Shown: positions 1 to 64,000 of the stretch, one piece after another
How the letters are laid out: every line of letters starts with the position of its first letter
Position numbering within the stretch: position 1 is the first letter of the stretch
DNA from: a virus
Direction: 5' to 3' (one strand)
Length of the DNA stretch: 64,000 bases
Virus record (IMG/VR): IMGVR_UViG_3300022937_000009
Location: 1 to 64,000 of that record
Program-made: the position numbers and the translations under genes
Notes under the pieces: model-generated
Database searches by the model: none
What the model was told of the DNA's origin: nothing
What the model saw: the letters and a program-made list of their open reading frames with translations, nothing else

Positions 1-6
1 AGCAAA

Positions 7-12
7 TGTCAA
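7..12 (-). promoter_or_regulatory. -35 box of a leftward promoter cut by the window edge
   Basis: TGTCAA on the plus strand is TTGACA on the minus strand, in the same ACAGTTGACATTT context as other promoters here. The -10 box would lie outside the window. Two runs of seven As spaced about ten bases apart lie directly upstream on the minus strand (plus positions 16-42), like an UP element. Confidence 0.5.
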
Positions 13-60
13 CTGTTTTTTTCACTTTTTTTCACTTTTTTTTGTTAATGAAATCAACCA

Positions 61-82
61 CTTAGAGATACACATATCTAAG
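61..82 (-). terminator. Hairpin after the DUF262 gene, possible terminator
   Basis: CTTAGA and TCTAAG arms form a stem of about nine pairs with one mismatch around an ACAC loop, 26 bases beyond the stop codon of the leftward gene. The A/T-rich stretch after it is not a clean U tract, so this is a weak terminator call. Confidence 0.35.
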
Positions 83-107
83 TTATTGATTTTATTACAA
101 ATTTATT

Positions 108-1487
108 TTAAGCAATTTTAGCCTTTTTTCTCATTTCGAGAACCATAATGTATTCATCGAATGATAGTGTTCCCATATCCTGGTTATGTGATTTACGAAT
201 GATTTTACCATTAAGGAAATCCGTCTTACCACCTTTGGCATGTGCAAAATCATGCCCATAGATAGCATCATCAATATCTAATGGTTCTCCATCTAGGAAG
301 CAAGTGAACCCTTGAGCAGCTAACATATCAAATTTTGTTTCCTTACTCATAGTTCTTGTTTTATCTAATGACGTAATAAACTTATCGATATCCATTTCAT
401 TCAAATACATTTCTGCAGCTTGATGTTGAGCAGCAGGATTTGATGGATATTCAGTAGCCATTCTTGCGAATTTTTTAACTGTATCTGTATCTTGTTTCAA
501 TGTATTACGTGCACCTGTTTTAAAGGTAATAAGTTCAGTATCGTATTTGTTTGGAGTTACACCTTTAAACATTGAATTGACTCTAAAGAATTCTTTAGCG
601 AATCCTGAATAGTCTTTGATCTTAAAGTCATGTCTTTCAAGTAAGCCAAACCAAATAGTATGAAGAGAACCAAAGTTTGCTGTATTGAGCTTTTTACTCA
701 TTTCTCTAGAAATCTTTAAAGCATCATCAAGAAACTTATCTACTGTTTTAAGAACATCAGAAGAAAGAGGTTTATCTTCTTCTACTAATTTTTCAATTTC
801 ATCTAAACCTGCAGCAACATTACCACGACCTAAAGCTTTTAATATTACAACTGCTACAAACTCATCCCATTTACGTCTTGGATTAATATCAGTAGTCCAA
901 TGTACAGCCTTTTCACTACCTTTCTTATTTGATTTTGTTTCAAAGATAGGATGAATGTCATTATAATCATATTCTGAATATGACTTTACACGACTACGAA
1001 TTTGTTTTGCTACATTCGAAGCATCGTTTGCCATAACCATTTCAATAGTATTTACAGGTGTGACTGTGTTTAAACGCCTAAAAATTTCAGTTGCTTGAAC
1101 ATTAGTACATTCATACACATAAAAGGTAAGTGTAGTATTTTCAAAAATTTCGCGCTGTTCATTAGTAAGTGTTCTAAAAATTTTACCGTCCTTTGTTGGA
1201 AAGTATCCTTTTAGAAAATCTCTAAATGAACGAATTCTGTGACCACCATCAATCACTAACCATTTTACACCAGGATAGATTTTTTGATTTTCTTTATCGT
1301 TTTCGATATTTCGAACGGTAATTGCACCAACGGAATATCCTTTTAATATAGAATCAACAATATTTTGTTTCTTTTTATTACCACTCGTAACTGGAGGTCT
1401 TTGACCAATTGGATCAGGATTAATTACACCTGCAATCGTGTCTTGAATTACGTCCATCACGGTTTTTGTTTCTACTTCATATTTCAT
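108..1487 (-). CDS. DUF262-type protein with C-terminal HNH-like motif
   Basis: 459 residues. The N-terminal half has the ParB/Srx-like DUF262 signature VIDGGHR (residues 78-84), equivalent to the DGQQR motif of GmrS-type proteins. The C-terminus (about 412-436) has an HNH-like arrangement: GHDFAH, then FLNG, then SHNQ. DUF262 proteins often act as NTP-dependent nucleases in restriction or phage exclusion, so a DNA-cutting role against host or competing DNA is an inference. It is the last gene of the leftward early cluster, 23 bases after the 76-residue gene. The middle 250 residues match nothing I recognise. The family call is fairly firm; the function is not. Confidence 0.6.
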   Translation of the reverse strand: MKYEVETKTVMDVIQDTIAGVINPDPIGQRPPVTSGNKKKQNIVDSILKGYSVGAITVRNIENDKENQKIYPGVKWLVIDGGHRIRSFRDFLKGYFPTKDGKIFRTLTNEQREIFENTTLTFYVYECTNVQATEIFRRLNTVTPVNTIEMVMANDASNVAKQIRSRVKSYSEYDYNDIHPIFETKSNKKGSEKAVHWTTDINPRRKWDEFVAVVILKALGRGNVAAGLDEIEKLVEEDKPLSSDVLKTVDKFLDDALKISREMSKKLNTANFGSLHTIWFGLLERHDFKIKDYSGFAKEFFRVNSMFKGVTPNKYDTELITFKTGARNTLKQDTDTVKKFARMATEYPSNPAAQHQAAEMYLNEMDIDKFITSLDKTRTMSKETKFDMLAAQGFTCFLDGEPLDIDDAIYGHDFAHAKGGKTDFLNGKIIRKSHNQDMGTLSFDEYIMVLEMRKKAKIA

Positions 1488-1510
1488 AATTTACTTCTTT
1501 TCTAAAAAGA

Positions 1511-1741
1511 TTAAACTCCGTGTGTCATGTGTGAGTATGCATCATCACATTCATTAATAAGTTCACCGCACATACAGGTTTCTTCTTCTTCAATAGTTGG
1601 AGCTCCAACCATATCTCTAATTTGAGCTTTAGTGTATCGTTGCTCACCATCACGTACTGAACATTCTGCTAATAAAGACACTTGTTCGGCAGTCAATGGT
1701 TTACGAATACTTAAGCTATTGAGTTCTTTCATTACATCCAT
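1511..1741 (-). CDS. Small Cys-motif protein, paralogue of the gene at 2069-2320
   Basis: 76 residues, no function recognised. The C-terminal half reads GAP, an acidic EEEE run, CMCG, then a third Cys and the ending HMTHGV. The gene at 2069-2320 shares this pattern (GAP, EEEE, CICG, Cys, HMTSGV), so they are paralogues. The CxCG plus a later Cys and His could bind a metal, which is inference. It has its own consensus promoter at 1772-1800, and its leader matches the paralogue's leader (AGGAAAAGG ribosome site). The DUF262 gene follows and is probably co-transcribed. Confidence 0.7.
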   Translation of the reverse strand: MDVMKELNSLSIRKPLTAEQVSLLAECSVRDGEQRYTKAQIRDMVGAPTIEEEETCMCGELINECDDAYSHMTHGV

Positions 1742-1771
1742 AATTAATTCCTTTTCCTAATTTATATGACT

Positions 1772-1800
1772 ATTATAATTCATTTGAAATGATTTGTCAA
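1772..1800 (-). promoter_or_regulatory. Early promoter for the 76-residue gene
   Basis: On the minus strand: TTGACA, 17 bp, TATAAT, a perfect sigma-70 match. The surrounding bases also match the promoter at 2352-2380, so promoter and gene appear to have been duplicated together. Confidence 0.85.
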
Positions 1801-1826
1801 CCACTAAATTGAAAAAAGTTGACTTT

Positions 1827-2063
1827 TTAGTCTTTGTAGAAATAACCGCCCTTTTCTTTAAAGAATACAGACCTCGTAAGTCCACCAAAAATATAAGAAA
1901 AATACAAGAACAAAGGAATGGCTAATGCAATCCTAATACTATCTTTTGTCATATTAATCAATTCCATAAAGGAAACGATTGCAAATGTGACAGCAATTGT
2001 ACCTGCGACACACAACATACCAAAGCCAAGATCTTTGGCAACTTCTTTAACATTAAATTTCAT
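1827..2063 (-). CDS. Small membrane protein with two predicted helices
   Basis: 78 residues. Hydrophobic stretches at about 13-34 (GMLCVAGTIAVTFAIVSFM) and 43-62 (RIALAIPLFLYFSYIFGGL) look like two transmembrane helices; the tail is Lys/Tyr-rich. It starts five bases after the paralogue gene at 2069-2320 and is probably co-transcribed with it. No family recognised. A role at the host inner membrane early in infection is inference from its position in an early cluster. Confidence 0.65.
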   Translation of the reverse strand: MKFNVKEVAKDLGFGMLCVAGTIAVTFAIVSFMELINMTKDSIRIALAIPLFLYFSYIFGGLTRSVFFKEKGGYFYKD

Positions 2064-2068
2064 AACAA

Positions 2069-2320
2069 TTATACTCCACTGGTCATATGTTCATAACCAT
2101 CTTTGCAGTCGACCAGTTTATCACCACAAATACAGTATTCCTCTTCTTCCCTGCTAGGAGCACCTATCAGACTTCTCATTTGACTTTCTGATAAGTCTTC
2201 ACCTTCATTTTCAAATCTCATTTTTGCATAGTCTGCAGCTTGGTCGTCGTTGAGACCAAAGTTCTGCTGAGCATACTCAAAGTAATTTTCCATTAACATT
2301 TCATTTACATGATGTGACAT
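2069..2320 (-). CDS. Small Cys-motif protein, paralogue of the gene at 1511-1741
   Basis: 83 residues, no function recognised. The N-terminal half is acidic and Asn/Gln-rich. The C-terminal half carries GAP, EEEE, CICG, a further Cys and HMTSGV, the same layout as the 76-residue neighbour. The start is supported by AAAAGGAG eight bases upstream. Two tandem leftward promoters lie ahead of it (2352-2380 and 2445-2473), so it is probably strongly expressed early. Confidence 0.7.
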   Translation of the reverse strand: MSHHVNEMLMENYFEYAQQNFGLNDDQAADYAKMRFENEGEDLSESQMRSLIGAPSREEEEYCICGDKLVDCKDGYEHMTSGV

Positions 2321-2351
2321 AAATTAACTCCTTTTCCTCATTTATGTTACC

Positions 2352-2380
2352 ATTATAAGTTGTTTGAAATGAAATGTCAA
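2352..2380 (-). promoter_or_regulatory. Proximal early promoter for the leftward cluster
   Basis: Minus strand TTGACA, 17 bp, TATAAT. An A-tract and an AAAGTG element lie directly upstream. It drives the 83-residue gene and the membrane protein. Confidence 0.85.
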
Positions 2381-2444
2381 CCTTTTTTGTGAAAAAAGTG
2401 AAAATAATTCATTTAAGATCGAATATGGTGTTTCCATTAAAGTA

Positions 2445-2473
2445 ATTCTATACTAGTTTCTCGAAATTGTCAA
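2445..2473 (-). promoter_or_regulatory. Distal early promoter for the leftward cluster
   Basis: Minus strand TTGACA, 17 bp, TAGAAT. It lies about 90 bases upstream of the proximal promoter, giving a tandem pair in the 286-base divergent gap before the topoisomerase gene. Confidence 0.75.
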
Positions 2474-2550
2474 CCATTATTTTTAGATCATTTCGTAATA
2501 TTCATATAATTAATAGATCTAAGGTTTTTTATCTAATATGAAAAAAACAG

Positions 2551-2579
2551 TTGACATTTACAAAGAACTGTGATAGAAT
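2551..2579 (+). promoter_or_regulatory. Early promoter for the topoisomerase operon
   Basis: TTGACA at 2551, 17 bp, TAGAAT at 2574, with an extended TG just before the -10. A run of seven As precedes the -35. Confidence 0.85.
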
Positions 2580-2606
2580 GGTAACTCAAATGGAGAAGTA
2601 CGTATA

Positions 2607-4436
2607 GTGACACAAACAACAGAACAATTTAGAATATTGACTGCGCGACAGCATGTTCGTGAGCGTATTGGTATGTATATGGGCTCTTCTTCTCGAGAAG
2701 AAATCGAAAGGTTTATTCTTGGTGAATGGAAGAAAGCTACATACGTACCTGCATTATCAAAGATGGTAGATGAAATACTCGATAACTCTATTGATGAAGC
2801 AATACGTACGAATTTTAAATACGCGAATAAGATTAATGTATCAATTGAAGGAGATACTGTAACTGTTAGTGATAATGGTAGAGGTATTCCACAAGATAAG
2901 ATACATGACGAGACAGTAGGTAAAGATATACTACGTCCTGTTGCTGCTTGGACTAAAGTAAATGCAGGAACTTCGTTTGATGATGAACGAGTTACAATTG
3001 GAACTAACGGTGTTGGTTCTGCCGCAACAAACTTTTTATCATCAACGTTCGTTGGTAAGACTTGGTCGAATGGAAAATCAATTGAAGTAAAATGTAAAGA
3101 TGGTGCTGATACACTCAAAGTATTATTTGGATCAAAACAAGGAAATGGTACTTATGTATCGTTTACTCCTGACTTTAGTTTATTTGAAGTTGATAGTTTA
3201 GAAGAACTTGATACAATTACACTTATCGAAGATCGTCTTATATCTTTACAAATGGCTTTTCCTGAAATTCAGTTTTCCTTTAATAAAAAGCGTGTACGCG
3301 TAAATGATCTTAAAAAATATGCAGCACTCTTTAATGATACTGTAATTTTAGAAAAGACTGACAACTTATCTTATTTTATTGCACCGTCTGAAGATGGCTT
3401 CAGAACAAATAGTTATATTAATGGTGTGAATACAAGACAAGGTGGTACATACGTAGATTATTTTATTAATAGTATTATTGATGAACTTGTAACTAAAATT
3501 AAGAGACGCCATAAAGTTGAAGTTCTTAAGACTACTATTAAAAGTGGTTTAACTTTTGTAATGTTTGCACGTAACTTTACAAATCCAAAATTTGATAGCC
3601 AAACAAAAGAACGTCTTACTAATCCAACTGGTAATGTAAAAGAACATATAGAAGGTTGTGAAGTACGTACTCCTGAATGGTTAGCAAATAAAATACTTAA
3701 TACACCTGATATAATTGATCCAATTATTGAAGCTCAATTAGCAAAGAAACTTGCTGCTGATAAACGTGCAGCAACATTAGCTCAAAAGAAATTACGTAAA
3801 GTAAAAGTTGCAAAACATATTGCGGCTAATAAAGATGACGCTACACTCAAAATTGTAGAGGGTGATAGTGCTATGGGATTCTTATTAAAGGTTCGTAATC
3901 CTGATAAGGTTGGAGCATTTCCACTTCGTGGTGTGATTATGAATACTTGGGATATGAAGCCCGCTGATGTACTTAAGAATAAAGAATTGTCAGAGCTTAT
4001 TGCTGTATTAGGATTAGATATTAATAATCCAGATAGTGTTAATGAGATGAGTTATAAGTATATAGCAACATTAACCGATGCTGACCATGATGGTATTGGA
4101 CATATTAGTCCATTGTTGATTGCATTCTTTTATAAATTCTGGCCTCGTTTGTTAAATGAACGAAGAGTTAAGATTACAAGAACACCAATTATGATTTCAG
4201 CTAAAGGTAATGACATTAAATGGTTCTATACTTATGAAGAAGCTTCTGAATTTAAAACCTCTAATGCAGATTGGAAGCATAGGTATATTAAAGGTCTTGG
4301 TTCATTAACAGAAGAAGAATATAATAAAATTATTAATGATCCAGTTTATGATGTTGTCAGTGTTGATGACGTTAAATATTTTGAAATGATGTTTGGTAAA
4401 AACTCAGAATTAAGAAAGGAATTTATGTATGAGTGA
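2607..4436 (+). CDS. 39: DNA topoisomerase II large subunit
   Basis: 609 residues, homologous to T4 gp39 joined to gp60. The ATPase part shows the GHKL boxes: EILDNSIDEA, VSDNGRGIP and TNGVGSAATNF. The C-terminal half has the TOPRIM motifs EGDSAMGF and DADHDGIGH, which hold the catalytic Glu and metal-binding Asps. With the next gene it forms a type II topoisomerase that relaxes and decatenates phage DNA during replication. T4 splits the TOPRIM part into gene 60; here it is one gene. The start is GTG with GGAG about 11 bases upstream. The end overlaps gene 52 by eight bases, so translation is probably coupled. Confidence 0.95.
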   Translation: MTQTTEQFRILTARQHVRERIGMYMGSSSREEIERFILGEWKKATYVPALSKMVDEILDNSIDEAIRTNFKYANKINVSIEGDTVTVSDNGRGIPQDKIHDETVGKDILRPVAAWTKVNAGTSFDDERVTIGTNGVGSAATNFLSSTFVGKTWSNGKSIEVKCKDGADTLKVLFGSKQGNGTYVSFTPDFSLFEVDSLEELDTITLIEDRLISLQMAFPEIQFSFNKKRVRVNDLKKYAALFNDTVILEKTDNLSYFIAPSEDGFRTNSYINGVNTRQGGTYVDYFINSIIDELVTKIKRRHKVEVLKTTIKSGLTFVMFARNFTNPKFDSQTKERLTNPTGNVKEHIEGCEVRTPEWLANKILNTPDIIDPIIEAQLAKKLAADKRAATLAQKKLRKVKVAKHIAANKDDATLKIVEGDSAMGFLLKVRNPDKVGAFPLRGVIMNTWDMKPADVLKNKELSELIAVLGLDINNPDSVNEMSYKYIATLTDADHDGIGHISPLLIAFFYKFWPRLLNERRVKITRTPIMISAKGNDIKWFYTYEEASEFKTSNADWKHRYIKGLGSLTEEEYNKIINDPVYDVVSVDDVKYFEMMFGKNSELRKEFMYE

Positions 4437-5793
4437 TTTAACGATGTTTGCAGAAGAAGAAGTAACAAGTTATCCTGAAGATAACTATCCTATTTCAAAG
4501 GTAGCAGCAAATGAATGGAAATCATTTGCAATGTATACTGTTGAATCTCGAGCAATTCCAAATATGATTGATGGACTTAAGCCTGTTCAAAGGTTCTATT
4601 TGTATTCATCAATTTTAAATAGTAAGAAAGATTTTAAAAAGGTATCAGCTGTATCAGGTATTATTTCTGATTATGGTTATAATCATGGTGAAGCTTCGGC
4701 AGCTGGTTCAGGTCAACTTATGGCCGCAACATGGAATAACAATATTTGTCTTATTGAAGGACGAGGTTCATTTGGTACTCGTTTAATTCAAGAAGCAGGA
4801 GCTCCACGTTACGTCTATACAAGGTTACATAATAACTTTAATACTTATATTAAGGATATTGATTTAAGTCCTGTACATGAAGATCCTGAACACGAGCCAC
4901 CTGCATTTTATCTGCCTGTTATTCCTTTAGTACTTGTTAATGGCACTAAAGGTATTGCAACTGGATTCGCTACAAACATTCTACCACATTGTCCTGAAAG
5001 TATTAAAGCGGCATGTATAGAATATTTGCAAACAGGTAATATTGAAAATTCTATTCAAATAAAGTTTCCAGAGTTTTCAGGTACAGTTGAACAAAATAAA
5101 GAAGAAAGTCATAAGTATACCGTGTATGGCACTTATGCTAAGCGTGGTAAAACACAACTCCAAATCACCGAAGTGCCATACGGCTTTGATCGCGAAAGTT
5201 ATGTCAAAGTATTAGATGGATTAGAAGACGATGGTGATATTGTATCATACGAAGATCTTTGTGATAAAGATGGATTTAAGTTTGAAGTTAAACTAAAGCA
5301 AAACACTTCTGCTAATTGGAATAAAAATAAAATTATTTCTAAATTTAAATTAAGTAAACCTTATGCGCAGAATTTAACCGTTATTGATTTTAATGGTAAG
5401 CTTCGTGAGTATGATGATGCACGAGGAGTTGTTAAAGATTTTTGCGATTATAAAATGAGTATTCTTAAAACTCGTATCAATAAGCGTATCACTGAATGTA
5501 CTAATGAAGTAAGTTGGTTAGAACTGAAAAAACAATTTATAGAACTTGTACTTGATAATAAGATTGAGTTTAAGAATAATACTAAGAAACAAGTAATTGC
5601 TCAAATGAAAGAGAATGGAATGGTTGTATCTGAAGAACAAGGTGATAGACTATTAAGGTTAAATATTATGAGTCTTACTAAAGAGATGGTAGTAGAACTC
5701 GCAAAACAAATTAAAGAAGCTGAAAAGCAACTTCGTTTCTGGCAAAAAACCAGTCCGAAAAAACAATTCATATCTGACTTAGAGGAAATTTGA
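4429..5793 (+). CDS. 52: DNA topoisomerase II medium subunit
   Basis: 454 residues (T4 gp52 has 442). This is the DNA breakage-reunion subunit. The motif GAPRYVYTRL places the DNA-linking tyrosine at about residue 128, and SAAGSGQLMAATW and GRGSFGTR precede it as in gyrase A-type proteins. The C-terminal third is Lys/Glu-rich and probably coiled coil. It overlaps the end of gene 39 and is followed after one base by a small ORF, so it belongs to the topoisomerase operon. Confidence 0.95.
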   Translation: MSDLTMFAEEEVTSYPEDNYPISKVAANEWKSFAMYTVESRAIPNMIDGLKPVQRFYLYSSILNSKKDFKKVSAVSGIISDYGYNHGEASAAGSGQLMAATWNNNICLIEGRGSFGTRLIQEAGAPRYVYTRLHNNFNTYIKDIDLSPVHEDPEHEPPAFYLPVIPLVLVNGTKGIATGFATNILPHCPESIKAACIEYLQTGNIENSIQIKFPEFSGTVEQNKEESHKYTVYGTYAKRGKTQLQITEVPYGFDRESYVKVLDGLEDDGDIVSYEDLCDKDGFKFEVKLKQNTSANWNKNKIISKFKLSKPYAQNLTVIDFNGKLREYDDARGVVKDFCDYKMSILKTRINKRITECTNEVSWLELKKQFIELVLDNKIEFKNNTKKQVIAQMKENGMVVSEEQGDRLLRLNIMSLTKEMVVELAKQIKEAEKQLRFWQKTSPKKQFISDLEEI

Positions 5794-5794
5794 T

Positions 5795-5977
5795 ATGTTT
5801 AAAAATGTAAGTGATTTAATGATCAATCAATTTGACAATGGCTTTCGTATTATAAAACAAACAGACGAAAATAATAAACATTGGATTTTAGACGAACTCG
5901 ATATTAAAATTGGAGATGTCTATGAAGTAGGTCCTAATGGATATTTTGAATTAGCACACAGACGTAACGATGAATAA
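5795..5977 (+). CDS. Small protein of unknown function downstream of gene 52
   Basis: 60 residues, no family recognised. It starts one base after gene 52 ends (TGATATG), and its stop overlaps the start of the next gene (GATGAATAA). It looks soluble, with an N-terminal basic and aromatic segment and the motif KIGDVYEVGPNG, which could be a small beta structure. Tight packing supports it as a real gene. Confidence 0.6.
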   Translation: MFKNVSDLMINQFDNGFRIIKQTDENNKHWILDELDIKIGDVYEVGPNGYFELAHRRNDE

Positions 5978-6131
5978 GATATGGACAATATGGAAATATG
6001 CTTTAGGCGGATTTTCCGATGACAAGACAGAGCCGTATGATGATTATGTGGCTTTGCTTCGTACTATTATCGTCGGGGTTAATTTTGCTACATGCTTTTT
6101 TATTATAGCAAATGTAATTCATAATTGGTAA
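5970..6131 (+). CDS. 53-residue membrane protein
   Basis: A short gene: ATG at 5970 lies within the end of the preceding gene, and TAA at 6129-6131 overlaps the next ATG (TAATG). The N-terminus MNKIWTIWKYALGGFSDD is followed by a charged segment and one helix of about 22 residues (LRTIIVGVNFATCFFIIANVI). I recall similar short proteins in marine T4-like phages, but no function. Overlapping start and stop at both ends argue for translation. Confidence 0.7.
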   Translation: MNKIWTIWKYALGGFSDDKTEPYDDYVALLRTIIVGVNFATCFFIIANVIHNW

Positions 6132-6859
6132 TGATTAGAAAATATCTTAACAAGCATTTAAAAGTATCTAACTTACCTTTAAATGATATTAATACAATGT
6201 ATCATGAATTCTTTCATAGAAAAGATTATGAATGGTATTATGCACCACAACATGGTGATATTTGTGTTGATGTTGGTGCTTGTGTTGGATTTTTTACTTG
6301 TTTAGCATTAGATGGTGGAGCACGACAGATATATTCTATTGAACCTAATAGAGAACATTTAAAGACTCTATTAGATAATACCTCTGATTATTTTATTGAC
6401 CACGGAGAGACACCAGTGGTCCCTATCAATGCTGCTATTGGTAGTAAAGAAGAACATTACGAAAACATATTTGGACCTTCAGCAAAATTTAATTTAATGT
6501 CTTTTAAAGACTGTATGACACAGTATGACATTGAATGGATCGACTTTTTAAAAATCGATTGCGAAGGTGGAGAGTATGACATTTTTTCTCTAGAGAACGT
6601 TCCATTTTTGAGGAACAACGTTCAACACATTGCCGTGGAGTTTCACCTTGATTCCTTTCCCGAAGCTCCACGGCGATGGATCTATGTTCGAGATAATATA
6701 CTCGGACACTTCGACGAAAATAAAATTCATTTCTTAGAACACGAAGATCGCGATCTTGCTTTTAATGATATCGCTTTAAGAAAAGCAGAGTGGGAGCCAG
6801 GTCGTTCTTTTATGGTGTATATTACAAATACTATTGATTGGGATCCTACCAGTTTGTAA
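6131..6859 (+). CDS. FkbM-family methyltransferase (copy 1)
   Basis: 242 residues from the ATG at 6131, chosen over an upstream TTG because it forms TAATG with the preceding stop. SAM-binding Rossmann motifs are visible: VDVGACVGFF, then SIEPN, and the FkbM signature DFLKIDCEGGEYDIF. FkbM enzymes methylate hydroxyl groups of sugars or small molecules, so a host surface glycan or phage glycan is a plausible target. The leftward neighbour is a paralogue meeting it tail to tail with a 14-base overlap. Confidence 0.8.
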   Translation: MIRKYLNKHLKVSNLPLNDINTMYHEFFHRKDYEWYYAPQHGDICVDVGACVGFFTCLALDGGARQIYSIEPNREHLKTLLDNTSDYFIDHGETPVVPINAAIGSKEEHYENIFGPSAKFNLMSFKDCMTQYDIEWIDFLKIDCEGGEYDIFSLENVPFLRNNVQHIAVEFHLDSFPEAPRRWIYVRDNILGHFDENKIHFLEHEDRDLAFNDIALRKAEWEPGRSFMVYITNTIDWDPTSL

Positions 6860-7565
6860 TATAAATCATGAATGAAGATGCAGGAATTGCATCTAATGAA
6901 ACTGGGCTTGATACAATCTTGCGCCAATTATCTCCTTGAAAGTTAACTTTACCTGCTTCCATAAACGGTAATAATACTGACTTTCTCCATTCTTCAAATT
7001 TTACTAAGCCACCATATTGAGATGTTAAATGGCATCTTACTGCAATGTGTCTTACATTATGGAAAAGATAATCAAAGTATTCTTTATGTAGAATATTATA
7101 TTCTGCGCCTGCTGCATCAATTTTTAAGAAATCTATTTTTTCAATTTTATGAGTATCAGTAAGTTCGTTAAAAGTCATTAATCGAGGTTCTAATTCTGAT
7201 TCGATGTGTGTTGAACTTTTAAATACATTAGATAAGTCTATATCTGTTCTACCCATTGCGGCATGAATAGGAAATACTGCTTTTTGAGTACGATCAATAA
7301 TATAATCTGAAACATTTTTTACTGCGGTTTTTAATTGTCTGCGATTCGGTTCAATCATATAAACCTTTTCTGCACCTTTATCTAATGCACTAGCTGCAAA
7401 AGCACCTATACCACAACCGACATCAACAACAACGTCTCCTGGTAATACTTCATACCACCAGTCATAATCTTTACGATTGAAATGTATATTATTAAGCTCA
7501 GCTACTTCATTAATCGACAAACCTTCAGTGTCGAGCTCGTATGAAAAAGATTTGGGTTTGAACAT
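6846..7565 (-). CDS. FkbM-family methyltransferase (copy 2)
   Basis: 239 residues. Motifs parallel copy 1: VDVGCGIGAFA, MIEPNRRQLK and DFLKIDAAGAEYNI. Both copies carry a (F)NRKDYDWWY/HRKDYEWYY segment before the SAM motif and an MxYIT ending, so they are paralogues in convergent orientation. In copy 2 the usual CEGGE is AAGAE, so the acidic residues around the SAM or metal site differ; specificity may have shifted. No promoter was identified for it in the short gap before the tail-tube-like gene. Confidence 0.75.
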   Translation of the reverse strand: MFKPKSFSYELDTEGLSINEVAELNNIHFNRKDYDWWYEVLPGDVVVDVGCGIGAFAASALDKGAEKVYMIEPNRRQLKTAVKNVSDYIIDRTQKAVFPIHAAMGRTDIDLSNVFKSSTHIESELEPRLMTFNELTDTHKIEKIDFLKIDAAGAEYNILHKEYFDYLFHNVRHIAVRCHLTSQYGGLVKFEEWRKSVLLPFMEAGKVNFQGDNWRKIVSSPVSLDAIPASSFMIYITNW

Positions 7566-7582
7566 GCTATATCCTCACTTTG

Positions 7583-7590
7583 AATAAATA
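7583..7590 (+). promoter_or_regulatory. Late promoter box AATAAATA
   Basis: It lies within TTGAATAAATAGT, 40 bases before the tail-tube-like gene. The same 13 bases recur before Hsp20 at 32006-32018. It resembles the T4 late box TATAAATA. Confidence 0.65.
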
Positions 7591-7629
7591 GTAAAAGTAA
7601 TCAATTATTTTATATAGGAATTTCTATAA

Positions 7630-8118
7630 GTGACTATCAATAACTATTTATCTACCGGCGGCTTCGCTATAAAAATATCAAGGCTTCCAAATGTAGAATT
7701 TTTCAGTCAAAAGGTTTTGTTACCTGGTGTAACTGCAAACCCTGTTGAAACTCAAACACCATTAAGAGCTTTTTATAATGTTCCTGATCATATTCGTTTT
7801 GCTGATTTGGATTTATCTTTTATTATCGACGAAAATATGGAGAATTATAGAGAGATCTTTGATTGGCTACAAGGTATCGGTACACCAGATAATCTTGAAC
7901 AATATGATAAATTACAAGCCACTGAAGAAGGCTTAGTTTCTGATATTAGTATCATGCTACTTAATTCTCATAAGAATCCAAATGTAGAGTTTGTATTTAC
8001 AAATGCATTTCCAATAGGTTTAACACCTATATCACTTGACCTCGCTCAACAAGACGTTGTATACGCAGAAGCAACGGTTACAATGAGATATGACTCCTTT
8101 AAAATCAACAAGATGTAA
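7630..8118 (+). CDS. Tail-tube-family (gp19/gp54-like) structural protein
   Basis: 162 residues with a GTG start and a weak GGA ribosome site. The layout is that of the T4-type tail-tube fold: an N-terminal strand region, LPGVTANPVETQTPLRAF, a middle DLDLSFIIDENMENYREIFDWLQGIG, and a C-terminal FTNAFPIGLTPISLD ending in YDSFKI. Such proteins form the tube or its baseplate adaptors. It stands alone among replication genes behind its own late box. It could be the tube protein, a minor tube paralogue or a baseplate adaptor. Confidence 0.6.
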   Translation: MTINNYLSTGGFAIKISRLPNVEFFSQKVLLPGVTANPVETQTPLRAFYNVPDHIRFADLDLSFIIDENMENYREIFDWLQGIGTPDNLEQYDKLQATEEGLVSDISIMLLNSHKNPNVEFVFTNAFPIGLTPISLDLAQQDVVYAEATVTMRYDSFKINKM

Positions 8119-8126
8119 TTAAGGGG

Positions 8127-8155
8127 TTGACATTTGCTTTAACATGTGGTATAAT
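8127..8155 (+). promoter_or_regulatory. Early/middle promoter for uvsY-uvsW
   Basis: TTGACA at 8127, 17 bp, TATAAT at 8150, with extended TG. A perfect inverted repeat overlaps the -10 box (see 8139-8166). Confidence 0.85.
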
Positions 8156-8166
8156 AGACATGTTAA
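8139..8166. promoter_or_regulatory. Operator-like palindrome over the uvsY promoter
   Basis: TTAACATGT (8139-8147) and ACATGTTAA (8158-8166) are perfect reverse complements separated by ten bases that contain the -10 box. This is a typical position and size for a dimeric repressor site. No other promoter in the window has it. Confidence 0.5.
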
Positions 8167-8191
8167 TATAAGCAAAAGAGTTTTTTAAATT

Positions 8192-8629
8192 ATGGATACA
8201 AATCAAATTTCTGAAATGTGGGCAAAAGATGCGCCCATTGATGAAACAAATTTAGTCGGTGAAAGTAAACGCATTCCACTTTTACACAGTAAATATTATA
8301 ATCTTTATTATAAGGAAGTGTTACGCGTTAAAAAATTAAAAGCTGAATATAAAGAGCTTGAAAGATTAAAGCGAGAATACTATGATGGTAGTATGGATAG
8401 ACAAACTTTAGCCGAAATGGGTTGGGAACCGTTCCAGTTAAAAATTTTACGGAACGATATGGATAAATATATTCAAGCAGATAAAGATATTATCAAGTTA
8501 AGTTTAACAATTGATTTTCATACAGCAAATGCAAACTACCTTGAAGATATAATTAAAACTATACATTCTCGAAATTTCGTAGTTAAAAATATGATAGATA
8601 TTTTGAAATTTCAAGCTGGAGATTATTAA
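8192..8629 (+). CDS. uvsY: UvsY recombination mediator
   Basis: 145 residues (T4 UvsY has 137). It matches T4 UvsY in layout: an N-terminal acidic segment, a helical Lys-rich core (LRVKKLKAEYKELERLKREYYDG), then ADKDIIKLS, and the C-terminal IHSRNFVVKNMIDILKFQAG. UvsY loads the UvsX recombinase onto gp32-coated single-stranded DNA. It is first in an operon with a small membrane protein and uvsW. Confidence 0.85.
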   Translation: MDTNQISEMWAKDAPIDETNLVGESKRIPLLHSKYYNLYYKEVLRVKKLKAEYKELERLKREYYDGSMDRQTLAEMGWEPFQLKILRNDMDKYIQADKDIIKLSLTIDFHTANANYLEDIIKTIHSRNFVVKNMIDILKFQAGDY

Positions 8630-8632
8630 GTA

Positions 8633-8866
8633 ATGTGGGAAAGGATTCTTAAATTATTTGAAAGACCTATTTCAGAAAATCCTATTGATCAAGCAATGAT
8701 GCATACGTTGCCTACAATGGAATCCGAAATTGATCCTGCAGATTTGAATTTAGAAAACGCATATAAGACAAGATGGATTTGGTATCATACCATATTAGCG
8801 GTACTTATATTTTTCACAAACATGATACTATTAGCAATCTTTTTATTATTAGCAATAAAGTTATAA
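8633..8866 (+). CDS. Single-pass membrane protein between uvsY and uvsW
   Basis: 77 residues: an acidic soluble part, then one hydrophobic helix at about 51-75 (WYHTILAVLIFFTNMILLAIFLLLAI). It sits three bases after uvsY and three before uvsW, so it is in the same transcript. No family recognised. Confidence 0.65.
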   Translation: MWERILKLFERPISENPIDQAMMHTLPTMESEIDPADLNLENAYKTRWIWYHTILAVLIFFTNMILLAIFLLLAIKL

Positions 8867-8869
8867 ATT

Positions 8870-10363
8870 ATGAGCGAAGTGATTAATGTAGAACACATTA
8901 ATAGTGTGCATATGAAAGTGACAGCCGATGGCGGCGTTCGTCAAGAAATCGCTCAACACTTTTCTTTCCGACCTGAAGGTTGGCAATTCCACCCCAAAGT
9001 TAAAATGCGCGTTTGGGATGGATACATTCATTTATATCAACCAATGAGACCTAAACTCTATGTTGGTCTTTTTCCACACCTCAAAAAATTCTGTGATGAT
9101 AGAGGTTATACTCTGAATGCACCAGATAATATCGGATTAGATGAACAAATTGATGACGATTACGGTATACAACTTGCAAAAGAAATCAATTGTAAGTTTA
9201 CTCCAAGAGACTACCAAAACGAATACGTCGTCAATGCATTACGTAAAAGACGTTCTCTTTCTTTAAGTCCTACTTCCTCTGGTAAATCATTAATCATTTA
9301 TTTAATTCAACAACACTATTATCAAGCATTTGGTCATCGTACTTTAATTATTGTTCCTACAATTGGATTAGTACATCAAATGGCTGGAGACTTTGTTGAT
9401 TATGGTTGTGAATCAGATATTATATACACAATTCAAGGTGGAGTTGATAAGAACACAAAAGCACCTATTGTTATTAGTACTTGGCAATCATTAGTAAAAC
9501 AACCTAAAGAATGGTTCGATCAATTTAGAGTTGTAATGGGAGATGAAGCTCATACTTTCCAAGCAAAATCATTAACAACAATTATGGAAAAACTTACGAA
9601 CTGTGAGTACCGACATGGATTTACTGGTACATTGAAATCATCTGAAAGTAAGACACATAGATTAGTATTAGAAGGTTGCTTTGGTCAAGTCAAAAAGATA
9701 ATTAATACAAAAGAACTTATGGACAAAGGAACGGTTGCAAATTTTAAAGTTAAAGCAATCGTTCTATCACACAATAACGATACTCGTAAAACATTTAAAG
9801 ATGCGATTAATAAGGTCAAAGATAAAGTAAAAAAATGGCCAGCTGAAAGAGAGTTTATTGTTAATCACGAAAAAAGAAATAATTTTATTAAGAACTTAGT
9901 TCATAGTCTGGAAGGTCAGAATAATTTGATATTATTTGATCTTGTAGAAAAGCATGGTAAATTATTAGAACCTTTGCTGCGCAAAGACGGACGTGAACTT
10001 CATTTTATATACGGTGGAACTTCAGGAGAAGAACGTGAACATATTCGACAACTGGTGGAAAATGATACACAAAAACGACATGATATACTTGCAAGTTATG
10101 GAGTGTTTTCGACTGGAGTGAATTTAAGAAGATTAGATAATGTAATTTTTGCTTCAGGATCGAAGTCTGAGATAAAGGTTCTCCAGTCTATTGGAAGAAC
10201 ATTAAGAAAGGCTGATGATTCTAATGAGGCTACTTTATATGATATTACAGATGATCTTTCTGTGGGAAGTTTTGAAAATTATACTTTAAAACATTTTAAG
10301 AAAAGAATTGAAATCTACGGAGCGGAAGAATTTCCTTTTAAGATATTTACTGTAGAAATTTAA
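8870..10363 (+). CDS. uvsW: UvsW DNA helicase
   Basis: 497 residues (T4 UvsW has 502). SF2 helicase with Walker A PTSSGKS (133-141), DEAH at 225-228, the GFTGTL motif III and the QSIGRTLRK motif VI. The N-terminal 100 residues correspond to the UvsW DNA-binding domain. In T4 it unwinds branched DNA and R-loops and shifts replication from origins to recombination. A leftward promoter just beyond its end (10394-10422) points into this gene. Confidence 0.95.
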   Translation: MSEVINVEHINSVHMKVTADGGVRQEIAQHFSFRPEGWQFHPKVKMRVWDGYIHLYQPMRPKLYVGLFPHLKKFCDDRGYTLNAPDNIGLDEQIDDDYGIQLAKEINCKFTPRDYQNEYVVNALRKRRSLSLSPTSSGKSLIIYLIQQHYYQAFGHRTLIIVPTIGLVHQMAGDFVDYGCESDIIYTIQGGVDKNTKAPIVISTWQSLVKQPKEWFDQFRVVMGDEAHTFQAKSLTTIMEKLTNCEYRHGFTGTLKSSESKTHRLVLEGCFGQVKKIINTKELMDKGTVANFKVKAIVLSHNNDTRKTFKDAINKVKDKVKKWPAEREFIVNHEKRNNFIKNLVHSLEGQNNLILFDLVEKHGKLLEPLLRKDGRELHFIYGGTSGEEREHIRQLVENDTQKRHDILASYGVFSTGVNLRRLDNVIFASGSKSEIKVLQSIGRTLRKADDSNEATLYDITDDLSVGSFENYTLKHFKKRIEIYGAEEFPFKIFTVEI

Positions 10364-10393
10364 TACTAATATATCTTTAAGCCGGATAACCTA

Positions 10394-10422
10394 ATTATAT
10401 ACTGAATTTTTGAGAATGTCAA
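10394..10422 (-). promoter_or_regulatory. Leftward promoter antisense to uvsW
   Basis: Minus strand TTGACA, 17 bp, TATAAT, preceded by A-tracts as at the other promoters. No leftward gene lies downstream; transcription would run into uvsW antisense. The RNA would start near 10388 with GGTTATCCGGC early in it. Confidence 0.7.
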
Positions 10423-10477
10423 CCCTTTTTTGCAAAAAAATGAAAATAAATTTATACCTTTATTTTTCACTAAAAGG

Positions 10478-10506
10478 TGTACATATTACTCAAAATATGT
10501 TATAAT
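10478..10506 (+). promoter_or_regulatory. Promoter for gene 55
   Basis: TGTACA (four of six -35 matches), 17 bp, TATAAT at 10501. It is weaker than the others in the -35 box. Confidence 0.65.
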
Positions 10507-10537
10507 ATACAGAAATTTTATACATGGAGAACGTGAC

Positions 10538-11032
10538 ATGGCAAAGAAACGCAACTATGTCAATAACAAGGACTTATTACAAGCCTTAATTGATTATAGA
10601 AATGCCTGTAAAGAAGCTGAAGAAAGTGGAGATAGAAATCCACAAGTTCCTGAGTATGTAGGTAAATGTATTTTACTTATTGCTACAAGACTTGCAACTA
10701 AGCCAAACTTTTCGGGCTACTCATATAAAGAGGAAATGATTTCTGATGGAATTGAAAACTGTTTACAATACATACACAATTTCGATCCAGATAAATCTCA
10801 AAATCCTTTCGCATACTTTACTCAAATTATATGGTATGCATTCTTAAGAAGAATTCAAAAAGAAAAGAAACAAACATATATCAAATTTAAAGCATCTCAA
10901 CAAATGCTTACTCAATCAATCATCAATGATAGTAGTGGACAAGACATACAAATGCAAGAACCACCTGAATATATCAGCGAATTTATTGATGACTTTGAAA
11001 GGAAATTAAACAAAAATAAAGAGGGAGACTAA
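10538..11032 (+). CDS. 55: Late-transcription sigma factor gp55
   Basis: 164 residues (T4 gp55 has 185). The start at 10538 was chosen because GGAG lies ten bases upstream and the protein then begins like gp55 (MAKKRNYVNNKDLL). Sigma-like region 2 is visible: IENCLQYIHNFDPDKSQNPFAYFTQIIWYAFLRRIQKEKK. In T4 it directs host RNA polymerase to TATAAATA boxes with gp45 as mobile enhancer. The AATAAATA boxes ahead of late genes here fit that role. Confidence 0.9.
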   Translation: MAKKRNYVNNKDLLQALIDYRNACKEAEESGDRNPQVPEYVGKCILLIATRLATKPNFSGYSYKEEMISDGIENCLQYIHNFDPDKSQNPFAYFTQIIWYAFLRRIQKEKKQTYIKFKASQQMLTQSIINDSSGQDIQMQEPPEYISEFIDDFERKLNKNKEGD

Positions 11033-11467
11033 ATGAAAGTACTGGTCTTTGGACTACCTGGCTCGGGCAAGAGTACGTTATCACAACCATTAGCAGATTT
11101 GGTTGAAGGTGTTTGGATTAATGCAGACGCAGTTAGAGAAAAATATAATGATTGGGATTTCTCAGATGAAGGCAGAATGAGACAAGCTGCTCGAATGAGA
11201 CATCTTGCAGACGGAGTTTCTATGGCAGGTAAAATTGCTATTGCAGATTTCGTTTGTCCTTTTCAAAAGGCAAGAGATGAATTTGAACCTGATTATGTTA
11301 TTTGGATGAATACTATTGATGAAGGTAGATTTGAAGATACGAATAAAGTCTTTGAAGCTCCTGATGTTGATAGTATTGATTACATAGTAGATTCATTTAG
11401 ACCTCAAGAAGAATTAAAACTTGAACCAATTTTAGAAAAGGCGTTTTCACAATGGCAGAGAAGGTAA
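11033..11467 (+). CDS. Adenylylsulfate (APS) kinase-like P-loop kinase
   Basis: 144 residues, starting one base after gene 55 ends. The P-loop GLPGSGKST is at 7-15; WINADAVREKYNDWDFS corresponds to the APS-kinase substrate region. It is shorter than bacterial CysC (about 200). APS kinase phosphorylates adenylylsulfate to PAPS, the sulfate donor of sulfotransferases. Its end overlaps the DUF2061 gene by 16 bases. A phage sulfotransferase-like gene is at 18156. Another nucleotide or polynucleotide kinase role is possible. Confidence 0.65.
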   Translation: MKVLVFGLPGSGKSTLSQPLADLVEGVWINADAVREKYNDWDFSDEGRMRQAARMRHLADGVSMAGKIAIADFVCPFQKARDEFEPDYVIWMNTIDEGRFEDTNKVFEAPDVDSIDYIVDSFRPQEELKLEPILEKAFSQWQRR

Positions 11468-11673
11468 GTGCAAAACGTCATGTCGCAAAAACATTAACAT
11501 GGAGAGTCTTAGCAACAACAGATACCTTTTTACTTGCTTGGTTAATTACAGGACAAGTAGATTGGGCTGGTATGATCGCCGGATTTGAGGTTGCTACTAA
11601 AATGATCTTATATTATTATCACGAACGTGTATGGTATAAGTACATTAAATTTGGAGTACAAAAGGATGTTTAA
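11452..11673 (+). CDS. DUF2061 membrane protein
   Basis: 73 residues. It matches the DUF2061 pattern: a basic N-terminus, KTLTWRVLATTDTFLLAW, a second helix GMIAGFEVATKMILYYYHERVWY. Two membrane segments are likely. In bacteria this small domain is found near sulfate-activation genes, which fits the overlapping APS-kinase-like gene upstream. Its stop overlaps the next start (ATGTTTAA). Confidence 0.75.
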   Translation: MAEKVSAKRHVAKTLTWRVLATTDTFLLAWLITGQVDWAGMIAGFEVATKMILYYYHERVWYKYIKFGVQKDV

Positions 11674-12091
11674 CCCAGAAGACGCATTTGATTATAAGAA
11701 GCCAACAGTTCAAATGTTAGGAAGATGGCAACCGTGGCACGATGGTCACACAAAATTATTTGAAAAAGCCTTGACAATTACCGGACAAGTTGTTATAATG
11801 GTACGTGAAGTTTATGGATATGAAGGAGATGCAGGAGCTGGTCGTACAACAGATCAGACCGACAATCCCTTTGGAGAAATTGCTGTTATTGATGGGATTA
11901 AGAAAGGTCTCGGAGATGCAGGATACACAGAAGGTAAAGAGTATATGATCCTTGTGGTCCCAAACATTGTCGATATTAGTTATGGACGTGGTGTTGGTTA
12001 TACTTTTACAGAACATGATTTAGGAGCGGATGTCCATAAAATCTCTGCTACTAAAATTCGTAAACAGATGAGAGAAGAAGGTAAATTATGA
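11666..12091 (+). CDS. Nucleotidyltransferase (HxGH family)
   Basis: 141 residues from the ATG at 11666, which overlaps the preceding stop and follows AAAGG; a longer frame upstream is less likely. The nucleotidyltransferase signature HDGH is at 25-28 in GRWQPWHDGHTKL, and ISATKIRKQ near the end matches the ISSTxxR motif. The family transfers nucleotides to phosphorylated or sugar substrates (cytidylyl-, adenylyl- or NMN-adenylyltransferase). The substrate is unknown. The end overlaps def by four bases (ATGA). A perfect promoter lies inside it at 11771. Confidence 0.7.
   Translation: MFNPEDAFDYKKPTVQMLGRWQPWHDGHTKLFEKALTITGQVVIMVREVYGYEGDAGAGRTTDQTDNPFGEIAVIDGIKKGLGDAGYTEGKEYMILVVPNIVDISYGRGVGYTFTEHDLGADVHKISATKIRKQMREEGKL
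11771..11799 (+). promoter_or_regulatory. Promoter inside the nucleotidyltransferase gene
   Basis: TTGACA at 11771, 17 bp, TATAAT at 11794, with extended TG. It is a perfect match although it lies in coding sequence. It would drive def and genes 47/46. Confidence 0.65.
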
Positions 12092-12717
12092 AACTAGTAT
12101 ATTTTCCAGACCCAATTTTGGCGAAGGAGTTAAAGGATGTTGATCTTGAGAATCCTGGATTTGATCCAGTACAACTTAAGAAAGACATGGTAGAACTTAT
12201 GATTAGTAAGAAAGGTCTCGGTCTTTCTGCATGTCAAGTTGGACTTGACTATAAATTATTTGTTATGGGTGAAGATGCTGAAACTGCAATCATGGTAATT
12301 AATCCAGAAATTGTGTCAGTAAGTTCAGAAGAAATTAATGAAGTTGAAGGATGTCTAAGTTTTCCAGATGTGTTTATGCAAATTAAACGTCCAGCTTTCG
12401 TCATTGCAAAATGGTTTGATGAAAATATGCAACCACAAGAAGGTAAAGTAGAAGGATATGGAGCAAGATGTTTTATCCATGAATATGAACACCTTCAAGG
12501 TATTACTTTTAATAAGGTAGTATCACGTGTTAAATATGAAAGAGCACTGAAAAAGAAAACTAAGATTGTAAAACAAAGAGGAATGTTAGCAAAATATCTT
12601 TCCGCTTTAAAACAAACTGAAGATCACAGTGTTAGAGTGACAAAGACTGATGATGACGTTGTATTAGATTTAAATACAGATGTATTAGATTTAAATACAG
12701 CCGCAGTCAAGGAGTAG
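12088..12717 (+). CDS. def: Peptide deformylase
   Basis: 209 residues. All three deformylase motifs are present: GLGLSACQVG, EGCLSFP with metal-binding Cys at about 89, and HEYEH with metal ligands His131 and His135 and catalytic Glu132. It removes the formyl group from new proteins; marine phages often carry it. The last 60 residues extend beyond the usual phage length and end in a twofold VLDLNT repeat from a tandem 21-base duplication at 12661-12702. Confidence 0.9.
   Translation: MKLVYFPDPILAKELKDVDLENPGFDPVQLKKDMVELMISKKGLGLSACQVGLDYKLFVMGEDAETAIMVINPEIVSVSSEEINEVEGCLSFPDVFMQIKRPAFVIAKWFDENMQPQEGKVEGYGARCFIHEYEHLQGITFNKVVSRVKYERALKKKTKIVKQRGMLAKYLSALKQTEDHSVRVTKTDDDVVLDLNTDVLDLNTAAVKE
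12661..12702 (+). repeat. Tandem 21-base repeat at the end of def
   Basis: GTATTAGATTTAAATACA occurs at 12661-12678 and 12682-12699. The unit is 21 bases, so it adds seven residues without shifting frame (VLDLNTD, then VLDLNTA). Confidence 0.85.
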
Positions 12718-12718
12718 T

Positions 12719-13780
12719 ATGAAAATAGCAATTGTAACCGATATTCACATCGGTGCTAGAGGAGACAGTCGTGTTTTTCATGAAGTTCAAAGAAAATTTT
12801 TCCAAGAGGTATTTTTTCCTTATATCGATGAACATGGTATTACAACAGTATTCGATCTCGGCGATACCTTTGATCGTAGGAAGTATATCAATTACGTAAG
12901 TCTACAAAAAGGAAAAGAATTTTTATTTGATGAATTAGCAAAACGTAATATAAATTTTCATGCGCTCATCGGTAATCATGATACTTATTATAGTAATATG
13001 AATGATGTTAACAGCATGAATCTCTTATTACAAGAATATCCATCTTTTACTCTTTATCAAGATATTGCAGAACATTTAGAAATCGACGGAACAAAGTTCC
13101 TTATGCTTCCTTGGATTAGTAAAGAGAACGCAGAAGAAAACTTTAAAATCATCAAAGAATCTGATGCAAATGTTGTAATGGGCCATTTAGAAGTCAAAGG
13201 ATTCGAAATGATGAGAGGTGCTTTATGCACACATGGTTTAGAAGTAGATGTGTTTAAACAATTTGAAGATGTATACTCAGGCCATTTTCATCATCCATCT
13301 CGATATGGCAATATAGAATATCTTGGTGCACCTTATGAAATGACATGGTCTGACTACAATGGTAGTAGAGGTTTCCATGTGTTTGATACTCAAACTCGTA
13401 AAATGGAAAAAATAGAAAATCCAAATCGAGTATTCTTTAAAATAGATTATGATGATGAACACTGGACAGTCGATGATGTTGCTTCATACGATGTAGATAG
13501 ATATAAAGACACCTTTGTAAAAATTATTATTAAGAATCGTACAAACGCTTACCTATACGATATGTTTATGAGTAGAATAAGTGAATGTGGAGCAGTTGAT
13601 GTAAAAGCAATTGATGATAATCTCAATCTTGAAACAGCAGGTGTTGATGAGATTCTTGATGAAACAAAAGACACTACTGAAATACTACACAACTATATTG
13701 AATCTCTTGAAACTCAAGTTGATAAATTAAAAATTAAAAAGACAATTGATGACTTATATCATGAAGCTATGGAATTATAA
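12719..13780 (+). CDS. 47: Recombination nuclease subunit gp47
   Basis: 353 residues (T4 gp47 has 339). SbcD/Mre11-type phosphoesterase: DIHIG at the start, LGDTFDRR, LIGNHD, GHLEV and SGHFHHP hold the metal-binding residues in order. With gp46 it resects double-strand ends for recombination-dependent replication. Its stop overlaps the start of 46 (TATAATG). Confidence 0.95.
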   Translation: MKIAIVTDIHIGARGDSRVFHEVQRKFFQEVFFPYIDEHGITTVFDLGDTFDRRKYINYVSLQKGKEFLFDELAKRNINFHALIGNHDTYYSNMNDVNSMNLLLQEYPSFTLYQDIAEHLEIDGTKFLMLPWISKENAEENFKIIKESDANVVMGHLEVKGFEMMRGALCTHGLEVDVFKQFEDVYSGHFHHPSRYGNIEYLGAPYEMTWSDYNGSRGFHVFDTQTRKMEKIENPNRVFFKIDYDDEHWTVDDVASYDVDRYKDTFVKIIIKNRTNAYLYDMFMSRISECGAVDVKAIDDNLNLETAGVDEILDETKDTTEILHNYIESLETQVDKLKIKKTIDDLYHEAMEL

Positions 13781-15492
13781 TGCGAATTAATTTTAAGAAA
13801 GTAAGATACAAAAATATATTATCAACAGGAAATACCTTTACAGAAATAGAACTCGGTGATAAGCCAACTACTTTAATTAGTGGATCTAATGGTTCAGGTA
13901 AAAGTACAATCCTCGATGCGATTGTTTATGGTTTATATGGCAAGCCATTTCGTAAAGTAAATAAAATTCAACTTATCAATTCTATTAATCAAAAAGGATT
14001 ATTAGTTGAAATCTTTTTTGCTGCAGGTGGAAACAACTACATGATTCGTAGAGGTATGAAACCAAATGTCTTTGAGATTTATAAAGATGGCCAAATGATT
14101 GATCAAGATGCTGCTAAACGTGATTATCAATTATACCTTGAAAACAATATACTTGGTATTAATTATAAATCATTTAATCAGATTGTAGTACTTGGTAGTG
14201 CAACCTATGTTCCTTTTATGGAATTACCGGCTCAACAACGAAGAGAAATTATCGAAGACTTACTTGATATTCAAGTGTTTAGTACAATGGGTATTCTTGC
14301 AAAAGAACAAATCAATAAGACTAAAAATAGTATTAATGAAAACGAATATAAGAACGAAGTAACTGAATCCAATATTCTTTTAGTACAAGAAAATAATGAC
14401 GCTATTCGTAAGATTAAAGAAACTGAGGTTGATAAGATTCGTACTAAGATGAATAACCATATTTCTGAAATTGAATCAAAACAAGAATCTATTTCTGTTA
14501 TTGATAGTGAGATTAAAGAAAAATATGAAGAAATAGCTGATAAGAAAACAGTTAAAGAAGAATTCGATAAAGCAAATTCTATGAGACAAGATATGGAAAT
14601 TGCACGACGTAATATTGATAAAGAACTCAGCTTCTATCATGATAATGACAATTGTCCAACTTGTAAACAAGGTATTGCGCATGACTTTAAAGAAAAAGTT
14701 GTAGATGAAAGATCAGAAAAGAAATCTCTTATTGACGAAAAGCTTGATGAAGTGAATACATCAATTTCAAACTACCAAACTCGTATAGACGAAATTAGTG
14801 AAGTAGAAGACAAAATACAAACATTAAATTTTCAGATCTCAGAAATACGTGCAGAAATTAAAATGTCTAAGAATGCTTTACTTGCATTTAAACATGAACT
14901 TGAGAATGCTGAACGTGAAGTAGAAGAAGTAGATACTACACAACTACATAAACTTCAAACAAAATTGGAAAAACTTGTTAAAGAACGTAAAGAACTTTTA
15001 GAAGAATATGACGTACTTGGTGTTGTTTCAGCAATACTTAAAGATGGTGGAATTAAAGCTCGTATCATTAGTCAATATATTCCAGTAATGAATAAACTGA
15101 TTAATAAGTATCTTGCGGCCTTTGATCTTTTTGTTGACTTCCAATTAGATGAAAACTTTAATGAAGTAATACGATCTCGATTTAGAGATAATTTCTCTTA
15201 CGCATCATTTAGTGAAGGTGAAAAACTTCGTATTACTCTATCAATTATGTTAGCATGGAGATCTGTTGCAAAATTACGTAACTCAGTATCCACTAACCTC
15301 TTAATACTCGATGAAACTCTTGATGGTGCACTTGATAGTGTAGGTATTGAAAGTCTGATTGAAACATTACATAGTTTGAACTCAGATGATAATATCTTTG
15401 TGATATCACATAGAGGAGACCAATTTGCAGATAAATTTGATACTGCAATTCGATTTGATAAAGTGAAAAACTTTAGTGAAATTGCTGCATGA
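13780..15492 (+). CDS. 46: Recombination nuclease ATPase gp46
   Basis: 570 residues (T4 gp46 has 560). SbcC/Rad50-type SMC protein: Walker A GSNGSGKST at 35-43, two long coiled coils around a zinc-hook CPTC (Cys292, Cys295), then the signature SFSEGEKLR and Walker B LLILDETLDGALD. It regulates the gp47 nuclease. The stop is 120 bases before the polymerase gene, and the gap contains repeated elements. Confidence 0.95.
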   Translation: MRINFKKVRYKNILSTGNTFTEIELGDKPTTLISGSNGSGKSTILDAIVYGLYGKPFRKVNKIQLINSINQKGLLVEIFFAAGGNNYMIRRGMKPNVFEIYKDGQMIDQDAAKRDYQLYLENNILGINYKSFNQIVVLGSATYVPFMELPAQQRREIIEDLLDIQVFSTMGILAKEQINKTKNSINENEYKNEVTESNILLVQENNDAIRKIKETEVDKIRTKMNNHISEIESKQESISVIDSEIKEKYEEIADKKTVKEEFDKANSMRQDMEIARRNIDKELSFYHDNDNCPTCKQGIAHDFKEKVVDERSEKKSLIDEKLDEVNTSISNYQTRIDEISEVEDKIQTLNFQISEIRAEIKMSKNALLAFKHELENAEREVEEVDTTQLHKLQTKLEKLVKERKELLEEYDVLGVVSAILKDGGIKARIISQYIPVMNKLINKYLAAFDLFVDFQLDENFNEVIRSRFRDNFSYASFSEGEKLRITLSIMLAWRSVAKLRNSVSTNLLILDETLDGALDSVGIESLIETLHSLNSDDNIFVISHRGDQFADKFDTAIRFDKVKNFSEIAA

Positions 15493-15497
15493 TGCAT

Positions 15498-15553
15498 TTT
15501 TACGTACATATAAGTGCATACAAGTTACACTTTTACGTACATAAAAGTGCATA
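15498..15553 (+). repeat. Two 23-bp repeats upstream of the polymerase promoter
   Basis: Two copies of TTTTACGTACATAWAAGTGC plus ATA, at 15498-15520 and 15531-15553, match at 22 of 23 positions and are offset by 33 bp, three helical turns. The second copy lies in an inverted repeat with arms CACTTTTA and TAAAAGTG (15528-15549). The -35 box follows seven bases later. This looks like a regulatory site for gene 43. Confidence 0.65.
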
Positions 15554-15559
15554 AAGCAG

Positions 15560-15588
15560 TTGACATTTTCGGGTACCTATGTTATAAT
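15560..15588 (+). promoter_or_regulatory. Promoter for DNA polymerase
   Basis: TTGACA at 15560, 17 bp, TATAAT at 15583, with extended TG. The preceding repeats probably modulate it. Confidence 0.85.
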
Positions 15589-15612
15589 GGTACCCTCTTA
15601 CAAAAGTAGATT

Positions 15613-18159
15613 ATGACAATGACTTCATTTTACACTTCCGTAGAACGTTACGGTAAGAATATTTTATGGCGAGGATACGAGAACGGTAAACGTTTTTCGT
15701 ATCGTGTTCCATTTAAGCCTACGCTTTATTTGCATACACCTAAGAAAGGTGGTGATTTCAAGTCGTTGATTGGTGGTAAATCTCTCCATCCTCAAAAATT
15801 TGGTGAAATGCGAGAAGCTAAAAACTTTGTTGAAGAGTACAAAGGTGTAGCAGGTTTTGAAGTATATGGTTCAACAAACTTCATTACTCAATTTATTCAA
15901 GAACATTATCCAGAAGAAGTAAGATTTAATATTTCAGATGTTAACATCGTATCTTTCGATATCGAGGTTGATATTCGTGATGGATTTGCTGATATCGAAC
16001 AAGCAAATAATGAAATTACTTCTATCGCATATAAATCATCTAAGTCTAAAAAATATTTCCTACTTGGTCGTAAAGAATACGATAAAACAAAAACAATAAC
16101 TGGTATTGATCCTGATGACATTGTTTTTGCGCAGTTCGATACTGAAGTTCAACTTCTCCAAGGATTTATTAAACTATGGACCGCTGACTATCCAGACATC
16201 GTGACTGGTTGGAACGTTGAATACTTTGATATTCAATATATCGTAACACGTATCATAAGACTACTTGGTGAAGAATCTGCAAAGAAACTTTCACCTTGGA
16301 AATTGATTGATCAAAGACGTCGTGAAGTATTTGGTAAAGTACAATCAACGTACAAAATTTCTGGTATGTCTGTAATTGACTACATGGATGCTTTTAAAAA
16401 GTTTGGTTATAAGTATGGTCCACAAGAATCATATAAACTTGACCATATTGCTCATGTTATTCTTGGTGAAAAGAAACTTGATTATTCTGAATATGGCTCA
16501 TTGACTGCATTATATGATGAAAACCCACAACTCTATCTTGACTATAACTTAAAAGATACACACCTCATTCAAAGAATGGAAGAAGAAACATCTCTTCTCG
16601 CGTTAGTTATGACAGTTGCTTATGGTGGTGGTGTAAACTTTGGTGATGCGTTTGGTACTGTAGGAATTTGGGAATCAACTATCTATCGTAGATTAATTAA
16701 AGATAAAGTTGTGCCTCCTATTAAAGACTCTCCTGGAATTCGTCAAGGTGAACTTGTAGGTGGTTATGTAAAAGATCCAAAACCTGGAATGTATCCGTGG
16801 GTTGTATCATTTGACTTAAACTCTCTATATCCACATCTTATGTTGCAATACAATATGTCACCTGAAACATATATGCCGCAGGAAAGAGAAGTAGTAACAC
16901 AAGACATGGTACTCAATGGTGATTTTAAAAATACAAATCCAAATATGTCTGTTGCTGCAAATGGTGTCTGTTTTAGAAACGATAAGGTTGGTATTATTCC
17001 AAGTATCATTGACGAATACTATAATAATCGTTCTGTAATTAAGAAACAAATGATTGCAGTCGAACAGCAATTCGAGATTGAAACAGATCCTGCTGAAAAG
17101 AAAAGACTCAAACGAGAAATGAATCAACTTCATAATTCTCAAATGTCAATCAAGATTGCTATGAACTCTCTTTATGGCGCAACAGCAAATATCTACTTCC
17201 TATATTATATTAACGAAATGGCGGAAGCAATTACTACATCTGGTCAATTAAGTATTCGATATGCTCAAAAATCTGTAAATGAATATCTCAATAAGATACT
17301 CAACACAGAAAATAAAGATTATATTGTGTATATCGATACCGATTCGATTTATGTAAACTTTAGTCCATTAGTAAAAGAAGTATTTGGTACAGTAGACATT
17401 GACCGTAAGCAAGGTGAAGAATTCTTAGACAAAGTTTGTTCTACAAAGATTGAACAAGTTATTGAAGCTGGTTATGAAAAGCTTCGATCTGACATGGGTG
17501 CTTATCGTAATGCGATGGTAATGAAACGAGAAAAGATTACTGATCGTTCTATCTTTATCGCAAAGAAAAGATACATTTTGAATACACTTAATAGTGAAGG
17601 TGTTCATTATGAAAAACCAAAAGTTTCTGTTACTGGTCTTGAATCAGTAAGATCATCGACACCACAAGTTTGTCGTGATAAGATGAAAGATATATTTGAA
17701 GTAATACTCGGTGGTGATGAAGAAGCAACACAAAAATTTATTGCTAACTTCCGTACTGAATTTAGAAAACTTCCACCTGAAGAAATTGCTAAAACTTCAG
17801 GCACAGACAATATCAATAAATATATGGACAAAGTCAACCTATACAAAAAAGGTTGCCCTATGCATGTAAGAGGATGTATTCTTTATAATCACTTCCTTGA
17901 ACAGCATAAGTTGAATAAGAAATATGAAAAGATTCAGTCAGGTGATAAGATTAAATTCTTATACCTTAAAGTACCGAATCCAATACGTGAGAATATGATT
18001 TCATTTCCTGGTGTACTTCCGAAAGAACTCGGCTTAGACAAGTATATTGATTATGATACACAATTCTCAAAAGTATTTCTCAGTCCAGTAGAGAACATTA
18101 TCGAACCTCTTGGCTGGAAATCAGAAAAAGTAAATACAATCGAGGATTTTTTCACATGA
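15613..18159 (+). CDS. 43: DNA polymerase (family B)
   Basis: 848 residues (T4 gp43 has 898). The 3'-5' exonuclease motif VSFDIEVD is near residue 115. Polymerase motif A is SFDLNSLYPHL, motif B KIAMNSLYGA, and motif C YIDTDSIYV with the two catalytic Asps. It ends in a clamp-binding-like tail (IEDFFT). It replicates the genome with clamp gp45 and loader gp44/62. ATG at 15613 is used; a second ATG two codons on is possible. The stop overlaps the next gene by four bases (ATGA). Confidence 0.97.
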   Translation: MTMTSFYTSVERYGKNILWRGYENGKRFSYRVPFKPTLYLHTPKKGGDFKSLIGGKSLHPQKFGEMREAKNFVEEYKGVAGFEVYGSTNFITQFIQEHYPEEVRFNISDVNIVSFDIEVDIRDGFADIEQANNEITSIAYKSSKSKKYFLLGRKEYDKTKTITGIDPDDIVFAQFDTEVQLLQGFIKLWTADYPDIVTGWNVEYFDIQYIVTRIIRLLGEESAKKLSPWKLIDQRRREVFGKVQSTYKISGMSVIDYMDAFKKFGYKYGPQESYKLDHIAHVILGEKKLDYSEYGSLTALYDENPQLYLDYNLKDTHLIQRMEEETSLLALVMTVAYGGGVNFGDAFGTVGIWESTIYRRLIKDKVVPPIKDSPGIRQGELVGGYVKDPKPGMYPWVVSFDLNSLYPHLMLQYNMSPETYMPQEREVVTQDMVLNGDFKNTNPNMSVAANGVCFRNDKVGIIPSIIDEYYNNRSVIKKQMIAVEQQFEIETDPAEKKRLKREMNQLHNSQMSIKIAMNSLYGATANIYFLYYINEMAEAITTSGQLSIRYAQKSVNEYLNKILNTENKDYIVYIDTDSIYVNFSPLVKEVFGTVDIDRKQGEEFLDKVCSTKIEQVIEAGYEKLRSDMGAYRNAMVMKREKITDRSIFIAKKRYILNTLNSEGVHYEKPKVSVTGLESVRSSTPQVCRDKMKDIFEVILGGDEEATQKFIANFRTEFRKLPPEEIAKTSGTDNINKYMDKVNLYKKGCPMHVRGCILYNHFLEQHKLNKKYEKIQSGDKIKFLYLKVPNPIRENMISFPGVLPKELGLDKYIDYDTQFSKVFLSPVENIIEPLGWKSEKVNTIEDFFT

Positions 18160-18929
18160 GAATAGCAATTATCGCAAATTATCGTACAGCGAGTACGTCG
18201 TTTACATTAAAAAAAGCAGAAGAATATGGTGTGCCTTATAAAGGTGAAATGTTTAGTGATCCAAGACCTTATGATCTAGGTGAAGCAAGAGCAAAATGGC
18301 AATTGATTAATTCACCTTGGAAAGAGATGGAAAAATATCAGGATCCTGTAGAAAGAGAAGCTTGTATAAGTCATGAAAGATTTATAGAACAACTTGAAGC
18401 CGGACACCCATGTTGTTTTAAATTAATTCCAATTCAAGTAAGAAATGAAGAACATGTAAGTAGAATATTGAATGCAGTAGATAGAATCTACTATCTTTAT
18501 AGAAGAGATTTTAGAGCTCAATGTGAAAGTTGGGTTGCAGTAAGACAAGATGGAAACTTTGGTGGTACTGGATTTAAAAGAAATGTAAGAGATTATCTTC
18601 GAAACATGACTGAAAATCAAAGACAAATTCATTTAGCAACAATGGGTAAAGAAGATGAACCTTATAGAATTACTGTTGATTTAGAAGATCAACCAAACTT
18701 TGGTGAGAACGAAAGAGCATTTCCATTAATTCGTGGTCTTGTTGAACGGTATGAAGAAATGGCTAAAATGTATAAAGAGTTTCCTGGTGAACTTGTTTGT
18801 ATGGAAGATTATTTTAAAGGTGAAACATATAATCCATATAATAGAGAAATCACTTGGGTAAAACCAATGCCAATGCCAGAACAATATGAAAACTTTAATG
18901 TCGAATCTTTATTTAAAGAAAAAGGTTGA
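18156..18929 (+). CDS. Sulfotransferase-like protein
   Basis: 257 residues. The N-terminal ANYRTASTSF (7-16) resembles the PAPS 5'-phosphosulfate loop of sulfotransferases, and IYYLYRRDFRAQCESW resembles the 3'-phosphate region. Sulfotransferases move sulfate from PAPS to sugars, lipids or small molecules. A possible PAPS-making kinase is encoded at 11033. It overlaps gene 43 by four bases and is followed by a new promoter, so it is probably co-expressed with the polymerase. Confidence 0.6.
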   Translation: MRIAIIANYRTASTSFTLKKAEEYGVPYKGEMFSDPRPYDLGEARAKWQLINSPWKEMEKYQDPVEREACISHERFIEQLEAGHPCCFKLIPIQVRNEEHVSRILNAVDRIYYLYRRDFRAQCESWVAVRQDGNFGGTGFKRNVRDYLRNMTENQRQIHLATMGKEDEPYRITVDLEDQPNFGENERAFPLIRGLVERYEEMAKMYKEFPGELVCMEDYFKGETYNPYNREITWVKPMPMPEQYENFNVESLFKEKG

Positions 18930-18954
18930 CATTTCAAATAAACTGTGTTATAAT
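18926..18954 (+). promoter_or_regulatory. Promoter for the Sm-like/glutaredoxin/MazG operon
   Basis: TTGACA at 18926, 17 bp, TATAAT at 18949, with TG in the extended position. It overlaps the stop codon of the sulfotransferase-like gene. Confidence 0.85.
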
Positions 18955-18984
18955 AGCTGAAATTAAATTAAAAAGGACTATCTT

Positions 18985-19272
18985 ATGAAAGATATACAAA
19001 TCGTACGACTCTCAACTGGAGAAGAAATAATCGCCAAAGTCGTTTTTGATAAAGGATTCTATACATTAAAAGATGCAATTCTTTTAGTGCCGGCCGGTGA
19101 AGGTAAAATTGGAATGGTTCCATTTGTACCTTACGCAAAAAGACAAGACTTTGTTATTGGTGAAGCACACGTAATGTTTGTTGCGGAACCTGGTGAAGAA
19201 CTTGTAAAAGAAGTTGTAAGAGCAACTTCAGGTATTGAATTAGCCACAGGCCCAGGACTTAAGTTAGTATAA
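18985..19272 (+). CDS. Sm-like (Lsm-fold) protein
   Basis: 95 residues. The N-terminal part VRLSTGEEIIAKVVFDKGFYTLKDAILLV has the Sm1-like strand order, and FVPYA begins the second part. A crystal structure of an Sm-like protein of putative cyanophage origin is known, and this resembles that family. Sm-like rings bind RNA or act as scaffolds; the phage role is unknown. AAAAAGGA is a clear ribosome site. The stop overlaps the glutaredoxin start (TAATG). Confidence 0.6.
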   Translation: MKDIQIVRLSTGEEIIAKVVFDKGFYTLKDAILLVPAGEGKIGMVPFVPYAKRQDFVIGEAHVMFVAEPGEELVKEVVRATSGIELATGPGLKLV

Positions 19273-19496
19273 TGATTACTATATACGGTAAAGAGTCTTG
19301 TGCATATTGTAATATGGCTAAAACATTATGCGAGCAAAAAGGTGTTGAGTATGAATACTTAATGCTTAATGAGGATTATACTCCACCGCAATTTTTTGAA
19401 AAATTTCCATCTGCAAGAACATTTCCGCAGATAGTAGTTGAAGATAAAAATATTGGTGGATATAACGAACTAATGGAGTATTTTGAAAATGAGTAA
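19272..19496 (+). CDS. nrdC: Glutaredoxin
   Basis: 74 residues. The redox site CAYC is at 10-13, followed by the glutaredoxin pattern TFPQI (cis-Pro) and GGYNEL. It reduces ribonucleotide reductase and other disulfides, the role of T4 NrdC. It overlaps the Sm-like stop by one base and the MazG-like start by eight bases. Confidence 0.85.
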   Translation: MITIYGKESCAYCNMAKTLCEQKGVEYEYLMLNEDYTPPQFFEKFPSARTFPQIVVEDKNIGGYNELMEYFENE

Positions 19497-19902
19497 AGAT
19501 TGGGTACAAGATATTCATGACATGCAGACTAAATATCAAACTCGTGAATGGGTTAGATATAGTATGCAAGACGATGAAAAGCTTAAAGAGTTTTTAAAGT
19601 TTAGAATTAACTTTCTCCAAGAAGAACTCGACGAAACAAGAAAAGCATTCAATAATGAAGATGCAGAAGAAATCGTAGATGGTTTAATTGATCTTTGTGT
19701 TGTTGCAATTGGTACATTAGATGCCTATGGTATTGATGCACATAAAGCTTGGGATACAGTTCTCAAAGCAAATATGGCAAAAGAAGTAGGTGTTAAAGAA
19801 ACAAGACCCAATCCACTGGGCGTACCAGATCTTGTAAAACCTGAGGGGTGGACTGCTCCAAGCCATGAAGATAATCATGGTATCTTTCAAGATTTATTTT
19901 AA
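19489..19902 (+). CDS. MazG-like nucleotide pyrophosphohydrolase
   Basis: 137 residues from the ATG at 19489, which overlaps the glutaredoxin stop; a TTG two codons upstream is less likely. The all-alpha NTP pyrophosphatase signature is visible: EELDE, then EEIVDGLIDL with metal-binding acids. The fold includes MazG, dUTPase and T4 gp56 dCTPase. As a dCMP hydroxymethylase is encoded nearby, removal of dCTP is one possible role; ppGpp or dNTP control is another. Confidence 0.7.
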   Translation: MSKDWVQDIHDMQTKYQTREWVRYSMQDDEKLKEFLKFRINFLQEELDETRKAFNNEDAEEIVDGLIDLCVVAIGTLDAYGIDAHKAWDTVLKANMAKEVGVKETRPNPLGVPDLVKPEGWTAPSHEDNHGIFQDLF

Positions 19903-19911
19903 GGATATATT

Positions 19912-20145
19912 ATGAAAACATTTAGAAAAGAATTACTTGCTGTATCAAAACAGCATTTTGAAGCACACGTTGCTAAACATAGAATTAATATTGAAGTTCT
20001 ATTAGAAAATAATGTGGGTGTCGCAGAACATCCAGACGTTATGGAAACAATTGAAAAGGAACTTGCTATTATTGCAGATTATAATGATAAAATTGCAATG
20101 ATTGATAAGTACTTTCACACACCTGAAGCACCAAGACTTCCGTAA
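19912..20145 (+). CDS. Small helical protein of unknown function
   Basis: 77 residues, mostly helical and charged (KELLAVSKQHFEAHVAKH, then METIEKELAIIADYNDKIAMIDKYF). No family recognised. It has AAGGATAT as ribosome site and follows the MazG-like gene by nine bases. Confidence 0.6.
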   Translation: MKTFRKELLAVSKQHFEAHVAKHRINIEVLLENNVGVAEHPDVMETIEKELAIIADYNDKIAMIDKYFHTPEAPRLP

Positions 20146-20164
20146 AAATAATTGAAAAAAACAG

Positions 20165-20193
20165 TTTACTTTTGCGAAAAAGTGTGGTATAAT
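20165..20193 (+). promoter_or_regulatory. Promoter for the Nmad1-dsbA-gene 42 operon
   Basis: TTTACT, 17 bp, TATAAT at 20188, with extended TGG. The -35 is weaker than elsewhere, but spacing and context are the same. Confidence 0.75.
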
Positions 20194-20216
20194 AGTGTCT
20201 ATATTATGGAGATCTT

Positions 20217-20561
20217 ATGAGTAAACAAACCAATCCCGAAGCAGTCAACGTTCTTCAAGAATGTATCGACTTACAGTTGAAAAAATCTCGCGATTATCAA
20301 AATCCAAATTCAACTGTTCAACAAGCAGATTACTACCCTCGTGGTATTGATTCAATCTATGATGTTATGAATGCAAAAATGCTCCGTATGAAATCAGTTA
20401 TGGAAGCAATGCAAAGTGATGACTATAATCCAAATTTCGAATCACTCGAAGATTCAGCAAAAGATTTAATTAATTATTCTGCATTTTTTGTTTCATATTG
20501 TCGTGGTAAAATTCCAGGACAAAATACTAATAATGATGTATACAATAGGAGAATTAAATAA
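20217..20561 (+). CDS. DUF1599 (nucleotide modification associated) protein
   Basis: 114 residues. The ending SAKDLINYSAFFVSYCRGKIPGQ and the early KKSRDYQN and DSIYDVMNAKMLRM match DUF1599, named Nmad1 for its link to DNA-base modification genes in phages. The exact reaction is not known. It heads an operon whose later genes include the dCMP hydroxymethylase, which fits that link. Confidence 0.6.
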   Translation: MSKQTNPEAVNVLQECIDLQLKKSRDYQNPNSTVQQADYYPRGIDSIYDVMNAKMLRMKSVMEAMQSDDYNPNFESLEDSAKDLINYSAFFVSYCRGKIPGQNTNNDVYNRRIK

Positions 20562-20815
20562 TGAGTAATGTGATTATTCCTTCAAGTGATGAAGATAAAA
20601 AAAGAATTAAAGGTGCTATGGAAGAAATGAGTAATTCATTTACTCGAGTAGAAGCCGAACGTTCTTTTCAAAAAGAAGCAATTAATGCTTTAGCCGAAGA
20701 TGTAGATATTCCTAAAAATATTCTACGTAAAATGGCTAGGATTTATCATAAACAAAATCTACCCGCAGTTGTAGCTGAACTTGATGATATTGAAACACTA
20801 TTGGAGACCATTTAA
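20561..20815 (+). CDS. dsbA: DsbA-like double-stranded DNA-binding protein
   Basis: 84 residues (T4 DsbA has 89). The core KEAINALAEDVDIPKNILRKMARIYHKQN aligns in pattern with T4 DsbA (helices ending in LYHKDN). T4 DsbA binds DNA near late promoters. It overlaps the preceding stop (TAATG) and the next start in the same way. Confidence 0.6.
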   Translation: MSNVIIPSSDEDKKRIKGAMEEMSNSFTRVEAERSFQKEAINALAEDVDIPKNILRKMARIYHKQNLPAVVAELDDIETLLETI

Positions 20816-21018
20816 TGCCTAGAAAAGTTTGTGTTATTGAAGTAGTAGATCCAGAAGCAAATGAAGAAGAAGTTGCAGTTGCTGGTAAATTCTGGGTCAA
20901 ATATTATGAGCTTGAAGAAGGTGAATCTATTGATGATGCTATGGAATCCTATGGAACTTTTGTAGATGATCTTGATTTTCTGCATGAGGATTTTGCAGAA
21001 TGGGCTGAGGAGTTTTAA
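20815..21018 (+). CDS. Small acidic protein
   Basis: 67 residues, strongly acidic (about a third Asp/Glu), no family recognised. It begins with hydrophobic strands (KVCVIEVV) and ends with DFLHEDFAEWAEEF. Start and stop overlap its neighbours by one base each, so it is translated in a coupled series. An acidic DNA-mimic role is possible but unsupported. Confidence 0.55.
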   Translation: MPRKVCVIEVVDPEANEEEVAVAGKFWVKYYELEEGESIDDAMESYGTFVDDLDFLHEDFAEWAEEF

Positions 21019-21692
21019 TGTTAAAAGTAAAAGATATACGTAATCAAATTGTAACCGATTATCTTCAAGGTGATTGGGTTATTGATCGTACAGGTGCTAA
21101 AACAATTGAAGTACTTGGTGCGACATTTATTGCTGACGAGGATTATGTTATTCGTAAACCAGCTTATGAATATATTGAACGTGAACTTCAATGGTATAAA
21201 AGCTGTTCATTAAACGTTAATGATATTCCTGGTAAAACTCCACAAATTTGGTTAGATGTTTCTGATGATAATGGATTCATTAATTCAAATTATGGTTGGT
21301 GTATTTTTACTAAAGAAAATGGTAATCAATACGAAAACGTTTTAAGAGAATTATCTAGGAATCATAACTCTCGTAGAGCAACAATGATCTACAATCGTCC
21401 AAGTATGCATACAGATTATAATGCTAATAATATGAATGACTTTATGTGTACTTACGCAAATACATTCTATATTCGAAATAAGCAATTAATATCTCATTAT
21501 ATTATGAGATCTAATGATGCTGTTTTTGGTTATAATAATGATTATGCATGGGCACGTTATGTTCAATCAAAACTTGCAGATGATCTAGGTGTAGAAGTTG
21601 GTGATTTAATTTGGACCGCTTCTAATTTTCATGTCTACGAAAGACATTTCAACTTTATACAAGACTACATTAATGAGCGTCAAGTGGGATAA
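21018..21692 (+). CDS. 42: dCMP hydroxymethylase (gp42-like)
   Basis: 224 residues (T4 gp42 has 246), similar to gp42 nearly end to end: TGAKTIEVLGATF, ELQWYKS, INSNYGW, RPSMHTDYN, DFMCT, MRSNDAVFG, NNDYAW and HVYERHF. The catalytic Cys is residue 144. Asp175 in NNDYAW corresponds to T4 Asp179, which selects dCMP over dUMP; the Cys-Asp spacing of 31 is the same as in T4. It makes 5-hydroxymethyl-dCMP from dCMP and methylene-tetrahydrofolate. This implies 5hmC in phage DNA or in its nucleotide pool. It overlaps the deaminase gene by 20 bases. Confidence 0.85.
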   Translation: MLKVKDIRNQIVTDYLQGDWVIDRTGAKTIEVLGATFIADEDYVIRKPAYEYIERELQWYKSCSLNVNDIPGKTPQIWLDVSDDNGFINSNYGWCIFTKENGNQYENVLRELSRNHNSRRATMIYNRPSMHTDYNANNMNDFMCTYANTFYIRNKQLISHYIMRSNDAVFGYNNDYAWARYVQSKLADDLGVEVGDLIWTASNFHVYERHFNFIQDYINERQVG

Positions 21693-22125
21693 AAGATTTC
21701 TCGGTTTAGCAAGAGAAATTTCAACATGGAGTAAAGATCCAAGTAAACAAATTGGTGCAGTTTTCGTTTCTGACGAAAGACGCATTCTTGCAACTGGATA
21801 TAATGGCTTTCCACGCAACATTGAAGATACTTTAGATCGATATGAAAATAGAGAAGAAAAGTATAAACTTGTAGTTCATGCTGAACAAAACGCAATATAT
21901 AATGCGACTTATAATGGAATTTCACTAAATAATAGTACATTATATGTTTGGGGATTACCAGTTTGTTCAGAATGTGCAAAAGGTGTTATTCAAGTTGGTA
22001 CTAAACGTATTGTAATGCCTTCAATGATAGATGTTCCAGAAAGATGGATTGAATCTTTTGATAATACAAAAGAGCTTTTTAAAGAAGCATTAGTTGATTA
22101 CGAATTTGTTGACATTTCAGTTTAA
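21673..22125 (+). CDS. cd: dCMP deaminase
   Basis: 150 residues from the ATG at 21673; a longer frame upstream runs inside gene 42. The zinc deaminase motifs are HAEQNAI and PVCSEC. It converts dCMP to dUMP for dTTP synthesis, and so balances the dCMP also used by gp42. The last codons contain the -35 of the next promoter. Confidence 0.9.
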   Translation: MSVKWDKRFLGLAREISTWSKDPSKQIGAVFVSDERRILATGYNGFPRNIEDTLDRYENREEKYKLVVHAEQNAIYNATYNGISLNNSTLYVWGLPVCSECAKGVIQVGTKRIVMPSMIDVPERWIESFDNTKELFKEALVDYEFVDISV

Positions 22126-22137
22126 TTGTGTTATAAT
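22109..22137 (+). promoter_or_regulatory. Promoter for the sugar-nucleotide gene run
   Basis: TTGACA at 22109 (inside the deaminase end), 17 bp, TATAAT at 22132, with extended TG. It lies nine bases before the epimerase start, so the leader is very short or absent. Confidence 0.8.
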
Positions 22138-22145
22138 AGAAAATT

Positions 22146-22928
22146 ATGAATAAAAAAGTTGTAGTAACAGGTGCCGATGGATATATCGGTTCAGTATTAA
22201 GAAAAAAGTTAAGTGAACGCAATGTTCGAGCGGTCTTTTACGATATTAAAGATTGGGATATTACAAAATATTCTAATCCTACTAATCCAACAGTAGATGT
22301 AGTTGTACATTTAGCAGCATTAGTTAAAGTTGGTGAAAGCGTAAAGAATCCATTTGAATATTATAATACTAACATTAATGGAACTAAAAATGTAATTGAT
22401 GCATTTCCAAATGCTAAATTTATATTTGCTTCAACAGGAGCGGCATTTGATCCAACATCACCTTATGCAAGATCAAAAGTAGTTGCAGAAGATATTGTAA
22501 AACAACTTTGTAAAGAATATACGATTTTTAGATTTTATAATGTTGGAGGTGGAGTACCTAACAATCCTGAAGGATTATATGCAGCAACTCAAAATGCAAT
22601 TCAATCAGGAACATTTACAATTTTTGGATCTGATTATGATACTAAAGATGGTACTCCAGTAAGAGATTATGTTCACGTAGAAGATCTTACAGATGCAATT
22701 GTAAAAGCAATTTATGAACCGGCTGCAATGTCAGATTATGAACCGCTTGGATCAGGACAGTCTTATACAGTTAAAGAATACATTGAAGAATTTTTAAGAG
22801 TAAACGGTCCATTATTTGAAGTAAAATATGGAGAAAGAAGAGAAGGTGATAATGCAAAATCTGAAGTACCTTTCAATTCTATGTTTATGAATCCAAAACA
22901 CACACTTGAGGATATAGTTAAATTATGA
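22146..22928 (+). CDS. NAD-dependent sugar epimerase (GalE-like)
   Basis: 260 residues. Extended SDR fold: glycine motif GADGYIGS near the start, VVHLAAL, and catalytic YxxxK (Tyr107, Lys111) in SPYARSK preceded by a TGAA segment. The C-terminal substrate domain is shorter than in GalE (about 330). It probably interconverts nucleotide sugars such as UDP-glucose and UDP-galactose. UDP-galactopyranose mutase follows two genes on. The end overlaps the next gene by four bases. Confidence 0.75.
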   Translation: MNKKVVVTGADGYIGSVLRKKLSERNVRAVFYDIKDWDITKYSNPTNPTVDVVVHLAALVKVGESVKNPFEYYNTNINGTKNVIDAFPNAKFIFASTGAAFDPTSPYARSKVVAEDIVKQLCKEYTIFRFYNVGGGVPNNPEGLYAATQNAIQSGTFTIFGSDYDTKDGTPVRDYVHVEDLTDAIVKAIYEPAAMSDYEPLGSGQSYTVKEYIEEFLRVNGPLFEVKYGERREGDNAKSEVPFNSMFMNPKHTLEDIVKL

Positions 22929-24016
22929 AAAAAATATTAATCACTGGAATGAACAAAGCTCAGTGTACTGAAGACTTTTTTCTAAGACAGCAATTACAAG
23001 TAGTACCTTCTCAATATGCAGTATTACGTTGTCTTAGAGAAATGGGATATGAAGTTGAGCAAAGAGAAGTAGCATTAGGCGAAGATATTTCACACTATGA
23101 TGAAGTAATCTTTTATATGCATAGTCCACAATCTTTCTGTCAAAATTTATATTCTGGATGTTACGCACTATCTCAAAGACCAGATGCTATTCTTGCATTT
23201 GACGATTGGCAGGTTGATCAGATTTATGGTGGTATTCAAGGATTTCGTGGAAACCTTGATGAACCAGAAGACAAAGCATTTAGACAATATCTTTTAGATC
23301 TTCAATGTACACAATATGATATTAACACTCTGAAAAAATACAAAGACAATTTTGTAGCAGCATGTGATATTATGCTAAATAAAGAAAACAGATTGTTAAT
23401 TTCTGCATTTGATCTTGGTGATTTAAGTTTGCTCAATCTCGGTTGGAATCCTGATAAAATATATCGTTTCAATCCTAACCCTTATCACTATAATCGTACT
23501 CCAGATAATGATTTTCTTTCTGGTGTATCAACACTTTTTGGTGGTGGAGTAGAAGTAAAAGATAAAAAATTAGAATGGAACTTTGCTTCGTTAGTACAAA
23601 AGAAAACTCGAAAATGGTTGAAACTTCAAAACATTCAAGAGTGGCCAATGAATATCTATGGTGCAAAGCGCGGTGAAGAAAAATCAGAAAGACTTACTGA
23701 AGACCAAATGTGTAAAGTATATGCAGAACAATGGGGATGTTTAATGCCTGGATATTTCCACTCAGGATCTGGTTGGTGGAGAGCAAGGCCTTTACAGGTT
23801 GCTGATGCAGGAAGTATTCTTATTGGTGATCCTAAAGAATTATTTGTTTACTATCAGGATGAATACTTATCTACACGTATTGCTGAAGATATTGAAGCTA
23901 TGAATGTGAAACAATTACAAGAATTTGCTCAAGGTCAACGCGATGCACTATATAAGCATCATCCTCTAGATAAAGAAAAAACAAGAAGTGAATTTGAAAT
24001 AGTATTAAACGCATGA
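22925..24016 (+). CDS. GT-B-like protein, candidate glycosyltransferase
   Basis: 363 residues; no family is certain. The N-terminus (ILITGMN, QYAVLRCLREMGYEVEQREV, HYDEVIFYMHSPQSF) looks like a Rossmann domain. The second half has GWWRARPLQVADAGSILIGDPKE followed by an all-helical end, as in GT-B enzymes where the Arg/Glu-region binds the nucleotide sugar. Its length and layout resemble T4 beta-glucosyltransferase (351 residues), which modifies 5hmC in DNA; that is an impression by eye. It is packed between the epimerase and the mutase with four-base overlaps. Confidence 0.45.
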   Translation: MKKILITGMNKAQCTEDFFLRQQLQVVPSQYAVLRCLREMGYEVEQREVALGEDISHYDEVIFYMHSPQSFCQNLYSGCYALSQRPDAILAFDDWQVDQIYGGIQGFRGNLDEPEDKAFRQYLLDLQCTQYDINTLKKYKDNFVAACDIMLNKENRLLISAFDLGDLSLLNLGWNPDKIYRFNPNPYHYNRTPDNDFLSGVSTLFGGGVEVKDKKLEWNFASLVQKKTRKWLKLQNIQEWPMNIYGAKRGEEKSERLTEDQMCKVYAEQWGCLMPGYFHSGSGWWRARPLQVADAGSILIGDPKELFVYYQDEYLSTRIAEDIEAMNVKQLQEFAQGQRDALYKHHPLDKEKTRSEFEIVLNA

Positions 24017-25020
24017 AAAATTATTTAGTAGTTGGCGCAGGATTTGCGGGTGCAGTTCACGCAAGAGAACTTGCAAATGCTGGTCATAAAGTACATGTTA
24101 TTGATTTAAGAAATCATATTGCAGGTAATGCTTATGATTATACTGATGAAAATGGTATTCGTGTACACAAATATGGTCCACACTTATTTCATACAGATAA
24201 TGAAAAAGTTGTAAACTGGTTAATGCAATATGGTGAATGGGTAGAATATAAGCATAAAGTAAAAGCCTTATTAAATGATGGACAATATGTTACTTTACCT
24301 GTAAATAAAGAAACTAAAGAAATTGTTGGTGAAGAAAATGTGCTTGATATTTTCTTTAGACCTTATACAAGAAAAATGTGGGGTAAAGAGCTCGATGAAT
24401 TAAATCCTGGTATTATTGCAAGAGTACCTATTCGTGATGATCTAAACGAATACTATTTTCCGAAAGATAAATATCAGTATATGCCAAAAGATGGCTATAC
24501 AAAACTTTTTGAAAATATTTTAAATCATGAGAATATAACAGTGCAACTTTCAACAGAGTTTAACAAGAGTATGGAAGATGAATACGATCACGTATTTAAT
24601 TCTATGCCAATTGATGTATATTATGATTATTGCTTTGGAGAATTACCTTACAGATCACTCAAGTTTCATACAATGAGTATTCCACAAACAAGAGTGCTTC
24701 CTACCGCAACAGTCAATTTTACACACGATGGACCATATACTCGAGTAACAGAATGGAAAAACATTCCAGAACATGGTAAAAACGACTTAACCACTACAGT
24801 AACTTATGAGGAACCATGTGATTATAAAGACAATAACATGGAAAGATATTATCCCATAAATGATGTAGATGGTATTAATCGTGAAAGATACAAGCAATAT
24901 CGAGATATCGAAAACTCTAAAGTCACTTTTATAGGAAGATGCGGAATGTATGTCTATTTAGATATGCACCAAGTCATAAATTCATCATTAGTATCAGTGA
25001 GTAAATTTTTAAATGATTAA
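24013..25020 (+). CDS. glf: UDP-galactopyranose mutase
   Basis: 335 residues. FAD-binding GAGFAGA near the start, HVIDLRNHIAGNAYD, KYGPHLFHT with the flavin-loop His, PYTRKMWGKELDEL, and RVPIRDD, ending FIGRCGMYVYLDMHQ: the typical Glf pattern. It converts UDP-galactopyranose to UDP-galactofuranose. With the epimerase it gives a route from UDP-glucose to UDP-Galf. It overlaps the methyltransferase gene by eight bases. Confidence 0.9.
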   Translation: MKNYLVVGAGFAGAVHARELANAGHKVHVIDLRNHIAGNAYDYTDENGIRVHKYGPHLFHTDNEKVVNWLMQYGEWVEYKHKVKALLNDGQYVTLPVNKETKEIVGEENVLDIFFRPYTRKMWGKELDELNPGIIARVPIRDDLNEYYFPKDKYQYMPKDGYTKLFENILNHENITVQLSTEFNKSMEDEYDHVFNSMPIDVYYDYCFGELPYRSLKFHTMSIPQTRVLPTATVNFTHDGPYTRVTEWKNIPEHGKNDLTTTVTYEEPCDYKDNNMERYYPINDVDGINRERYKQYRDIENSKVTFIGRCGMYVYLDMHQVINSSLVSVSKFLND

Positions 25021-26206
25021 ACACGCTTCTATCGTACCACTTATAGGTGGTGAAACTATTGGATCAGTCAATGCGTTTGGTGAAAAACCAACCTATATGA
25101 TGTCATACGAGGCCTTCAAGGACAACGATTCTCATATCCTTAATTACTATAGCGACGTTCCTTACTATGTCCTAGACAAAGGAGAGAAACCTACAGAGAG
25201 TGTTGATGTAATATCTTCTGTATGTCCTTGTGCTGGATTAAGTATGCTTTCTCAAGGATTTGGAGATCATAATCCAAATAATAAATGGCTTATCGAAACA
25301 GCAAAATATGTTCTTGGTGAAATTAAACCAAAAGTATTTTGGGGTGAAAACGCTCCAGGTTTTGCTGGTAAGATTGGTGAAAATATACGAAATGAAATGA
25401 GACGAATTGGTCTTGAACAAGGTTATACAATGACTGTTTATAGAACTAAATCGTTATTACATGGTTCATCTCAAGTAAGAGAACGTTCATTCTATTTCTT
25501 TTGGCGCGGCGAAAAAACTCCATTACTTTCATATTATAATAAAGAACGACCAGCTATTGAAGATGTTATAAGAAGCGCAGGAGGTTCTAACTTCCAAACT
25601 GAATGTATTAATCCAAAAATTCCATCTCAAGATGATTTATATTACAAATATATTTTAGAACATATTCATGGTGGAATTACTCATAAAGAATTTTCTGATA
25701 TGGTAGAACCTCAAAGTGCAAGAGGTCAATGCGTATATGCATACATAGAAAGATACGGGCATGACTATGCTCAAGTCGGCGAATGGATGGAAAAACATGG
25801 ATATGAAAAAGAAGTTGAGAAATGTAAATACAGATATGAGAAGCTCAAAGCTGGTGGAAACATTATGCGAAGAGGTACCATTGTTCCTAAAGACTTTATC
25901 GGTGCTTTTGTTGGGCATTATCCTGTCAAACTTACTCATCCTGACGATGATCGTTATATTAATTACAGAGAAGCTATGGCAATCATGGGTTTACCTTTGG
26001 ACTTCGAGTTACTCAATCCGAAAAAATCTTTCAACCATATTTGTCAAAATGTTCCCGTTCAAACGGCAACAGACATGGCGACAGAAGTAAAAAAATATTT
26101 AAATAATGAGCTACAAATGGTTGACACAGACTACGTAATGCAGTATAATAATACTCAAACCGCAGACTATATTGAAAAGCATGATACACTTGAGGCATTC
26201 CTATGA
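25013..26206 (+). CDS. DNA cytosine-5 methyltransferase
   Basis: 397 residues. C5-methyltransferase motifs: an unusual motif I (IGGETIGSVNAFG), motif IV PCAGLS with catalytic Cys73, motif VI as GENAPGF (usually ENV), and motif VIII QVRERSFYFF. The C-terminal third (AMAIMGLPLDF) matches motif IX/X. It would methylate C5 of cytosine in a specific sequence; its target domain is not readable. It overlaps dexA by four bases and contains a promoter at 26121. Confidence 0.8.
   Translation: MIKHASIVPLIGGETIGSVNAFGEKPTYMMSYEAFKDNDSHILNYYSDVPYYVLDKGEKPTESVDVISSVCPCAGLSMLSQGFGDHNPNNKWLIETAKYVLGEIKPKVFWGENAPGFAGKIGENIRNEMRRIGLEQGYTMTVYRTKSLLHGSSQVRERSFYFFWRGEKTPLLSYYNKERPAIEDVIRSAGGSNFQTECINPKIPSQDDLYYKYILEHIHGGITHKEFSDMVEPQSARGQCVYAYIERYGHDYAQVGEWMEKHGYEKEVEKCKYRYEKLKAGGNIMRRGTIVPKDFIGAFVGHYPVKLTHPDDDRYINYREAMAIMGLPLDFELLNPKKSFNHICQNVPVQTATDMATEVKKYLNNELQMVDTDYVMQYNNTQTADYIEKHDTLEAFL
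26121..26149 (+). promoter_or_regulatory. Promoter inside the cytosine methyltransferase gene
   Basis: TTGACA at 26121, 17 bp, TATAAT at 26144. A perfect match in coding sequence, about 55 bases before dexA. Confidence 0.6.
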
Positions 26207-26805
26207 AACATTTAATATTTGATTTTGAAACTATGGGCACTGAACCTATGGATTGTGCTGTAGTTGATGTTTCTGCTTTCGTATTTGATTTTGATAGATT
26301 TGAAAAGCGACCTTATACTGTTAAAGATATTAATGCAGTTCGAAGATGGAAACTTTCAGTAAAAGATCAAGTAGAAAATTATGGTTATAAAGTAGAAAAT
26401 TCTGTTATTGAATTTTGGCAATCACAAGATAAAGAAGTACGTGATAGAGTTAAACCTTTAAAAACTGATTTAACTGTAAAAGAATTTGTAGATGACTTTC
26501 ATAATTTTATTATCGATTCAAATGTTAAATATTGGTGGACAAGATCAAATGCTTTTGATCCAGTCATTATGACACGTCTTTTTGATTCTCAAGGAAAAAA
26601 ACAACATTTCTATGAATATTGTAAATACTATCTCGTGCGTGACACCCGCACGTGGATTGACGCAAAATTAAATCTTCCAGAAAGAAATGATTTCGTATTA
26701 CCAGAATGGGAAGAAGCATTTAAAAAGCATGATAGTTCATGGGATATTCTTATCGATACTCTCAGATTACAACTATTACACAGAACAGAATTTGATTTAG
26801 ATTAA
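26203..26805 (+). CDS. dexA: Exonuclease A (DexA-like)
   Basis: 200 residues (T4 DexA has 227). DEDDh exonuclease: DFETMG at the start, NAFDPVIM in the middle, HDSSWDI near the end as the Hxxx(x)D motif. T4 DexA is a 3'-5' exonuclease of modest importance. The stop is nine bases before the next gene. Confidence 0.85.
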   Translation: MKHLIFDFETMGTEPMDCAVVDVSAFVFDFDRFEKRPYTVKDINAVRRWKLSVKDQVENYGYKVENSVIEFWQSQDKEVRDRVKPLKTDLTVKEFVDDFHNFIIDSNVKYWWTRSNAFDPVIMTRLFDSQGKKQHFYEYCKYYLVRDTRTWIDAKLNLPERNDFVLPEWEEAFKKHDSSWDILIDTLRLQLLHRTEFDLD

Positions 26806-26814
26806 GGATATATT

Positions 26815-27675
26815 ATGGAACTTAAAATACCCGTTACTGATCTCAAAAACTATAAACTGTTTGTTGGTGCACCAATGTATGGTGGACAATGTTCAGGTTT
26901 ATTTACAAAATCAACTAACGATTTGAGTATGTTATGTACTAAATATGAAATACCAATGAGATATTATTTCTTATTTAATGAAAGTTTAGTACAAAGAGCT
27001 CGTAACTATATTGCAGATGAATTTATGAGATCTGATTGTACTCACTTATTGTTTATTGATAGTGATATTGGGTTTAATCCTAGAGATGCGTTAGCACTTT
27101 TAGGTATTCAAACTTCTGATCCAGAAAAATATGATATTGTAACTGGTCCTTATCCTAAGAAAACAATTGCTTGGGAAAAAATTGCAAAGGCTGCAGAACT
27201 TGGATTCGCAAATGAAAATCCTTTTAACCTTGAGCAATTTACTTCTGACTTTGTTTTTAATCCTGTAAAAGGAACTAAAGAATTTAAAGTAAGTGAACCT
27301 GTTGAAGTATCAGAAGCAGGAACTGGATTTATGCTTATTCCAAGAGAAGCTCTTGAAAAATTTAGAGATAATTATCCAGAACTATCATACAAACCAGACC
27401 ATGCGCGTACTGAAAACTTTGATGGATCGCGAAATATTACAGCATTCTTTGATTGTATTATTGATCCTGAAACGAATAGGTACTTATCTGAAGACTATTT
27501 CTTTTGTAAGAAATCAAGAGAAATGGGACTTTCAGTATGGATGTGTCCTTGGATGCAAATCAATCATGTTGGTACATATATCTTTAAAGGTAATATGGCA
27601 GCATTAGGACAACTTGGTGTTACTGCAACAGCCAATGCTTCTTCTAATAAGAAAACATATACAAAAGGCAAATAA
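26815..27675 (+). CDS. GT-A-like glycosyltransferase
   Basis: 286 residues. FVGAPMYGG starts the fold, HLLFIDSDIGF carries the DxD metal/nucleotide-sugar motif, and SEAGTGFMLIPREAL and SEDYFFC match family-2 type enzymes. It probably uses a UDP-sugar. With the preceding epimerase and mutase it could glycosylate DNA, a virion protein or a host surface polymer. The ribosome site is AAGGATAT, as in the 77-residue gene at 19912. Confidence 0.7.
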   Translation: MELKIPVTDLKNYKLFVGAPMYGGQCSGLFTKSTNDLSMLCTKYEIPMRYYFLFNESLVQRARNYIADEFMRSDCTHLLFIDSDIGFNPRDALALLGIQTSDPEKYDIVTGPYPKKTIAWEKIAKAAELGFANENPFNLEQFTSDFVFNPVKGTKEFKVSEPVEVSEAGTGFMLIPREALEKFRDNYPELSYKPDHARTENFDGSRNITAFFDCIIDPETNRYLSEDYFFCKKSREMGLSVWMCPWMQINHVGTYIFKGNMAALGQLGVTATANASSNKKTYTKGK

Positions 27676-27679
27676 ACAG

Positions 27680-27708
27680 TTGACATTTAACCTCACTTGG
27701 TATATAAT
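27680..27708 (+). promoter_or_regulatory. Promoter for the clamp-clamp loader operon
   Basis: TTGACA at 27680, 17 bp, TATAAT at 27703, in the usual ACAGTTGACATTT context. Confidence 0.85.
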
Positions 27709-27741
27709 ATACCAGTATTTTAATATCGGAGAATCTATATA

Positions 27742-28398
27742 ATGAAATTTTCTAACGAAACCTTGACGGTCTTGAAAAGCTTTAGCTCTATTAACAAATC
27801 TATTTTGTTTAAAGAAGGTAATGTTTTAAAGACTATCACTCCAGAAAAGACTCTAATTGCAATTGCAGATATTCCAGATGAAATTCCATCTGATGCATGT
27901 GTATACGATCTTTCAAGATTTCTTTCAATTTTGAGTCTTTATAATGATCCCGACGTTGAATTCGAAGATAAATACTTTATTATCTCTGAAGGTAAACGTC
28001 GTACTAAGTACGTCTACGCCGATATCTCCATGATACACACTCCTCCAGAGAAGGAAATTACTCTTCCTTCCGAAGATGTTGTTGTGAATGTATCACAAGG
28101 AGATTTGTCTTCTGTATTGAAGGCAGCAGGGGTACTACAATTTTCGGAAATTGCTTTTGTAGGCGAAAGCGGCAAAGTATTTCTGAAAGCTATCGACAGT
28201 TCGAATGAAAACGCAGATGACTTTGGCGTTGAAATCGGTGAAACTGACGATACCTTCAAGTTTATTATTAAAACTGATAACTTGAAGCTCTTACCGCTAG
28301 ATTATGAGGTTACTCTTTGCGCAAAAGGTATCTCACAATTCAGGGGCAAAGGTGTCACATATTTTGTGGCAATTGATTCAAAGTCAACTTATAATTAA
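27742..28398 (+). CDS. 45: Sliding clamp gp45
   Basis: 218 residues (T4 gp45 has 228). The start MKFSNETLTVLKSFSSINKSILFKEGN and the later YDLSRFLSILSLY and HTPPEKEITLP match the clamp family. The trimeric ring holds polymerase on DNA and activates late transcription through gp55. It heads the operon 45, a 93-residue gene, 44, a zinc protein, 62, regA. Confidence 0.95.
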   Translation: MKFSNETLTVLKSFSSINKSILFKEGNVLKTITPEKTLIAIADIPDEIPSDACVYDLSRFLSILSLYNDPDVEFEDKYFIISEGKRRTKYVYADISMIHTPPEKEITLPSEDVVVNVSQGDLSSVLKAAGVLQFSEIAFVGESGKVFLKAIDSSNENADDFGVEIGETDDTFKFIIKTDNLKLLPLDYEVTLCAKGISQFRGKGVTYFVAIDSKSTYN

Positions 28399-28412
28399 AA
28401 AAGGTGATTCAT

Positions 28413-28694
28413 ATGAATGAAACAGTAAATGGTAACTTTGGCCAACCTCAAGGCCAAGAGCAGAAGGTCGTGATTAATCTCAACGATCTTAGCACCGTTC
28501 TACAATTGATTGACATTGTCTCTCAACGTGGCGGGTTCCAAGGAAATGAGTTAGCCGGTGTTGGAATGCTTAGGAATAAAATCGAAGCTTTTCTACGTCA
28601 GAATGCTCCACAGCAAGATCCTAGTGTAGGTGAAAAAGATGTGGATGTAGATGTGCCAGCTCAAGGTCCTTTGGCTGACAAGGTAGTCGATTAA
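28413..28694 (+). CDS. Conserved-position protein between genes 45 and 44
   Basis: 93 residues from the ATG at 28413, chosen because AAAGGTG lies six bases upstream; a GTG three codons earlier is within that site. The N-terminal half has VVINLNDLSTVLQLIDIVSQRGGF and a helix ending LRNKIEAFLRQ; the end is acidic and low in complexity. No function recognised. A strong hairpin follows it before gene 44. Confidence 0.65.
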   Translation: MNETVNGNFGQPQGQEQKVVINLNDLSTVLQLIDIVSQRGGFQGNELAGVGMLRNKIEAFLRQNAPQQDPSVGEKDVDVDVPAQGPLADKVVD

Positions 28695-28712
28695 TAAGAT
28701 TACCAACCTTTC

Positions 28713-28760
28713 TCGAGATAGGGGGATAGTCAATGACTTCCCCCGCCTTTCGATTTTTTT
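28713..28760 (+). terminator. Intrinsic terminator between the 93-residue gene and gene 44
   Basis: GGGGG (28721-28725) pairs with CCCCC (28740-28744), with an inner AGTC/GACT stem; weak outer pairs precede seven Ts at 28754-28760. No promoter is seen before gene 44, so partial readthrough would set the clamp to clamp-loader ratio. Confidence 0.75.
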
Positions 28761-28781
28761 ATATTATGTAACAGGTGATCT

Positions 28782-29735
28782 ATGATTGAAGCAAAAAACA
28801 ATGAAGTACTCTGGGTCGAGAAATATCGTCCTCAAAAAGTTGACGACACAATTCTTCCAGAGCAACTCAAAACAACTTTCCGCAAATTCGTATCAGACGG
28901 AAACGTTCCAAACTTATTATTAACAGGTGGACCAGGTGTAGGTAAAACTACAATCGCAAAAGCCATGCTCGAAGAACTTGGTTGTGATTATATTATTAAA
29001 AATGGTTCACTTAATGTTAACATCGATTCTATTCGATATGATATTTCTACTTTCGCTTCTGCTGTATCTCTCACAGGTACAGGTCGAAAGTATGTCATTT
29101 TTGACGAAGCAGATTATTTGAACGCAGCAAACGTTCAACCTGCTCTTCGTAATTTCATCGAAGAATATTCAGCCAATTGCGGCTTTATCTTTACATGTAA
29201 TTTTAAGAATAGAATCATTTCTCCACTTCGATCTCGTCTTTCTGAAGTGGACTTTACTATTGAACAATCTCAAAGACCTGCGCTTGCAATGCAGTTCTTT
29301 AAAAGAGTAACAGCTATTCTCGATCAAGAAAATGTTCCTTATGACAAAAGTGTCGTAGCAAAAGTAATTGAAAAACATTTTCCTGATTTTCGAAGAGTAT
29401 TAACAGAACTACAATCCTATGCAGCATCAGGAAGAATTGACGAAGGTATATTCGTTAATCTTAAACAAGAAGCACTTGACGAACTTTTTGGTTTCCTTAA
29501 AGCTAAAAACTTTACTGAAATGCGCAAATGGGTTGCAAAAAATTCAGACCAGGATATGAACGAAATGTTTCGTCGTATCTATGATATGGCTTCATCTAAA
29601 GTCGAATTCCGTACACAACCAGGTTTCATAGTTACACTTGCTGACTATATGTACAAAGCAAACTTTGTAGCAGATCAAGAAATTAATATGGTTGCATTCT
29701 TAACTGAGGTAATGATGGAATCGGAGTTTGTCTGA
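28782..29735 (+). CDS. 44: Clamp loader large subunit gp44
   Basis: 317 residues (T4 gp44 has 319). AAA+ ATPase: WVEKYRPQKVDD, Walker A GGPGVGKTT, Walker B VIFDEADYL and sensor 1 FTCNFKNRI. Four copies with gp62 open the clamp and load it on primed DNA. The stop overlaps the zinc-protein start (TGATGG). Confidence 0.95.
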   Translation: MIEAKNNEVLWVEKYRPQKVDDTILPEQLKTTFRKFVSDGNVPNLLLTGGPGVGKTTIAKAMLEELGCDYIIKNGSLNVNIDSIRYDISTFASAVSLTGTGRKYVIFDEADYLNAANVQPALRNFIEEYSANCGFIFTCNFKNRIISPLRSRLSEVDFTIEQSQRPALAMQFFKRVTAILDQENVPYDKSVVAKVIEKHFPDFRRVLTELQSYAASGRIDEGIFVNLKQEALDELFGFLKAKNFTEMRKWVAKNSDQDMNEMFRRIYDMASSKVEFRTQPGFIVTLADYMYKANFVADQEINMVAFLTEVMMESEFV

Positions 29736-29932
29736 TGGTAAGCATATTAAGTAATGGTAAAAAGTGTTTCAATTGCGCTAAACGTATGCGAGGAGGTGAA
29801 GAATATACGATTAAGCTTGACACACTTGAAGGTAGACATGAAGTGCTTATGTGCGAAGAATGCGCAAAAGACTTTAATGACATAATGATTCAATTAGAGG
29901 ACGTAATTAATGAAAGAGATAAGTCCGTTTGA
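29735..29932 (+). CDS. Small zinc-ribbon-like protein
   Basis: 65 residues. Two CxxC pairs (CFNC, CEEC) about 30 residues apart suggest one zinc site. No known T4 counterpart; it is inserted between genes 44 and 62, overlapping both (by one and 23 bases). The tight overlaps suggest a role linked to the clamp loader, which is inference. Confidence 0.65.
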   Translation: MVSILSNGKKCFNCAKRMRGGEEYTIKLDTLEGRHEVLMCEECAKDFNDIMIQLEDVINERDKSV

Positions 29933-30302
29933 TTTTATGAATGCGGCTTCTTTTAGTAAAGAAGATCTCATTCGAAATAGTGATAATCCAGAAATTACAG
30001 AAAAAACATATAACGCATATATCGTCAACAGAGGCTTCGCAAATTTCGAAGATACTATATTACATGCTAATGAAATGAATCAACGTCATGAATTATTCCT
30101 TGGTGCTCAATTCGACTATTATAGGTCTGTCTTAAGAAAAAGAAAAAGATTTTCTAAATGGCATAAAGCAGATAAAAACAAAGATCTTGATGCAATACAA
30201 GAAGTATATCAATGTAATAGAACTGTTGCGAAACAATATTTAAAGGTATTATCTAAAGAACAATTACAAACGGTACATGATCGTCTTTTCATCGGTGGCT
30301 AA
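29910..30302 (+). CDS. 62: Clamp loader small subunit gp62
   Basis: 130 residues, shorter than T4 gp62 (187) but similar in size to marine T4-like versions. Diagnostic segments are SPFDFMNAASFSKEDLIRNS, YNAYIVNRGFANFEDTI, HANEMNQRH and KKRFSKWHK-like KRKRFSKWHK. It is the non-ATPase subunit of the gp44/62 loader. Confidence 0.85.
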   Translation: MKEISPFDFMNAASFSKEDLIRNSDNPEITEKTYNAYIVNRGFANFEDTILHANEMNQRHELFLGAQFDYYRSVLRKRKRFSKWHKADKNKDLDAIQEVYQCNRTVAKQYLKVLSKEQLQTVHDRLFIGG

Positions 30303-30312
30303 AACTTAAATA

Positions 30313-30320
30313 AAATAAAT
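30313..30320 (+). promoter_or_regulatory. Possible late box before regA
   Basis: AATAAATA in the A/T-rich 76-base gap between genes 62 and regA. Base composition makes a chance match quite possible. Confidence 0.3.
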
Positions 30321-30378
30321 AAAAATGAATGGTTATATACCATGCCACAAATTAAAATTATAAAGGTGAATATAAATC

Positions 30379-30783
30379 ATGGAAAACGAAGATATTTTTA
30401 GAGGAGTGGGTGTAGAGGTTACTTTACCAACACCGGACTCCTTCTTAAAAATTAAAGAGACATTAACTCGTATTGGAATTTCTTCTCGTAAAGAAAAGAA
30501 ACTTTTTCAGTCATGTCATATTCTTCATAAAAAAGGAAGATATTCAATTCTTCATTTTAAAGAATTGTTTATTTTAGATGGTAAGCACAATACGTTTACA
30601 GAAGAAGACCACGCAAGACGCAATACGATAGTAAACTTATTAGAAGAATGGGAACTCATTAAAGTAGTAGACCCAGCTAAAACAAAAGAACCAGTTGCTT
30701 CTCTTAATCAAATTAAGATTATTGCATTTAAAGAGAAAGATGATTGGGATCTTACAGTAAAGTATAATATTGGTAAAAAATAG
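30379..30783 (+). CDS. regA: RegA translational repressor
   Basis: 134 residues (T4 RegA has 122). The core LPTPDSFLKIKETLTRIGISSRKEKKLFQSCHILHKKGRYSILHFKELFILDGK matches RegA closely. RegA binds A/U-rich ribosome sites of early mRNAs, including clamp and loader genes, and shuts off translation. As in T4 it follows gene 62. Confidence 0.9.
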   Translation: MENEDIFRGVGVEVTLPTPDSFLKIKETLTRIGISSRKEKKLFQSCHILHKKGRYSILHFKELFILDGKHNTFTEEDHARRNTIVNLLEEWELIKVVDPAKTKEPVASLNQIKIIAFKEKDDWDLTVKYNIGKK

Positions 30784-30812
30784 TTGACATTCTGTAAAGA
30801 ATGTATTATAAT
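30784..30812 (+). promoter_or_regulatory. Promoter for dut
   Basis: TTGACA at 30784, 17 bp, TATAAT at 30807. Its -35 overlaps the end of regA. Confidence 0.8.
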
Positions 30813-30842
30813 ATAATGACTAGGCAAGAACAGCAACCTTGT

Positions 30843-30867
30843 CCTCTAAATAAAGAAAAATTAGAGG
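30843..30867 (+). promoter_or_regulatory. Leader hairpin before dut, with a late-box-like loop
   Basis: CCTCTAA and TTAGAGG form a seven-pair stem around an A-rich loop in the roughly 100-base leader of dut. TCTAAATA (30845-30852) in it resembles a late promoter box. A 29-codon frame (30816-30905) spans it but begins at about the transcription start and has no ribosome site. Confidence 0.4.
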
Positions 30868-30915
30868 AAAAGAAAAAACAGCAACAAGATCCTAGAAATA
30901 GTTGAAGGTTATATA

Positions 30916-31431
30916 ATGAGCACTTTATTAGTTTATAAGTCATCTCCAAAAGTAAAACTTCCGGCTCTCGCTACCGAAGAGTCCGCATGCTTTGACGTCG
31001 AATCTTTCTTTGAAGTAGGACAAAAGATTCGAGTATTTAATTCTGTTAATAGAGAAACAGAAGTATTAACAAAAGAAATTCAAGGAGAAACTGCGTTTCT
31101 TCTTCATCCTGCTCATAGAGCATTTGTTCCCACTGGTCTTATTTTTAACATACCACCAGATCACGTACTTAAAATGTATGTACGTAGTAGTGTAGCAGCT
31201 AAAAAAGGTTTAGTTCTTACAAATGGTGTAGGTATTATTGATAGTGATTATTTCCATGAAACACATATACTTTTAACAAATATATCTGATTCAATAGTAC
31301 GAGTTGTAAGTGGTGAGCGATTAGCTCAATGTAAATTAGAAAAGAATTTATCGTATTCTATACAAGAAACAAGTAAGAAACCAGCGCAACGAACAAGCCG
31401 CGCTGGAGGAATAGGAAGTACTGGAGATTAA
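30916..31431 (+). CDS. dut: dUTPase
   Basis: 171 residues. Trimeric dUTPase motifs: SACFDV (motif 1), MYVRSSVAAKKGL (2), NGVGIIDSDY (3), GERLAQC (4) and RAGGIGSTG (5, the C-terminal lid). A loop of about 30 residues is inserted between motif 1 and PTGL. It hydrolyses dUTP to dUMP, feeding dTTP synthesis together with the dCMP deaminase. It meets the leftward gene tail to tail with a four-base overlap. Confidence 0.92.
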   Translation: MSTLLVYKSSPKVKLPALATEESACFDVESFFEVGQKIRVFNSVNRETEVLTKEIQGETAFLLHPAHRAFVPTGLIFNIPPDHVLKMYVRSSVAAKKGLVLTNGVGIIDSDYFHETHILLTNISDSIVRVVSGERLAQCKLEKNLSYSIQETSKKPAQRTSRAGGIGSTGD

Positions 31432-31793
31432 AGCGCCGCTAGAGTTATAACTCTACATAGGTGCTCATCTTTTTGTTTAGAACCAATAATAAATGTTAGT
31501 TCTGAACCTTTTTTGATTGTCCTTGTGGCAGTCTTAAAATTGACTTTAGAGTCGGTAGTAATTGGAAGTTCGCAATCTAAATTTGCATTCCAAAATTTAC
31601 CAGCTTTTTTGTCTAATATGATCATTGCATCTTTAGTCATTATAGTTGTATGGTCAATATTACGAATATTAACTTCATCTGCAAAAGCTAATGAAGGAAC
31701 AATGAGAAAGGTTGCTAAATACTTATTAGCTACTTTATGAAAACGACCAGCTTTCATGAGTTTGTCTAGTTTTTTAAAGAATTGTTTTAGCAT
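31428..31793 (-). CDS. Exported protein under a late promoter
   Basis: 121 residues from the ATG at 31793, which has AGGAG eight bases upstream; a longer frame exists but lacks a site. The N-terminus is basic, followed by a hydrophobic stretch YLATFLIVPSLAFADE, a signal peptide with a likely cut after AFA. The mature part has two Cys that could pair. It is the only leftward gene in this region and has its own TATAAATA box. A periplasmic role late in infection, such as lysis or envelope change, is inference. Confidence 0.6.
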   Translation of the reverse strand: MLKQFFKKLDKLMKAGRFHKVANKYLATFLIVPSLAFADEVNIRNIDHTTIMTKDAMIILDKKAGKFWNANLDCELPITTDSKVNFKTATRTIKKGSELTFIIGSKQKDEHLCRVITLAAL

Positions 31794-31828
31794 TGTATTT
31801 CTCCTGTAAATATATTGTATATACTTTT

Positions 31829-31836
31829 TATTTATA
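31829..31836 (-). promoter_or_regulatory. Leftward late promoter TATAAATA
   Basis: Exact T4 late box on the minus strand, 36 bases before the start of the exported-protein gene. Confidence 0.75.
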
Positions 31837-31865
31837 CAACTATGTGACAATTAGGTGACAAAATT

Positions 31866-32015
31866 ATGAAAAAAGATGACACTTTATTAGTGAAAATAAA
31901 CAAAGAACAAAAGAAAGAATTCATTCAACTTTGTAAAGATATCGATACTTCTGCATCTAGAGAAGTACGAAATTTTATTAAAAATTTTATTGCGAATAAT
32001 AAAGAAGTTGAATAA
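31866..32015 (+). CDS. Small ribbon-helix-helix-like regulator
   Basis: 49 residues: a strand (DTLLVKIN) then two helices (KEQKKEFIQLCKDI and SASREVRNFIKNFIANN), the Arc/CopG/MetJ layout. Such proteins are dimeric DNA-binding repressors. No clear ribosome site beyond an A/T-rich leader. It could bind one of the operator-like palindromes in this window; that is speculation. Its stop overlaps the Hsp20 late box. Confidence 0.55.
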   Translation: MKKDDTLLVKINKEQKKEFIQLCKDIDTSASREVRNFIKNFIANNKEVE

Positions 32016-32018
32016 ATA
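32011..32018 (+). promoter_or_regulatory. Late box for Hsp20 and peroxiredoxin
   Basis: AATAAATA within TTGAATAAATAGT, the same 13 bases as before the tail-tube-like gene. Downstream leader contains GTATAC/GTATAC and GAAGG/CCTTC hairpins (about 32025-32070). Confidence 0.65.
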
Positions 32019-32104
32019 GTTTTGTATACGCCGAAAGGGTATACGAAAAGGTGAAGGGTAAATACCTTCAAATATTAATATCTAGCTTAATAGGAGATAA
32101 AAAA

Positions 32105-32551
32105 ATGACTGGATTAAATATAAACCACTTAACCCCTTTTGCTGTCGGATTCGATAGAATGTTTGACAGATTAGTGGAGTTCCCACAAGTACATCAATCA
32201 CAAGGCTTCCCGCCTTACAACATCAAAAGAAATAAAGACGGCGATAAGTTCTCTATTGAACTTGCATTAGCTGGTCTTGACATTAATGATGTTGATATTG
32301 AAGTGAAAGAAGATGTTCTTACAGTAAAATCAGTTGATACTGATAAAGCTGATGATGAAGCCGTAGTACTACATAAAGGAATTTCTCAAAAGAAATTTAC
32401 TCGTAGTTTTACATTAGCTGACGACTTAAAAGTAGTTGGTGCTAACTTCAAAAATGGTTTGTTGGTCATTGGACTCGAAAGGATTATTCCTGAAGAGAAA
32501 AGACCACAAAAAATCAAAATTGACAATAAGAAAGAATTCTTAGTAGGTTAA
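32105..32551 (+). CDS. Hsp20 small heat-shock protein
   Basis: 148 residues from the ATG at 32105 after AGGAG. The alpha-crystallin domain is clear: PPYNIKRNKDGDKFSIELALAGLDINDVDIEVKEDVLTVKS, then FTRSFTLADDLKVVGANFKNGLLVIGLERIIPE. The usual AxxxnGVL motif appears as ANFKNGLLVI. It holds unfolded proteins; Hsp20 genes are common in marine T4-like phages. A late box and a folded leader precede it. Confidence 0.9.
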   Translation: MTGLNINHLTPFAVGFDRMFDRLVEFPQVHQSQGFPPYNIKRNKDGDKFSIELALAGLDINDVDIEVKEDVLTVKSVDTDKADDEAVVLHKGISQKKFTRSFTLADDLKVVGANFKNGLLVIGLERIIPEEKRPQKIKIDNKKEFLVG

Positions 32552-32559
32552 TTTTAATC

Positions 32560-32582
32560 CGGGAGAGTGCAATGCTCTCCCG
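32560..32582 (+). terminator. Hairpin after Hsp20
   Basis: CGGGAGAG (32560-32567) pairs with CTCTCCCG (32575-32582) around a seven-base loop, followed by ATTTTATA. The U tract is short, so readthrough to peroxiredoxin is likely. Confidence 0.55.
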
Positions 32583-32614
32583 ATTTTATAACATGTTTTG
32601 AAAGGAAATTTATT

Positions 32615-33148
32615 ATGGAAAAAACTTTACCACAAGTAACATTCAAACTAAGACAACGCAATGTTGATACCGCCGAATTTGAATGGGTTCATAAAACTAC
32701 CGATGACTTTTTTAAAGGAAAAAGAGTTGTAGCTTTTTCTCTTCCCGGTGCTTTTACTCCAACCTGTTCTAATTTTCAGGTACCTGGTTATAACGCATTA
32801 ATGCCGGAGTTTGCAGCATTAGGTATTGATGCAATTTATTGTATTTCTTGTAATGACGCTTTTGTTATGAATGCTTGGAAAAATGATCAAAGAGCAGAAA
32901 ATATCACATTTATTCCTGATGGTTCTTGCGAATTTACCGCAGGTATGGATATGTTAGTTGCAAAAGATAATCTTGGTTTCGGTAAGCGTTCTTGGAGATA
33001 TGCTATGGTTGTAAATGATGGCGTTGTTGAAAAGATGTTTATTGAGCCTGGTAAATCTGATGATTGTGAAACAGATCCTTATGGAGAAACTTCACCAGAA
33101 TCTGTAAGATCTTATTTAGAGAATGTTAAAACGACATTAGTCGCTTAA
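32615..33148 (+). CDS. Peroxiredoxin
   Basis: 177 residues from the ATG at 32615 after AAAGGAAA. Prx5/AhpC-like: SLPGAFTPTCSNFQVPGY with peroxidatic Cys51, ISCNDAFVMNAW, and the closing FIEPGKSDDCETDPYGETSPESVRSYL. It reduces peroxides, probably using glutaredoxin or glutathione as donor. This gene is unusual in phages and follows Hsp20, so the pair looks like a late stress-protection unit. Confidence 0.85.
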   Translation: MEKTLPQVTFKLRQRNVDTAEFEWVHKTTDDFFKGKRVVAFSLPGAFTPTCSNFQVPGYNALMPEFAALGIDAIYCISCNDAFVMNAWKNDQRAENITFIPDGSCEFTAGMDMLVAKDNLGFGKRSWRYAMVVNDGVVEKMFIEPGKSDDCETDPYGETSPESVRSYLENVKTTLVA

Positions 33149-33151
33149 TTT

Positions 33152-33179
33152 AAAAGAGGACTTCGGTCCTCTTTTTTTT
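33152..33179. terminator. Bidirectional intrinsic terminator
   Basis: AAAGAGGAC, a TTCG tetraloop and GTCCTCTTT, with As on the left and eight Ts on the right. It works for the rightward peroxiredoxin gene and the leftward tape-measure gene, whose stop codon lies in its right edge. Confidence 0.9.
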
Positions 33180-35052
33180 AAACTAAACCAGGTATTGCAA
33201 TAAATCCTGGTCCGCCATTACTTCCACCGCCATATCCTAGTGCGTAAGAAGTTACGTTACTTGCACTAGTCTTACTCATACTTGTATTATTGAATACGTT
33301 TGTTCCACCTTGAGTATAATAATTATTCATAATAGGATTACCACCGGCTCCACTTGCCAATGAATCCATTTGTTCAGCTAAAGCGTCTTGGCTTTGTTTT
33401 TGAATTTCATTATATTCTGCTAATTGTCTATTATATTCATCAATAGCAGCTTGTTGTCTTTGTATTTCTTCAAGTCTTCTGTCAATAACATTTTGAGATG
33501 CTTCTCTTTGAGATTGTAAAAGATCTCTTTCTTCTTTCGCGTCTTCAATCATGCGATCTAAACGACCTTCACCGACTGTAAATGATCTACCATCAGTACC
33601 TACATTAAACATTCCATTTGCTGCACCCGCGGCTTTTATAGCTTCAAGTCTTTCAATTTCAGAATTCATACCATTGAATTCCTCTGCGGTATCTCTAAGG
33701 AACTGATTAGCTACATCATTAGTTGCTGTTAAAGCATCAATAACTTGTTGCGCGGTTGTTTCTTCTGTGAATTCACCTTGATTTCTTATAGCTTGTTCAA
33801 CTGTATTAGGTAATGTATCAATACCTCTATCACCCCAATCTCTCCAGGCCTCACCGGCTTTAGTAGCAATAGAAGAACCAAATCCCCAGATTGCTCCTGA
33901 TATTGCACCAGGTAAAGCACCTACACCTGCAAATAATGAACCTGTACCAGCTCCAACTGCAGTACTTATTGTTGTATCAACTAAAACATCACCGGCTTGA
34001 TCTAATAAACCACCTCTATCTGCTTGCGCTAAAAGTTCTGCTTCTAATGCATCTGCACTAAGATTCTCTTCATCAAATAAACCTAATACAGCTGCAGCTG
34101 TTAAACCACCACCAAGAAAACCTGCACCTTTTGCAAGCCCTCCTGGACCTCGCAATCTTGAAGCTTGTCTAGCTAAGAAGCCCGGTCTTTTATTTGCTGC
34201 AGCGTCCTCACCTGCTATTCTCAATGCAGTATCTCTAGCGGCACCGGTTAATCTTTGTCCCGTTTTATTACTAATAGGATTACCATCAGCATCTAATGTA
34301 AAGTTTCTTGGAGCAGTAGGAACTCCTCTCGGTGGAGTTGGCGGAACACCTGGATTAACTGTTGGTACACGCGGGCGGCCAGCCAACCGGCCGGGTATGG
34401 AACCTAAAAATCTTCCTGCTGCCAATGCTGCCGTCGCAGCAACCATTGCACCTCTAAACGCTAAAGCCGCAACACCTACACCTGCAATTATTTTTAAAGC
34501 ATTTCCAACTGCATCCCAATCTGTATTTTTAAGAAAAGTTGCAAAGTTTTTAGCTCCTGTTGCAATATCTGGTAACTCTAATCCAAATTTTTCATTTAGA
34601 TATCCAACAGCAAAATTGTATAAGAATGGTGCACCTACTAATAGAATTTTACCGATCATACTAAACATTTTTCCAAACCAACTAAATAATCCATCCATTT
34701 TTTTATAAATGAAATTATCTTGTCTCTTTCGTGCTTGTCGGTCTTTTTCTTGTTTGACTAAATCTTGATTTCTAAGCTCTTGTTCACGCTGAGCCATTTG
34801 CGCTTCTTTATCATAAAAGGCTTGTCGTTCTTTTTCAGACATTGCTCTTAATTTAGCATCTTGTTTTGCTAATTCAGATTGCCCTTTAGCTACATCTTTT
34901 AAACCATCAAAGCTTTTATTAAGTTCTGTAAAAACACTGTTAAACTTACCTAATTCGACTTTTACTTCTTTAATAGAATTAGTTCCACTATTACGCAGCA
35001 GATCGCCTTCCGCTTTCAGTCGTTCTATAATAGCTTCTGTTTCTGGTGACAT
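33178..35052 (-). CDS. 29: Tail tape-measure protein (gp29-like)
   Basis: 624 residues (T4 gp29 has 590). N-terminal coiled coil (to about 125, with KEVKVELGKFNSVF and Glu/Lys/Gln-rich helices), hydrophobic helices at about 135-160 and 190-215 (IIAGVGVAALAFRG), Ala/Gly-rich middle, a second coiled coil, and a Gly/Asn-rich end. This is the usual tape-measure layout; the identification rests on that and on the two chaperone-like genes just upstream. Its length sets tail length in myoviruses. Confidence 0.65.
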   Translation of the reverse strand: MSPETEAIIERLKAEGDLLRNSGTNSIKEVKVELGKFNSVFTELNKSFDGLKDVAKGQSELAKQDAKLRAMSEKERQAFYDKEAQMAQREQELRNQDLVKQEKDRQARKRQDNFIYKKMDGLFSWFGKMFSMIGKILLVGAPFLYNFAVGYLNEKFGLELPDIATGAKNFATFLKNTDWDAVGNALKIIAGVGVAALAFRGAMVAATAALAAGRFLGSIPGRLAGRPRVPTVNPGVPPTPPRGVPTAPRNFTLDADGNPISNKTGQRLTGAARDTALRIAGEDAAANKRPGFLARQASRLRGPGGLAKGAGFLGGGLTAAAVLGLFDEENLSADALEAELLAQADRGGLLDQAGDVLVDTTISTAVGAGTGSLFAGVGALPGAISGAIWGFGSSIATKAGEAWRDWGDRGIDTLPNTVEQAIRNQGEFTEETTAQQVIDALTATNDVANQFLRDTAEEFNGMNSEIERLEAIKAAGAANGMFNVGTDGRSFTVGEGRLDRMIEDAKEERDLLQSQREASQNVIDRRLEEIQRQQAAIDEYNRQLAEYNEIQKQSQDALAEQMDSLASGAGGNPIMNNYYTQGGTNVFNNTSMSKTSASNVTSYALGYGGGSNGGPGFIAIPGLV

Positions 35053-35059
35053 TTTTTAT

Positions 35060-35236
35060 TTAACCTTTGTTTTTAGCCTTGTCATTTTGTTCTTGTATCC
35101 AGTTAACCAACATTTCAAAATACAAATCTCTTTCGTAAGGAATTAACCTTTCTATTTCGTCTATACTGTATTTATGATGCTGGGCCAAGCTGAAAATAAT
35201 TTGATAATAATTTTCAAGTCTCAAATGGACCAGCAT
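35060..35236 (-). CDS. Small tail-assembly ORF, frameshift partner of gene 26 (gp51-like position)
   Basis: 58 residues. ATG at 35236 overlaps the gene 26 stop (TAATG), so it can start itself; it is also in the -1 frame after the T7 run at 35242-35248. Helical and acidic, ending in NWIQEQNDKAKNKG, with YYQIIFSLAQHHKYSIDEIERLIPYERDLYFEML, a pattern like the T-part of lambda G/GT-type chaperones. It lies seven bases before the tape-measure gene. By position it corresponds to T4 gene 51, but is much shorter. Confidence 0.7.
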   Translation of the reverse strand: MLVHLRLENYYQIIFSLAQHHKYSIDEIERLIPYERDLYFEMLVNWIQEQNDKAKNKG

Positions 35237-35937
35237 TATGTAAAAAAACTTCGCATCCCCTCGATAACAAATGTTTTTTTATCACCATTTTTATTTGTGT
35301 ATGGCATTTCATGTCGTAGTCTTGGCATTGTTTCAAAGAATTTTTGAATTCCATGAATTACCTCACCACTTAAATCATCCATAAACTCGTCAATTTGTTC
35401 TTGGTTGTAATCTTTAAAATAGTGTACTTCATCTTCTGAAGCTACATAATCTAAACAAGTACATAACATTAAATAATTTGTTAATGGATCTGTTTCATCC
35501 ATTTGAGCCATTTTAACGTATTCATCAATAGTTGGATACTTTAAAGCTAATCTATAAGTATCATTAATAACTACATCACGTTCATGACCTTCCGGTCTTG
35601 TTAAACTCACATTATCAATATCTAAATTTAATGTTACTTCTTCACCTGTATCTGAATCTTTAATATTAAATTCAATTATGTTATTTACTGACCGAGCTCT
35701 TAGTATAAGCAAAATATATTCTAAATCAAACATTGCAAGAGTTGAAATATCTGTTTCAAGTAAACAGTTATTTACTACTTGTTTTGCCGCAAGAATTTCT
35801 TGTGCAGGATCTTCTGATGATTGACCTACAAGAAGAATTTTTTCTTCCTTAACCGTAAACGGTCTATATTTTACTTTTTTACCAGTAGATGGAAGTTCAA
35901 TTTCCATAATTGGCAAATCAATTTTTGGCAACGCCAT
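35236..35937 (-). CDS. 26: Baseplate hub/tail-assembly protein gp26-like
   Basis: 233 residues (T4 gp26 has 208). The family pattern is visible in KVKYRPFTVKEEKILL, the middle YLMLCTCLDYV and the end KKFFETMPRLRHEMPY with NGDKKTFVIEGM. T4 gp26 acts in hub assembly with the tape measure. The last codons are AGT TTT TTT ACA TAA, a perfect slippery heptamer just before the stop. A -1 shift would make a 292-residue product with the downstream ORF. Confidence 0.75.
   Translation of the reverse strand: MALPKIDLPIMEIELPSTGKKVKYRPFTVKEEKILLVGQSSEDPAQEILAAKQVVNNCLLETDISTLAMFDLEYILLILRARSVNNIIEFNIKDSDTGEEVTLNLDIDNVSLTRPEGHERDVVINDTYRLALKYPTIDEYVKMAQMDETDPLTNYLMLCTCLDYVASEDEVHYFKDYNQEQIDEFMDDLSGEVIHGIQKFFETMPRLRHEMPYTNKNGDKKTFVIEGMRSFFT
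35242..35248 (-). promoter_or_regulatory. T_TTT_TTT -1 frameshift site
   Basis: Seven Ts on the minus strand placed as X_XXY_YYZ in the gene 26 frame, two codons before its stop. After slippage the ribosome reads TAC ATA and enters the 58-residue ORF in frame. The same arrangement produces the lambda tape-measure chaperone GT. Confidence 0.65.
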
Positions 35938-35974
35938 AATATATTCTCCTATAATATAATTTTAATCTCTTGGA

Positions 35975-36745
35975 TTATCCACCCAATCTTTCATACGAAT
36001 TACGAATTCTGCTTAATCTATTAATTGCATCTTGAATACTGGTTGGTCTACCCTGATCTGCAGTTTGTTTTAATACGTCTACTAATCCGGCTAAATTTGA
36101 TAATGTTTCTAAAATCCCACCATTACTTCTTCTTGATGGTATACCAGTTTTATCACCACTATAACGTATTCTATCATATGCAAATGTTACTGGCATAGTT
36201 AAATAAGAATCAGTATTTTGCCAGTTTAAGTCTAAGTCTCCAACAGCGTATGGAAAACAATTTTCAAGTATTACTTCATAATATTTAGTACCAGTACTTT
36301 CTACTGAATAATGTCTTATATTCATTGTACAAGCATAATCATCTTTATAACCTAATTCAAATGGCATTTGGCCAATATCTAAATCTCCATCAATTGCTGA
36401 AAATGAGTTTCCTGAACTACTATAATTCAATACTCTTTGAATCCAGTTATGGAAAAATTGTAAAACTTGATGATCTGAATCTACCATGAATGTAGCATTA
36501 ATAGGTTGACTAGACATTTCTAAGGGAAACTGTGTTGTGAGTTGTGCTACTGCACTGAATTGACCTGTTTCAATATTAATACCAGGAAAATTAACACCTG
36601 AACAAAAGAAAGAAAAATCTCTTTCAGTAATACCTGACGATGTTTCTACTTTAAAAACTGGTATTCTTACTTCAAATAACGATGAACGACCTGGACCACC
36701 AAATTTATCCAAAGTTGTTTTAAAGCGACTAATATTAAACGACAT
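35975..36745 (-). CDS. 54: Baseplate tail-tube initiator (gp54-like)
   Basis: 256 residues (T4 gp54 has 320). A tail-tube-family protein: RSSLFEVRIPVF, CSGVNFPGINIETGQ, TQFPLEMSSQPINATFMVDSD, QFFHNWIQRV, and YEVILENCFPYAVGDLDLNW. The C-terminal 50 residues are a helical extension. In T4 gp54 primes tube polymerisation on the baseplate. It starts five bases after the gp2-like gene. Confidence 0.6.
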   Translation of the reverse strand: MSFNISRFKTTLDKFGGPGRSSLFEVRIPVFKVETSSGITERDFSFFCSGVNFPGINIETGQFSAVAQLTTQFPLEMSSQPINATFMVDSDHQVLQFFHNWIQRVLNYSSSGNSFSAIDGDLDIGQMPFELGYKDDYACTMNIRHYSVESTGTKYYEVILENCFPYAVGDLDLNWQNTDSYLTMPVTFAYDRIRYSGDKTGIPSRRSNGGILETLSNLAGLVDVLKQTADQGRPTSIQDAINRLSRIRNSYERLGG

Positions 36746-36749
36746 TCAA

Positions 36750-37442
36750 TTATCCTCGTATTGCTTTTCTTGTGTCAGCATATACTTTTTGTTTAGTTGC
36801 ACCTGCAAACCTTGCTAACGGTAGGAATAAAGCTATATCCCACTCTGACGGATTAATATAAACTAACTTGGATCTTATTTGTTTTGTTAAATAATGTTTT
36901 ACTGCAGGTTTAAAAAATCTATATTTCGAAGCAGTATTTAAAATATTATATGAAACAGTTAATCTTGTTGTTTCATCATATTTTTTATTGTTCACTGCAC
37001 CATAAAGAGCATCCATTAATTGAGCTCTCATCATTGGTGGCAAATAGTGAAAGTTAATTCCAAGAAATCCGCCTTTAGCTTTATTTATTGGAAAAATTAA
37101 AGGGAACATATCGTAATAAGGTAGTGTTTCTTTGTGTTTAGCATCATACGCAAACGTATACATGTCTCCAACCATAAATCTTGTTGCAGCTTTAGAACGC
37201 TCTCTATCTCTTGAAGCTGAAGTTATGAATGCTTCACCTGAAACACCAGATGCTGCACTTCCTGTTCTACTAATACTTTGTGCAGCATTTCTGTACCATT
37301 CACGTGCACCTTTAGTACGCGCTGGTACCTCTCCGGCTCTAATACCTTTGGCTAATATATCAGTAAATACTGAAGCACCACGAGGATTACCAGAGATCCC
37401 TTCTGCTTCTGCAAGTATTTGTTCTACTGTTTTTACTACCAA
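36750..37442 (-). CDS. 2: DNA end-protector-like protein (gp2-like)
   Basis: 230 residues (T4 gp2 has 274). MYTFAYDAKHKETLPYYDMFPLIFPINKAKGGFLGINFHYLPPMMRAQLMD is a pattern I associate with the T4 gp2 family, which protects packaged DNA ends from RecBCD and completes the head. The adjacent gene 4 matches the T4 order 2-4. The first 70 residues are Arg/Ala-rich and less conserved. The assignment is by memory of the family, not by alignment. Confidence 0.5.
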   Translation of the reverse strand: MVVKTVEQILAEAEGISGNPRGASVFTDILAKGIRAGEVPARTKGAREWYRNAAQSISRTGSAASGVSGEAFITSASRDRERSKAATRFMVGDMYTFAYDAKHKETLPYYDMFPLIFPINKAKGGFLGINFHYLPPMMRAQLMDALYGAVNNKKYDETTRLTVSYNILNTASKYRFFKPAVKHYLTKQIRSKLVYINPSEWDIALFLPLARFAGATKQKVYADTRKAIRG

Positions 37443-37443
37443 A

Positions 37444-37902
37444 CTATCTTACTCCTAATTCTTTTTCGGTCATAATCACAAATTCCCAACCTCTATCTGC
37501 ACAAAATTGTCTTGCTGCTTTCCATTTTGCGTCATTAACACCAAAAGCTTTAACTTCGTTAAGATACCTTCTTGAAATTCTTCCTGTTTTAGTATTATTT
37601 CTATTTTTTGGATCTGGTGGTAATGTTTGTTTATATGGTTTAATTTCAATCATAATAGTTTGTAGTTTACCATCAGGACTCTTTTTATGTACTATCACAT
37701 CTGGAAAATATCTGTGTATCCTACTATCTATAGGTGATCTGTATGGAACAATTACTTCTTCTGATTGCCACCATATTGTATCAGGATGCTCATCAACAAA
37801 TTTAAAGAACTTAAATTCCCATAAAGATCTATAAATTATGCGCGTCGGGTCTCCTTTGTACTTTGCAGGATTCTTTGGGCGAAATCTACCCTTATAAGCC
37901 AT
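37444..37902 (-). CDS. 4: Head completion protein gp4
   Basis: 152 residues from ATG at 37902 (T4 gp4 has 150); a longer frame upstream lacks homology. It begins MAYKGRFRPKNPAKYKGDP like T4 gp4 and continues IIYRSLWEFKFFKF, WWQSEEVIVPYRSPID, HRYFPDVIV and MIEIKPYKQT, ending FVIMTEKELGVR. The PD-ExK-like core (FPD, EIKP) suggests a nuclease fold. It seals filled heads before tail joining. Confidence 0.92.
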   Translation of the reverse strand: MAYKGRFRPKNPAKYKGDPTRIIYRSLWEFKFFKFVDEHPDTIWWQSEEVIVPYRSPIDSRIHRYFPDVIVHKKSPDGKLQTIMIEIKPYKQTLPPDPKNRNNTKTGRISRRYLNEVKAFGVNDAKWKAARQFCADRGWEFVIMTEKELGVR

Positions 37903-37923
37903 AATATTCTTCTCACTACTCCA

Positions 37924-37931
37924 TATAAATA
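37924..37931 (+). promoter_or_regulatory. Rightward late promoter TATAAATA
   Basis: Exact T4 late consensus, 66 bases before gene 48. It lies in the divergent gap with the leftward late box at 37951-37958. Confidence 0.8.
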
Positions 37932-37950
37932 ATTGAAAGATATCCAATGT

Positions 37951-37958
37951 TATTTATT
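37951..37958 (-). promoter_or_regulatory. Leftward late promoter AATAAATA
   Basis: The minus strand reads TTAATAAATA ahead of gene 4. With 37924-37931 it forms a divergent late promoter pair serving both tail modules; the transcripts overlap by a few tens of bases. Confidence 0.7.
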
Positions 37959-37997
37959 AAAACTATTGGAAAATAATTTTACGTAAAAGAGAATTCT

Positions 37998-39143
37998 ATG
38001 TCTAACAATATGCCAGAAATAGTGCGCTTCAGGCGCTCCAATGATTCAAGGATAACAACCTTTTCGTTTCCTAGTAAACCATTGCCTCATGGATTTCAAA
38101 TGATTTTCCAAGATTATTCTTATGAAAAATTTGCAGCTTCTACTACAGCTTTAGGTACCACTACTACAAATAATGATGATGGTTCAACAACAAGTACAAC
38201 ACGATTTCAATCTAATAGAAATCTTGGACTAGTACCAGAAAGAAATTCTGTAACAAATAGCAATACAGGCTCAATTGAACTTCCATTTCCTAGAACTTTA
38301 AGAGATAATACGGGTACACAAGTTACTGCATTTGAAAGAGATTTCGTTGTTGAAAGAATAACTGCGGGCCTTGCTGGAGCAACAGGTGGTCAAGATATTG
38401 GCCAAGCAATGAAAAATATTGGTGAAATGGCAAGTCAAGCATTGAGTAGTGCGCTCGCGGCTGGTACAAACGCTGCACAAAATGGAATTGGTAATGCTTT
38501 TGCTGGTGCTATTTCTGATGCAATGAATGTTGACACTGGTAAAGCAATGGCTATTGGTTCATATCTTGCACGAAAATATTTAAGTGGAGATCTTGCAAAA
38601 ACTGCAGGTGCTGTTACTGGTCGTGTTGTTAATCCTCAACAAACATTAGCATTTGAAGGCGTTAACTTAAGAGAGTATTCTTTTGAATGGGATTTATTTC
38701 CAGCAAATAAAGCAGATACTGATCAAATTACAAATATTGTAAACTTCTTAAAATCTAAAATGTTACCACGAACTGAAGGAATTGGAGGAGTTCAAGGATT
38801 AGATAAAGCATTTTTAAAATATCCTTCTGTTGTTGAATGTAGCTTATTAGGTGTGCAAGAAAAACACTTCATGAGATTTAAAAGATGTATGATTGATAAT
38901 GTAACAGTAGATTATACTGGCGGTGGTGCTAAAGTAGGAATTATTAAAGGTGGTGTACCAGCTTCTATTACGCTTAGTATATCATTTAAAGAACTTTCTA
39001 TTCAAACTGCAGATGATTATGAACAATTATTGCCTTCTGGAGTTACAACAGCGTCAGCTGAAACTCCAAATGAAAGTGATTTTCAAGAAGTAGGTAACCC
39101 AGTACGACCAGCAACTACTTCAACAGGAACAGGAAACCCATAA
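37998..39143 (+). CDS. 48: Baseplate tail-tube cap gp48
   Basis: 381 residues (T4 gp48 has 364). VNPQQTLAFEGVNLREYSFEWDLFPANKADTDQITNIVNFLKSKMLP is the gp48 signature, followed by PSVVECSLLG and SITLSISFKELSI. The middle (about 120-220) is Gly/Ala-rich and hydrophobic. It sits on the hub and starts tube assembly with gp54. The stop overlaps gene 53 (ATAATG). Confidence 0.85.
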   Translation: MSNNMPEIVRFRRSNDSRITTFSFPSKPLPHGFQMIFQDYSYEKFAASTTALGTTTTNNDDGSTTSTTRFQSNRNLGLVPERNSVTNSNTGSIELPFPRTLRDNTGTQVTAFERDFVVERITAGLAGATGGQDIGQAMKNIGEMASQALSSALAAGTNAAQNGIGNAFAGAISDAMNVDTGKAMAIGSYLARKYLSGDLAKTAGAVTGRVVNPQQTLAFEGVNLREYSFEWDLFPANKADTDQITNIVNFLKSKMLPRTEGIGGVQGLDKAFLKYPSVVECSLLGVQEKHFMRFKRCMIDNVTVDYTGGGAKVGIIKGGVPASITLSISFKELSIQTADDYEQLLPSGVTTASAETPNESDFQEVGNPVRPATTSTGTGNP

Positions 39144-39517
39144 TGAAATACTTCGAAAAATTTCCAATAATTAATTATCAAGGTCGAAGAGTACGTGATA
39201 TTACTCGTCGAACAGCCTTTAAAAGAGCAATTGCAAATAATCCTTATGTGTATTATCCTTATACTGTAAAAGAAGGTGAGCGCGCTGAAGATGTCGCAAG
39301 ATTCTATTATGGTTCTGTTGATTATGTTTGGTTAGTTTATATGGCAAATAACATTGTTGATCCTTATCATGAATGGCCAATGGATCCTCAAACATTTAAT
39401 GATTACCTTGTAGAAAAATACACAGAATTATCTGGAGAGGTTGGCGAGGATGTTATTGATTGGTTAAGAGATCCTGATAATGATGAAAATATTATTTACT
39501 ACGTAAGGCAGGTATAA
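39143..39517 (+). CDS. 53: Baseplate wedge gp53
   Basis: 124 residues (T4 gp53 has 196). Starts YFEKFPIINYQGRRVRDIT and continues YYPYTVKEGERAEDVARFYYGSVDYVWLVYMANNIVDPYHEWPM, the LysM-like gp53 pattern. It links the wedge to the hub. Confidence 0.88.
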   Translation: MKYFEKFPIINYQGRRVRDITRRTAFKRAIANNPYVYYPYTVKEGERAEDVARFYYGSVDYVWLVYMANNIVDPYHEWPMDPQTFNDYLVEKYTELSGEVGEDVIDWLRDPDNDENIIYYVRQV

Positions 39518-39520
39518 CAG

Positions 39521-39781
39521 ATGGCAGCAGTAGACGAAATTATTTTAGCACCTGAATCGTTTAGAACGATTTATTTACGTAGAGAAGACCGTGTTATTAT
39601 GCGTACAGAACAAGGTCGTAAAATTATTATTAAACGTATTATTCCTGAAGAATGGAAACCTTATAGGTTATTTGATTATGAAAACGCATTAAACGAAAAC
39701 AAAAAAGAAATTTTCTTATTCGATAACAGATACACAAGTCAAATAACTAAAGAATTTGTTGCTAATATTAGCGCTGAATAA
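39521..39781 (+). CDS. Small protein between gp53 and gp27-like genes
   Basis: 86 residues, basic and beta-rich at the start (TIYLRREDRVIMRTEQGRKIIIKRI) with a charged end. No family recognised. Tight packing (three bases after 53, five before the next gene) places it in baseplate assembly. Confidence 0.6.
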   Translation: MAAVDEIILAPESFRTIYLRREDRVIMRTEQGRKIIIKRIIPEEWKPYRLFDYENALNENKKEIFLFDNRYTSQITKEFVANISAE

Positions 39782-39786
39782 AAATT

Positions 39787-41202
39787 ATGTCAGATTTTAG
39801 TCCTTCATATTGTGAGATAACAAAAGCTATACTTACTCCTTATGGAGCAGAAAATGCCGTGTCTCATGATATTAGTACAATTATTGGTGCTTGGCATGTT
39901 GAACATGGAATAGGTAGTGTTTCATTATCTGGAAGTATAACTGTATTAGATAATGAAGGTTTATTAGAAGGCCTTCCATTAAGAGGTGAAGAAAGTTTAG
40001 AATTAGAATTTTTATGTGCTGATTTACAAACAAAAAGAGAAATTAAAGCACAAGTTCATAAGATTAATGATGTCGCTGCATCAAATACTAATAAAGGTAC
40101 AACATATACAATTCACTGGATAAGCTCACAAAGTTGGGCCGGATTTAAAAGAAGTGTTTTAAAAGCATTTAGAGATAAAAAAATATCTACTATGTGCAAA
40201 GAAGTATTTGAACAATATATTAGTAGATTAGTAGACTATAGTCCTTCAAGAGTTGAAACTTATCCCGAAGGTACTCAAGTTTGGAGTCTTCAAGGTAATC
40301 GCGAAAGAAAATTTATTCTTCAAGATACAGAAGGAAATACTAATGTTATTATACCAGACTATATGCCTACGGAGGCAATTGGTTTTCTTTTAAAAAGAGC
40401 GCATTCAAATACTAACTCATCATCTTCTTCTTGGAGATTTTTTGAAAGATGGGACGGATTTTATTGTGTAAGTGACGAATGGTTATATGAAAGAGGTATC
40501 AGCGCATCTCAAAGAAGAACAAGTCAATTTAATTATAGTGCTCAAGTTGATATGGATCCAGAAAATGCGGAAGAACAAGTTAGATCATTTTCTTCATTTA
40601 AAAATAGTGAAAGATCAAATCCAGCACAATCATTAGTAAATGGTGCATATAGAAATACAATCATAGAAGTAGACTTACTTAAGCATCATGCAAGAAGATA
40701 TAATTATGGATACAATGATTCTAGACAAGGAACTCAGTTTACAGATGTAACTGGTAATAAGAGTAGTTGGGCTACAGATATTCATACTCAACAATATGCC
40801 AATGATACATTTACAGATGAAAACGCAAAACAATATATGATGATAAGAGATTACAGAGATTTTTCAAATTCAATAAGTTTTCCAGAAGATAAACATTTTA
40901 GAGATATTATTGCAAGAAGAGTTATGTATAATCATCACATGCACTCAACTGCAGTAACTGCAACAACTGACGGCCGCCTTGACGTTGGTGCGGGTGATGT
41001 AATAAATGTAAGAATACGAGAATTAAATCAAGGTTCAAATCAAATTGAAGATAACCCTCAATTAAGTGGAAAATATTTAGTGACTCATGTAGTAAATCAG
41101 TGTACAGAAGATCAACTTACAACAACTTTATCTTTATATAAGTTTGGTTGGGCTGGTGCTGGTTCAGATACTAGATCGGGTCGTATGGGAGGACAGGGAT
41201 AA
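39787..41202 (+). CDS. 27: Baseplate hub protein (gp27-like)
   Basis: 471 residues (T4 gp27 has 391). SVSLSGSITVLDNEGLLEGLPLRGEESLELEFLCAD and the later TTDGRLDVGAGDVINVRI fit a gp27/phage-D tail-hub fold of barrel domains; KYLVTHVVNQC is near the end. It would form the trimeric hub on which the gp5 spike stands; gp5 follows with a one-base overlap. Confidence 0.65.
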   Translation: MSDFSPSYCEITKAILTPYGAENAVSHDISTIIGAWHVEHGIGSVSLSGSITVLDNEGLLEGLPLRGEESLELEFLCADLQTKREIKAQVHKINDVAASNTNKGTTYTIHWISSQSWAGFKRSVLKAFRDKKISTMCKEVFEQYISRLVDYSPSRVETYPEGTQVWSLQGNRERKFILQDTEGNTNVIIPDYMPTEAIGFLLKRAHSNTNSSSSSWRFFERWDGFYCVSDEWLYERGISASQRRTSQFNYSAQVDMDPENAEEQVRSFSSFKNSERSNPAQSLVNGAYRNTIIEVDLLKHHARRYNYGYNDSRQGTQFTDVTGNKSSWATDIHTQQYANDTFTDENAKQYMMIRDYRDFSNSISFPEDKHFRDIIARRVMYNHHMHSTAVTATTDGRLDVGAGDVINVRIRELNQGSNQIEDNPQLSGKYLVTHVVNQCTEDQLTTTLSLYKFGWAGAGSDTRSGRMGGQG

Positions 41203-43130
41203 TGAGAGGAATGGGAATACGAAATCCAATGTTTTTCATTGGAGTAGTTGAAGATAATAATGATCCGTCATTCCAAGGTCGTGTGCGAGTACGTGCTTTT
41301 GGTGCACATGGAACACACCAAGAAGTAGCCACAACAGATTTGCCTTGGGCAATTTGTGTTAGTGGTGCTTATACTGCTGATGATCCTTTACCTCCTTTAA
41401 ATGCTTTTGTGTTTGGTATGTTTTTAGATGGTGATGAAGCTCAGCATCCTCTTATTTTAGGAATGATTCCAACACAATATTATGATGAGATGGATCCAGA
41501 ACGAGATGGTTATGGAGTTATTCCTTTAGAAAATGGCGATATTCTTGCAAAAGGTTTTACACCAGAAGATTTTGGTGAGCACCAAAGATCAAAATCTGGA
41601 AGAGCAGAACATATCGATGAAACATATCATAGAGATGTAAGTATTAATGCCGTTCAAAATCAAAACATAGCTGGTAGTGATCAAACATGGTCTCAGCCTT
41701 CTTCAGCATATAATGCAAAATATCCATATAATAGAGTTATTGAAACAGCAAGACATCATATCGAATTAGATGATACACCTGGTGGTGAGCGCATTATGAT
41801 TCATCATGATTCAGGTGCATTTATTCAAATTGATTCTCGCGGCACAGTTACAGAAAGAGCAGAAGCAGATAGATACGAAATTAATATTGGAACAAAACAT
41901 GAATCTTCAGGACATCAAGTAGTTACTATTAATGGTAATGCGCATGTATATGTAAAAGGTAATAAAACCGAAGAGGTTATGGGAGATTATAAACTCTTAG
42001 TGCATGGTAACTCTGAATTTAATGTTGGTCAGAACTTGTTTATGACTTCTGGACAAAGTTTACAAGCAAGAGGTGCAACATTAAAACTCGAAGCAAACGC
42101 AGATGTAATGACGCTTTATGCAAAAGATGAAATTCAATTTGAAGCAGATAAACAATTAAATTTTGTATCTGCAAATATTAAAAATACAGCATTAATGAAT
42201 TATGATGTATATTCAAATAAGAGTATTAAATTTACAACATTAAGAGATATTCATGCTCAGGCATCGAATATGGTATTAACAGCAACAGGTCTAATACCAC
42301 CTTCACCTTTATCTGGATCAATTACAGGAACGCCTGGTTTTAGTTTAACAACACCATTTGTAAGTATATTATCAGCCAATGGAAGTTTCTCAGGATTATG
42401 GAATGCAGGAGTTGTTAATGCCGGTATTCTTACAGCAACAACTGGTAATATCGAAACTGCAAATATTAGTGCGTCAACAACATTAGTTGGAAACTTTGGA
42501 ACAGTAAACACATCGATATTGGCTGCACCTCTACCCATTAGTTCAGCACCAGGAAGTCCTTGCGCACCTGGACCTGGAAGACTGGTTGGTATATCTGCAC
42601 CTTCTATTGCATTACCAACAATACCTTTATTAACACCACCTACACAGAGTTTATTAGCTGTTCCGCCATTACCAGTTAATATATTCTCAGGATATGCATA
42701 TCCATCACCTAATGGAAATATAGTTGATTTCTTTGCTGGTGTATTAACAAGTCCTTTCTCTGTAATAGGAATTCCAAACCCATTAACACAAGGTGGATAT
42801 GGTATTGCAAGAGTTCAAATACCAGAACCTGTTAGTGCAGCTACAACAATACAACCAAAAGGTTATTTTGCAATGGGATATAATTCAGGTTGGTCGTCTC
42901 CTCCTGGCGATACTGCAAAATCAGATGGACAAAAAAGTTCAATATTATCTAATTTAACAAATCCTTTTGAGTCAATAGCAAGTATTGGAAATGACATAAT
43001 AGAAGGATTAGATAATTTACTTAGCTTTAATTCAGATGGTTCAGTACAAACTGGAAATACCGATACAATAACGGTTGATAGTGGTACTTCACAAACTGTC
43101 GATGCAAACGGAAATATCATAGAGGGATAA
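41202..43130 (+). CDS. 5: Central spike gp5-like protein without lysozyme domain
   Basis: 642 residues (T4 gp5 has 575). The N-terminal OB-fold is clear: FFIGVVEDNNDPSFQGRVRVRAFGAH, with DLPWAICVSG and FVFGMFLDGDEAQHPLILGMIP. A region at about 185-300 (GERIMIHHDSGAFIQIDSRGT, YKLLVHGNSEFNVG) resembles the gp5 beta-helix spike. The T4 lysozyme domain between them is missing; a Pro/Gly/Ser-rich extension follows. The neighbouring gene may supply the wall-cutting activity instead. Confidence 0.8.
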   Translation: MRGMGIRNPMFFIGVVEDNNDPSFQGRVRVRAFGAHGTHQEVATTDLPWAICVSGAYTADDPLPPLNAFVFGMFLDGDEAQHPLILGMIPTQYYDEMDPERDGYGVIPLENGDILAKGFTPEDFGEHQRSKSGRAEHIDETYHRDVSINAVQNQNIAGSDQTWSQPSSAYNAKYPYNRVIETARHHIELDDTPGGERIMIHHDSGAFIQIDSRGTVTERAEADRYEINIGTKHESSGHQVVTINGNAHVYVKGNKTEEVMGDYKLLVHGNSEFNVGQNLFMTSGQSLQARGATLKLEANADVMTLYAKDEIQFEADKQLNFVSANIKNTALMNYDVYSNKSIKFTTLRDIHAQASNMVLTATGLIPPSPLSGSITGTPGFSLTTPFVSILSANGSFSGLWNAGVVNAGILTATTGNIETANISASTTLVGNFGTVNTSILAAPLPISSAPGSPCAPGPGRLVGISAPSIALPTIPLLTPPTQSLLAVPPLPVNIFSGYAYPSPNGNIVDFFAGVLTSPFSVIGIPNPLTQGGYGIARVQIPEPVSAATTIQPKGYFAMGYNSGWSSPPGDTAKSDGQKSSILSNLTNPFESIASIGNDIIEGLDNLLSFNSDGSVQTGNTDTITVDSGTSQTVDANGNIIEG

Positions 43131-43131
43131 C

Positions 43132-44694
43132 ATGGCAGGGACTTGTGTAGACAATACAGATCAAACAGTAAGAAATAGATTATTATTATCTAATACTGGG
43201 CCTACGGTAAATTCCGAAGGTGCATATACTTTAAACCAAATTGATGTATTTGCACAAGAACTTGCTGATAATATGCTTAAAGAAGCGGAAAATAATCCGA
43301 TTCAAATTGCAGAAAATAAATTTGGTAATGCTTTCTATGATTCAGTTAATTATTTAAATGGATCATTTCGTAATCGTATGCAAGGTGCTTTAGGAGATTT
43401 TCCTGATTTAGAAAAAAGATGGAACTCTGGTAATATTACAAATTTAGAAGGTGCTGATTTTTTAAATGTTAAAAATTATACGCCTGATGGAATAGTCAAT
43501 GAAAGAGATTATGTAAAACTTGCTCGAACACTCGATGCATATTATAAAGATTCATTTGCGCAAAGTATCATGGGTGGCTTTTGTCAATCCATGCAAAATA
43601 TCTTTCAACAAATAGAATCTTTCTATGATTTACTTGATGAAGTCAATGCAATTATTGCTGATGCGATGGCATTTATTGATAAAATTCGTTCATATGACGG
43701 ACTAACAGAGCTCACAGCACAACAGATTATAGACAAAATCATTAAAGAAATTAAAGATAAAATTCTAGAAGTTGTCGATAAAATTATACAAGAAGTTGAA
43801 GATGCTCTTTCTAATTTTGATATTGAAGCAATAGTAGGTGAAATCAAAGCAGGCCAAGCTAAAGGCGTTAAAGCAATAATGACAATTAAAGAACTTCAGT
43901 GTCAAAACTTTACAAAAGAAAATAAAGACCAACTTAAAAGAAAGTTATCTAATCTAATTGACTATGCGGTAAGTCTTTTTGAAAATCCAAATTTAGAACA
44001 AATCCAATTCATGGTGTTTAGATTCTGCGCATTAGCTGCAAATATAGAATTATTACTTAGAGATATTAAAAAACCAATGGACGATTATGGATTTAGATAT
44101 TCGCGCATTGTTAATAGATTAAAAGCAATTTCAAATGTTAATTCATCAACAGCTATAAGAAATGGAGGCATAAGGTTTTCAGAAGAAAAACGACAAGAAT
44201 CCATAAATAGTTTAAGAGCGCTTTGGGAAGATGAAGGTAGAAGAAGAATTACTCCTACAGGAGAACAACCTGTTACTATTAAACCTATAACTGCTGCTGA
44301 ATATAAAAACATTCCAAAATGTGGTCAAGTATATGAAGGAACACACGAATGGTTAAAAGTAGCACGTGGGGAAGATGATCCATTTCATAATGATAATGTC
44401 GGAATCAATGCCTATCTTAAAATTGATTTAGATGTAAAAGTATATCTGACAAGAATAAGAGATGATATAGGTGGAACATACGAAATTATTGATGGCTGGG
44501 TAAGTAAAGAATGGAATGAAGCACAAGAAAATGATCCAGATAACAGTCACTTGAGCGGTTTGGTTATAGATATTAAAAAGGACATGGATGATGTTAATGC
44601 ATTCACTGAAGCTGCTTATAAACATGGTTTTAAAACAGTTGTAGAATATGACGAGCATATTCATTTAGACTTAAGAGAGTTGCCAGTAGTATGA
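43132..44694 (+). CDS. Tail protein with C-terminal M15-like peptidase domain
   Basis: 520 residues. The N-terminal 300 are helical (INEVIDKI-type coiled coils, KIIKEIKDKILEVVDKIIQEVEDALS). The C-terminal 110 look like a D-Ala-D-Ala/M15 peptidase: His473 in SHLSGLVIDI, Asp480 seven residues on (the VanX/M15 spacing), and His509/His511 in EHIHLDL. It would cut cell-wall cross-links during DNA injection. It lies between gp5 and gp25 and overlaps gp25 by four bases. Confidence 0.7.
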   Translation: MAGTCVDNTDQTVRNRLLLSNTGPTVNSEGAYTLNQIDVFAQELADNMLKEAENNPIQIAENKFGNAFYDSVNYLNGSFRNRMQGALGDFPDLEKRWNSGNITNLEGADFLNVKNYTPDGIVNERDYVKLARTLDAYYKDSFAQSIMGGFCQSMQNIFQQIESFYDLLDEVNAIIADAMAFIDKIRSYDGLTELTAQQIIDKIIKEIKDKILEVVDKIIQEVEDALSNFDIEAIVGEIKAGQAKGVKAIMTIKELQCQNFTKENKDQLKRKLSNLIDYAVSLFENPNLEQIQFMVFRFCALAANIELLLRDIKKPMDDYGFRYSRIVNRLKAISNVNSSTAIRNGGIRFSEEKRQESINSLRALWEDEGRRRITPTGEQPVTIKPITAAEYKNIPKCGQVYEGTHEWLKVARGEDDPFHNDNVGINAYLKIDLDVKVYLTRIRDDIGGTYEIIDGWVSKEWNEAQENDPDNSHLSGLVIDIKKDMDDVNAFTEAAYKHGFKTVVEYDEHIHLDLRELPVV

Positions 44695-45107
44695 CAATAG
44701 ATATTAAAACACCTGCTACTAAAAAGCAGAACTTATATTCAGATTTTAAGAAAGATCTGACTATTAGTCCTATCTCTAAAGACTTAGCGCTTATTAAAGA
44801 TGAAGACGCCGTTAAAGAATCTATAAAAAATTTAGTACTCACAGATCCTGGTGAAAGATTGATGCAACCATATATTGGTGGAGGCATAAGAGGTTTACTA
44901 TTTGAAAATATTACACCAGGAACACTAAATCTTATTAAAAGCAGAGTAGAAACTACAATTAAAACTTATGAGCCTCGAGCTCAGTTAATTGATGTAACTG
45001 TAAGTTCAAGTATTGACGATAATAGAGTAGATGTAGTAATAAGATTTTATGTAAGAAATTCAGATATTCCAGTCACTTTGGATTTAATTTTAACAAGGAT
45101 AAGGTAA
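44691..45107 (+). CDS. 25: Baseplate wedge gp25
   Basis: 138 residues (T4 gp25 has 132). DEDAVKESIKNLVLTDPGERLMQPYIGGGIRGLLFENI is the conserved gp25 core, followed by the strands DVTVSSSIDDNRVDVVIRFYV. It begins sheath assembly at the wedge. It overlaps the peptidase gene by four bases. Confidence 0.95.
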   Translation: MTIDIKTPATKKQNLYSDFKKDLTISPISKDLALIKDEDAVKESIKNLVLTDPGERLMQPYIGGGIRGLLFENITPGTLNLIKSRVETTIKTYEPRAQLIDVTVSSSIDDNRVDVVIRFYVRNSDIPVTLDLILTRIR

Positions 45108-45108
45108 G

Positions 45109-46983
45109 ATGGCCAGCGTAAAAACACCTATAACAGAATTGGATTTCGATTCAATTAAAACACAACTGAGAACTTATCTCAGTACACAAACTCAATTTAA
45201 AGATTATAATTTTGAAGGTTCTAACCTCAGTGCATTTCTCGATGTTCTAGCATTTAATACTTTCCAAAATAACTTTTATACTAACATGGCTCTTAACGAA
45301 ATGTTTCTTGACTCGGCCGTCTTAAAGAACTCAATCGTTTCTCATGCAAAAGAATTAAACTATATTCCAAGATCACGCAAAAGCGCAAGAGCAAAAGTTC
45401 GTGTAACAATTACAGATGAATATGAAACTGCATCAACACTTACCATTCCTACATATTCAAATTTTACTTCAAACTTCCAAGGTGATTTATTTAATTTTGT
45501 AACAGATAAATCATACGTTGCAAGACGTACAGCACCTGGTGTTTATATTGCAGAAGACGTAGAAATTTTAGAAGGACAAATGCTTTCATCATTCCAAAGA
45601 GAAGGATTTATTGTTGATGAAGATGGCGTATTAAGAGTTCAACTTACAAATAATGAAGTTGATACGGATTCACTTGTTGTATTCGTCGACGCAGAAGCAA
45701 CTGAAGACCAAAACGTATTTACAAGAGCAACAACCATTTATGGTGTTAAAGCGACAGACCCAGTATTCTATTTAGAACCTTATCTTGATGATAGATACTC
45801 AATTTATTTTGGTAAAAATGAATTTGGTTTGCAGCCAGAAGAATACGAAGATGTTCGTGTAAGATATCGTATTTGTTCAGGTGCTGAAGCCAATGGTGCA
45901 AATAGTTTCTCAGCATCTTTTATTGATGGAGCTACAATTAGTATTGAAACAATTGAAGCGGCACAGGGTGGTGAAGAAAGAGAAAGTATGGAATCAATTA
46001 GATACTTTGCTCCTAAAGCTTTACAAATTCAAGAACGTGCAGTAACTAATAGTGATTATGAAGTTTTATTACAACAAGCATTCCCAGAAATTACTGCGGT
46101 ATCTGCTTACGGTGGTGAAGAACTTGATCCGCCTCAATACGGTAAAGTTGCGATATCAGTTTACATATCAGATAATACAACACTTATATCTTCTACGCTT
46201 GCGAATGCTTATATTAAATATCTTTCAGATAAAAGCCCATTAGGTATTGAACCATTCTTTGTTCAAACTAAATTCTATTATGCTGATATTACTGTAAATG
46301 CAACATATAGTAATAAATTAACAGATAAAAGTCCTGGTGAGCTTGAACAACTTATTAGAAACGCAATACAAACATATTCCGACGATAAGCTTGAAAACTT
46401 TAATAGAACATTAAGAGAATCTAAACTTTCAGGTATAATCGATGATGTGGATTCTGGTATTCAAAGTAATGATATTGTTATTCAACCTATTATAGAATAT
46501 TCACCTGTTGTTAATGTAGAAGCAGCTCCATCATTTAAATTTGAAACACCATTAATAAAGCCATACCCATATAGAGCAGCAAATGGTTTTTCAGATTTTA
46601 AACCAGCAGTTAAATCAAGTCCATTTGATATCGCAGGAGTTTGCGTTTATTTGTCTGATGATGGTGTAGGAAATATGATGACTGTCACAGATGACGCAAC
46701 TAATCCACAGATTGTAAATCCGAAAGCCGGAGTAGTTGATTATAATACAGGTTTAATTAAACTTACAAACTTCGTTGTAGAATCTTATAACGGTTCTGGA
46801 ATTAAAATTATGGTAAGACCTCGTAATGCTGATATTAAAGCACCACAAGGACGAGTGTTTATAATAAGAGATAACGATGTTGTTGTAAATATGACGTTAG
46901 AAGAAGAAACATCACCAAGCAATATTACTTCAAGTTCTACTATAGGCTCATTAAGCTCAGTCTCTAGTGGTGGAAGTTATTAA
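45109..46983 (+). CDS. 6: Baseplate wedge gp6
   Basis: 624 residues (T4 gp6 has 660). The gp6/J-like N-terminus TPITELDFDSIKTQLRTYLSTQTQFKDYNFEGSNLSAFLDVLAFNTFQNNFYTNMALNEMFLDSA is unmistakable; RTLRESKLSGIIDDVDSGIQSNDI recalls the same family. gp6 dimers form the inner ring of the baseplate. Confidence 0.95.
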   Translation: MASVKTPITELDFDSIKTQLRTYLSTQTQFKDYNFEGSNLSAFLDVLAFNTFQNNFYTNMALNEMFLDSAVLKNSIVSHAKELNYIPRSRKSARAKVRVTITDEYETASTLTIPTYSNFTSNFQGDLFNFVTDKSYVARRTAPGVYIAEDVEILEGQMLSSFQREGFIVDEDGVLRVQLTNNEVDTDSLVVFVDAEATEDQNVFTRATTIYGVKATDPVFYLEPYLDDRYSIYFGKNEFGLQPEEYEDVRVRYRICSGAEANGANSFSASFIDGATISIETIEAAQGGEERESMESIRYFAPKALQIQERAVTNSDYEVLLQQAFPEITAVSAYGGEELDPPQYGKVAISVYISDNTTLISSTLANAYIKYLSDKSPLGIEPFFVQTKFYYADITVNATYSNKLTDKSPGELEQLIRNAIQTYSDDKLENFNRTLRESKLSGIIDDVDSGIQSNDIVIQPIIEYSPVVNVEAAPSFKFETPLIKPYPYRAANGFSDFKPAVKSSPFDIAGVCVYLSDDGVGNMMTVTDDATNPQIVNPKAGVVDYNTGLIKLTNFVVESYNGSGIKIMVRPRNADIKAPQGRVFIIRDNDVVVNMTLEEETSPSNITSSSTIGSLSSVSSGGSY

Positions 46984-47005
46984 TTTTTAAAAAGAGAATG
47001 TACTA

Positions 47006-49348
47006 ATGGATGTACAAAAGGATATAGCATTTTTTATCAATCAGCAATTTCCTAATATCTATAGGGAAGATGGTCCTGAGCTTGTACAACTTGCTAGAGA
47101 TTATTATAAATGGCTTGAGAGTGATTCAAAACAATCTCATTATAATTCGAGAAGAATGTTCGAATATAAAGATGTTGATACAACTCTTAAGTCAATGCTT
47201 ATATTCTTTCAAAAGAAATATCTTGCAGACCTTAAATTACAAACTAATGTAGTAAATATTCTCGTTAAAAATATTTTAGATCTTTATAGACGCAAAGGAA
47301 CTCCCGCAGGTATAGAATTATTTTTCTCTATTTTTTATAGAGAATATGATACTGATATTATCTATCCTGCTAAAAGGATGCTTAAAGTTTCTAACAGTGT
47401 TTGGAAACAAGGTATTTACTTACAAATGTTTCCTAATGATAATTACTTTTTATCAAAAACCGATGTTGAATATACATACGCAGATTTAATATCACGTAAT
47501 ATTACAGGTTCAGCTTCAGAAGCAAAAGCTGCAGTTTCTAAAATTAACTTTATTATTTTAAATGGTATTAAAACACCTATCATTTATATCGATGAAGTTC
47601 AAGGACAATTTGAAAAATACGACGATATTTTTACAAACATTAATGGTGAAGTTGTTTCATTTGGTAGAATAAATGGTTCGCTTAATGGGATTACAATTGA
47701 TTTAGATAATGAAATAAGAGGGACAACAGGAAATAAAATTGGTGATAAGTATTCTCTTAATTCAGAATATGGAGCTGGCGGTGAAGTTATTGTTACTGGA
47801 TTGCAAGATAAACTTACAGGACAAATTGAATATGAATTAGAAAACGGTGGATATGGGTATAGTGTTAATACGACAAGACTTATTGTAAGTAATCAAACTC
47901 TTGTTTTAGATAATGAAGATTTAGAATTTACTCCGTATGAAAGAATACAAGACACAGCAGGAACAGAAGGATATGTAGTTGGTCAAAGTACTAGCGCAAT
48001 TGGTGTTTATGTAACAACAGGAACAAATTTTAGAGCTGATAGAGCAATTCAAACGCTCGACAGAAATCCAAATGTCTCTTTAACTTTTGATGTATACGGT
48101 GATTTAAATTCAAGTTCACCCGGCGCACTTTTTCCTGATACATCAAATCCTAATGATGTTATCGTAGAAGGTTTAACAAATACTTCTGTTGCATCTGTAA
48201 TTACAGATCCTTTAGCACCATTTTTACCAACATTAATTAATGCTCCTGATTATGAAGCTACTGCTCCTATGTCAGGTACTGCTTCACCAGTTAATTTATC
48301 AACAGCATTAGAAGATGCATTTGATATTCAAGATTTAACAATTGGTAAAATTACAGGATTCATTAATGTAAATCCTGGTGATGAGTATACAAATGACGTT
48401 TTTGCAAGAGTAAAAGACGATGTCTTTATTAACTTTGATAGAAGAAATCAAATATTAAGATTTACAGATCCAGGTGATGCTGGTGTTTTCAACTTAAATG
48501 AAATTATTACAGAAAAAACAACTGGTATACAAGGTGAAATAACAAAAACAAATACAGAACAAGGATGGATAAGTGTTATTCCATTTGATTATTATGGCTT
48601 CTCTGGATCTAATCCAATTATAAGAGCCAATGGCGATGAAATTGATGTAATTGGTAAAGAAATTGATTATAACACAAGACCTCTTGGTGATAATGCAATA
48701 ATGAATACTGAAACACAATTTGCAACAGGTAGAATTGCAACAGTAGGCATTGAAAATTCTGGTTTTGGTTATGTTGATGGAGCAGATGTACAAATCGTTG
48801 ATTCAACTGGAGAAATTCAAGCGGTTGGAATAATTAGTGCGTCTTCACAGGGAAGAACATCAGGCTATTGGTCAGATTATAGTTCACACTTAAATGGTTA
48901 TCAAAAAACATTAGCTGCCGATGGCGAAGATGTATATTATCAATCTGGTCAAAGAGTACAAGACAGCGATTTTTATCAAGAGTATTCGTATCAAATTAAA
49001 TCAACTCTTGATAAAAGTCAATATGAAAAATTATTAAAACAAAATGTTCACCTAGCTGGTTCAAAAATGTTTGGTGATTTTATTTACAAAACATTAGTTA
49101 ACTTCAATACTAAACCAAGATTCTTGAGAATGTTTAATGATGATGGATCAGGTTCACCATTAGATATTGCAAACTTAGTAGATTTAGAAGCATCTGTAAC
49201 AAACTTTACTGTTGATTCAACAACAGTAACTGCAGATCACGTTAACAATGGTGGGTGGACTGGTGTGGCTGGATCTGATCCCGAAACTATGGGTGTAAGT
49301 AATACAACTGGTAATTATCCAAGTACAACAACAATTACGGTAACTTAA
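47006..49348 (+). CDS. 7: Baseplate wedge gp7-like protein
   Basis: 780 residues (T4 gp7 has 1032). FFINQQFPNIYREDGPELVQLARDYYKWLESD, then YRRKGTPAGIELFFSIFYREYDTDIIYPA are typical of the marine T4-like gp7. The middle has repeated beta segments (GGYGYSVNTT, SGFGYVDGA). It links gp6 and gp10 in the wedge. Assignment depends on the order 25-6-7. Confidence 0.7.
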   Translation: MDVQKDIAFFINQQFPNIYREDGPELVQLARDYYKWLESDSKQSHYNSRRMFEYKDVDTTLKSMLIFFQKKYLADLKLQTNVVNILVKNILDLYRRKGTPAGIELFFSIFYREYDTDIIYPAKRMLKVSNSVWKQGIYLQMFPNDNYFLSKTDVEYTYADLISRNITGSASEAKAAVSKINFIILNGIKTPIIYIDEVQGQFEKYDDIFTNINGEVVSFGRINGSLNGITIDLDNEIRGTTGNKIGDKYSLNSEYGAGGEVIVTGLQDKLTGQIEYELENGGYGYSVNTTRLIVSNQTLVLDNEDLEFTPYERIQDTAGTEGYVVGQSTSAIGVYVTTGTNFRADRAIQTLDRNPNVSLTFDVYGDLNSSSPGALFPDTSNPNDVIVEGLTNTSVASVITDPLAPFLPTLINAPDYEATAPMSGTASPVNLSTALEDAFDIQDLTIGKITGFINVNPGDEYTNDVFARVKDDVFINFDRRNQILRFTDPGDAGVFNLNEIITEKTTGIQGEITKTNTEQGWISVIPFDYYGFSGSNPIIRANGDEIDVIGKEIDYNTRPLGDNAIMNTETQFATGRIATVGIENSGFGYVDGADVQIVDSTGEIQAVGIISASSQGRTSGYWSDYSSHLNGYQKTLAADGEDVYYQSGQRVQDSDFYQEYSYQIKSTLDKSQYEKLLKQNVHLAGSKMFGDFIYKTLVNFNTKPRFLRMFNDDGSGSPLDIANLVDLEASVTNFTVDSTTVTADHVNNGGWTGVAGSDPETMGVSNTTGNYPSTTTITVT

Positions 49349-49349
49349 T

Positions 49350-50201
49350 ATGGCAGTAATGAGAATACAATCAGATGGAGATCCTTATCCAGCAAGAGCA
49401 GGAGTTACTGTATTAACTAATGATGGTACAACTGCTCGCGGTGGGTTTGGTGGTGGTAATACTATTTCAGATCAAACTCACGATTTTCAGTTTGAATATA
49501 GAGGTGGACAAAATACGTCTAATCCTCATTTGACAACATTAGGAGCAATGGGTATCGCTAATAATGGTGTTGTATTATTTAATCCAAGTGCTGCACCTGG
49601 ACCTTTACCAGGATCACAAATTCAACCACCTCAAGGTTTTACATATAATGCAGTATTTAATGAATCTGCGTATGGTGTAGATGCATGTGGTGGACATCCT
49701 GAGGAAAATGGTGAGTATCATTATCACTCAGGTTCATTTTTAATCAACGGTTGGAATAACGCAAAATTTTATGGTTCAAATTCTTATTATAATGATAGCA
49801 ATTATTCAGGAGATAATTTTAGACATCCTGACGGACACAGTAAAATATTAGGTTGGTGTTTTGATGGCTATCCTTTATATGGACCATACAGTTATGCGGA
49901 TCCTGCAGATAATACAAGTTTAGTAAGACAAATGTTAAGTAGTTGGAGAACTCTTGCAACAGAAGCGACGGGTAGAGGATTTACATATGCTCAAGAACCG
50001 GCAGGAAGTTTTATAAACGATTATGAGTTTGTAGATGGATTAGGAGATCTTGACGAATATAATGGAAGATACCTTGCGTCAACTCCTGATTATCCAACTG
50101 GAACTTACGCGTATTTTTTAACTTTTGCAAATGGTGATTTTAATACACCGGCTTTCCCATATATTTTTGGGTTAAGTACAAGAGAACAACGCGGTGCATA
50201 A
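49350..50201 (+). CDS. YHYH-domain protein
   Basis: 283 residues. GGHPEENGEYHYHSG and the later GWCFDGYPLYGPYSY define the YHYH domain, found in secreted proteins of marine bacteria. The His/Cys spacing could bind metal; the activity is unknown. It sits between the baseplate genes and tail fibres and follows gp7 by one base, so it is probably a tail decoration or receptor-interacting protein. Confidence 0.75.
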   Translation: MAVMRIQSDGDPYPARAGVTVLTNDGTTARGGFGGGNTISDQTHDFQFEYRGGQNTSNPHLTTLGAMGIANNGVVLFNPSAAPGPLPGSQIQPPQGFTYNAVFNESAYGVDACGGHPEENGEYHYHSGSFLINGWNNAKFYGSNSYYNDSNYSGDNFRHPDGHSKILGWCFDGYPLYGPYSYADPADNTSLVRQMLSSWRTLATEATGRGFTYAQEPAGSFINDYEFVDGLGDLDEYNGRYLASTPDYPTGTYAYFLTFANGDFNTPAFPYIFGLSTREQRGA

Positions 50202-50204
50202 TCA

Positions 50205-50212
50205 AATAAATA
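50205..50212 (+). promoter_or_regulatory. Late box AATAAATA
   Basis: In the 38-base gap before the tail-fibre gene with the cupredoxin-like domain. Confidence 0.6.
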
Positions 50213-50239
50213 TTAATTTAGAATTTTAGAGGAAATGCT

Positions 50240-51919
50240 ATGGCCAAGCAAATAATTAATATCGGAGCATCAGCAAACGATGGATCAGGAGATCCAATAC
50301 GTAATGCATTCGATAAAACAAACGATAACTTTAATGAATTATATTTCGCATTAGGTAGCGCTACTAACGCTACTTCAATGTTTAATGCTCAAGGAGAACT
50401 TGATTTTCCAGGAGCCTCTCATAAAATATCATTCTATTATGATACAATAGCAGATCTTGAAGCTGTTGATGCGAGTACATATCATGGTGCAATAGGACAC
50501 GCACATGATACTGGAAAACTTTATTATGCTCACAACGGAGCATGGCAACAACTTGCGAATTATTCTGACATTAGTGGAATTTCGGTAACCTCAGCATTTA
50601 CAACAATATCAGTTTCTGGCCAAAATGATATTGAAGCAGATTCAGCTGATGATACTCTAACATTCATTGCGGGTACTGGAATTCAAATTACAACTAGTGA
50701 TACTAATGATTCTATTACTATTACTGCAACAGGCGGTGGTGGTAGTGGATCTTCAAGTTTTGTAGGTTTAAGTGATACACCAGGAACATTAGGTTCAGCT
50801 CTTCAATACGCAAGAGTAAATTCAGCAGGTAATGCTTTAGAATTTGCTACATTACCAACAATGTATTCTAATTCTGACGTTGACGCGCATCTAAATCAAA
50901 GTAATCCAACATCAGGCTATGTACTTTCTTGGAATGGTTCAGATTACGCTTGGGTAGCACAGTCAGGTGGTAGTGGTGGTTCGGTTGCTATGACTGACAT
51001 TACTGATACGACAATTACAAATCCACAAAGTGGAGATATTCTAAGTTATTTCCCAAATGATAGTACATGGAGAAACGTAACATTCACTCCATCTTTCGCA
51101 GATATAGACCAACAACCAGCAGATTCAGCTGATAAAGCGTTATTTGAAAATAGTTTCCGTAATGCAGCAACAGTATTAACAGTATCAGCAAATGGTACAT
51201 CCGCATATCGTTTTGACCAATATGGAACAACAGACAATCCAACTATTTACGTAAAAGCTGGTACAACTGTTGGATTTGATATGTCTTTCGATTCAGGTGG
51301 TACACACCCGCTTAAAATTCAAACAAGCGGTGGAGCAGATTATAATACAGGATTAGTTGCTTTACAAGAAGGTAACATATACGAAGAAGCTAATGCTCAA
51401 GGCACTTATTCAGGAACATTATTCTGGAAGATACCAGCATCAATTTCTGGCAATTACAAATATCAATGTGCATCACATTCGGGAATGACAGGAACAATCG
51501 TTGTTGAAGCTGCCGCAGGTGGTGGAGGCGGAGGCGGAAGTTCTGCTACACGTAATACAGAAACAGAAACAACGGCTTCAATTGCAGACGGTGCAGCAGG
51601 TAATGTTGCTTTTGCAGATATCGGTAAATCATATGTTTTATATGAAGTTACAACTGATAAAGCAGCATGGGTACGTATCTATGATGAAGTTGCATCAAGA
51701 ACAGCTGATGCAAGTAGAACACAAGGTCAAGATCCGGCTGAAGGATCTGGTGTAATCGCAGAATTTATTACAGGTGGTGCAACCACTGTTAAAGTTACAC
51801 CAGGCGTATTTGGCTGGGTAGGAAACAGTGAATCAACTGTTCCAGTTTCAGTAACAAATTTAAGTGGTTCGACAGGAACCGTACAAGTAGATATAACAGC
51901 ATTAACATTAGAGACTTAA
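50240..51919 (+). CDS. Tail-fibre protein with cupredoxin-like domain
   Basis: 559 residues. The start INIGASANDGSGDPIRNAFDKTNDNFNELY is the usual marine T4-like fibre attachment domain; an HN-rich region and the stalk follow. A segment from about 312 to 424 looks like a cupredoxin: His356 (GTHPLKI), then Cys410, His413 and Met416 in CASHSGM, the full type 1 copper ligand set. A final beta domain follows. Copper binding or electron transfer is inferred only from these residues. Confidence 0.7.
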   Translation: MAKQIINIGASANDGSGDPIRNAFDKTNDNFNELYFALGSATNATSMFNAQGELDFPGASHKISFYYDTIADLEAVDASTYHGAIGHAHDTGKLYYAHNGAWQQLANYSDISGISVTSAFTTISVSGQNDIEADSADDTLTFIAGTGIQITTSDTNDSITITATGGGGSGSSSFVGLSDTPGTLGSALQYARVNSAGNALEFATLPTMYSNSDVDAHLNQSNPTSGYVLSWNGSDYAWVAQSGGSGGSVAMTDITDTTITNPQSGDILSYFPNDSTWRNVTFTPSFADIDQQPADSADKALFENSFRNAATVLTVSANGTSAYRFDQYGTTDNPTIYVKAGTTVGFDMSFDSGGTHPLKIQTSGGADYNTGLVALQEGNIYEEANAQGTYSGTLFWKIPASISGNYKYQCASHSGMTGTIVVEAAAGGGGGGGSSATRNTETETTASIADGAAGNVAFADIGKSYVLYEVTTDKAAWVRIYDEVASRTADASRTQGQDPAEGSGVIAEFITGGATTVKVTPGVFGWVGNSESTVPVSVTNLSGSTGTVQVDITALTLET

Positions 51920-51922
51920 TAG

Positions 51923-54352
51923 ATGGCAATCGACGAGTCATTAAAATTTTTACCACCAGAAGAACTTTATAGAGTTATTCCTCATGAAGCAGATTCTAAT
52001 GGTAGAAAAAATCACTCAATCCGTTTAAGCGAAGGAACCGACTGCGACGCTTTTTGTGAAGATTTAAATTCACAAGGATTTGAATGTATTGCTAATCCTA
52101 GCATGTTTCATAGAATATGTGTATTTAAATTTACCGAAGAAGAAGCGAATACTATTTCAGAAAGAGATGATGTTGTTAGTGTAAATGTCGAACAAGATAA
52201 AGTACTTTATAGTTATAACCCACAAAATCGTAACGGTAAAACGACTGTTGAAACATACTTCGACACTTCTTATCCTTCAAGTACTTTTGATGGAACTGAT
52301 TTTATTCCAGCTAAATTTTTCTGGGATACAAATACAACAGCACCAACACCAAATGGAAGGCCTTTAGGTTTCTTTAATAACGCTCAGTTTGGTGGTGGAA
52401 CTCAAGAAGATACTTACGCATCAACAAATACGACTATATCTCATAATTTTGATGGAAGCACTGTTGATATTGTTATTGTAGACCCTAGTGGTGGTGCTCT
52501 TGAACAGCCATCGTGGGCTCAAGCACATCCAGATTTCAAAGACGCATCTAATAATTTTAGATTTGTTGCTGTTGATTGGGGTGATTATGATGCGGGAGTA
52601 ACCAACGTAAGAAATAATCAAGTCACAAATGGTTGGACAGACTTTGGTACACACGCACTTGGATGTGCATCAGTTGCAGCAGGTACTTATTGTGGTTGGG
52701 CAAAAAACGCAAACCTTTATTATGCTGATGCGACTTATGATAATGAATTATCAATTTATGCAGCAATTCTTGCATGGCATCAAGCAAAACCAGTTAACCC
52801 AGATACAGGTAAACGAAACGCTACTATCGTAAACAATTCTTGGGGTTACGCTGATGATGTAAGAGCTGAGAATATTATACCTATCGAAGAAATTTCTTCT
52901 TTTAACGCATTTGATGATGATGGAAATCAAACAACAGTAACTAGACCAGGTGGTGGTTGGGGAAGTGATTACTCAGATTTCATAGACAACGGATTCAATG
53001 TTGTTAACACGACTGGTGCTAATGGAACTGATAAGTGGGGAATCGCAACTTTTCGTTCAAACTCTTCTAGGGATACTGTTTGGGATGCTGTTTTAAATTT
53101 CTTTAATGGTGTTAACGGGATTTATATGTTCTTCGCATCTGGTAATTCTCCAGTTGTTTTTGCAAGAACAGACCAGCCTCAGTATAATAATCAAATCTTT
53201 ATGGATTCAAATTATTTTTACTATGACTTAAACGAATCCACTGGCAGTAATAAAGTTACTGCTACTGAAAACACTTATGCTCCTGTAACTGGTACAGAAT
53301 ATACTCATAGGTGTGAGTATCTCGGTAATCGCTATTCATTTTATGTTTCATCATATCAGTTTAGTACAACAAACCCATTAATGGAGCATTATCCCGCAAG
53401 AGGTCCAGCGATTGATGCAATAGGACAAGGAAGAGGTTCATGGTGTGCGACATCTGTTTATAATGTTAAAACTGACTCAAATGGATTTGAGTGGGGAACA
53501 TTTTCTGGAACTTCAGCGGCATGTCCAAATGTGGTTGGTGCAGTCGCATTAATGCTTGATCATTATTATCATGGAGAAGGCGGAGCATCTTGGCCAAGTA
53601 TCGCAGAATTAAGAACCATGATAAGAAGTACTTTCTCTCAACACCCTCTTCCATTAGTAGAAGATTTAGGAAAAGATCGTAGTGGTAATGCAGTAAGTAA
53701 AACAAGTTTTCCTGCAGCGGGCACAGAAATGTGGGGACATAGATTACAAGGTAGCTACCTTGTAAACCAAACTATGACTCAACGCACACAGTTAACAGAA
53801 AGAGTACAAGATAGAAACAGTTATAACGATAACTGGGCAGTTTCTGTAGGAGCTAACGGAACTACGGCTTATACCTTTACAGGAACTGTTGGAGCAGAAA
53901 CATTTAGTAGTACTAATGATCCAATATTAGTTATAAGAAAAGGTGATACACTCACTTTTAGTATTAATGCAACAGGACATCCTATGTATATTAAACAATA
54001 CAAAGGAAGTGTAGTACAAGGTTCTGCTGATGCTTATAATACTGGTGTAACAAATAATGGAACTCAATCAGGATTTATGATTTGGGCCACCGACACTGTA
54101 CCTGCAGGGCTCTATTATTATATTTGTTCGAACCACGCTGCAATGGCTAATTATATTGTTATATTAAGTGAAACTGAATATTATTATTCAGGCAGTGGAA
54201 TTATGGGCACAACTCCAAACACAAGAGTTTGGTTACCTTGGTCAATAAGAATGGGAACAGCAGGAAAAACAAAGCAACCAAGAAGTATAACTTATACTTC
54301 TAGACCAGCAACAGGACAAACATATCCTAGGCGGAAGATTAGAGTAGCTTAG
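51923..54352 (+). CDS. Subtilisin-like (S8) protease with C-terminal cupredoxin-like domain
   Basis: 809 residues. The S8 triad is Asp187 (VDIVIVDPSG), His244 (FGTHALG) and Ser531 (SGTSAACPN), with oxyanion Asn408 (ASGN). The first 100 residues (HSIRLSEGTDCDAFCEDL and EEEANTISERDDVVSVN) resemble an I9-type inhibitor prodomain, so it may activate by self-cleavage. From about 640 a cupredoxin-like domain has His686, Cys735, His738 and Met741. It starts three bases after the fibre gene. It may cleave host surface proteins or mature tail fibres; which, is not known. Confidence 0.85.
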   Translation: MAIDESLKFLPPEELYRVIPHEADSNGRKNHSIRLSEGTDCDAFCEDLNSQGFECIANPSMFHRICVFKFTEEEANTISERDDVVSVNVEQDKVLYSYNPQNRNGKTTVETYFDTSYPSSTFDGTDFIPAKFFWDTNTTAPTPNGRPLGFFNNAQFGGGTQEDTYASTNTTISHNFDGSTVDIVIVDPSGGALEQPSWAQAHPDFKDASNNFRFVAVDWGDYDAGVTNVRNNQVTNGWTDFGTHALGCASVAAGTYCGWAKNANLYYADATYDNELSIYAAILAWHQAKPVNPDTGKRNATIVNNSWGYADDVRAENIIPIEEISSFNAFDDDGNQTTVTRPGGGWGSDYSDFIDNGFNVVNTTGANGTDKWGIATFRSNSSRDTVWDAVLNFFNGVNGIYMFFASGNSPVVFARTDQPQYNNQIFMDSNYFYYDLNESTGSNKVTATENTYAPVTGTEYTHRCEYLGNRYSFYVSSYQFSTTNPLMEHYPARGPAIDAIGQGRGSWCATSVYNVKTDSNGFEWGTFSGTSAACPNVVGAVALMLDHYYHGEGGASWPSIAELRTMIRSTFSQHPLPLVEDLGKDRSGNAVSKTSFPAAGTEMWGHRLQGSYLVNQTMTQRTQLTERVQDRNSYNDNWAVSVGANGTTAYTFTGTVGAETFSSTNDPILVIRKGDTLTFSINATGHPMYIKQYKGSVVQGSADAYNTGVTNNGTQSGFMIWATDTVPAGLYYYICSNHAAMANYIVILSETEYYYSGSGIMGTTPNTRVWLPWSIRMGTAGKTKQPRSITYTSRPATGQTYPRRKIRVA

Positions 54353-54360
54353 AGAATGAA

Positions 54361-54368
54361 GATAAATA
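54361..54368 (+). promoter_or_regulatory. Late box GATAAATA
   Basis: In the 52-base gap before gene 8. Confidence 0.6.
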
Positions 54369-54404
54369 AAACTAACAATCAAATTTTTTCAATGAGCTTA
54401 TAAA

Positions 54405-56279
54405 ATGCCAGAAGTATTATCTAACAATTTTAAAACGGATATCACAAGATTATTCATTGATGATATTAATAACAATGATTATTTCTTGTTTGTTTCCGCT
54501 ATCGATTCTTTCGATCCAGTAGATTCTAAATTTTCTAAAAATGAATTTTTAGAAAGAACTTTGTTTGGCAAAAAAGTTGAAATCAATGATATTCATTTTA
54601 TGATTAGATATCATCCTTGGCAGGTTGGTCAAGTGTATGTTGAATATGATGATACAGTAGATTTAACAGATCAAAAATTCTATGCTGTTGTTGGACCTAA
54701 CGATAATGAAACTGGTGATTATCGCGTTTATAAATGTTTGAATAATAATAATGGCGCAACAGTAACATCACCTCCTAATTATAATCCAACAACTACAAAC
54801 CAAGTTTATGAAACAGCTGATGGGTACGTATGGAAATATATGTATGTTATTAGTGAATTACAATTCGAAGCTTATAATGCTTTAGGTTATGTACCAATTA
54901 TTGGAACTTTTAATACTAATCCAACTTTAGGTCAAGGATCAAAATTATCTGATATTGTTGTTACTAATCCATTAGACAATTCTGGATATGTTAAAGAAAC
55001 GGGTGGATTAATTTCATCTCCATTTTATGATGGCACTATGTTAGTAGATCCTTTTTCAACTTGGAGTCCTATTACAGGTTATTACGTTGGACAAAATATT
55101 TACACAGTAAATCCAAATGGCGTTGCAAATTTATTTGAAATACAATATTATTTTTATAATCAAAATACTGGTAACGCTGAAATACGAGTAGGTAATGAAA
55201 AAATTTATGGTAAAACACGAGGTGCAATAACTTTTGCAACTCAAGCAAATCCAGTTGTATGTACTTCAGTAGAACACGGGTTTGTAAATGGCCAATCAAT
55301 TACATTTAGTAATGTCGTAGGAATGACAGAATTAAATGGAAATAACTATTACGTACAAGTTTTATCTGCAGATACATTTGCCTTAAAGGCAGATAGAGGA
55401 TTAAGTACAAATGTAGACGGTACTGGATTTACTGCATATTCTAGTGGTGGAACATATATAACAGAAAGAGATGCAGTTGCTTCAGGTGTTGTTGGAAATG
55501 CTTCATTTAGTATTTTCCCAAGAGTAGATATTAAAGGAAATGGAAGAGGAGCAGTTGGTATTCCACAAATTCAAAATGGACAAATCACTTCAATCACTGT
55601 ATTAAATCAAGGTAGTGGTTATGATAATATTACAGCAGAAGTTGTTGATCCAGCTTATGATTTTGATCCTGAAGATACAACAACTACTGACGTAAGAGCA
55701 GTCATAAGACCTCGTTTATCACCAGATGGTGGACATACATATAACGTATTAGAAGAATTTAGATGTAAGCATTTTAGTTTTTATGCTTATATTTCTGCCG
55801 ATGATAATACTAGAATTGGAGATACAAATACTTATACAGGTGTTGGAATTGTAAGATCACCAAGTTTTCATACATCAACACCAACAATTTTTGATAATAG
55901 AATTGCCATCACAACAGACGATATAGATAGATTAACCGCAAATACAACAGTAACTCAATTAAATTCTGATAATGAAGTAGTTTTTTCTGCTAAAGTTCAT
56001 GAAGTAGATGAAAGCGCGAATACGGCTTATTTAGCAGAATATATGGGTCCTTATGAAAGTAATCCAGACTCAGGAAATGGAGATACCTCTTTAGATTTAA
56101 CATTACAACTTAGAAACGATACAGGTCAAACAATTACTATAAATAGTCCAGTAGCATCTAATGTTGTATTTTCAAACTATGTTCAAAGAACAGGTGAGGT
56201 TTATTTCATGGAAGATTTCTTCCCATTAGCAAGAACAGACCTATCAAGAGAAGAATTTAAGTTTGTATTGGAATTTTAA
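54405..56279 (+). CDS. 8: Baseplate wedge gp8
   Basis: 624 residues (T4 gp8 has 334, so about 290 residues are extra). The gp8 core is TRLFIDDINNNDYFLFVSAIDSF, INDIHFMIRYHPWQ, DYRVYKCLNNNNGA and TADGYVWKYMYVI. The extra part includes the insertion at about 260-340. It forms part of the outer wedge with gp7 and gp10. Confidence 0.85.
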   Translation: MPEVLSNNFKTDITRLFIDDINNNDYFLFVSAIDSFDPVDSKFSKNEFLERTLFGKKVEINDIHFMIRYHPWQVGQVYVEYDDTVDLTDQKFYAVVGPNDNETGDYRVYKCLNNNNGATVTSPPNYNPTTTNQVYETADGYVWKYMYVISELQFEAYNALGYVPIIGTFNTNPTLGQGSKLSDIVVTNPLDNSGYVKETGGLISSPFYDGTMLVDPFSTWSPITGYYVGQNIYTVNPNGVANLFEIQYYFYNQNTGNAEIRVGNEKIYGKTRGAITFATQANPVVCTSVEHGFVNGQSITFSNVVGMTELNGNNYYVQVLSADTFALKADRGLSTNVDGTGFTAYSSGGTYITERDAVASGVVGNASFSIFPRVDIKGNGRGAVGIPQIQNGQITSITVLNQGSGYDNITAEVVDPAYDFDPEDTTTTDVRAVIRPRLSPDGGHTYNVLEEFRCKHFSFYAYISADDNTRIGDTNTYTGVGIVRSPSFHTSTPTIFDNRIAITTDDIDRLTANTTVTQLNSDNEVVFSAKVHEVDESANTAYLAEYMGPYESNPDSGNGDTSLDLTLQLRNDTGQTITINSPVASNVVFSNYVQRTGEVYFMEDFFPLARTDLSREEFKFVLEF

Positions 56280-56294
56280 GGAAAGTAATACGAT

Positions 56295-59200
56295 ATGCCT
56301 ATTAACACAAACCTAAACCAATCACCATATTTCGACGATTTTGATCTCGAGAATCAATACTATCGTGTGCTCTTTAAACCTGGGTTTGCTGTACAGGCAA
56401 GGGAATTAACACAATTACAATCAATGCTCCAAAATCAAGTGGAGCAATTTGGCGATAATATCTTTAAAGAAGGTAGTATTGTTAAAGGTTGTTCTTTTAC
56501 AAATCTTGATGATCTTAGATTCGTAAAACTTATTGACGTTACAGGGTTCGATCCAACGTCTTATATTAGCAGAAGAGTTACAGAAACTATTCTCGGTCAA
56601 GAATTAGAACTTGATTATGTTTACGAAGTTACTGGTGCAAACTCTGGATTAAGAGCTCAAATTATTTCTGCTTCAAGAGGTTTTGAAACAAGACCACCAG
56701 ATCTAAATACTTTTTATATTAATTATTTAACACCTGTTAATTCAGCTACATCAGATACAGAATTTAGAGCTGGTGAGCCATTAACCGTCACACTTTACAA
56801 ATATAAAGTTGGTGTTACAAATACCGTATTTGCTTCAGAAACACAAAGCATTCCAGGTTTAGCTGTAACATCTCTTGCAAATCATGTAGGAAGATCTTTT
56901 GGTATTCAATCCGCTCCTGGTGTTATTTTCCAAAAAGGTCATTTCTTATTTGCTCAAGATCAAATATTAGTTGTATCCAAATATAATAATACGCCTGATG
57001 CAGTATCTGTAGGTTATTCAGTAACAGAATCAACTACTAATGCGTTACAAGATAATAGTTTATATGATAATGCAAACGGTTCAAGTAACGAAAATGCGCC
57101 TGGTGCTGATAGATTAAAACTAATTCCAAATCTTGTTGTTTTAGATACAGCAGATGCCGATGTTGACGCTGATTTCTTTACACTTATTCGTTACCAAAAC
57201 GGAAACGCTATTACTTTAAGAGACGTTTCTCAATATAATGTATTAGGTGAAGAACTTGCTAGACGCACTTACGAAGAATCAGGTAACTACGTTTTAAAAC
57301 AATTTCCATTATCTACAGATGATAGAGATGGTAATGTAAATGTTTTATTAGGAACAGGTACAGCATACGTAAAAGGTTATAGAGTAGAAAATTCTGGTGA
57401 ACGTTCATTTACAATTGATCAGATTAGTTCAACAGAAACTCAAAATGCTCAATCAGTTTCATTTGATTATGGAAATTATCTTTCAGTTGTTTCTATTAAT
57501 GGAACAGTAGATATTGATTGGACACCTGTTAATGTGCAAAATAGTGGTGGAAGTAATATTGGTACCGCTATTGCAATTAACGTTACACCTACAAGAGTTT
57601 ATTTAACAGCAGTTACTTTAACAGGATCAAATACAATATCAAATATTGCAAGACTCAGCGATGGCTCTGGTTATATTGAAGTTGATCCAAGAATAAGAGA
57701 AGCAGGTAGAAAATCTTTACTCTTTAATACTGGTATGAGAAGTGTATTTGGAACAACAGATACATTGATTCCAGTAAGAGATCAAATTGCGGCAACACAA
57801 ACAGGTAATGTTATAACACTTACAGCAAATCCTGGTGAAGATTTTGATGTTCACCAAAATGATATTCTTGTTGTTGATAATACAAATACAGTAATTCCAG
57901 TTTTAAGTACTTCACTTGCACTTAATAATAGTCAACTCACAATTAATTTAGATCCTGCTGCAAGTTCAGCAACAAACGTTACATTATTCTATAATAAAAG
58001 ATTAATTGGTTCGATTGCAGGTGTTGATCCCTATAATAAAACAGTTGCAGAACCATACGTTAAAGTTAACTTTACAAGTTCGACAACTAAATACAGTTTA
58101 GGTTTTCCTGATGTATTTGCTATTACAAGTGTAGAAGATGCAAGCGGTGATGATTATACAAACAGTTTTGTACTTAAAAATAATCAGAAAGATACTTACT
58201 ATGATATTTCATATATGGAATATATCCAAGGAAGACCACTTCCTGCAAATGGAGTTTTAACTATTAAATTAAAAGTTTTCCAAGTAAGCACATCTTCTGG
58301 AGAATTTTATTTTACAATAAACAGTTATCCTAACTCATTAGACAAATATGATATTCCAGTATATACTTCTTCTGTAGGTAATAGATTTAATCTAAGAGAA
58401 TGCTTTGACTTTAGAGCATATATCAATAAAGATTCTGTAGTAGATTATAACGATACTACTCCAGCTTCTGCTGGTACGGTAACAACCGCAGTTGGTGCAT
58501 ATCCAATTAGTTTTTCAGATCTAGGTTCTCCATTAGTGCCTGCCTCAGCAGCAAGTGCAACAACAGATATTGAATATTATTTGTCAAGAATCGATGCAAT
58601 CGTATGTGATTCTTATGGAGAAATAAGTTTAATAAAAGGTAAAGAAGCTAAAGAGCCTTCACCTCCTAGAGTAGAAACAGATAAACTTGTTGTTGCTGAA
58701 GTTAATATTCCTGGTTTCCCTGCACTCAGTTCTGCAGCTGCTAATACTGCGAAGAAAAGAGAATACGCGATTAAAGCACGTTCTACAGGAATTAAAAATT
58801 ATACCATGAAAGATCTTCATTCTTTAGAGAAGAAGATTGATAACATGGCTTATTATATTTCATTAAACCAATTAGAATCAGAAACACAAAATCTAAATGT
58901 TTTAGATGAAAATGGTTTAAACAGATTTAAAAACGGTTTTGTAGTTGATCCATTTAATGATCTCTCATTAGCAAATATTCAAGATCCATCTTTTAATGCA
59001 GCTGTTCCATTTAATCAAAAGATTTTAACACCTGCAGTTAAAACTTATTCTATGGATCTTAAATATAAAACAAGTACTGGAGCTTCGATCTTCCCAACAA
59101 CATCAGATGCTAAAGTTGGAACACTCGGTCGTAATGCAAATGTTGAAATCATTAATCAACCTTATGCTTCAGGTTTCCGTAATGCAGTAAGTAACTTCTA

Positions 59201-61667
59201 CAAATATCAAGGTGATGGAGTTATTTCTCCACCTTATGATGCTGCATACGATACAACAACAAATCCAGTTACTATTGACATTGATATGTCAACAGCTTTC
59301 GAGGAATTTGTTGATAACATTCAAGAATTTTTACCACTCACTGACACAACTCAAACAACTGAATTTAGAGAAGATGCTTGGAGTTGGGGAAGACGTATGG
59401 GTGGTCGCGGTCGTAGCGGAACAGAAGTTACGACTATAACAACTCGAACAAGCGAAATTAGTGTATCACAAGGTTCAACACAAGAACAATTTGTTGGAGA
59501 CTTTGTTTCTAATTTTAGTTTCAAACCATACATGGCCGGCCGTGACATTAAAGTTTATATGTCTGGCTTACGTCCAAATGTACGACATTATTTCTTCTTT
59601 GATGGTGTTGACGTTAATGCTCACGTAATTCCAGGTTCACCTGATAATACTGCAGGATCAATTAAACGTAATGGTTCTAAAGGTGACGCTGTTACAACAG
59701 ATGCAAATGGTGTATTAAGAGCAGTATTTGCTTTACCACCAGAAACATTCTTTGTTGGTGACAGAGTATTAGAAATTGCTGATGTTAATTTATATAATAG
59801 TATTGAAAGTGGTTCAACATCAAGAGGGTTTGTTACTTATAGAGCATACAACTTTAGCGTTGAAAAAACAAGTTTAACAACATCAACTCGTCAACCAGAA
59901 TTTGATGTTAATACAACGACAACTACAAGAAACGTTGCAAGAAGACCAAGAGGTCGTGACCCAATTGCTCAAACATTCTTTATTAAGAAAGGTATGGGAC
60001 AAGGTTCAAACTCTGTTTACTTATCAGAGGTTGATGTATACTTCAAACGTGTAAGTGATACTAATGGTGTGTCATTACAGGTAAGAGAAGTTGTAAATGG
60101 TTATCCTTCAAATCAAATCGTTCCATTCTCAGTTGTACACAAATTACCAACTGATTTAACAAACTCAGTATCTGACGATGCTTCGATCGCAACTACATTT
60201 GCGTTTGATACACCTGTAAGACTTGATGTTGAAAAAGAATATGCAATTGTAGTTCAACCAGATGCATCAGATCCTAACTACTTAGTATATACTTCTAAGG
60301 TAGGCGGCACAGATTTGACACCAGGAGTCACTCAGGGGGCTGCCATTGTACAGGATTGGGGAGATGGGGTATTATTCAGCTCTACCAATAATAGTGCTTG
60401 GAAGTCATACCAGGATGAAGATATGAAATTTACTTTACGTAGACATAACTTCAACACTGCAACTGGTTCTGTCACAATGACAAATAACGATCATGAATTT
60501 TTAACAGTTGATAATATTACTGGAAGATTTATTCCTGGTGAAACAATTTATCAAACTAAATCACTTCAAGGTTCAACAAGTGCTACCGTTAACGTACCTA
60601 TTAATACAAGTACGATGACAGGTACTGCGCTTGATGATACGTATGCTGAAGAAGATTATATTCTTATCGCGAATGCAGGTAATACTCAATCAGATATTTT
60701 CCAAATTGTAAGTATTGAAAATGCTACGACACTTACACTTGACAAACCTGCACCTTTTGCAGTAAGTAATGGAACAGGTACACCAGTAGTTATCGGTAAA
60801 CTTTCATACTACAATATTAATAATCCTTATGAAATGCATTTAGAAGAAAGCTCAGTTAGATCTGGTTCAGTATTTGCGGCGGGTGCAAATATATTAGGAT
60901 TAGATAGTGGTAAACAAGCAAACGTAGTAAGTATCGATAATATTAATCTTAGTTATATTCAACCGCTTATTAATAAGGCTGTTGATTCAACATCAAGAAC
61001 ATTAGTAAGAGGAACCTTTGTTCCACCTTCTGATGTAAATGTAACTTATAGTATGCCAATGTCATTTAATGATAATAATCATTTTAGTCAAAAAGGTGTA
61101 ATTGTTTATAGTAAATCAAACGACCCAAATCGTTCAAAAGCTTTTGATATCGTAATTGAAATGGAAAATGATGCTAATGTAACATCAACTCCATTTGTAG
61201 ATATTGAAACATCAAAACTATTAGCTTATGCATATAAGATTACAAATGACGCAGCAACTTCTTCTAAATATATTTCAAAATCTATTGAATTAGCTGCTGA
61301 TCTTGATGCTGAAGATTTACACTTAATTGTAACAGGATATCGTCCATCAGGATCTGATATTAAGGCTTATATTAGACCACAAAGTTCTTTTGATAGTGAG
61401 CCTTTTGATTCTGTAGATTGGATTGAGCTCGAATTGTTTGAAGGTGTTGGTGTATTCTCAAGTAATACTAATCTGCATGATTATAGAGAGTTTAAGTTTA
61501 GAGTATCTGATGATAACAAAGATGGAAATGGAGTTTTAACATATTCTAATGACGCATCAACCAACTGGACAGGATTCAGAAGATTTGCTATTAGAATAGA
61601 TTTATTATCTCCTAATGTGCATAATGCACCAACATTAAGAGATTATCGCGGTATTGCATTAACCTAG
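56295..61667 (+). CDS. Giant baseplate/tail-fibre network protein (DUF4815-type)
   Basis: 1790 residues, the longest gene in the window. The start NQSPYFDDFDLENQYYRVLFKPGFAVQARELTQLQSMLQNQVEQFGDNIFKEGSIVKG is the DUF4815 signature. RPNVRHYFFFDGVDVNAHV at about residue 1090 lies in a carbohydrate-binding-like part; VYLSEVDVYFKR and the final RFAIRIDLLS continue as beta domains. Such proteins follow gp8 in marine T4-like phages, where T4 has gp9-gp10, and probably connect baseplate and fibres. Confidence 0.75.
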   Translation: MPINTNLNQSPYFDDFDLENQYYRVLFKPGFAVQARELTQLQSMLQNQVEQFGDNIFKEGSIVKGCSFTNLDDLRFVKLIDVTGFDPTSYISRRVTETILGQELELDYVYEVTGANSGLRAQIISASRGFETRPPDLNTFYINYLTPVNSATSDTEFRAGEPLTVTLYKYKVGVTNTVFASETQSIPGLAVTSLANHVGRSFGIQSAPGVIFQKGHFLFAQDQILVVSKYNNTPDAVSVGYSVTESTTNALQDNSLYDNANGSSNENAPGADRLKLIPNLVVLDTADADVDADFFTLIRYQNGNAITLRDVSQYNVLGEELARRTYEESGNYVLKQFPLSTDDRDGNVNVLLGTGTAYVKGYRVENSGERSFTIDQISSTETQNAQSVSFDYGNYLSVVSINGTVDIDWTPVNVQNSGGSNIGTAIAINVTPTRVYLTAVTLTGSNTISNIARLSDGSGYIEVDPRIREAGRKSLLFNTGMRSVFGTTDTLIPVRDQIAATQTGNVITLTANPGEDFDVHQNDILVVDNTNTVIPVLSTSLALNNSQLTINLDPAASSATNVTLFYNKRLIGSIAGVDPYNKTVAEPYVKVNFTSSTTKYSLGFPDVFAITSVEDASGDDYTNSFVLKNNQKDTYYDISYMEYIQGRPLPANGVLTIKLKVFQVSTSSGEFYFTINSYPNSLDKYDIPVYTSSVGNRFNLRECFDFRAYINKDSVVDYNDTTPASAGTVTTAVGAYPISFSDLGSPLVPASAASATTDIEYYLSRIDAIVCDSYGEISLIKGKEAKEPSPPRVETDKLVVAEVNIPGFPALSSAAANTAKKREYAIKARSTGIKNYTMKDLHSLEKKIDNMAYYISLNQLESETQNLNVLDENGLNRFKNGFVVDPFNDLSLANIQDPSFNAAVPFNQKILTPAVKTYSMDLKYKTSTGASIFPTTSDAKVGTLGRNANVEIINQPYASGFRNAVSNFYKYQGDGVISPPYDAAYDTTTNPVTIDIDMSTAFEEFVDNIQEFLPLTDTTQTTEFREDAWSWGRRMGGRGRSGTEVTTITTRTSEISVSQGSTQEQFVGDFVSNFSFKPYMAGRDIKVYMSGLRPNVRHYFFFDGVDVNAHVIPGSPDNTAGSIKRNGSKGDAVTTDANGVLRAVFALPPETFFVGDRVLEIADVNLYNSIESGSTSRGFVTYRAYNFSVEKTSLTTSTRQPEFDVNTTTTTRNVARRPRGRDPIAQTFFIKKGMGQGSNSVYLSEVDVYFKRVSDTNGVSLQVREVVNGYPSNQIVPFSVVHKLPTDLTNSVSDDASIATTFAFDTPVRLDVEKEYAIVVQPDASDPNYLVYTSKVGGTDLTPGVTQGAAIVQDWGDGVLFSSTNNSAWKSYQDEDMKFTLRRHNFNTATGSVTMTNNDHEFLTVDNITGRFIPGETIYQTKSLQGSTSATVNVPINTSTMTGTALDDTYAEEDYILIANAGNTQSDIFQIVSIENATTLTLDKPAPFAVSNGTGTPVVIGKLSYYNINNPYEMHLEESSVRSGSVFAAGANILGLDSGKQANVVSIDNINLSYIQPLINKAVDSTSRTLVRGTFVPPSDVNVTYSMPMSFNDNNHFSQKGVIVYSKSNDPNRSKAFDIVIEMENDANVTSTPFVDIETSKLLAYAYKITNDAATSSKYISKSIELAADLDAEDLHLIVTGYRPSGSDIKAYIRPQSSFDSEPFDSVDWIELELFEGVGVFSSNTNLHDYREFKFRVSDDNKDGNGVLTYSNDASTNWTGFRRFAIRIDLLSPNVHNAPTLRDYRGIALT

Positions 61668-61678
61668 GAGATTTTGTT

Positions 61679-61864
61679 ATGACTAAATTAGTTCGAGACC
61701 CACATTCTAACGCGATAGTTAATAACGATATTGAGGCTCTGAATAAATATAAAGTAGAAAGAAGCTATTATAGAAAGGTCGATAAGCTTCAGCAAGATAT
61801 TCTAGAGATCAAAAGAAGCATTATTACAATTTACGAAAAAATAGAAAAATTGGAAAATAGATAG
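61679..61864 (+). CDS. Small coiled-coil protein
   Basis: 61 residues, ending in a heptad helix (YRKVDKLQQDILEIKRSIITIYEKIEKLENR). It begins TKLVRDPHSNAIVNNDIEALNKYKVER. Ribosome site AGGAG is nine bases upstream. Marine T4-like phages often have a short gene in this place; it may be a trimeric connector or fibre chaperone. No function is known. Confidence 0.65.
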   Translation: MTKLVRDPHSNAIVNNDIEALNKYKVERSYYRKVDKLQQDILEIKRSIITIYEKIEKLENR

Positions 61865-61866
61865 AG

Positions 61867-63207
61867 ATGGCTAAACCAGCATTACCAAATATAACAACAT
61901 CGCAAACTTTTCAAAACTGGTTTGATAAGACTAACGATCTTGTTGATATTTTTAGAACAGATGCAATTACTGCATCCGCATTAGGCGACCAAACAACAGG
62001 TGATGCTACTCTTGTTGGTGACTTTACTGCAACTAATTTAATTGCAAGTACTTTATTATCATCTGACACAATAGCCTCTCGTACTGGTGGACAAACAATA
62101 CAATTTAATTCACCAATTCAAGTTAATGGTTCATCAGCAACAACAGCAATATTTAATTATGGTGCATCAGGCGGACAAGTAAGATTTACAAATGGTAGTG
62201 TAAGTTGGGATGTTGGTATGGAAAATTCCAATCCAGCAAACTTCATTATCGATACTGGTACAGGTGCTAATAAGTTTCAACTATCAACTGCCGGTACATT
62301 AACAGTTCCTGACGCAGTTGTAACAGGTTCTTTAACTGTTGGAAGCTTGTCAATTGGTGGTGGTGGATCTGGATTAAGTTCAGACGATCTTACAGAAGGT
62401 ACAACAAACTTATTCTATACAGATGATAGAGCGAGAGCAGCGTTTGGAGCAGGACAAAATATTAACATCACTAGTGGCGGTAATATTGAAACTATAGATG
62501 ATGTACAATTTGAAAGCGTAACAATTAAAGATGGAGTTGCGACAAACGGATTTGATCCAAGTGGTCTTGGTACTCGTTGGTTATGCACATCAAGTGGTAC
62601 AGGTCTATTAAGTGAAACTCAATTAGAACTTGAAATAGGTAGAGGAACTCCTGGCGGAACTAGTGCTTGGACAAAAGTTTTACTTATTGACGGAACAAGA
62701 TTCGTAACAGAAGGAAATCTTTATGTTAACGGTGCAAATGGTGTTAGATCAGAAAATGGAATAATTTGTGGTTCTTCAAGCGATAATTCAAAATTAAGTA
62801 TATTTTATGGTGATGTGGCTTGGTATGAAGGTTCCACAGCAAAAGCAAGAATTTATGAAAACGGAAATATCGTAACGGTAGGCGATATTACATCAAATGG
62901 TACACTGTCAGATCAAAGATTAAAAGAAAATATAGTACCAATTAATAATGCGCTAGATACAGTACAACGAATTAACGGTTACACATTTAACTATAAAGAC
63001 AACCCAGAGCAAAAATTACCAGGTGTAATTGCTCAAGAAATTGAAAAAGTTTTACCAGAAGTAGTATATGATGTGCAAAAAGAAGATGAAACATATAAAG
63101 CGGTAAGATATAGTAATATCGTACCTCTTCTTTTAGAAGCAATAAAAGAATTGACAGGAAAGGTAAATGATTTAGAAAATCGTCTTAATAACGGCGATAA
63201 TTTGTAA
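61867..63207 (+). CDS. Tail fibre with S74 intramolecular chaperone
   Basis: 446 residues. The N-terminus TSQTFQNWFDKTNDLVDIFRTDA is a marine T4-like fibre start; the middle is a Ser/Thr/Gly-rich beta stalk. The C-terminus SDQRLKENIVPINNALDTVQRINGYTFNYKD, PGVIAQEIEKVLPEVV and KAVRYSNIVPLLLEAIKEL is a peptidase S74 domain. It trimerises the fibre and then cuts itself off between Ser and Asp in LSDQR. Confidence 0.85.
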   Translation: MAKPALPNITTSQTFQNWFDKTNDLVDIFRTDAITASALGDQTTGDATLVGDFTATNLIASTLLSSDTIASRTGGQTIQFNSPIQVNGSSATTAIFNYGASGGQVRFTNGSVSWDVGMENSNPANFIIDTGTGANKFQLSTAGTLTVPDAVVTGSLTVGSLSIGGGGSGLSSDDLTEGTTNLFYTDDRARAAFGAGQNINITSGGNIETIDDVQFESVTIKDGVATNGFDPSGLGTRWLCTSSGTGLLSETQLELEIGRGTPGGTSAWTKVLLIDGTRFVTEGNLYVNGANGVRSENGIICGSSSDNSKLSIFYGDVAWYEGSTAKARIYENGNIVTVGDITSNGTLSDQRLKENIVPINNALDTVQRINGYTFNYKDNPEQKLPGVIAQEIEKVLPEVVYDVQKEDETYKAVRYSNIVPLLLEAIKELTGKVNDLENRLNNGDNL

Positions 63208-63214
63208 TTGGTCT

Positions 63215-63222
63215 AATAAATA
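63215..63222 (+). promoter_or_regulatory. Late box AATAAATA
   Basis: Before the last gene, in CTAATAAATAAA. Confidence 0.6.
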
Positions 63223-63246
63223 AAAAGAAACAGGGAAGACTAATCA

Positions 63247-64000
63247 ATGTCAAAAATTTCAGAACTAGGTACAATTACAGGTGCAAATACCAGGTCGGAA
63301 GACCTGTTCGTTATTGTTAACCTTGTTCAAGGTGACGATGGTACCAAAAACATAACTCGTAAAGAATTAGTCGAAGCCATTCAATACGAGATTTTTTCAA
63401 GAATCACCATCACTGGAGGTACTATCTCCGGTGTTGTCATGTCAGATTCAAGACTTGATAATGTTATTATTGACAATTCAGATATTGAAGATACAGATTT
63501 TGTTCGTGGTAGTATTGATAGAACCGAAATAACAAACTCTGACGCTAACAACATTGTAATGTCTTACTCTTCGTTCCAGCTTGGAACGATATTTGCTACA
63601 ACAGCAAATACAATGACAATTACCAATTCTGATTTCTCAGATGGTACCGCAAATAATATTGTCATTACTCAATCAGAATTTAATGATGGTACTGGTAACA
63701 ACGTAGTACTCAATAATTCAACCATTGATAGTTCAACATTCCAAAATGGCGATATGTCTAATGTTGATGGTGATAATATTAGACTTGCTAATTCATCATT
63801 TACTGATGGCACAATCTCAAATTCTACAGCAAACAATATTGTCATTACTCAATCAGAATTTAATGATGGTACAGTTAATAATACAGTCATTTCAAGTTCA
63901 GAATTCAATAGCGGTACAATGTCTACTGTTGTTGGTGTTGATGTATCTCTTTCAAATTCAGATATTACAACAACAGATATTAGTGCTTCTAATTTCTATG
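63247..64000 (+). CDS. Repetitive tail structural protein (truncated by window end)
   Basis: At least 251 residues; the 3' end is outside the window. The first 60 (SKISELGTITGANTRSEDLFVIVN, KNITRKELVEAI) are a common fibre start domain. The rest is a right-handed beta-helix-like repeat of about 10-20 residues (NSDFSDGTANNIVITQSEFNDGT). An exact 38-base DNA repeat (63655-63692 and 63835-63872) is separated by 180 bases, 60 codons, so part arose by internal duplication. Confidence 0.75.
   Translation, partial: MSKISELGTITGANTRSEDLFVIVNLVQGDDGTKNITRKELVEAIQYEIFSRITITGGTISGVVMSDSRLDNVIIDNSDIEDTDFVRGSIDRTEITNSDANNIVMSYSSFQLGTIFATTANTMTITNSDFSDGTANNIVITQSEFNDGTGNNVVLNNSTIDSSTFQNGDMSNVDGDNIRLANSSFTDGTISNSTANNIVITQSEFNDGTVNNTVISSSEFNSGTMSTVVGVDVSLSNSDITTTDISASNFY
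63655..63872 (+). repeat. Exact 38-base direct repeat inside the last tail gene
   Basis: Both copies read AATATTGTCATTACTCAATC at the start and end in GATGGTAC, with offset 180 bases. In frame, they encode NIVITQSEFNDGT twice. Confidence 0.85.

Follow-up and report, generated by a model that had tools for sequence, protein, structure and literature searches.

The window analysed here comprises 64,000 nucleotides (positions 1 to 64,000) of the record IMGVR_UViG_3300022937_000009, which is 101,436 bases long in IMG/VR. The replication block is of T4 type, and the phage carrying it is marine-type. No near-identical phage record was found in the phage collection searched, and an Rfam search of positions 15000-30000 returned zero RNA families. 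Between the polymerase and the sliding clamp the genes follow one another in the order given below, and all those named in the original prediction are intact open reading frames with these coordinates.

15613: DNA polymerase gp43
19483..19902, + strand: MazG-like all-alpha NTP pyrophosphohydrolase (PF01503 2.8e-9)
20217..20561, + strand: DUF1599/Nmad1-like small protein (PF07659 E 0.022)
21018..21692, + strand: dCMP hydroxymethylase gp42, T4 type (Pfam Thymidylat_synt 2.8e-22; Cys144, Asp175)
21631..22125, + strand: dCMP deaminase (PF00383 6e-18; phrog_174 5e-41)
22109..22137, + strand: perfect sigma-70-type promoter TTGACA-17-TATAAT, ending 8 bases 5' of the epimerase ATG
22146..22928, + strand: compact UDP-glucose 4-epimerase-like enzyme (PF01370 4.6e-29; PDB GalE 1e-26)
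22925..24016, + strand: GT363, putative BGT-like GT-B protein of 363 aa (phrog_14998 1e-34; structural model; BGT match)
24013..25020, + strand: glf, UDP-galactopyranose mutase, UGM (PF03275 1e-54; PDB UGM 1e-73)
25013..26206, + strand: C5MT, C5-cytosine methyltransferase-like, last gene of the cassette (PF00145 5e-16)
26121..26149, + strand: perfect sigma-70-type promoter, preceding the exonuclease and serving the exonuclease and GT-A unit
26203-26805: exonuclease, between C5MT and the GT-A gene
26815..27675, + strand: GT-A-fold protein, probably outside the module
27742: sliding clamp gp45 (homologues annotated in Cr30 and phiM12)
28782: clamp loader gp44 (homologues annotated in Cr30 and phiM12)

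The gene at 21018 had been predicted to be a close gp42 homologue, and this was borne out by a phmmer match over the whole length to T4 dCMP hydroxymethylase (1b49, E 9e-67), with both the nucleophile Cys144 and the dCMP-selecting Asp175 (Asp, not Asn) kept. It shares 47% identity with T4 gp42 and 24% with the RB69 5-hodCMP synthase (p048), and in the tree it clusters with T4 gp42, the RB69 enzyme and a Morganella relative forming a separate, fully supported branch. Given this grouping with the T4 type and apart from RB69, the base product is read from sequence as 5-hydroxymethyl-dCMP; activity in vivo is inferred. Both the dCMP deaminase and the MazG fold predicted as neighbours of gp42 were recovered; related contigs have a MazG homologue, 58-69% identical, just 5' of gp42, and the enzyme likely removes dCTP from the pool, a role that is inferred. 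The third proposed neighbour, DUF1599, received partial support: the match of the window copy is weak, the homologue in contig L028 passes the cut-off (4e-8), and the gene has a conserved position directly 5' of gp42.

The epimerase matches the NCBIfam galE family (TIGR01179) with E 4.5e-43, below the curated cut-off, and keeps the TGxxGxxG NAD motif, YxxxK and an SPYxxSK motif; it is closest to GalE, and its supply of UDP-Gal is inferred. The glf product matches TIGR00031 (9e-86, slightly under the cut-off) and keeps the residues that align with the Tyr, Trp and Arg used in catalysis by characterised UGMs, so that the active site is standard, the roles of these residues being those we take them to have in UGMs generally.

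Successive genes from the epimerase through GT363 and glf to C5MT share short overlaps, of ATGA or of 8 bases, and the window holds 11 perfect TTGACA-17-TATAAT sites against 0.07 expected by chance. With the site in front of the epimerase, these overlaps make the four genes look like one transcription unit, and the second site, before the exonuclease, assigns the GT-A gene to the next unit. The arrangement was found again in dozens of distinct contigs, which excludes chance. Thus, of the genes said to come directly after the gp42 set, the epimerase, the GT-B-like gene and glf do so, but the GT-A gene is separated from them by C5MT, the exonuclease and a promoter. Of the two glycosyltransferase-like genes credited to the module, GT363 stands by its fold and position, but the GT-A gene is probably a clamp-locus gene, not specific to the module and not to be counted. 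The GT-A fold itself rests on a mediocre model (pLDDT 73). Homologues of the 26815 product adjoin the sliding clamp in the T4-superfamily phages Caulobacter Cr30, Sinorhizobium phiM12 and Stenotrophomonas DLP_6, in none of which a close gp42 homologue was found, and its candidacy as a second hmC transferase was rejected on this basis. A Tet/JBP enzyme is nevertheless encoded by DLP_6 and Cr30.

GT363 and its slot in related phages

GT363 matched no Pfam or NCBIfam family and falls in PHROG 14998, of unknown function; phmmer against the PDB gave no match, and BLAST no significant match to any characterised glycosyltransferase. An AlphaFold2 model built from 20 homologues (mean pLDDT 85.7, pTM 0.85) had T4 beta-glucosyltransferase (BGT, CAZy GT63) as its top Foldseek match among solved structures (E 2e-5), and BGT was also first in VIA-align (Z 17.4, 305 residues, rmsd 4.1 A), where T4 AGT with hmU DNA scored Z 15.3. 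Since glycogen synthase reached Z 17.0, the fold alone does not show function. A profile comparison with the BGT family by hhalign was modest (E 1.8e-5, probability 78%) and paired R288 with BGT R269 and Q291 with E272. D94, R286, R288, E259 and E305 are invariant in the family. The first of these, D94, shows no change across 18 divergent members and belongs to a strand-end FDD motif resembling the FTD around D100, the base of BGT; the equivalence is an alignment by eye. On the model, GT363 is predicted to be an hmC-DNA glycosyltransferase, transfer to 5hmC DNA being inferred. RB69 ORF003c and RB69 p050 showed no similarity to GT363 and were dropped as relatives.

IMG/VR was queried with GT363, glf and C5MT, and the best 80 matches listed per scan gave about 190 distinct locus ids; the contigs are fragments. 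Among the matches listed, all 71 distinct loci with gp42 followed by C5MT (a tally of distinct DNA) have a glycosyltransferase in between, and the slot holds:

GT363 and glf: 35 loci
GT363 alone: 12 loci
AGT-type (DNA alpha-glucosyltransferase): 11 loci
other GT-B, 'Glycos_transf_1': 6 loci
AGT-like and HAD-containing protein: 4 loci
TAGT, UDP-glucose dehydrogenase and epimerase: 2 loci
NTP-transferase and GT-B-like protein: 1 locus

The GT363 cassette thus occupies the DNA-glycosyltransferase position of close relatives. DNA alpha-glucosyltransferase-type or other transferases, none of them GT363, fill 24 of these 71 slots. The representative of the AGT type (L081) has a PF11440 DNA alpha-glucosyltransferase (1.2e-72) in the slot, with a polymerase 79% and a gp42 71% identical to those of the window, and Pseudoalteromonas phage XG4 has the same plan (gp42, NTP-transferase, two GT-like genes, C5MT). 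Judged from their genes, close relatives swap the cassette at the same spot for ones putatively adding glucose or other sugars.

Linkage to a base hydroxymethylase was also observed. Among the matches listed, 57 of 75 distinct glf loci have GT363 no more than 300 bases from glf, and many of the remaining loci are cut short. Co-occurrence of gp42 and glf had been proposed as a check, and in the 30 distinct well-flanked glf loci among these matches it largely held: GT363 is present in 28 and gp42 in 26, but one has a Tet/JBP enzyme in place of gp42 and three have neither, two of which also lack GT363. In L174, with GT363, glf and wide flanks, neither gp42 nor Tet/JBP was found in the stretch examined, and ThyX adjoins the cassette. 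The complete 156 kb phage C48C1 has GT363 and glf with a Tet_JBP dioxygenase (E 3e-17) directly 5' of GT363, and contig L017 has a Tet_JBP gene (E 4e-12) directly 5' of the epimerase that precedes GT363. A thymidylate-synthase-family gene (PF00303) was absent from the available sequence of both, and a PF00145 gene was looked for there and not found, thus thymine may be the substrate in these two. The hydroxymethylase apparently can switch, gp42 against Tet/JBP in two lineages, while GT363 and glf persist.

The pair also occurs in distant phages with gp42, Aeromonas Tulanevirus and Erwinia FBB1. The Actinomycetia phage DSL-LC01, with DNA polymerase I-type replication, has GT363, glf, MazG, dCMP deaminase and a gp42-like enzyme that keeps the dCMP-selecting Asp. 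In Aeromonas phage 25, glf and GT363 are both marked absent from phage 44RR2.8t, so that the pair is gained or lost as one.

The sugar and the alternatives

Because of the T4-type gp42, the BGT-like fold, the slot exchange, the Tet/JBP linkage and the match of Pro289 to glf, we regard it as very probable that the module hydroxymethylates cytosine and then glycosylates hmC, and the DNA hypermodification originally predicted is upheld by the fold, by the slot shared with DNA alpha-glucosyltransferases in relatives and by the linkage to gp42 or Tet/JBP, with no chemistry at hand. Identity of the sugar is inferred with less assurance. Among the 68 GT363 proteins with known glf state in the matches listed, Pro289, adjoining the donor-binding Arg288, is present in 56 of 56 glf-linked and 0 of 12 glf-less proteins; Ala221 is likewise in 56 of 56, and the 12 glf-less ones, which form one clade (support 99), have Ser221 and Val or Ile289. 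Arg288 is invariant in all 68, and positions 221 and 289 lie near it in the nucleotide-sugar-binding half. A smaller tree with more distant members and a residue scan agree, DSL-LC01 (Phe289, Gly221) being the exception. As far as sequences can tell, the change fits a donor switch upon glf loss, and it rests on a single evolutionary transition. A 125-kb relative with GT363 and gp42 has neither glf nor any PF01370 epimerase; judged from it both genes are accessory, and glf thus seems to be an accessory that sets the donor. With standard UGM residues and a GalE-like epimerase, this makes galactofuranose the most likely candidate for the sugar on hmC, a probable one in our estimate, again with no chemistry.

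We therefore favour, with a probability of about 0.7, hypermodification of hmC-DNA with galactofuranose through gp42, the epimerase, glf and GT363. The MazG-like enzyme (by inference) and gp42 would divert dCMP to 5-hydroxymethyl-dCMP, for incorporation into phage DNA as 5hmC. The epimerase would convert host UDP-glucose to UDP-galactopyranose and glf would convert this to UDP-galactofuranose; GT363 would then flip out 5hmC and add the furanose to the hydroxyl with Asp94 as base. The resulting galactofuranosyl-hmC may shield phage DNA from host nucleases, the linkage and the protective function being inferred.

The same DNA module might instead carry another furanose, e.g. L-arabinofuranose derived by the UGM from UDP-arabinopyranose, or else a pyranose, and GT363 would then take a donor other than UDP-Galf. 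The nucleotide sugars on which UGMs can act include others as well, and UDP-arabinose is accepted by them to some extent. The chief rival to galactofuranose is arabinofuranose, since a divergent GT363 relative, that of Morganella phage Rgz1, lies inside an RB69-type arabinose cluster, beside arabinose-5-phosphate isomerase, in a phage without RB69 ORF003c. The window cassette, however, has no xylose or arabinose genes, and its epimerase and UGM active site speak for galactose, so that this alternative seems unlikely to us but cannot be set aside. A role of the sugar genes in altering host surface polysaccharide or proteins of the virion, with gp42 acting separately, is far less probable. Cell-surface Galf is the usual role of UGM, and the UGM of Agrobacterium phage Atu_ph04 has been taken for a cell-wall gene (PMC6630229); however, the cassette has no membrane or polymer genes, it exchanges with DNA glucosyltransferases in one slot, and GT363 has a BGT fold and is tied to gp42 or Tet/JBP. 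Attachment through 5-hydroxycytosine, as in RB69-type phages, whose 5-hydroxy-dCMP synthase is a gp42 homologue (PMC13390438), was rejected as scarcely credible on the gp42 identities and the well-separated groups of the tree, which place the window with the T4 type.

If galactofuranose is indeed present, it would be a new nucleic-acid modification. We found no report of galactosyl-hmC, or of a UGM tied to hydroxymethylcytosine, within the limits of the literature searched, and galactofuranose on DNA is unreported as far as searched. To our knowledge this ring form of galactose is not known on DNA, and it would be the first furanosyl hexose there.

Related systems and C5MT

The locus resembles T4 gene 42/beta-gt, in which b-gt lies directly 3' of gene 42, in having a gp42-type hydroxymethylase and then a BGT-fold transferase beside the DNA polymerase. 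Unlike T4, it has its own epimerase and UGM, so that the donor is inferred to differ from that of T4, together with C5MT, and the kinship of GT363 and BGT is undetected by BLAST. RB69 and other Mosigvirus likewise have phage sugar-nucleotide genes and transferases beside the polymerase (PMC6024577, PMC13390438), but RB69 uses 5-hodCMP synthase and arabinose. In Aeromonas Tulanevirus, Erwinia FBB1, C48C1 and DSL-LC01, glf adjoins a GT363 homologue as in the window; the genes are mostly annotated as hypothetical protein or UGM, with no DNA-modification role in the annotation records examined, and in Straboviridae the pair lies near motA, away from gene 42, unlike in the window. Tet/JBP-linked TAGT systems share base hydroxymethylation with a linked glycosyltransferase, but the gp42 of the window acts at the nucleotide level, and Tet/JBP accompanies GT363 only in C48C1 and L017. 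The BGT-like family is large and almost unannotated, with >500 related glf stretches and >590 C5MT stretches in IMG/VR. The swapping of sugar cassettes at a single locus suggests that DNA glycans diversify quickly against modification-dependent nucleases. With culturable members among Aeromonas phages, the prediction is directly testable.

C5MT, between glf and the exonuclease, had been overlooked. Its conserved residues are C73, E112-N113, R156, R158 and N346, with PC, ENx and QxRxR motifs present; the SAM-binding motif I FxGxG is replaced by PLIGG throughout the family. A CmoX-type carboxymethyltransferase, which has Arg in place of HhaI Asn304 (PMC12783734), was considered and rejected, the key Arg being absent and Asn346 invariant at the aligned position. 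The presence of C5MT is puzzling in a genome thought to be without plain cytosine, and counts against the best explanation. We propose only tentatively, and with more doubt than confidence, that the gp42-C5MT region is a swappable 'DNA sugar coat' of galactofuranose, glucose-type, uronic-acid-type or NTP-sugar-type, with glycan types differing within a lineage, and that C5MT is indispensable to the chemistry, with a new activity towards cytosine that is either hydroxymethylated or residual. At the locus C5MT is as constant as gp42, which is present in all 61 distinct C5MT loci with at least 5 kb upstream among the IMG/VR matches listed.

The methyltransferase-like gene closing the cassette

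25013-26206, C5-cytosine methyltransferase-like gene (C5MT)

The gene list of the original prediction was incomplete, having overlooked C5MT. Among the IMG/VR matches listed, all C5MT loci with good flanks also carried gp42, the T4-type dCMP hydroxymethylase (61/61). The presence of C5MT is puzzling in a phage genome expected to lack plain cytosine, and its role remains unexplained.

Glycosyltransferase cassettes in related phages

L101:5361-7986 and L123:4194-6804, TAGT, epimerase and UDP-glucose dehydrogenase between gp42 and C5MT
L002:8580-9998 (Phage C48C1) and L017:6726-8162, Tet/JBP dioxygenase upstream of GT363 and glf
L005:5941-7008, GT363 relative of Morganella phage Rgz1
L174:5460-9466, GT363, glf and epimerase

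Because the first two relatives hold a TAGT (a Tet/JBP-linked phage glycosyltransferase), an epimerase and UDP-glucose dehydrogenase in this slot, their content suggests uronic acid on hmC. The Tet/JBP gene immediately precedes GT363, the BGT-like protein, in C48C1 and the epimerase in L017; no C5 methylase gene was found in either, and their product is possibly galactofuranosyl-hydroxymethyluracil, a base J-like modification. In Rgz1, the GT363 relative is surrounded by an RB69-type arabinose cluster and is a candidate second arabinosyltransferase; RB69 ORF003c is absent from this phage. Neither gp42 nor Tet/JBP was found in the available L174 stretch, where the cassette adjoins ThyX-like and cytidylyltransferase-like genes, as annotated by eye.

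Promoters and other open reading frames

11033-12091, two adjacent ORFs, each matching one half of a single kinase family (phrog_10255)
18156-18929, 257-aa protein immediately 3' of the DNA polymerase gene

Perfect TTGACA-17-TATAAT promoters, also found in many relatives, number 11 in the whole window versus 0.07 expected by chance; one, at 11771, lies within the second phrog_10255 ORF, the pair being read from sequence as a putative split or interrupted kinase-family gene. The 257-aa protein had no match in PHROG; its N-terminal start resembles a P-loop sulfotransferase, judged by eye only.

Follow-up and report, generated by a model that had tools for sequence, protein, structure and literature searches.

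The locus examined here raises the question of what is made from the 3′ end of a T4-type gene 26, and by which route. In the window, i.e., the whole stretch of DNA analysed (64,000 nucleotides, positions 1 to 64,000 of the IMG/VR virus record IMGVR_UViG_3300022937_000009), a homologue of this gene ends in a run of seven Ts and overlaps a small open reading frame (ORF), which the initial annotation interpreted as a -1 slippery site joining the two. The products of genes 26 and 51 have been named as the tail assembly chaperones (TACs) of T4-like phages (Vladimirov, Gautam & Davidson 2022, Virology 566:9-15). Later papers credit the same work with describing, in TAC-N genes of this phage type, poly-T -1 frameshift signals (PMC12846349) and with the finding that some T4-like phages carry a short gene and a longer, fused one (PRFect, PMC10885494), and a 2016 review describes G-T frameshifting as widely conserved except in T4 (PMC5009743). 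The main idea, a T4-like tail chaperone made by frameshifting, is thus already published. The features of the locus are:

35975-36745, minus strand: tail tube protein, the gene immediately preceding gp26 (PF23849, E=7.1e-11; PHROG_45, E=2.4e-39)
35236-35937, minus strand: gp26 homologue, putative short tail assembly chaperone form (TAC-N), 233 aa (PF12322 T4_baseplate, E=3.3e-55; PHROG_150 baseplate hub, E=1e-62)
35257-35262, minus strand: Shine-Dalgarno (SD)-like element GAGGGG, a tentative stimulator located 8 nt before the heptamer
35242-35248, minus strand: zero-frame slippery heptamer T_TTT_TTT, followed by one codon and then the gp26 stop (sequence, conservation and codon statistics)
35236-35238, minus strand: zero-frame stop TAA of gp26, overlapping the ATG of the -1 frame (TAATG)
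35060-35242, minus strand: -1 frame extension (TAC-C, gp51-like), Y-I followed by the 58-codon ORF (PHROG_634 baseplate hub assembly catalyst, E=3.5e-22)
35060-35236, minus strand: the 58-codon gp51-like ORF proper (from sequence)
35177-35236, minus strand: predicted stimulatory hairpin, with closing stem arms at 35226-35236 and 35177-35187, 5 nt past the heptamer
33178-35052, minus strand: probable tape measure protein, 624 aa, starting 7 nt past the gp51 stop (from position and size)

Read along the minus strand, the gp26 homologue ends ATG CGA AGT TTT TTT ACA TAA TG, its last codons being those first reported (AGT TTT TTT ACA TAA). The seven Ts (35242-35248) form T_TTT_TTT in the zero frame, which fits X_XXY_YYZ as had been proposed, and they lie inside the ORF overlap. 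A -1 shift at this point reads TAC ATA ATG CTG GTC and enters the 58-codon ORF; the proposed product of 292 residues (232 + 2 + 58), as against 233 for the unshifted one, was reproduced from the sequence. The extension aligns with the C-terminus of T4 gp51 (hhalign, E=2.4e-5).

We investigated whether this arrangement is kept in relatives, a check suggested in the initial annotation. Of 80 IMG/VR relatives of the window's gp26 gene (58-100% identity), 79 reach the junction, and in all 79 the zero-frame end has the form NNN TTT TTY, one codon, stop, with gp51 in the -1 frame. A wider set, built from scans with the gp26 proteins of S-PM2, phiM12, Mosig and Ah1 (the last, from Aeromonas, contributing only three loci) together with named phages, comprised 324 loci with a detectable gp51, and gp51 was in the -1 frame in every one (324/324). 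Four loci without a gp51 match were left out of this count: Stenotrophomonas phage Marzo, Vibrio phage D503, a Klebsiella phage and a short contig (L319). By eye, gp26 of phage Marzo also ends with GAT TTT TTC.

One could suppose that the T run is an accident, i.e., that an AT-rich gene happens to end in Ts beside an unrelated small ORF, given the high AT content of marine phage DNA and the more frequent use of TTT than TTC for Phe. However, an in-frame T_TTT_TTN was found within the overlap at 266 of 268 non-redundant junctions (the exceptions being L009, with G_TTT_TTT, and the Kuttervirus locus L091, with ATTTTC), compared with 10 in-frame T_TTT_TTY among 63,637 codon positions elsewhere in the same gp26 genes, and gp51 is a conserved protein family. 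Chance, to which we would give practically no weight, is refuted by this conservation. The pattern within the heptamer is also more specific than the encoded amino acids demand: the codon ahead of the T run ends in T at 266 of 267 junctions (152 expected), TTT serves as the first Phe codon at all 267 (198 expected given the codon usage of the individual genes), and the Z position varies freely (TTC 188, TTT 78, TTA 1). The heptamer is therefore conserved beyond amino-acid constraint, with the third-position Ts kept and Z varying, as X_XXY_YYZ predicts, while synonymous sites vary; the -1 frameshift first read from the window alone is in this respect borne out by its relatives, in both heptamer and frame relation. 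Furthermore, since the -1 frame opens no more than 3 nt from the heptamer at 40 of the 267 junctions, the heptamer is essentially the only place where a shift could occur in these cases.

The sole TTA case belongs to Pseudoalteromonas phage vB_Psh_XG4 (L086), where T_TTT_TTA at the gp26 end is identical to the HIV-1 slippery sequence. In a Mosig-like group that includes L084 (22 of 267 junctions), gp26 runs eight codons beyond the heptamer to its stop, and the short form would thus have an added tail.

The same data bear on transcriptional slippage, by which some mRNAs would gain or lose a base on the T run. The window has a homopolymer of seven Ts on which this could act; most relatives, however, have six only (T_TTT_TTC at 188 of 267 junctions), and what is kept among them is codon phase and X_XXY_YYZ pairing, not run length. 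The 2016 review describes transcriptional slippage at A or T runs that are about nine long (PMC5009743). Given also the selection on downstream RNA structure described below, we consider this route highly improbable.

Alternatively, translational coupling could yield the 58-residue gp51 as a protein of its own, through reinitiation at TAATG and with no frameshift. The window does have TAATG, as the initial annotation pointed out in allowing for independent initiation, and some other groups (e.g., Vibrio phage D503) have TAATG and lack T_TTT_TTN. We searched the 268 non-redundant junctions for start codons in a stretch that begins with the overlap and extends 30 nt beyond the stop. No ATG for gp51 was found in this range at 163 junctions, and none of ATG, GTG and TTG at 109, yet heptamer and -1 frame are kept at these junctions. 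Independent initiation of gp51 is thus ruled out for much of the family, although in the window itself reinitiation could take place. T4, moreover, has the fused form as a gene of its own, and reinitiation leaves the constraint on both poly-T and hairpin unexplained. We judge it very improbable as the general route; fusion by frameshifting is the only explanation common to the whole family. At two loci, the Kuttervirus L091 (near 3676) and Vibrio phage D503 (L088, near 3669), the -1 frame still holds a gp51-like ORF and the junction has only TTTTC (ATT TTC and CTT TTC, respectively) in place of a canonical heptamer, with TAATG present in D503; reinitiation or a weaker slip on a single codon may operate at these two.

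To assess RNA structure, we compared the 70 nt downstream of the heptamer with dinucleotide shuffles. The mean z-score over 126 junctions was -2.2 (-0.34 for control stretches), and that of the window -3.1. Downstream RNA was also predicted to be more stable than synonymous versions of itself in four groups (mean -20.5 vs. -12.7, -14.4 vs. -10.0, -13.5 vs. -10.1 and -12.4 vs. -8.5 kcal/mol). A stem of 11 pairs that begins 5 nt past the heptamer is, within the window's group, paired in 92% of cells with 35 double changes, and its covariation score was reached by no shuffle. Slid versions of the stem pair in 20-54%, and the observed number of pairs (537 of 583) compares with at most 524 in 1000 permutations of same-amino-acid codons among the sequences; relatedness may inflate such pair counts, and the codon-permutation and slid controls agree. 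Compensatory changes include CTGTGC/GCACAG, CTGAGC/GCTCAG and CTAATGC/GCATTAG, in which changes between Cys, Ser and Met on one arm are matched on the other arm by changes that are mostly synonymous within an Ala codon.

RNAalifold found no single consensus hairpin when the cyanophage and other groups were combined, and hairpins were therefore examined sequence by sequence. Other clades have different predicted hairpins, which start about 4 to 10 nt past the heptamer in 117 of 147 sequences, and the per-sequence hairpin score was 13.3, compared with 9.6 for codon-shuffled sequences. We take these results as strong evidence that a predicted hairpin 5-7 nt downstream is conserved beyond protein coding and would form part of the signal. 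Covarying, clade-specific hairpins may be a new detail; the passages of related literature considered here make no mention of them, although they could have been described elsewhere.

Evidence for an upstream element is suggestive only. The GAGGGG of the window has a predicted anti-SD binding energy of -8.0 kcal/mol (-4.5 for synonymous versions), assuming an anti-SD that may differ from that of the host, and the family mean is -6.5 (-5.0 for synonymous versions, -2.3 for control windows). Part of this stronger binding arises because a conserved Glu-Gly is encoded there.

Taking together the heptamer, the frame relation, the domain identities, the gene order and the selection on the RNA signal, all of which can be read from sequence, we consider it very probable that a real, conserved, programmed -1 frameshift at the 3′ end of gene 26 yields a short and a long chaperone. 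Most ribosomes would stop at TAA and release the 233-residue short chaperone (TAC-N), while a minority, aided by the hairpin 5-7 nt downstream and perhaps by the SD-like GAGGGG 8 nt ahead of the heptamer, would slip back one base on T_TTT_TTT and produce the 292-residue fusion (TAC-NC), which carries the gp51 domain at its end. If these proteins act like lambda gpG and gpGT, copies of the short form would cover the product of the neighbouring tape measure gene, and the less abundant long form would bring in tail tube subunits. According to the 2016 review (PMC5009743), U_UUU_UUU is less shift-prone than A_AAA_AAG in E. coli. The efficiency of frameshifting in the window may thus be low. The tail chaperone frameshift of lambda itself works at a low level.

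The layout resembles the E. coli dnaX cassette, which likewise combines an upstream SD-like element, a heptamer with a 6-7 base homopolymer and a stem-loop a few nt downstream; unlike the window, dnaX uses A_AAA_AAG, shifts with about 50% efficiency and yields a shorter product by doing so. On balance we favour a model in which a dnaX-like cassette (SD-like element, T_TTT_TTY and hairpin) drives the frameshift, the heptamer being near-fixed and the hairpin clade-specific at similar spacing, such that the ratio of short to long form would be tuned by fast-changing RNA structure, with T4-type phages having escaped this dependence via two genes. A related case is that of Pseudomonas phage Adele and the Vandenendeviridae, for which passages of PMC12846349 describe a C-terminal part in the -1 frame and an invariant GTTTTT near the TAC-N end. 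These are, however, other phage families, the signal was predicted by alignment, and those passages mention no stimulatory structure.

How does T4 fit into this scheme? The abstract of the 2022 study reportedly describes frameshifting as conserved in several T4-like groups, with T4 itself using genes 26 and 51. T4 gp51 (249 aa) matches PHROG_150 over residues 3-248 (E=2.6e-84) as well as PHROG_634 (E=1.2e-23), and in hhalign comparisons it aligns with both the gp26-like and the gp51 domains. Judged by these profiles, T4 gp51 is a fused long form, consisting of a gp26-like domain followed by a C-terminal gp51 domain. The view that T4 uses separate genes 26 and 51 thus stands as regards the number of genes, but the counterpart of T4 gp51 is the whole fusion and not the 58-residue ORF. 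T4 and Klebsiella phage pzk-kv4 each have a pair of adjacent, divergent PF12322 genes, whereas only one was found in S-PM2, phiM12, Mosig, C48C1, Ah1 and three large IMG/VR records of the window's group; the window's own record (101,436 bases) also has one only, the gp26 homologue. The long chaperone would thus come either from a frameshift or from a second, fused gene: T4 and the window share homologous domains and the same predicted short and long products, with two separate genes and no frameshift in T4.

With regard to phage lambda, gene order and frameshift logic at the window locus are the same as for gpG/gpGT, and the initial annotation was right to connect gp26/gp51 with that scheme, a link that is nevertheless already in print. 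The gene families are those of the T4-like gp26/gp51 chaperones of the 2022 study. The slippery heptamer of lambda, G_GGA_AAG, differs from that of the window, and neither window domain has detectable sequence similarity or significant fold similarity to its lambda counterpart. Specifically, neither the lambda T domain nor any solved structure was recovered as a fold match for the 58-residue part; for gp26 and the gp51 domain alike, Foldseek against solved structures and profile searches against the PDB returned chance-level hits only. The gp26 model matched no solved chaperone significantly (HK97 2ob9 at E=2.4).

The gene order (tail tube, gp26, gp51, 624-aa protein) places the last of these where a tape measure would be expected. 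The protein of the window has no direct tape-measure match in Pfam or PHROG, and its family has no match to T4 gp29 in profile comparison; its relatives match tape-measure families weakly (PHROG_167, E=5.7e-9; PHROG_305, E=1.8e-5). From position and these weak matches, it is most likely the tape measure. Among the relatives, seven loci (L017, L034, L035, L043, L083, L084 and L092) have 267-437 nt between gp51 and the long downstream ORF, which is room for a small gene, and the tape measure is thus not always adjacent.

With these observations the G/GT scheme would extend to the T4-like phages that abound in the sea, among them cyanophages, SAR11 phages and uncultured relatives. In such marine genomes gp51 is usually annotated as a gene of its own, when most probably it forms the end part of a fusion. 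The two states, one gene with a frameshift and two genes without, would give a clear case of a recoding signal and gene copies replacing one another, and the turnover of hairpins between clades around a near-invariant heptamer offers a testable system for protein ratios set by RNA.

Elsewhere in the window, 37998-39143 encodes a gp48/gp54-like cap, a small baseplate gene, and gp53 is apparently split, with 39143-39517 and 39521-39781 matching different parts of PHROG_232.

Follow-up and report, generated by a model that had tools for sequence, protein, structure and literature searches.

A predicted subtilisin-family protease joined to a putative copper-binding cupredoxin in the tail gene block of a T4-like relative of cyanophages

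What is a gene for a subtilisin-family (S8) protease doing in the tail gene block of a phage, and what might a copper-protein fold on the same chain contribute? The gene (Table 1) lies in positions 1 to 64,000 of the IMG/VR virus record IMGVR_UViG_3300022937_000009, the whole 64,000-nucleotide stretch analysed here and referred to as the window, where a preliminary description had predicted an active S8 protease with a prodomain-like start and a fused cupredoxin-like domain. The open reading frame runs exactly as described (51923-54352, plus strand; 809 aa, ATG to TAG) and is the only S8 match in the 101,436-base virus record that contains the window. A chance open reading frame was rejected, as intact homologues with 20-83% identity occur in many contigs, and the 809-aa protein is a real and probably working protease of an already recorded kind.

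The catalytic domain was recognized by PF00082 (Peptidase_S8), which matches residues 202-571 with an E-value of 5e-13 and 49.4 bits (curated cut-off, 21.8), and the whole protein matches PHROG 15006 (‘tail fiber protein’; 1.8e-44) and PHROG 9158 (4e-39). In the family alignments, D187, H244, N408, and S531, the four residues singled out in the preliminary description, occupy the correct S8 columns, with H244 as the counterpart of subtilisin His64 in a local motif that reads THALGCAS and not HGTHVAG. A phmmer search of the PDB with the single 809-aa protein gave no match, and the PDB matches to the protease were obtained with the family profile. An AlphaFold model built on 39 family members (mean pLDDT, 73; pTM, 0.65) has a subtilisin fold, with VIA-align Z-scores of 26-27.5 to proteinase K, aqualysin I, and PCSK9, and a disordered spacer at residues 575-634 between the S8 and cupredoxin domains. 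Many of the protease structural alignments also use model residues 773-780, past the cupredoxin, a tentative hint that the cupredoxin may be inserted ahead of the last element of the protease domain. The Pfam match, the aligned catalytic residues, and the modelled fold all favor the earlier prediction of an active S8 protease.

The start of the chain had been likened to an I9 prodomain, and the likeness held. Modelled residues 29-89 follow the beta-alpha-beta-beta-alpha-beta order of the subtilisin prodomain, this N-terminal block is conserved in relatives, and the Foldseek matches to the whole model include EpiP and unprocessed pro-subtilisin E. The best Pfam match of the isolated N-terminal segment is Inhibitor_I9 (E-value 0.029), and because its 15.5 bits lie below the curated cut-off of 21.2 the domain is named I9-like only. 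The model has a weak linker around residues 92-110, and residue 107 aligns with residue 1 of mature aqualysin I, proteinase K, and keratinase, which points to a likely autoprocessing region at residues 92-106, where the prodomain would be cleaved. Compared with L006, one of the nearest relatives, residues 96-169 (52208-52429) are 99% identical with almost no silent changes and the cupredoxin is 66% identical, a contrast that is a sign of recent recombination within the gene. Between the same two copies, dN/dS is about 0.39 in the S8 domain and 0.44 in the cupredoxin, which indicates purifying selection on both domains.

Table 1. Features of the protease gene and its neighbors in the window, with predicted functional sites
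Feature	Coordinates	Strand	Basis or remark
YHYH-domain protein, same block	49350..50201	+	PF14240, 6.7e-37
Upstream fibre, gp9/10-like N-terminus and own cupredoxin (Pfam 334-423; THPLK...CASHSGM)	50240..51919	+	Pfam
Whole gene: I9-like prodomain, S8 subtilase, and cupredoxin	51923..54352	+	809 aa
Prodomain, residues about 27-91	52001..52195	+	AlphaFold secondary structure, pLDDT 74-89
Low-confidence linker, residues about 92-106	52196..52240	+	Predicted autoprocessing region
S8 catalytic domain, residues about 107-575	52241..53647	+	Profile match 170-578
Catalytic Asp187	52481..52483	+	Glu in about half of the family
Catalytic His244	52652..52654	+	Family alignments
Oxyanion-hole Asn408	53144..53146	+	Family alignments
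Catalytic Ser531, in GTSAACP	53513..53515	+	Family alignments
Cupredoxin domain, residues 635-750	53825..54172	+	Fold, family profile, ligands
Predicted Cu ligand His686	53978..53980	+	Conservation
Predicted Cu ligand loop C735-S-N-H738-A-A-M741 (C-x2-H-x2-M)	54125..54145	+	Conservation
C-terminal motif RPATGQTYPR	54302..54331	+	Terminal or near-terminal in many relatives
gp8-like baseplate wedge gene, downstream	54405..56279	+	phrog_438, E 1.7e-38

The phage is a marine, T4-like relative of the cyanophages, and the match of its DNA polymerase (46% to S-RIM12) indicates this kinship and not the host. A megablast of the tail block against phages gave no match and there is therefore no close isolate, and psbA was not found in the 101-kb partial record. 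The tail block reads gp25, gp6, wedge, YHYH, fibre, protease, gp8-like, large wedge, and S74 fibre, which bears out the position given earlier, between a fibre gene and gp8. The arrangement recurs across the family, with the protease starting 0-13 nt past the preceding gene in 79 of the 82 measurable distinct copies; in most loci that preceding gene is a match to the fibre of the window, and a gp8-like gene comes next in 31 distinct copies.

The preliminary description had also treated the enzyme as a possible tail protease of the virion, and here a relative offers partial support. S-SCSM1 gp144, about 25% identical to the window protein, has an I9-like prodomain, an S8 domain with all of the catalytic residues, and a long tail gene directly upstream in a tail block, though it differs in its length of 1411 aa and in the lectin-type domains that replace the cupredoxin. 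Its record carries the note ‘(virion protein)’. By mass spectrometry, 45 proteins were found in CsCl-purified S-SCSM1 particles, according to PMC9602691. Because the virion labels of the record are selective and agree with the D-Ala-D-Ala carboxypeptidase named as detected in that paper, the label on gp144 was read as mass-spectrometry evidence. Presence in virions is thus supported for a distant relative only, and the window protein, encoded in the tail block, is a putative virion component.

Our preferred reading, to which we assign a probability of about 0.48, is a tail-borne, autoprocessed protease that cuts a host surface protein and carries a copper-loaded cupredoxin as an accessory module. 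A subtilase associated with the tail or baseplate would be synthesised as a zymogen, with the I9-like prodomain helping folding and blocking the active site, and once the prodomain had been removed in cis near residues 92-106, the particle would carry an active enzyme, held in place by the product of the upstream fibre gene and by the C-terminal regions of the protease itself. Cleavage of a host surface protein when the phage meets a cell would then aid adsorption or penetration. The cupredoxin would be a shared module of marine phage tails that holds one type-1 copper ion and acts in an accessory role, probably as a stable spacer or binding unit. The domain layout, the conservation of catalytic and ligand residues, the place of the gene, and the wide spread of the family are observed, whereas in this scheme we infer autoprocessing, location in this virion, activity, copper loading, the host-surface substrate, and the timing. 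Against this reading, the S-SCSM1 relative is distant in identity and lacks the cupredoxin; about half of the family, the nearest relative among them, has Glu in place of Asp, which might reduce or change activity; and the tight coupling to the fibre gene suits fibre maturation just as well.

An assembly or maturation protease, which would cut the neighboring fibre or another tail protein in the infected cell and then be kept in the particle or lost, is the main alternative, and we consider it less likely, though plausible. The short distance from the upstream gene, usually a fibre, resembles that of fibre-processing helper genes, and a prodomain would hold back the enzyme until assembly. The fibre partners, however, are highly diverse, and a lectin-type domain on a relative labelled as a virion protein suits extracellular action.

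The cupredoxin-like domain reported at the C-terminal side was borne out by a profile match and by its fold. The full-length model has a beta-sandwich at residues 637-748 (pLDDT 85-97), and the domain modelled alone is a Greek-key beta sandwich (pLDDT 96) with structural matches to AcoP and, at Z-scores of 10-11.5, to rusticyanin, nitrite reductase, and laccase domains; the best match (Z 11.5) covers 96 residues at 2.3 Å. A family profile of the domain found plastocyanin first (E-value 9e-7), followed by rusticyanin, amicyanin, and pseudoazurin. The single cupredoxin sequence gave chance matches only against the PDB and reached 16 bits with Pfam Copper-bind, under the cut-off of 21.2, and the assignment consequently rests on fold, profile, and ligands. 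The window domain shares the His-Cys-His-Met ligand set and the fold with plastocyanin, amicyanin, rusticyanin, and the N-terminal domain of three-domain nitrite reductase, and the C-x2-H-x2-M spacing of its loop is that of amicyanin. It departs from these type-1 copper proteins in being fused to a phage tail protease and in having no evident electron-transfer partner.

The domain is present in at least 155 phage records, nearly all of them marine cyanophages. In an alignment of 35 copies that share 24-65% identity with the copy in the window, no column is invariant except H53, P54, C102, H105, and M108 (domain numbering), which are the four type-1 copper ligands and the proline that follows the first histidine. 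All four ligands are kept in the Kyanoviridae ACG-2014d, P-SSM2, and P-TIM68, in the Autographiviridae P-SCSP2 and P-GSP1, and in an actinobacterial phage. As the ligands are nearly the sole invariant columns and are kept in these named phages, copper binding is strongly predicted. It is improbable that the protease reading is right and the cupredoxin has given up copper binding to serve as an Ig-like adhesin or spacer; the domain does occur in many tail proteins, as other structural modules do, and a few family copies have lost ligands (SSDM, QSSM, and YSAM), but an alignment whose invariant columns amount to a copper site, with ligands kept even when the domain is permuted, speaks against such a decay.

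The placement of the cupredoxin varies widely amongst the S8 relatives. It is C-terminal in the window, ACG-2014e, S-CAM4, S-H9-1, and AG-345-P14, is embedded in the protease, flanked by the His and Ser parts, in others (e.g., L034, L035, and L039), belongs to an N-terminal array in L053, occurs in several copies in L076 and L079, and is absent in other relatives. In S-CAM1 (L012:6227-8479), L045:953-3211, and L055:7407-9659, the C-x2-H-x2-M strand precedes the HP strand with all ligands kept, and this apparently circularly permuted cupredoxin is inserted into the stretch that separates the catalytic Glu from the catalytic His. The family tree requires 11 changes of architecture, and because the two domains have been joined repeatedly, the pattern suggests that the pairing of S8 and cupredoxin matters, though the cupredoxin may instead be a general module, since it is also common in other tail proteins. 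A further proposal, that the copper site senses the redox state or copper of the cell surface and gates the tail protease at adsorption, with one branch using a Ser-His-Glu triad, is speculative and is given slight odds.

Relatives of the S8 protein were found in at least 571 viral contigs in a scan of IMG/VR, and a genome scan with the family profile found seven loci in metagenome-assembled bins, which are probably phage contigs. Conservation in the aligned copies is strict for His (100/100) and Ser (96/96) and nearly so for the oxyanion Asn (98/100). At the catalytic Asp site, 48 of the 99 resolved copies carry D and 51 carry E when near-copies are counted; the figures become 33 rows with D and 31 with E once copies more than 97% identical are set aside. 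The nearest relatives (L006 and L007; 83% identical, from several samples) carry E at the position of the window's D. A tree built by a quick method has two main groups, a cyanophage type with only Asp and the mostly Glu group to which the window belongs, and well-supported branches force at least three Asp/Glu changes. In a control alignment of bacterial S8 proteins the site is Asp in 28 and Glu in two of 30 resolved copies, and of these two Glu copies, L118 carries the motif of the phage family, sits in a bin with phage-like loci, and is probably phage-derived. On these counts and this control, a Ser-His-Glu subtilase site is unusual and concentrated in the phage group. Loss of catalytic residues in relatives was considered and rejected, the exception being the Asp/Glu change; absence from virions combined with a lost triad, which would have spoken against the protease, was not what was found.

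Whether the subtilase fold contributes no more than structure or binding to the tail turns on the same alignment. The prevalence of Glu, as close to the window as L006, and the unusual motif around His in the window's clade would fit such a non-catalytic relative, but Ser and His stay invariant and the oxyanion Asn nearly so among copies that are 20-30% identical, no residue other than D or E occurs at the Asp site, the window copy has D, and the prodomain is retained, making this highly doubtful. Least probable is a protease that works inside the host, in takeover or lysis, and off the tail: a late-block position is by itself no proof of a particle component and subtilases elsewhere are commonly soluble, but the gene sits in a baseplate/fibre block, its product has fused tail-type domains, and the S-SCSM1 relative is labelled a virion protein.

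The combination of protease, fibre, and copper site had been described as unusual, which does not stand, as the same domain pair occurs in several annotated cyanophages, the Synechococcus phages ACG-2014e, S-CAM4, and S-H9-1 among them, and S8 relatives are widespread. The PHROG 9158/15006 cyanophage proteins (ACG-2014e AAJ58_gp173, S-CAM4 gp074, S-H9-1 gp171, and S-CAM1 SXBG_00005) share with the window a prodomain, an S8 domain, in some a cupredoxin, and a place in the tail block directly after a fibre-like gene, whereas identity is only 23-27% over the full alignment, they fall in another clade of the tree, and the window protein has extra sequence beyond the cupredoxin. Amongst them, ACG-2014e, S-CAM4, and S-H9-1 belong to the all-Asp clade, and S-CAM1 has Glu and the permuted, inserted cupredoxin. 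Proteinase K and aqualysin I (S8A, I9 prodomain) resemble the window protein in fold (Z about 27; rmsd 2.6-2.9 Å), catalytic residues, and prodomain order, and the window protein differs from them in being viral, in its cupredoxin and large loop insertions, and in lacking HGTHVAG.

As S8 proteins of cyanophage tails, including ones with the same architecture, are annotated in public records, the gene is not of a new kind, and it draws interest mainly for its copper site and for the exchange of Asp and Glu, not for the presence of a protease. In the open-licence literature, no paper was found on a cyanophage subtilisin or serine protease, a copper domain in phage tails, or a Glu triad, which is no proof of novelty. 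S8 relatives are common in ocean phages and little studied. The phage tail enzymes known are mostly sugar- or wall-cutting, and a widespread tail protease of ocean phages would, if true, bring proteolysis into host entry as well. In the open-licence literature, a blue-copper site conserved in tail proteins seems undescribed and, if true, would mean that the particles carry copper. The alternation of Asp and Glu in a subtilase site that is otherwise intact offers a natural experiment on the strictness of the classical triad.

Several minor observations concern the surrounding genes. Tail proteins of marine phages repeatedly contain YHYH domains, and the YHYH gene of the window lies beside two cupredoxin-bearing tail genes. 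The gp8-like wedge has a stretch that matches the FCCH domain of ubiquitin-activating enzyme E1 (PF16190, 1.1e-10), and a UDP-galactopyranose mutase gene lies at 24013-25020 (PF03275, 9.5e-55). The S-BM3 ‘peptidase S8’ (L018:6122-14068, 2,648 aa) was excluded from the relatives of the protease because Pfam gives no S8 match, only YHYH and Ig; a region of this protein resembles the cupredoxin part of PHROG 9158. Many of the proteases end in RPxSGxxYPR, as does a separate 93-aa protein in two loci (L015:5398-5676 and L072:3097-3375), and a role as a docking peptide is possible. In three contigs (L086, L093, and L098), the tail block has a tandem pair of different S8 genes with a YHYH gene shortly downstream.
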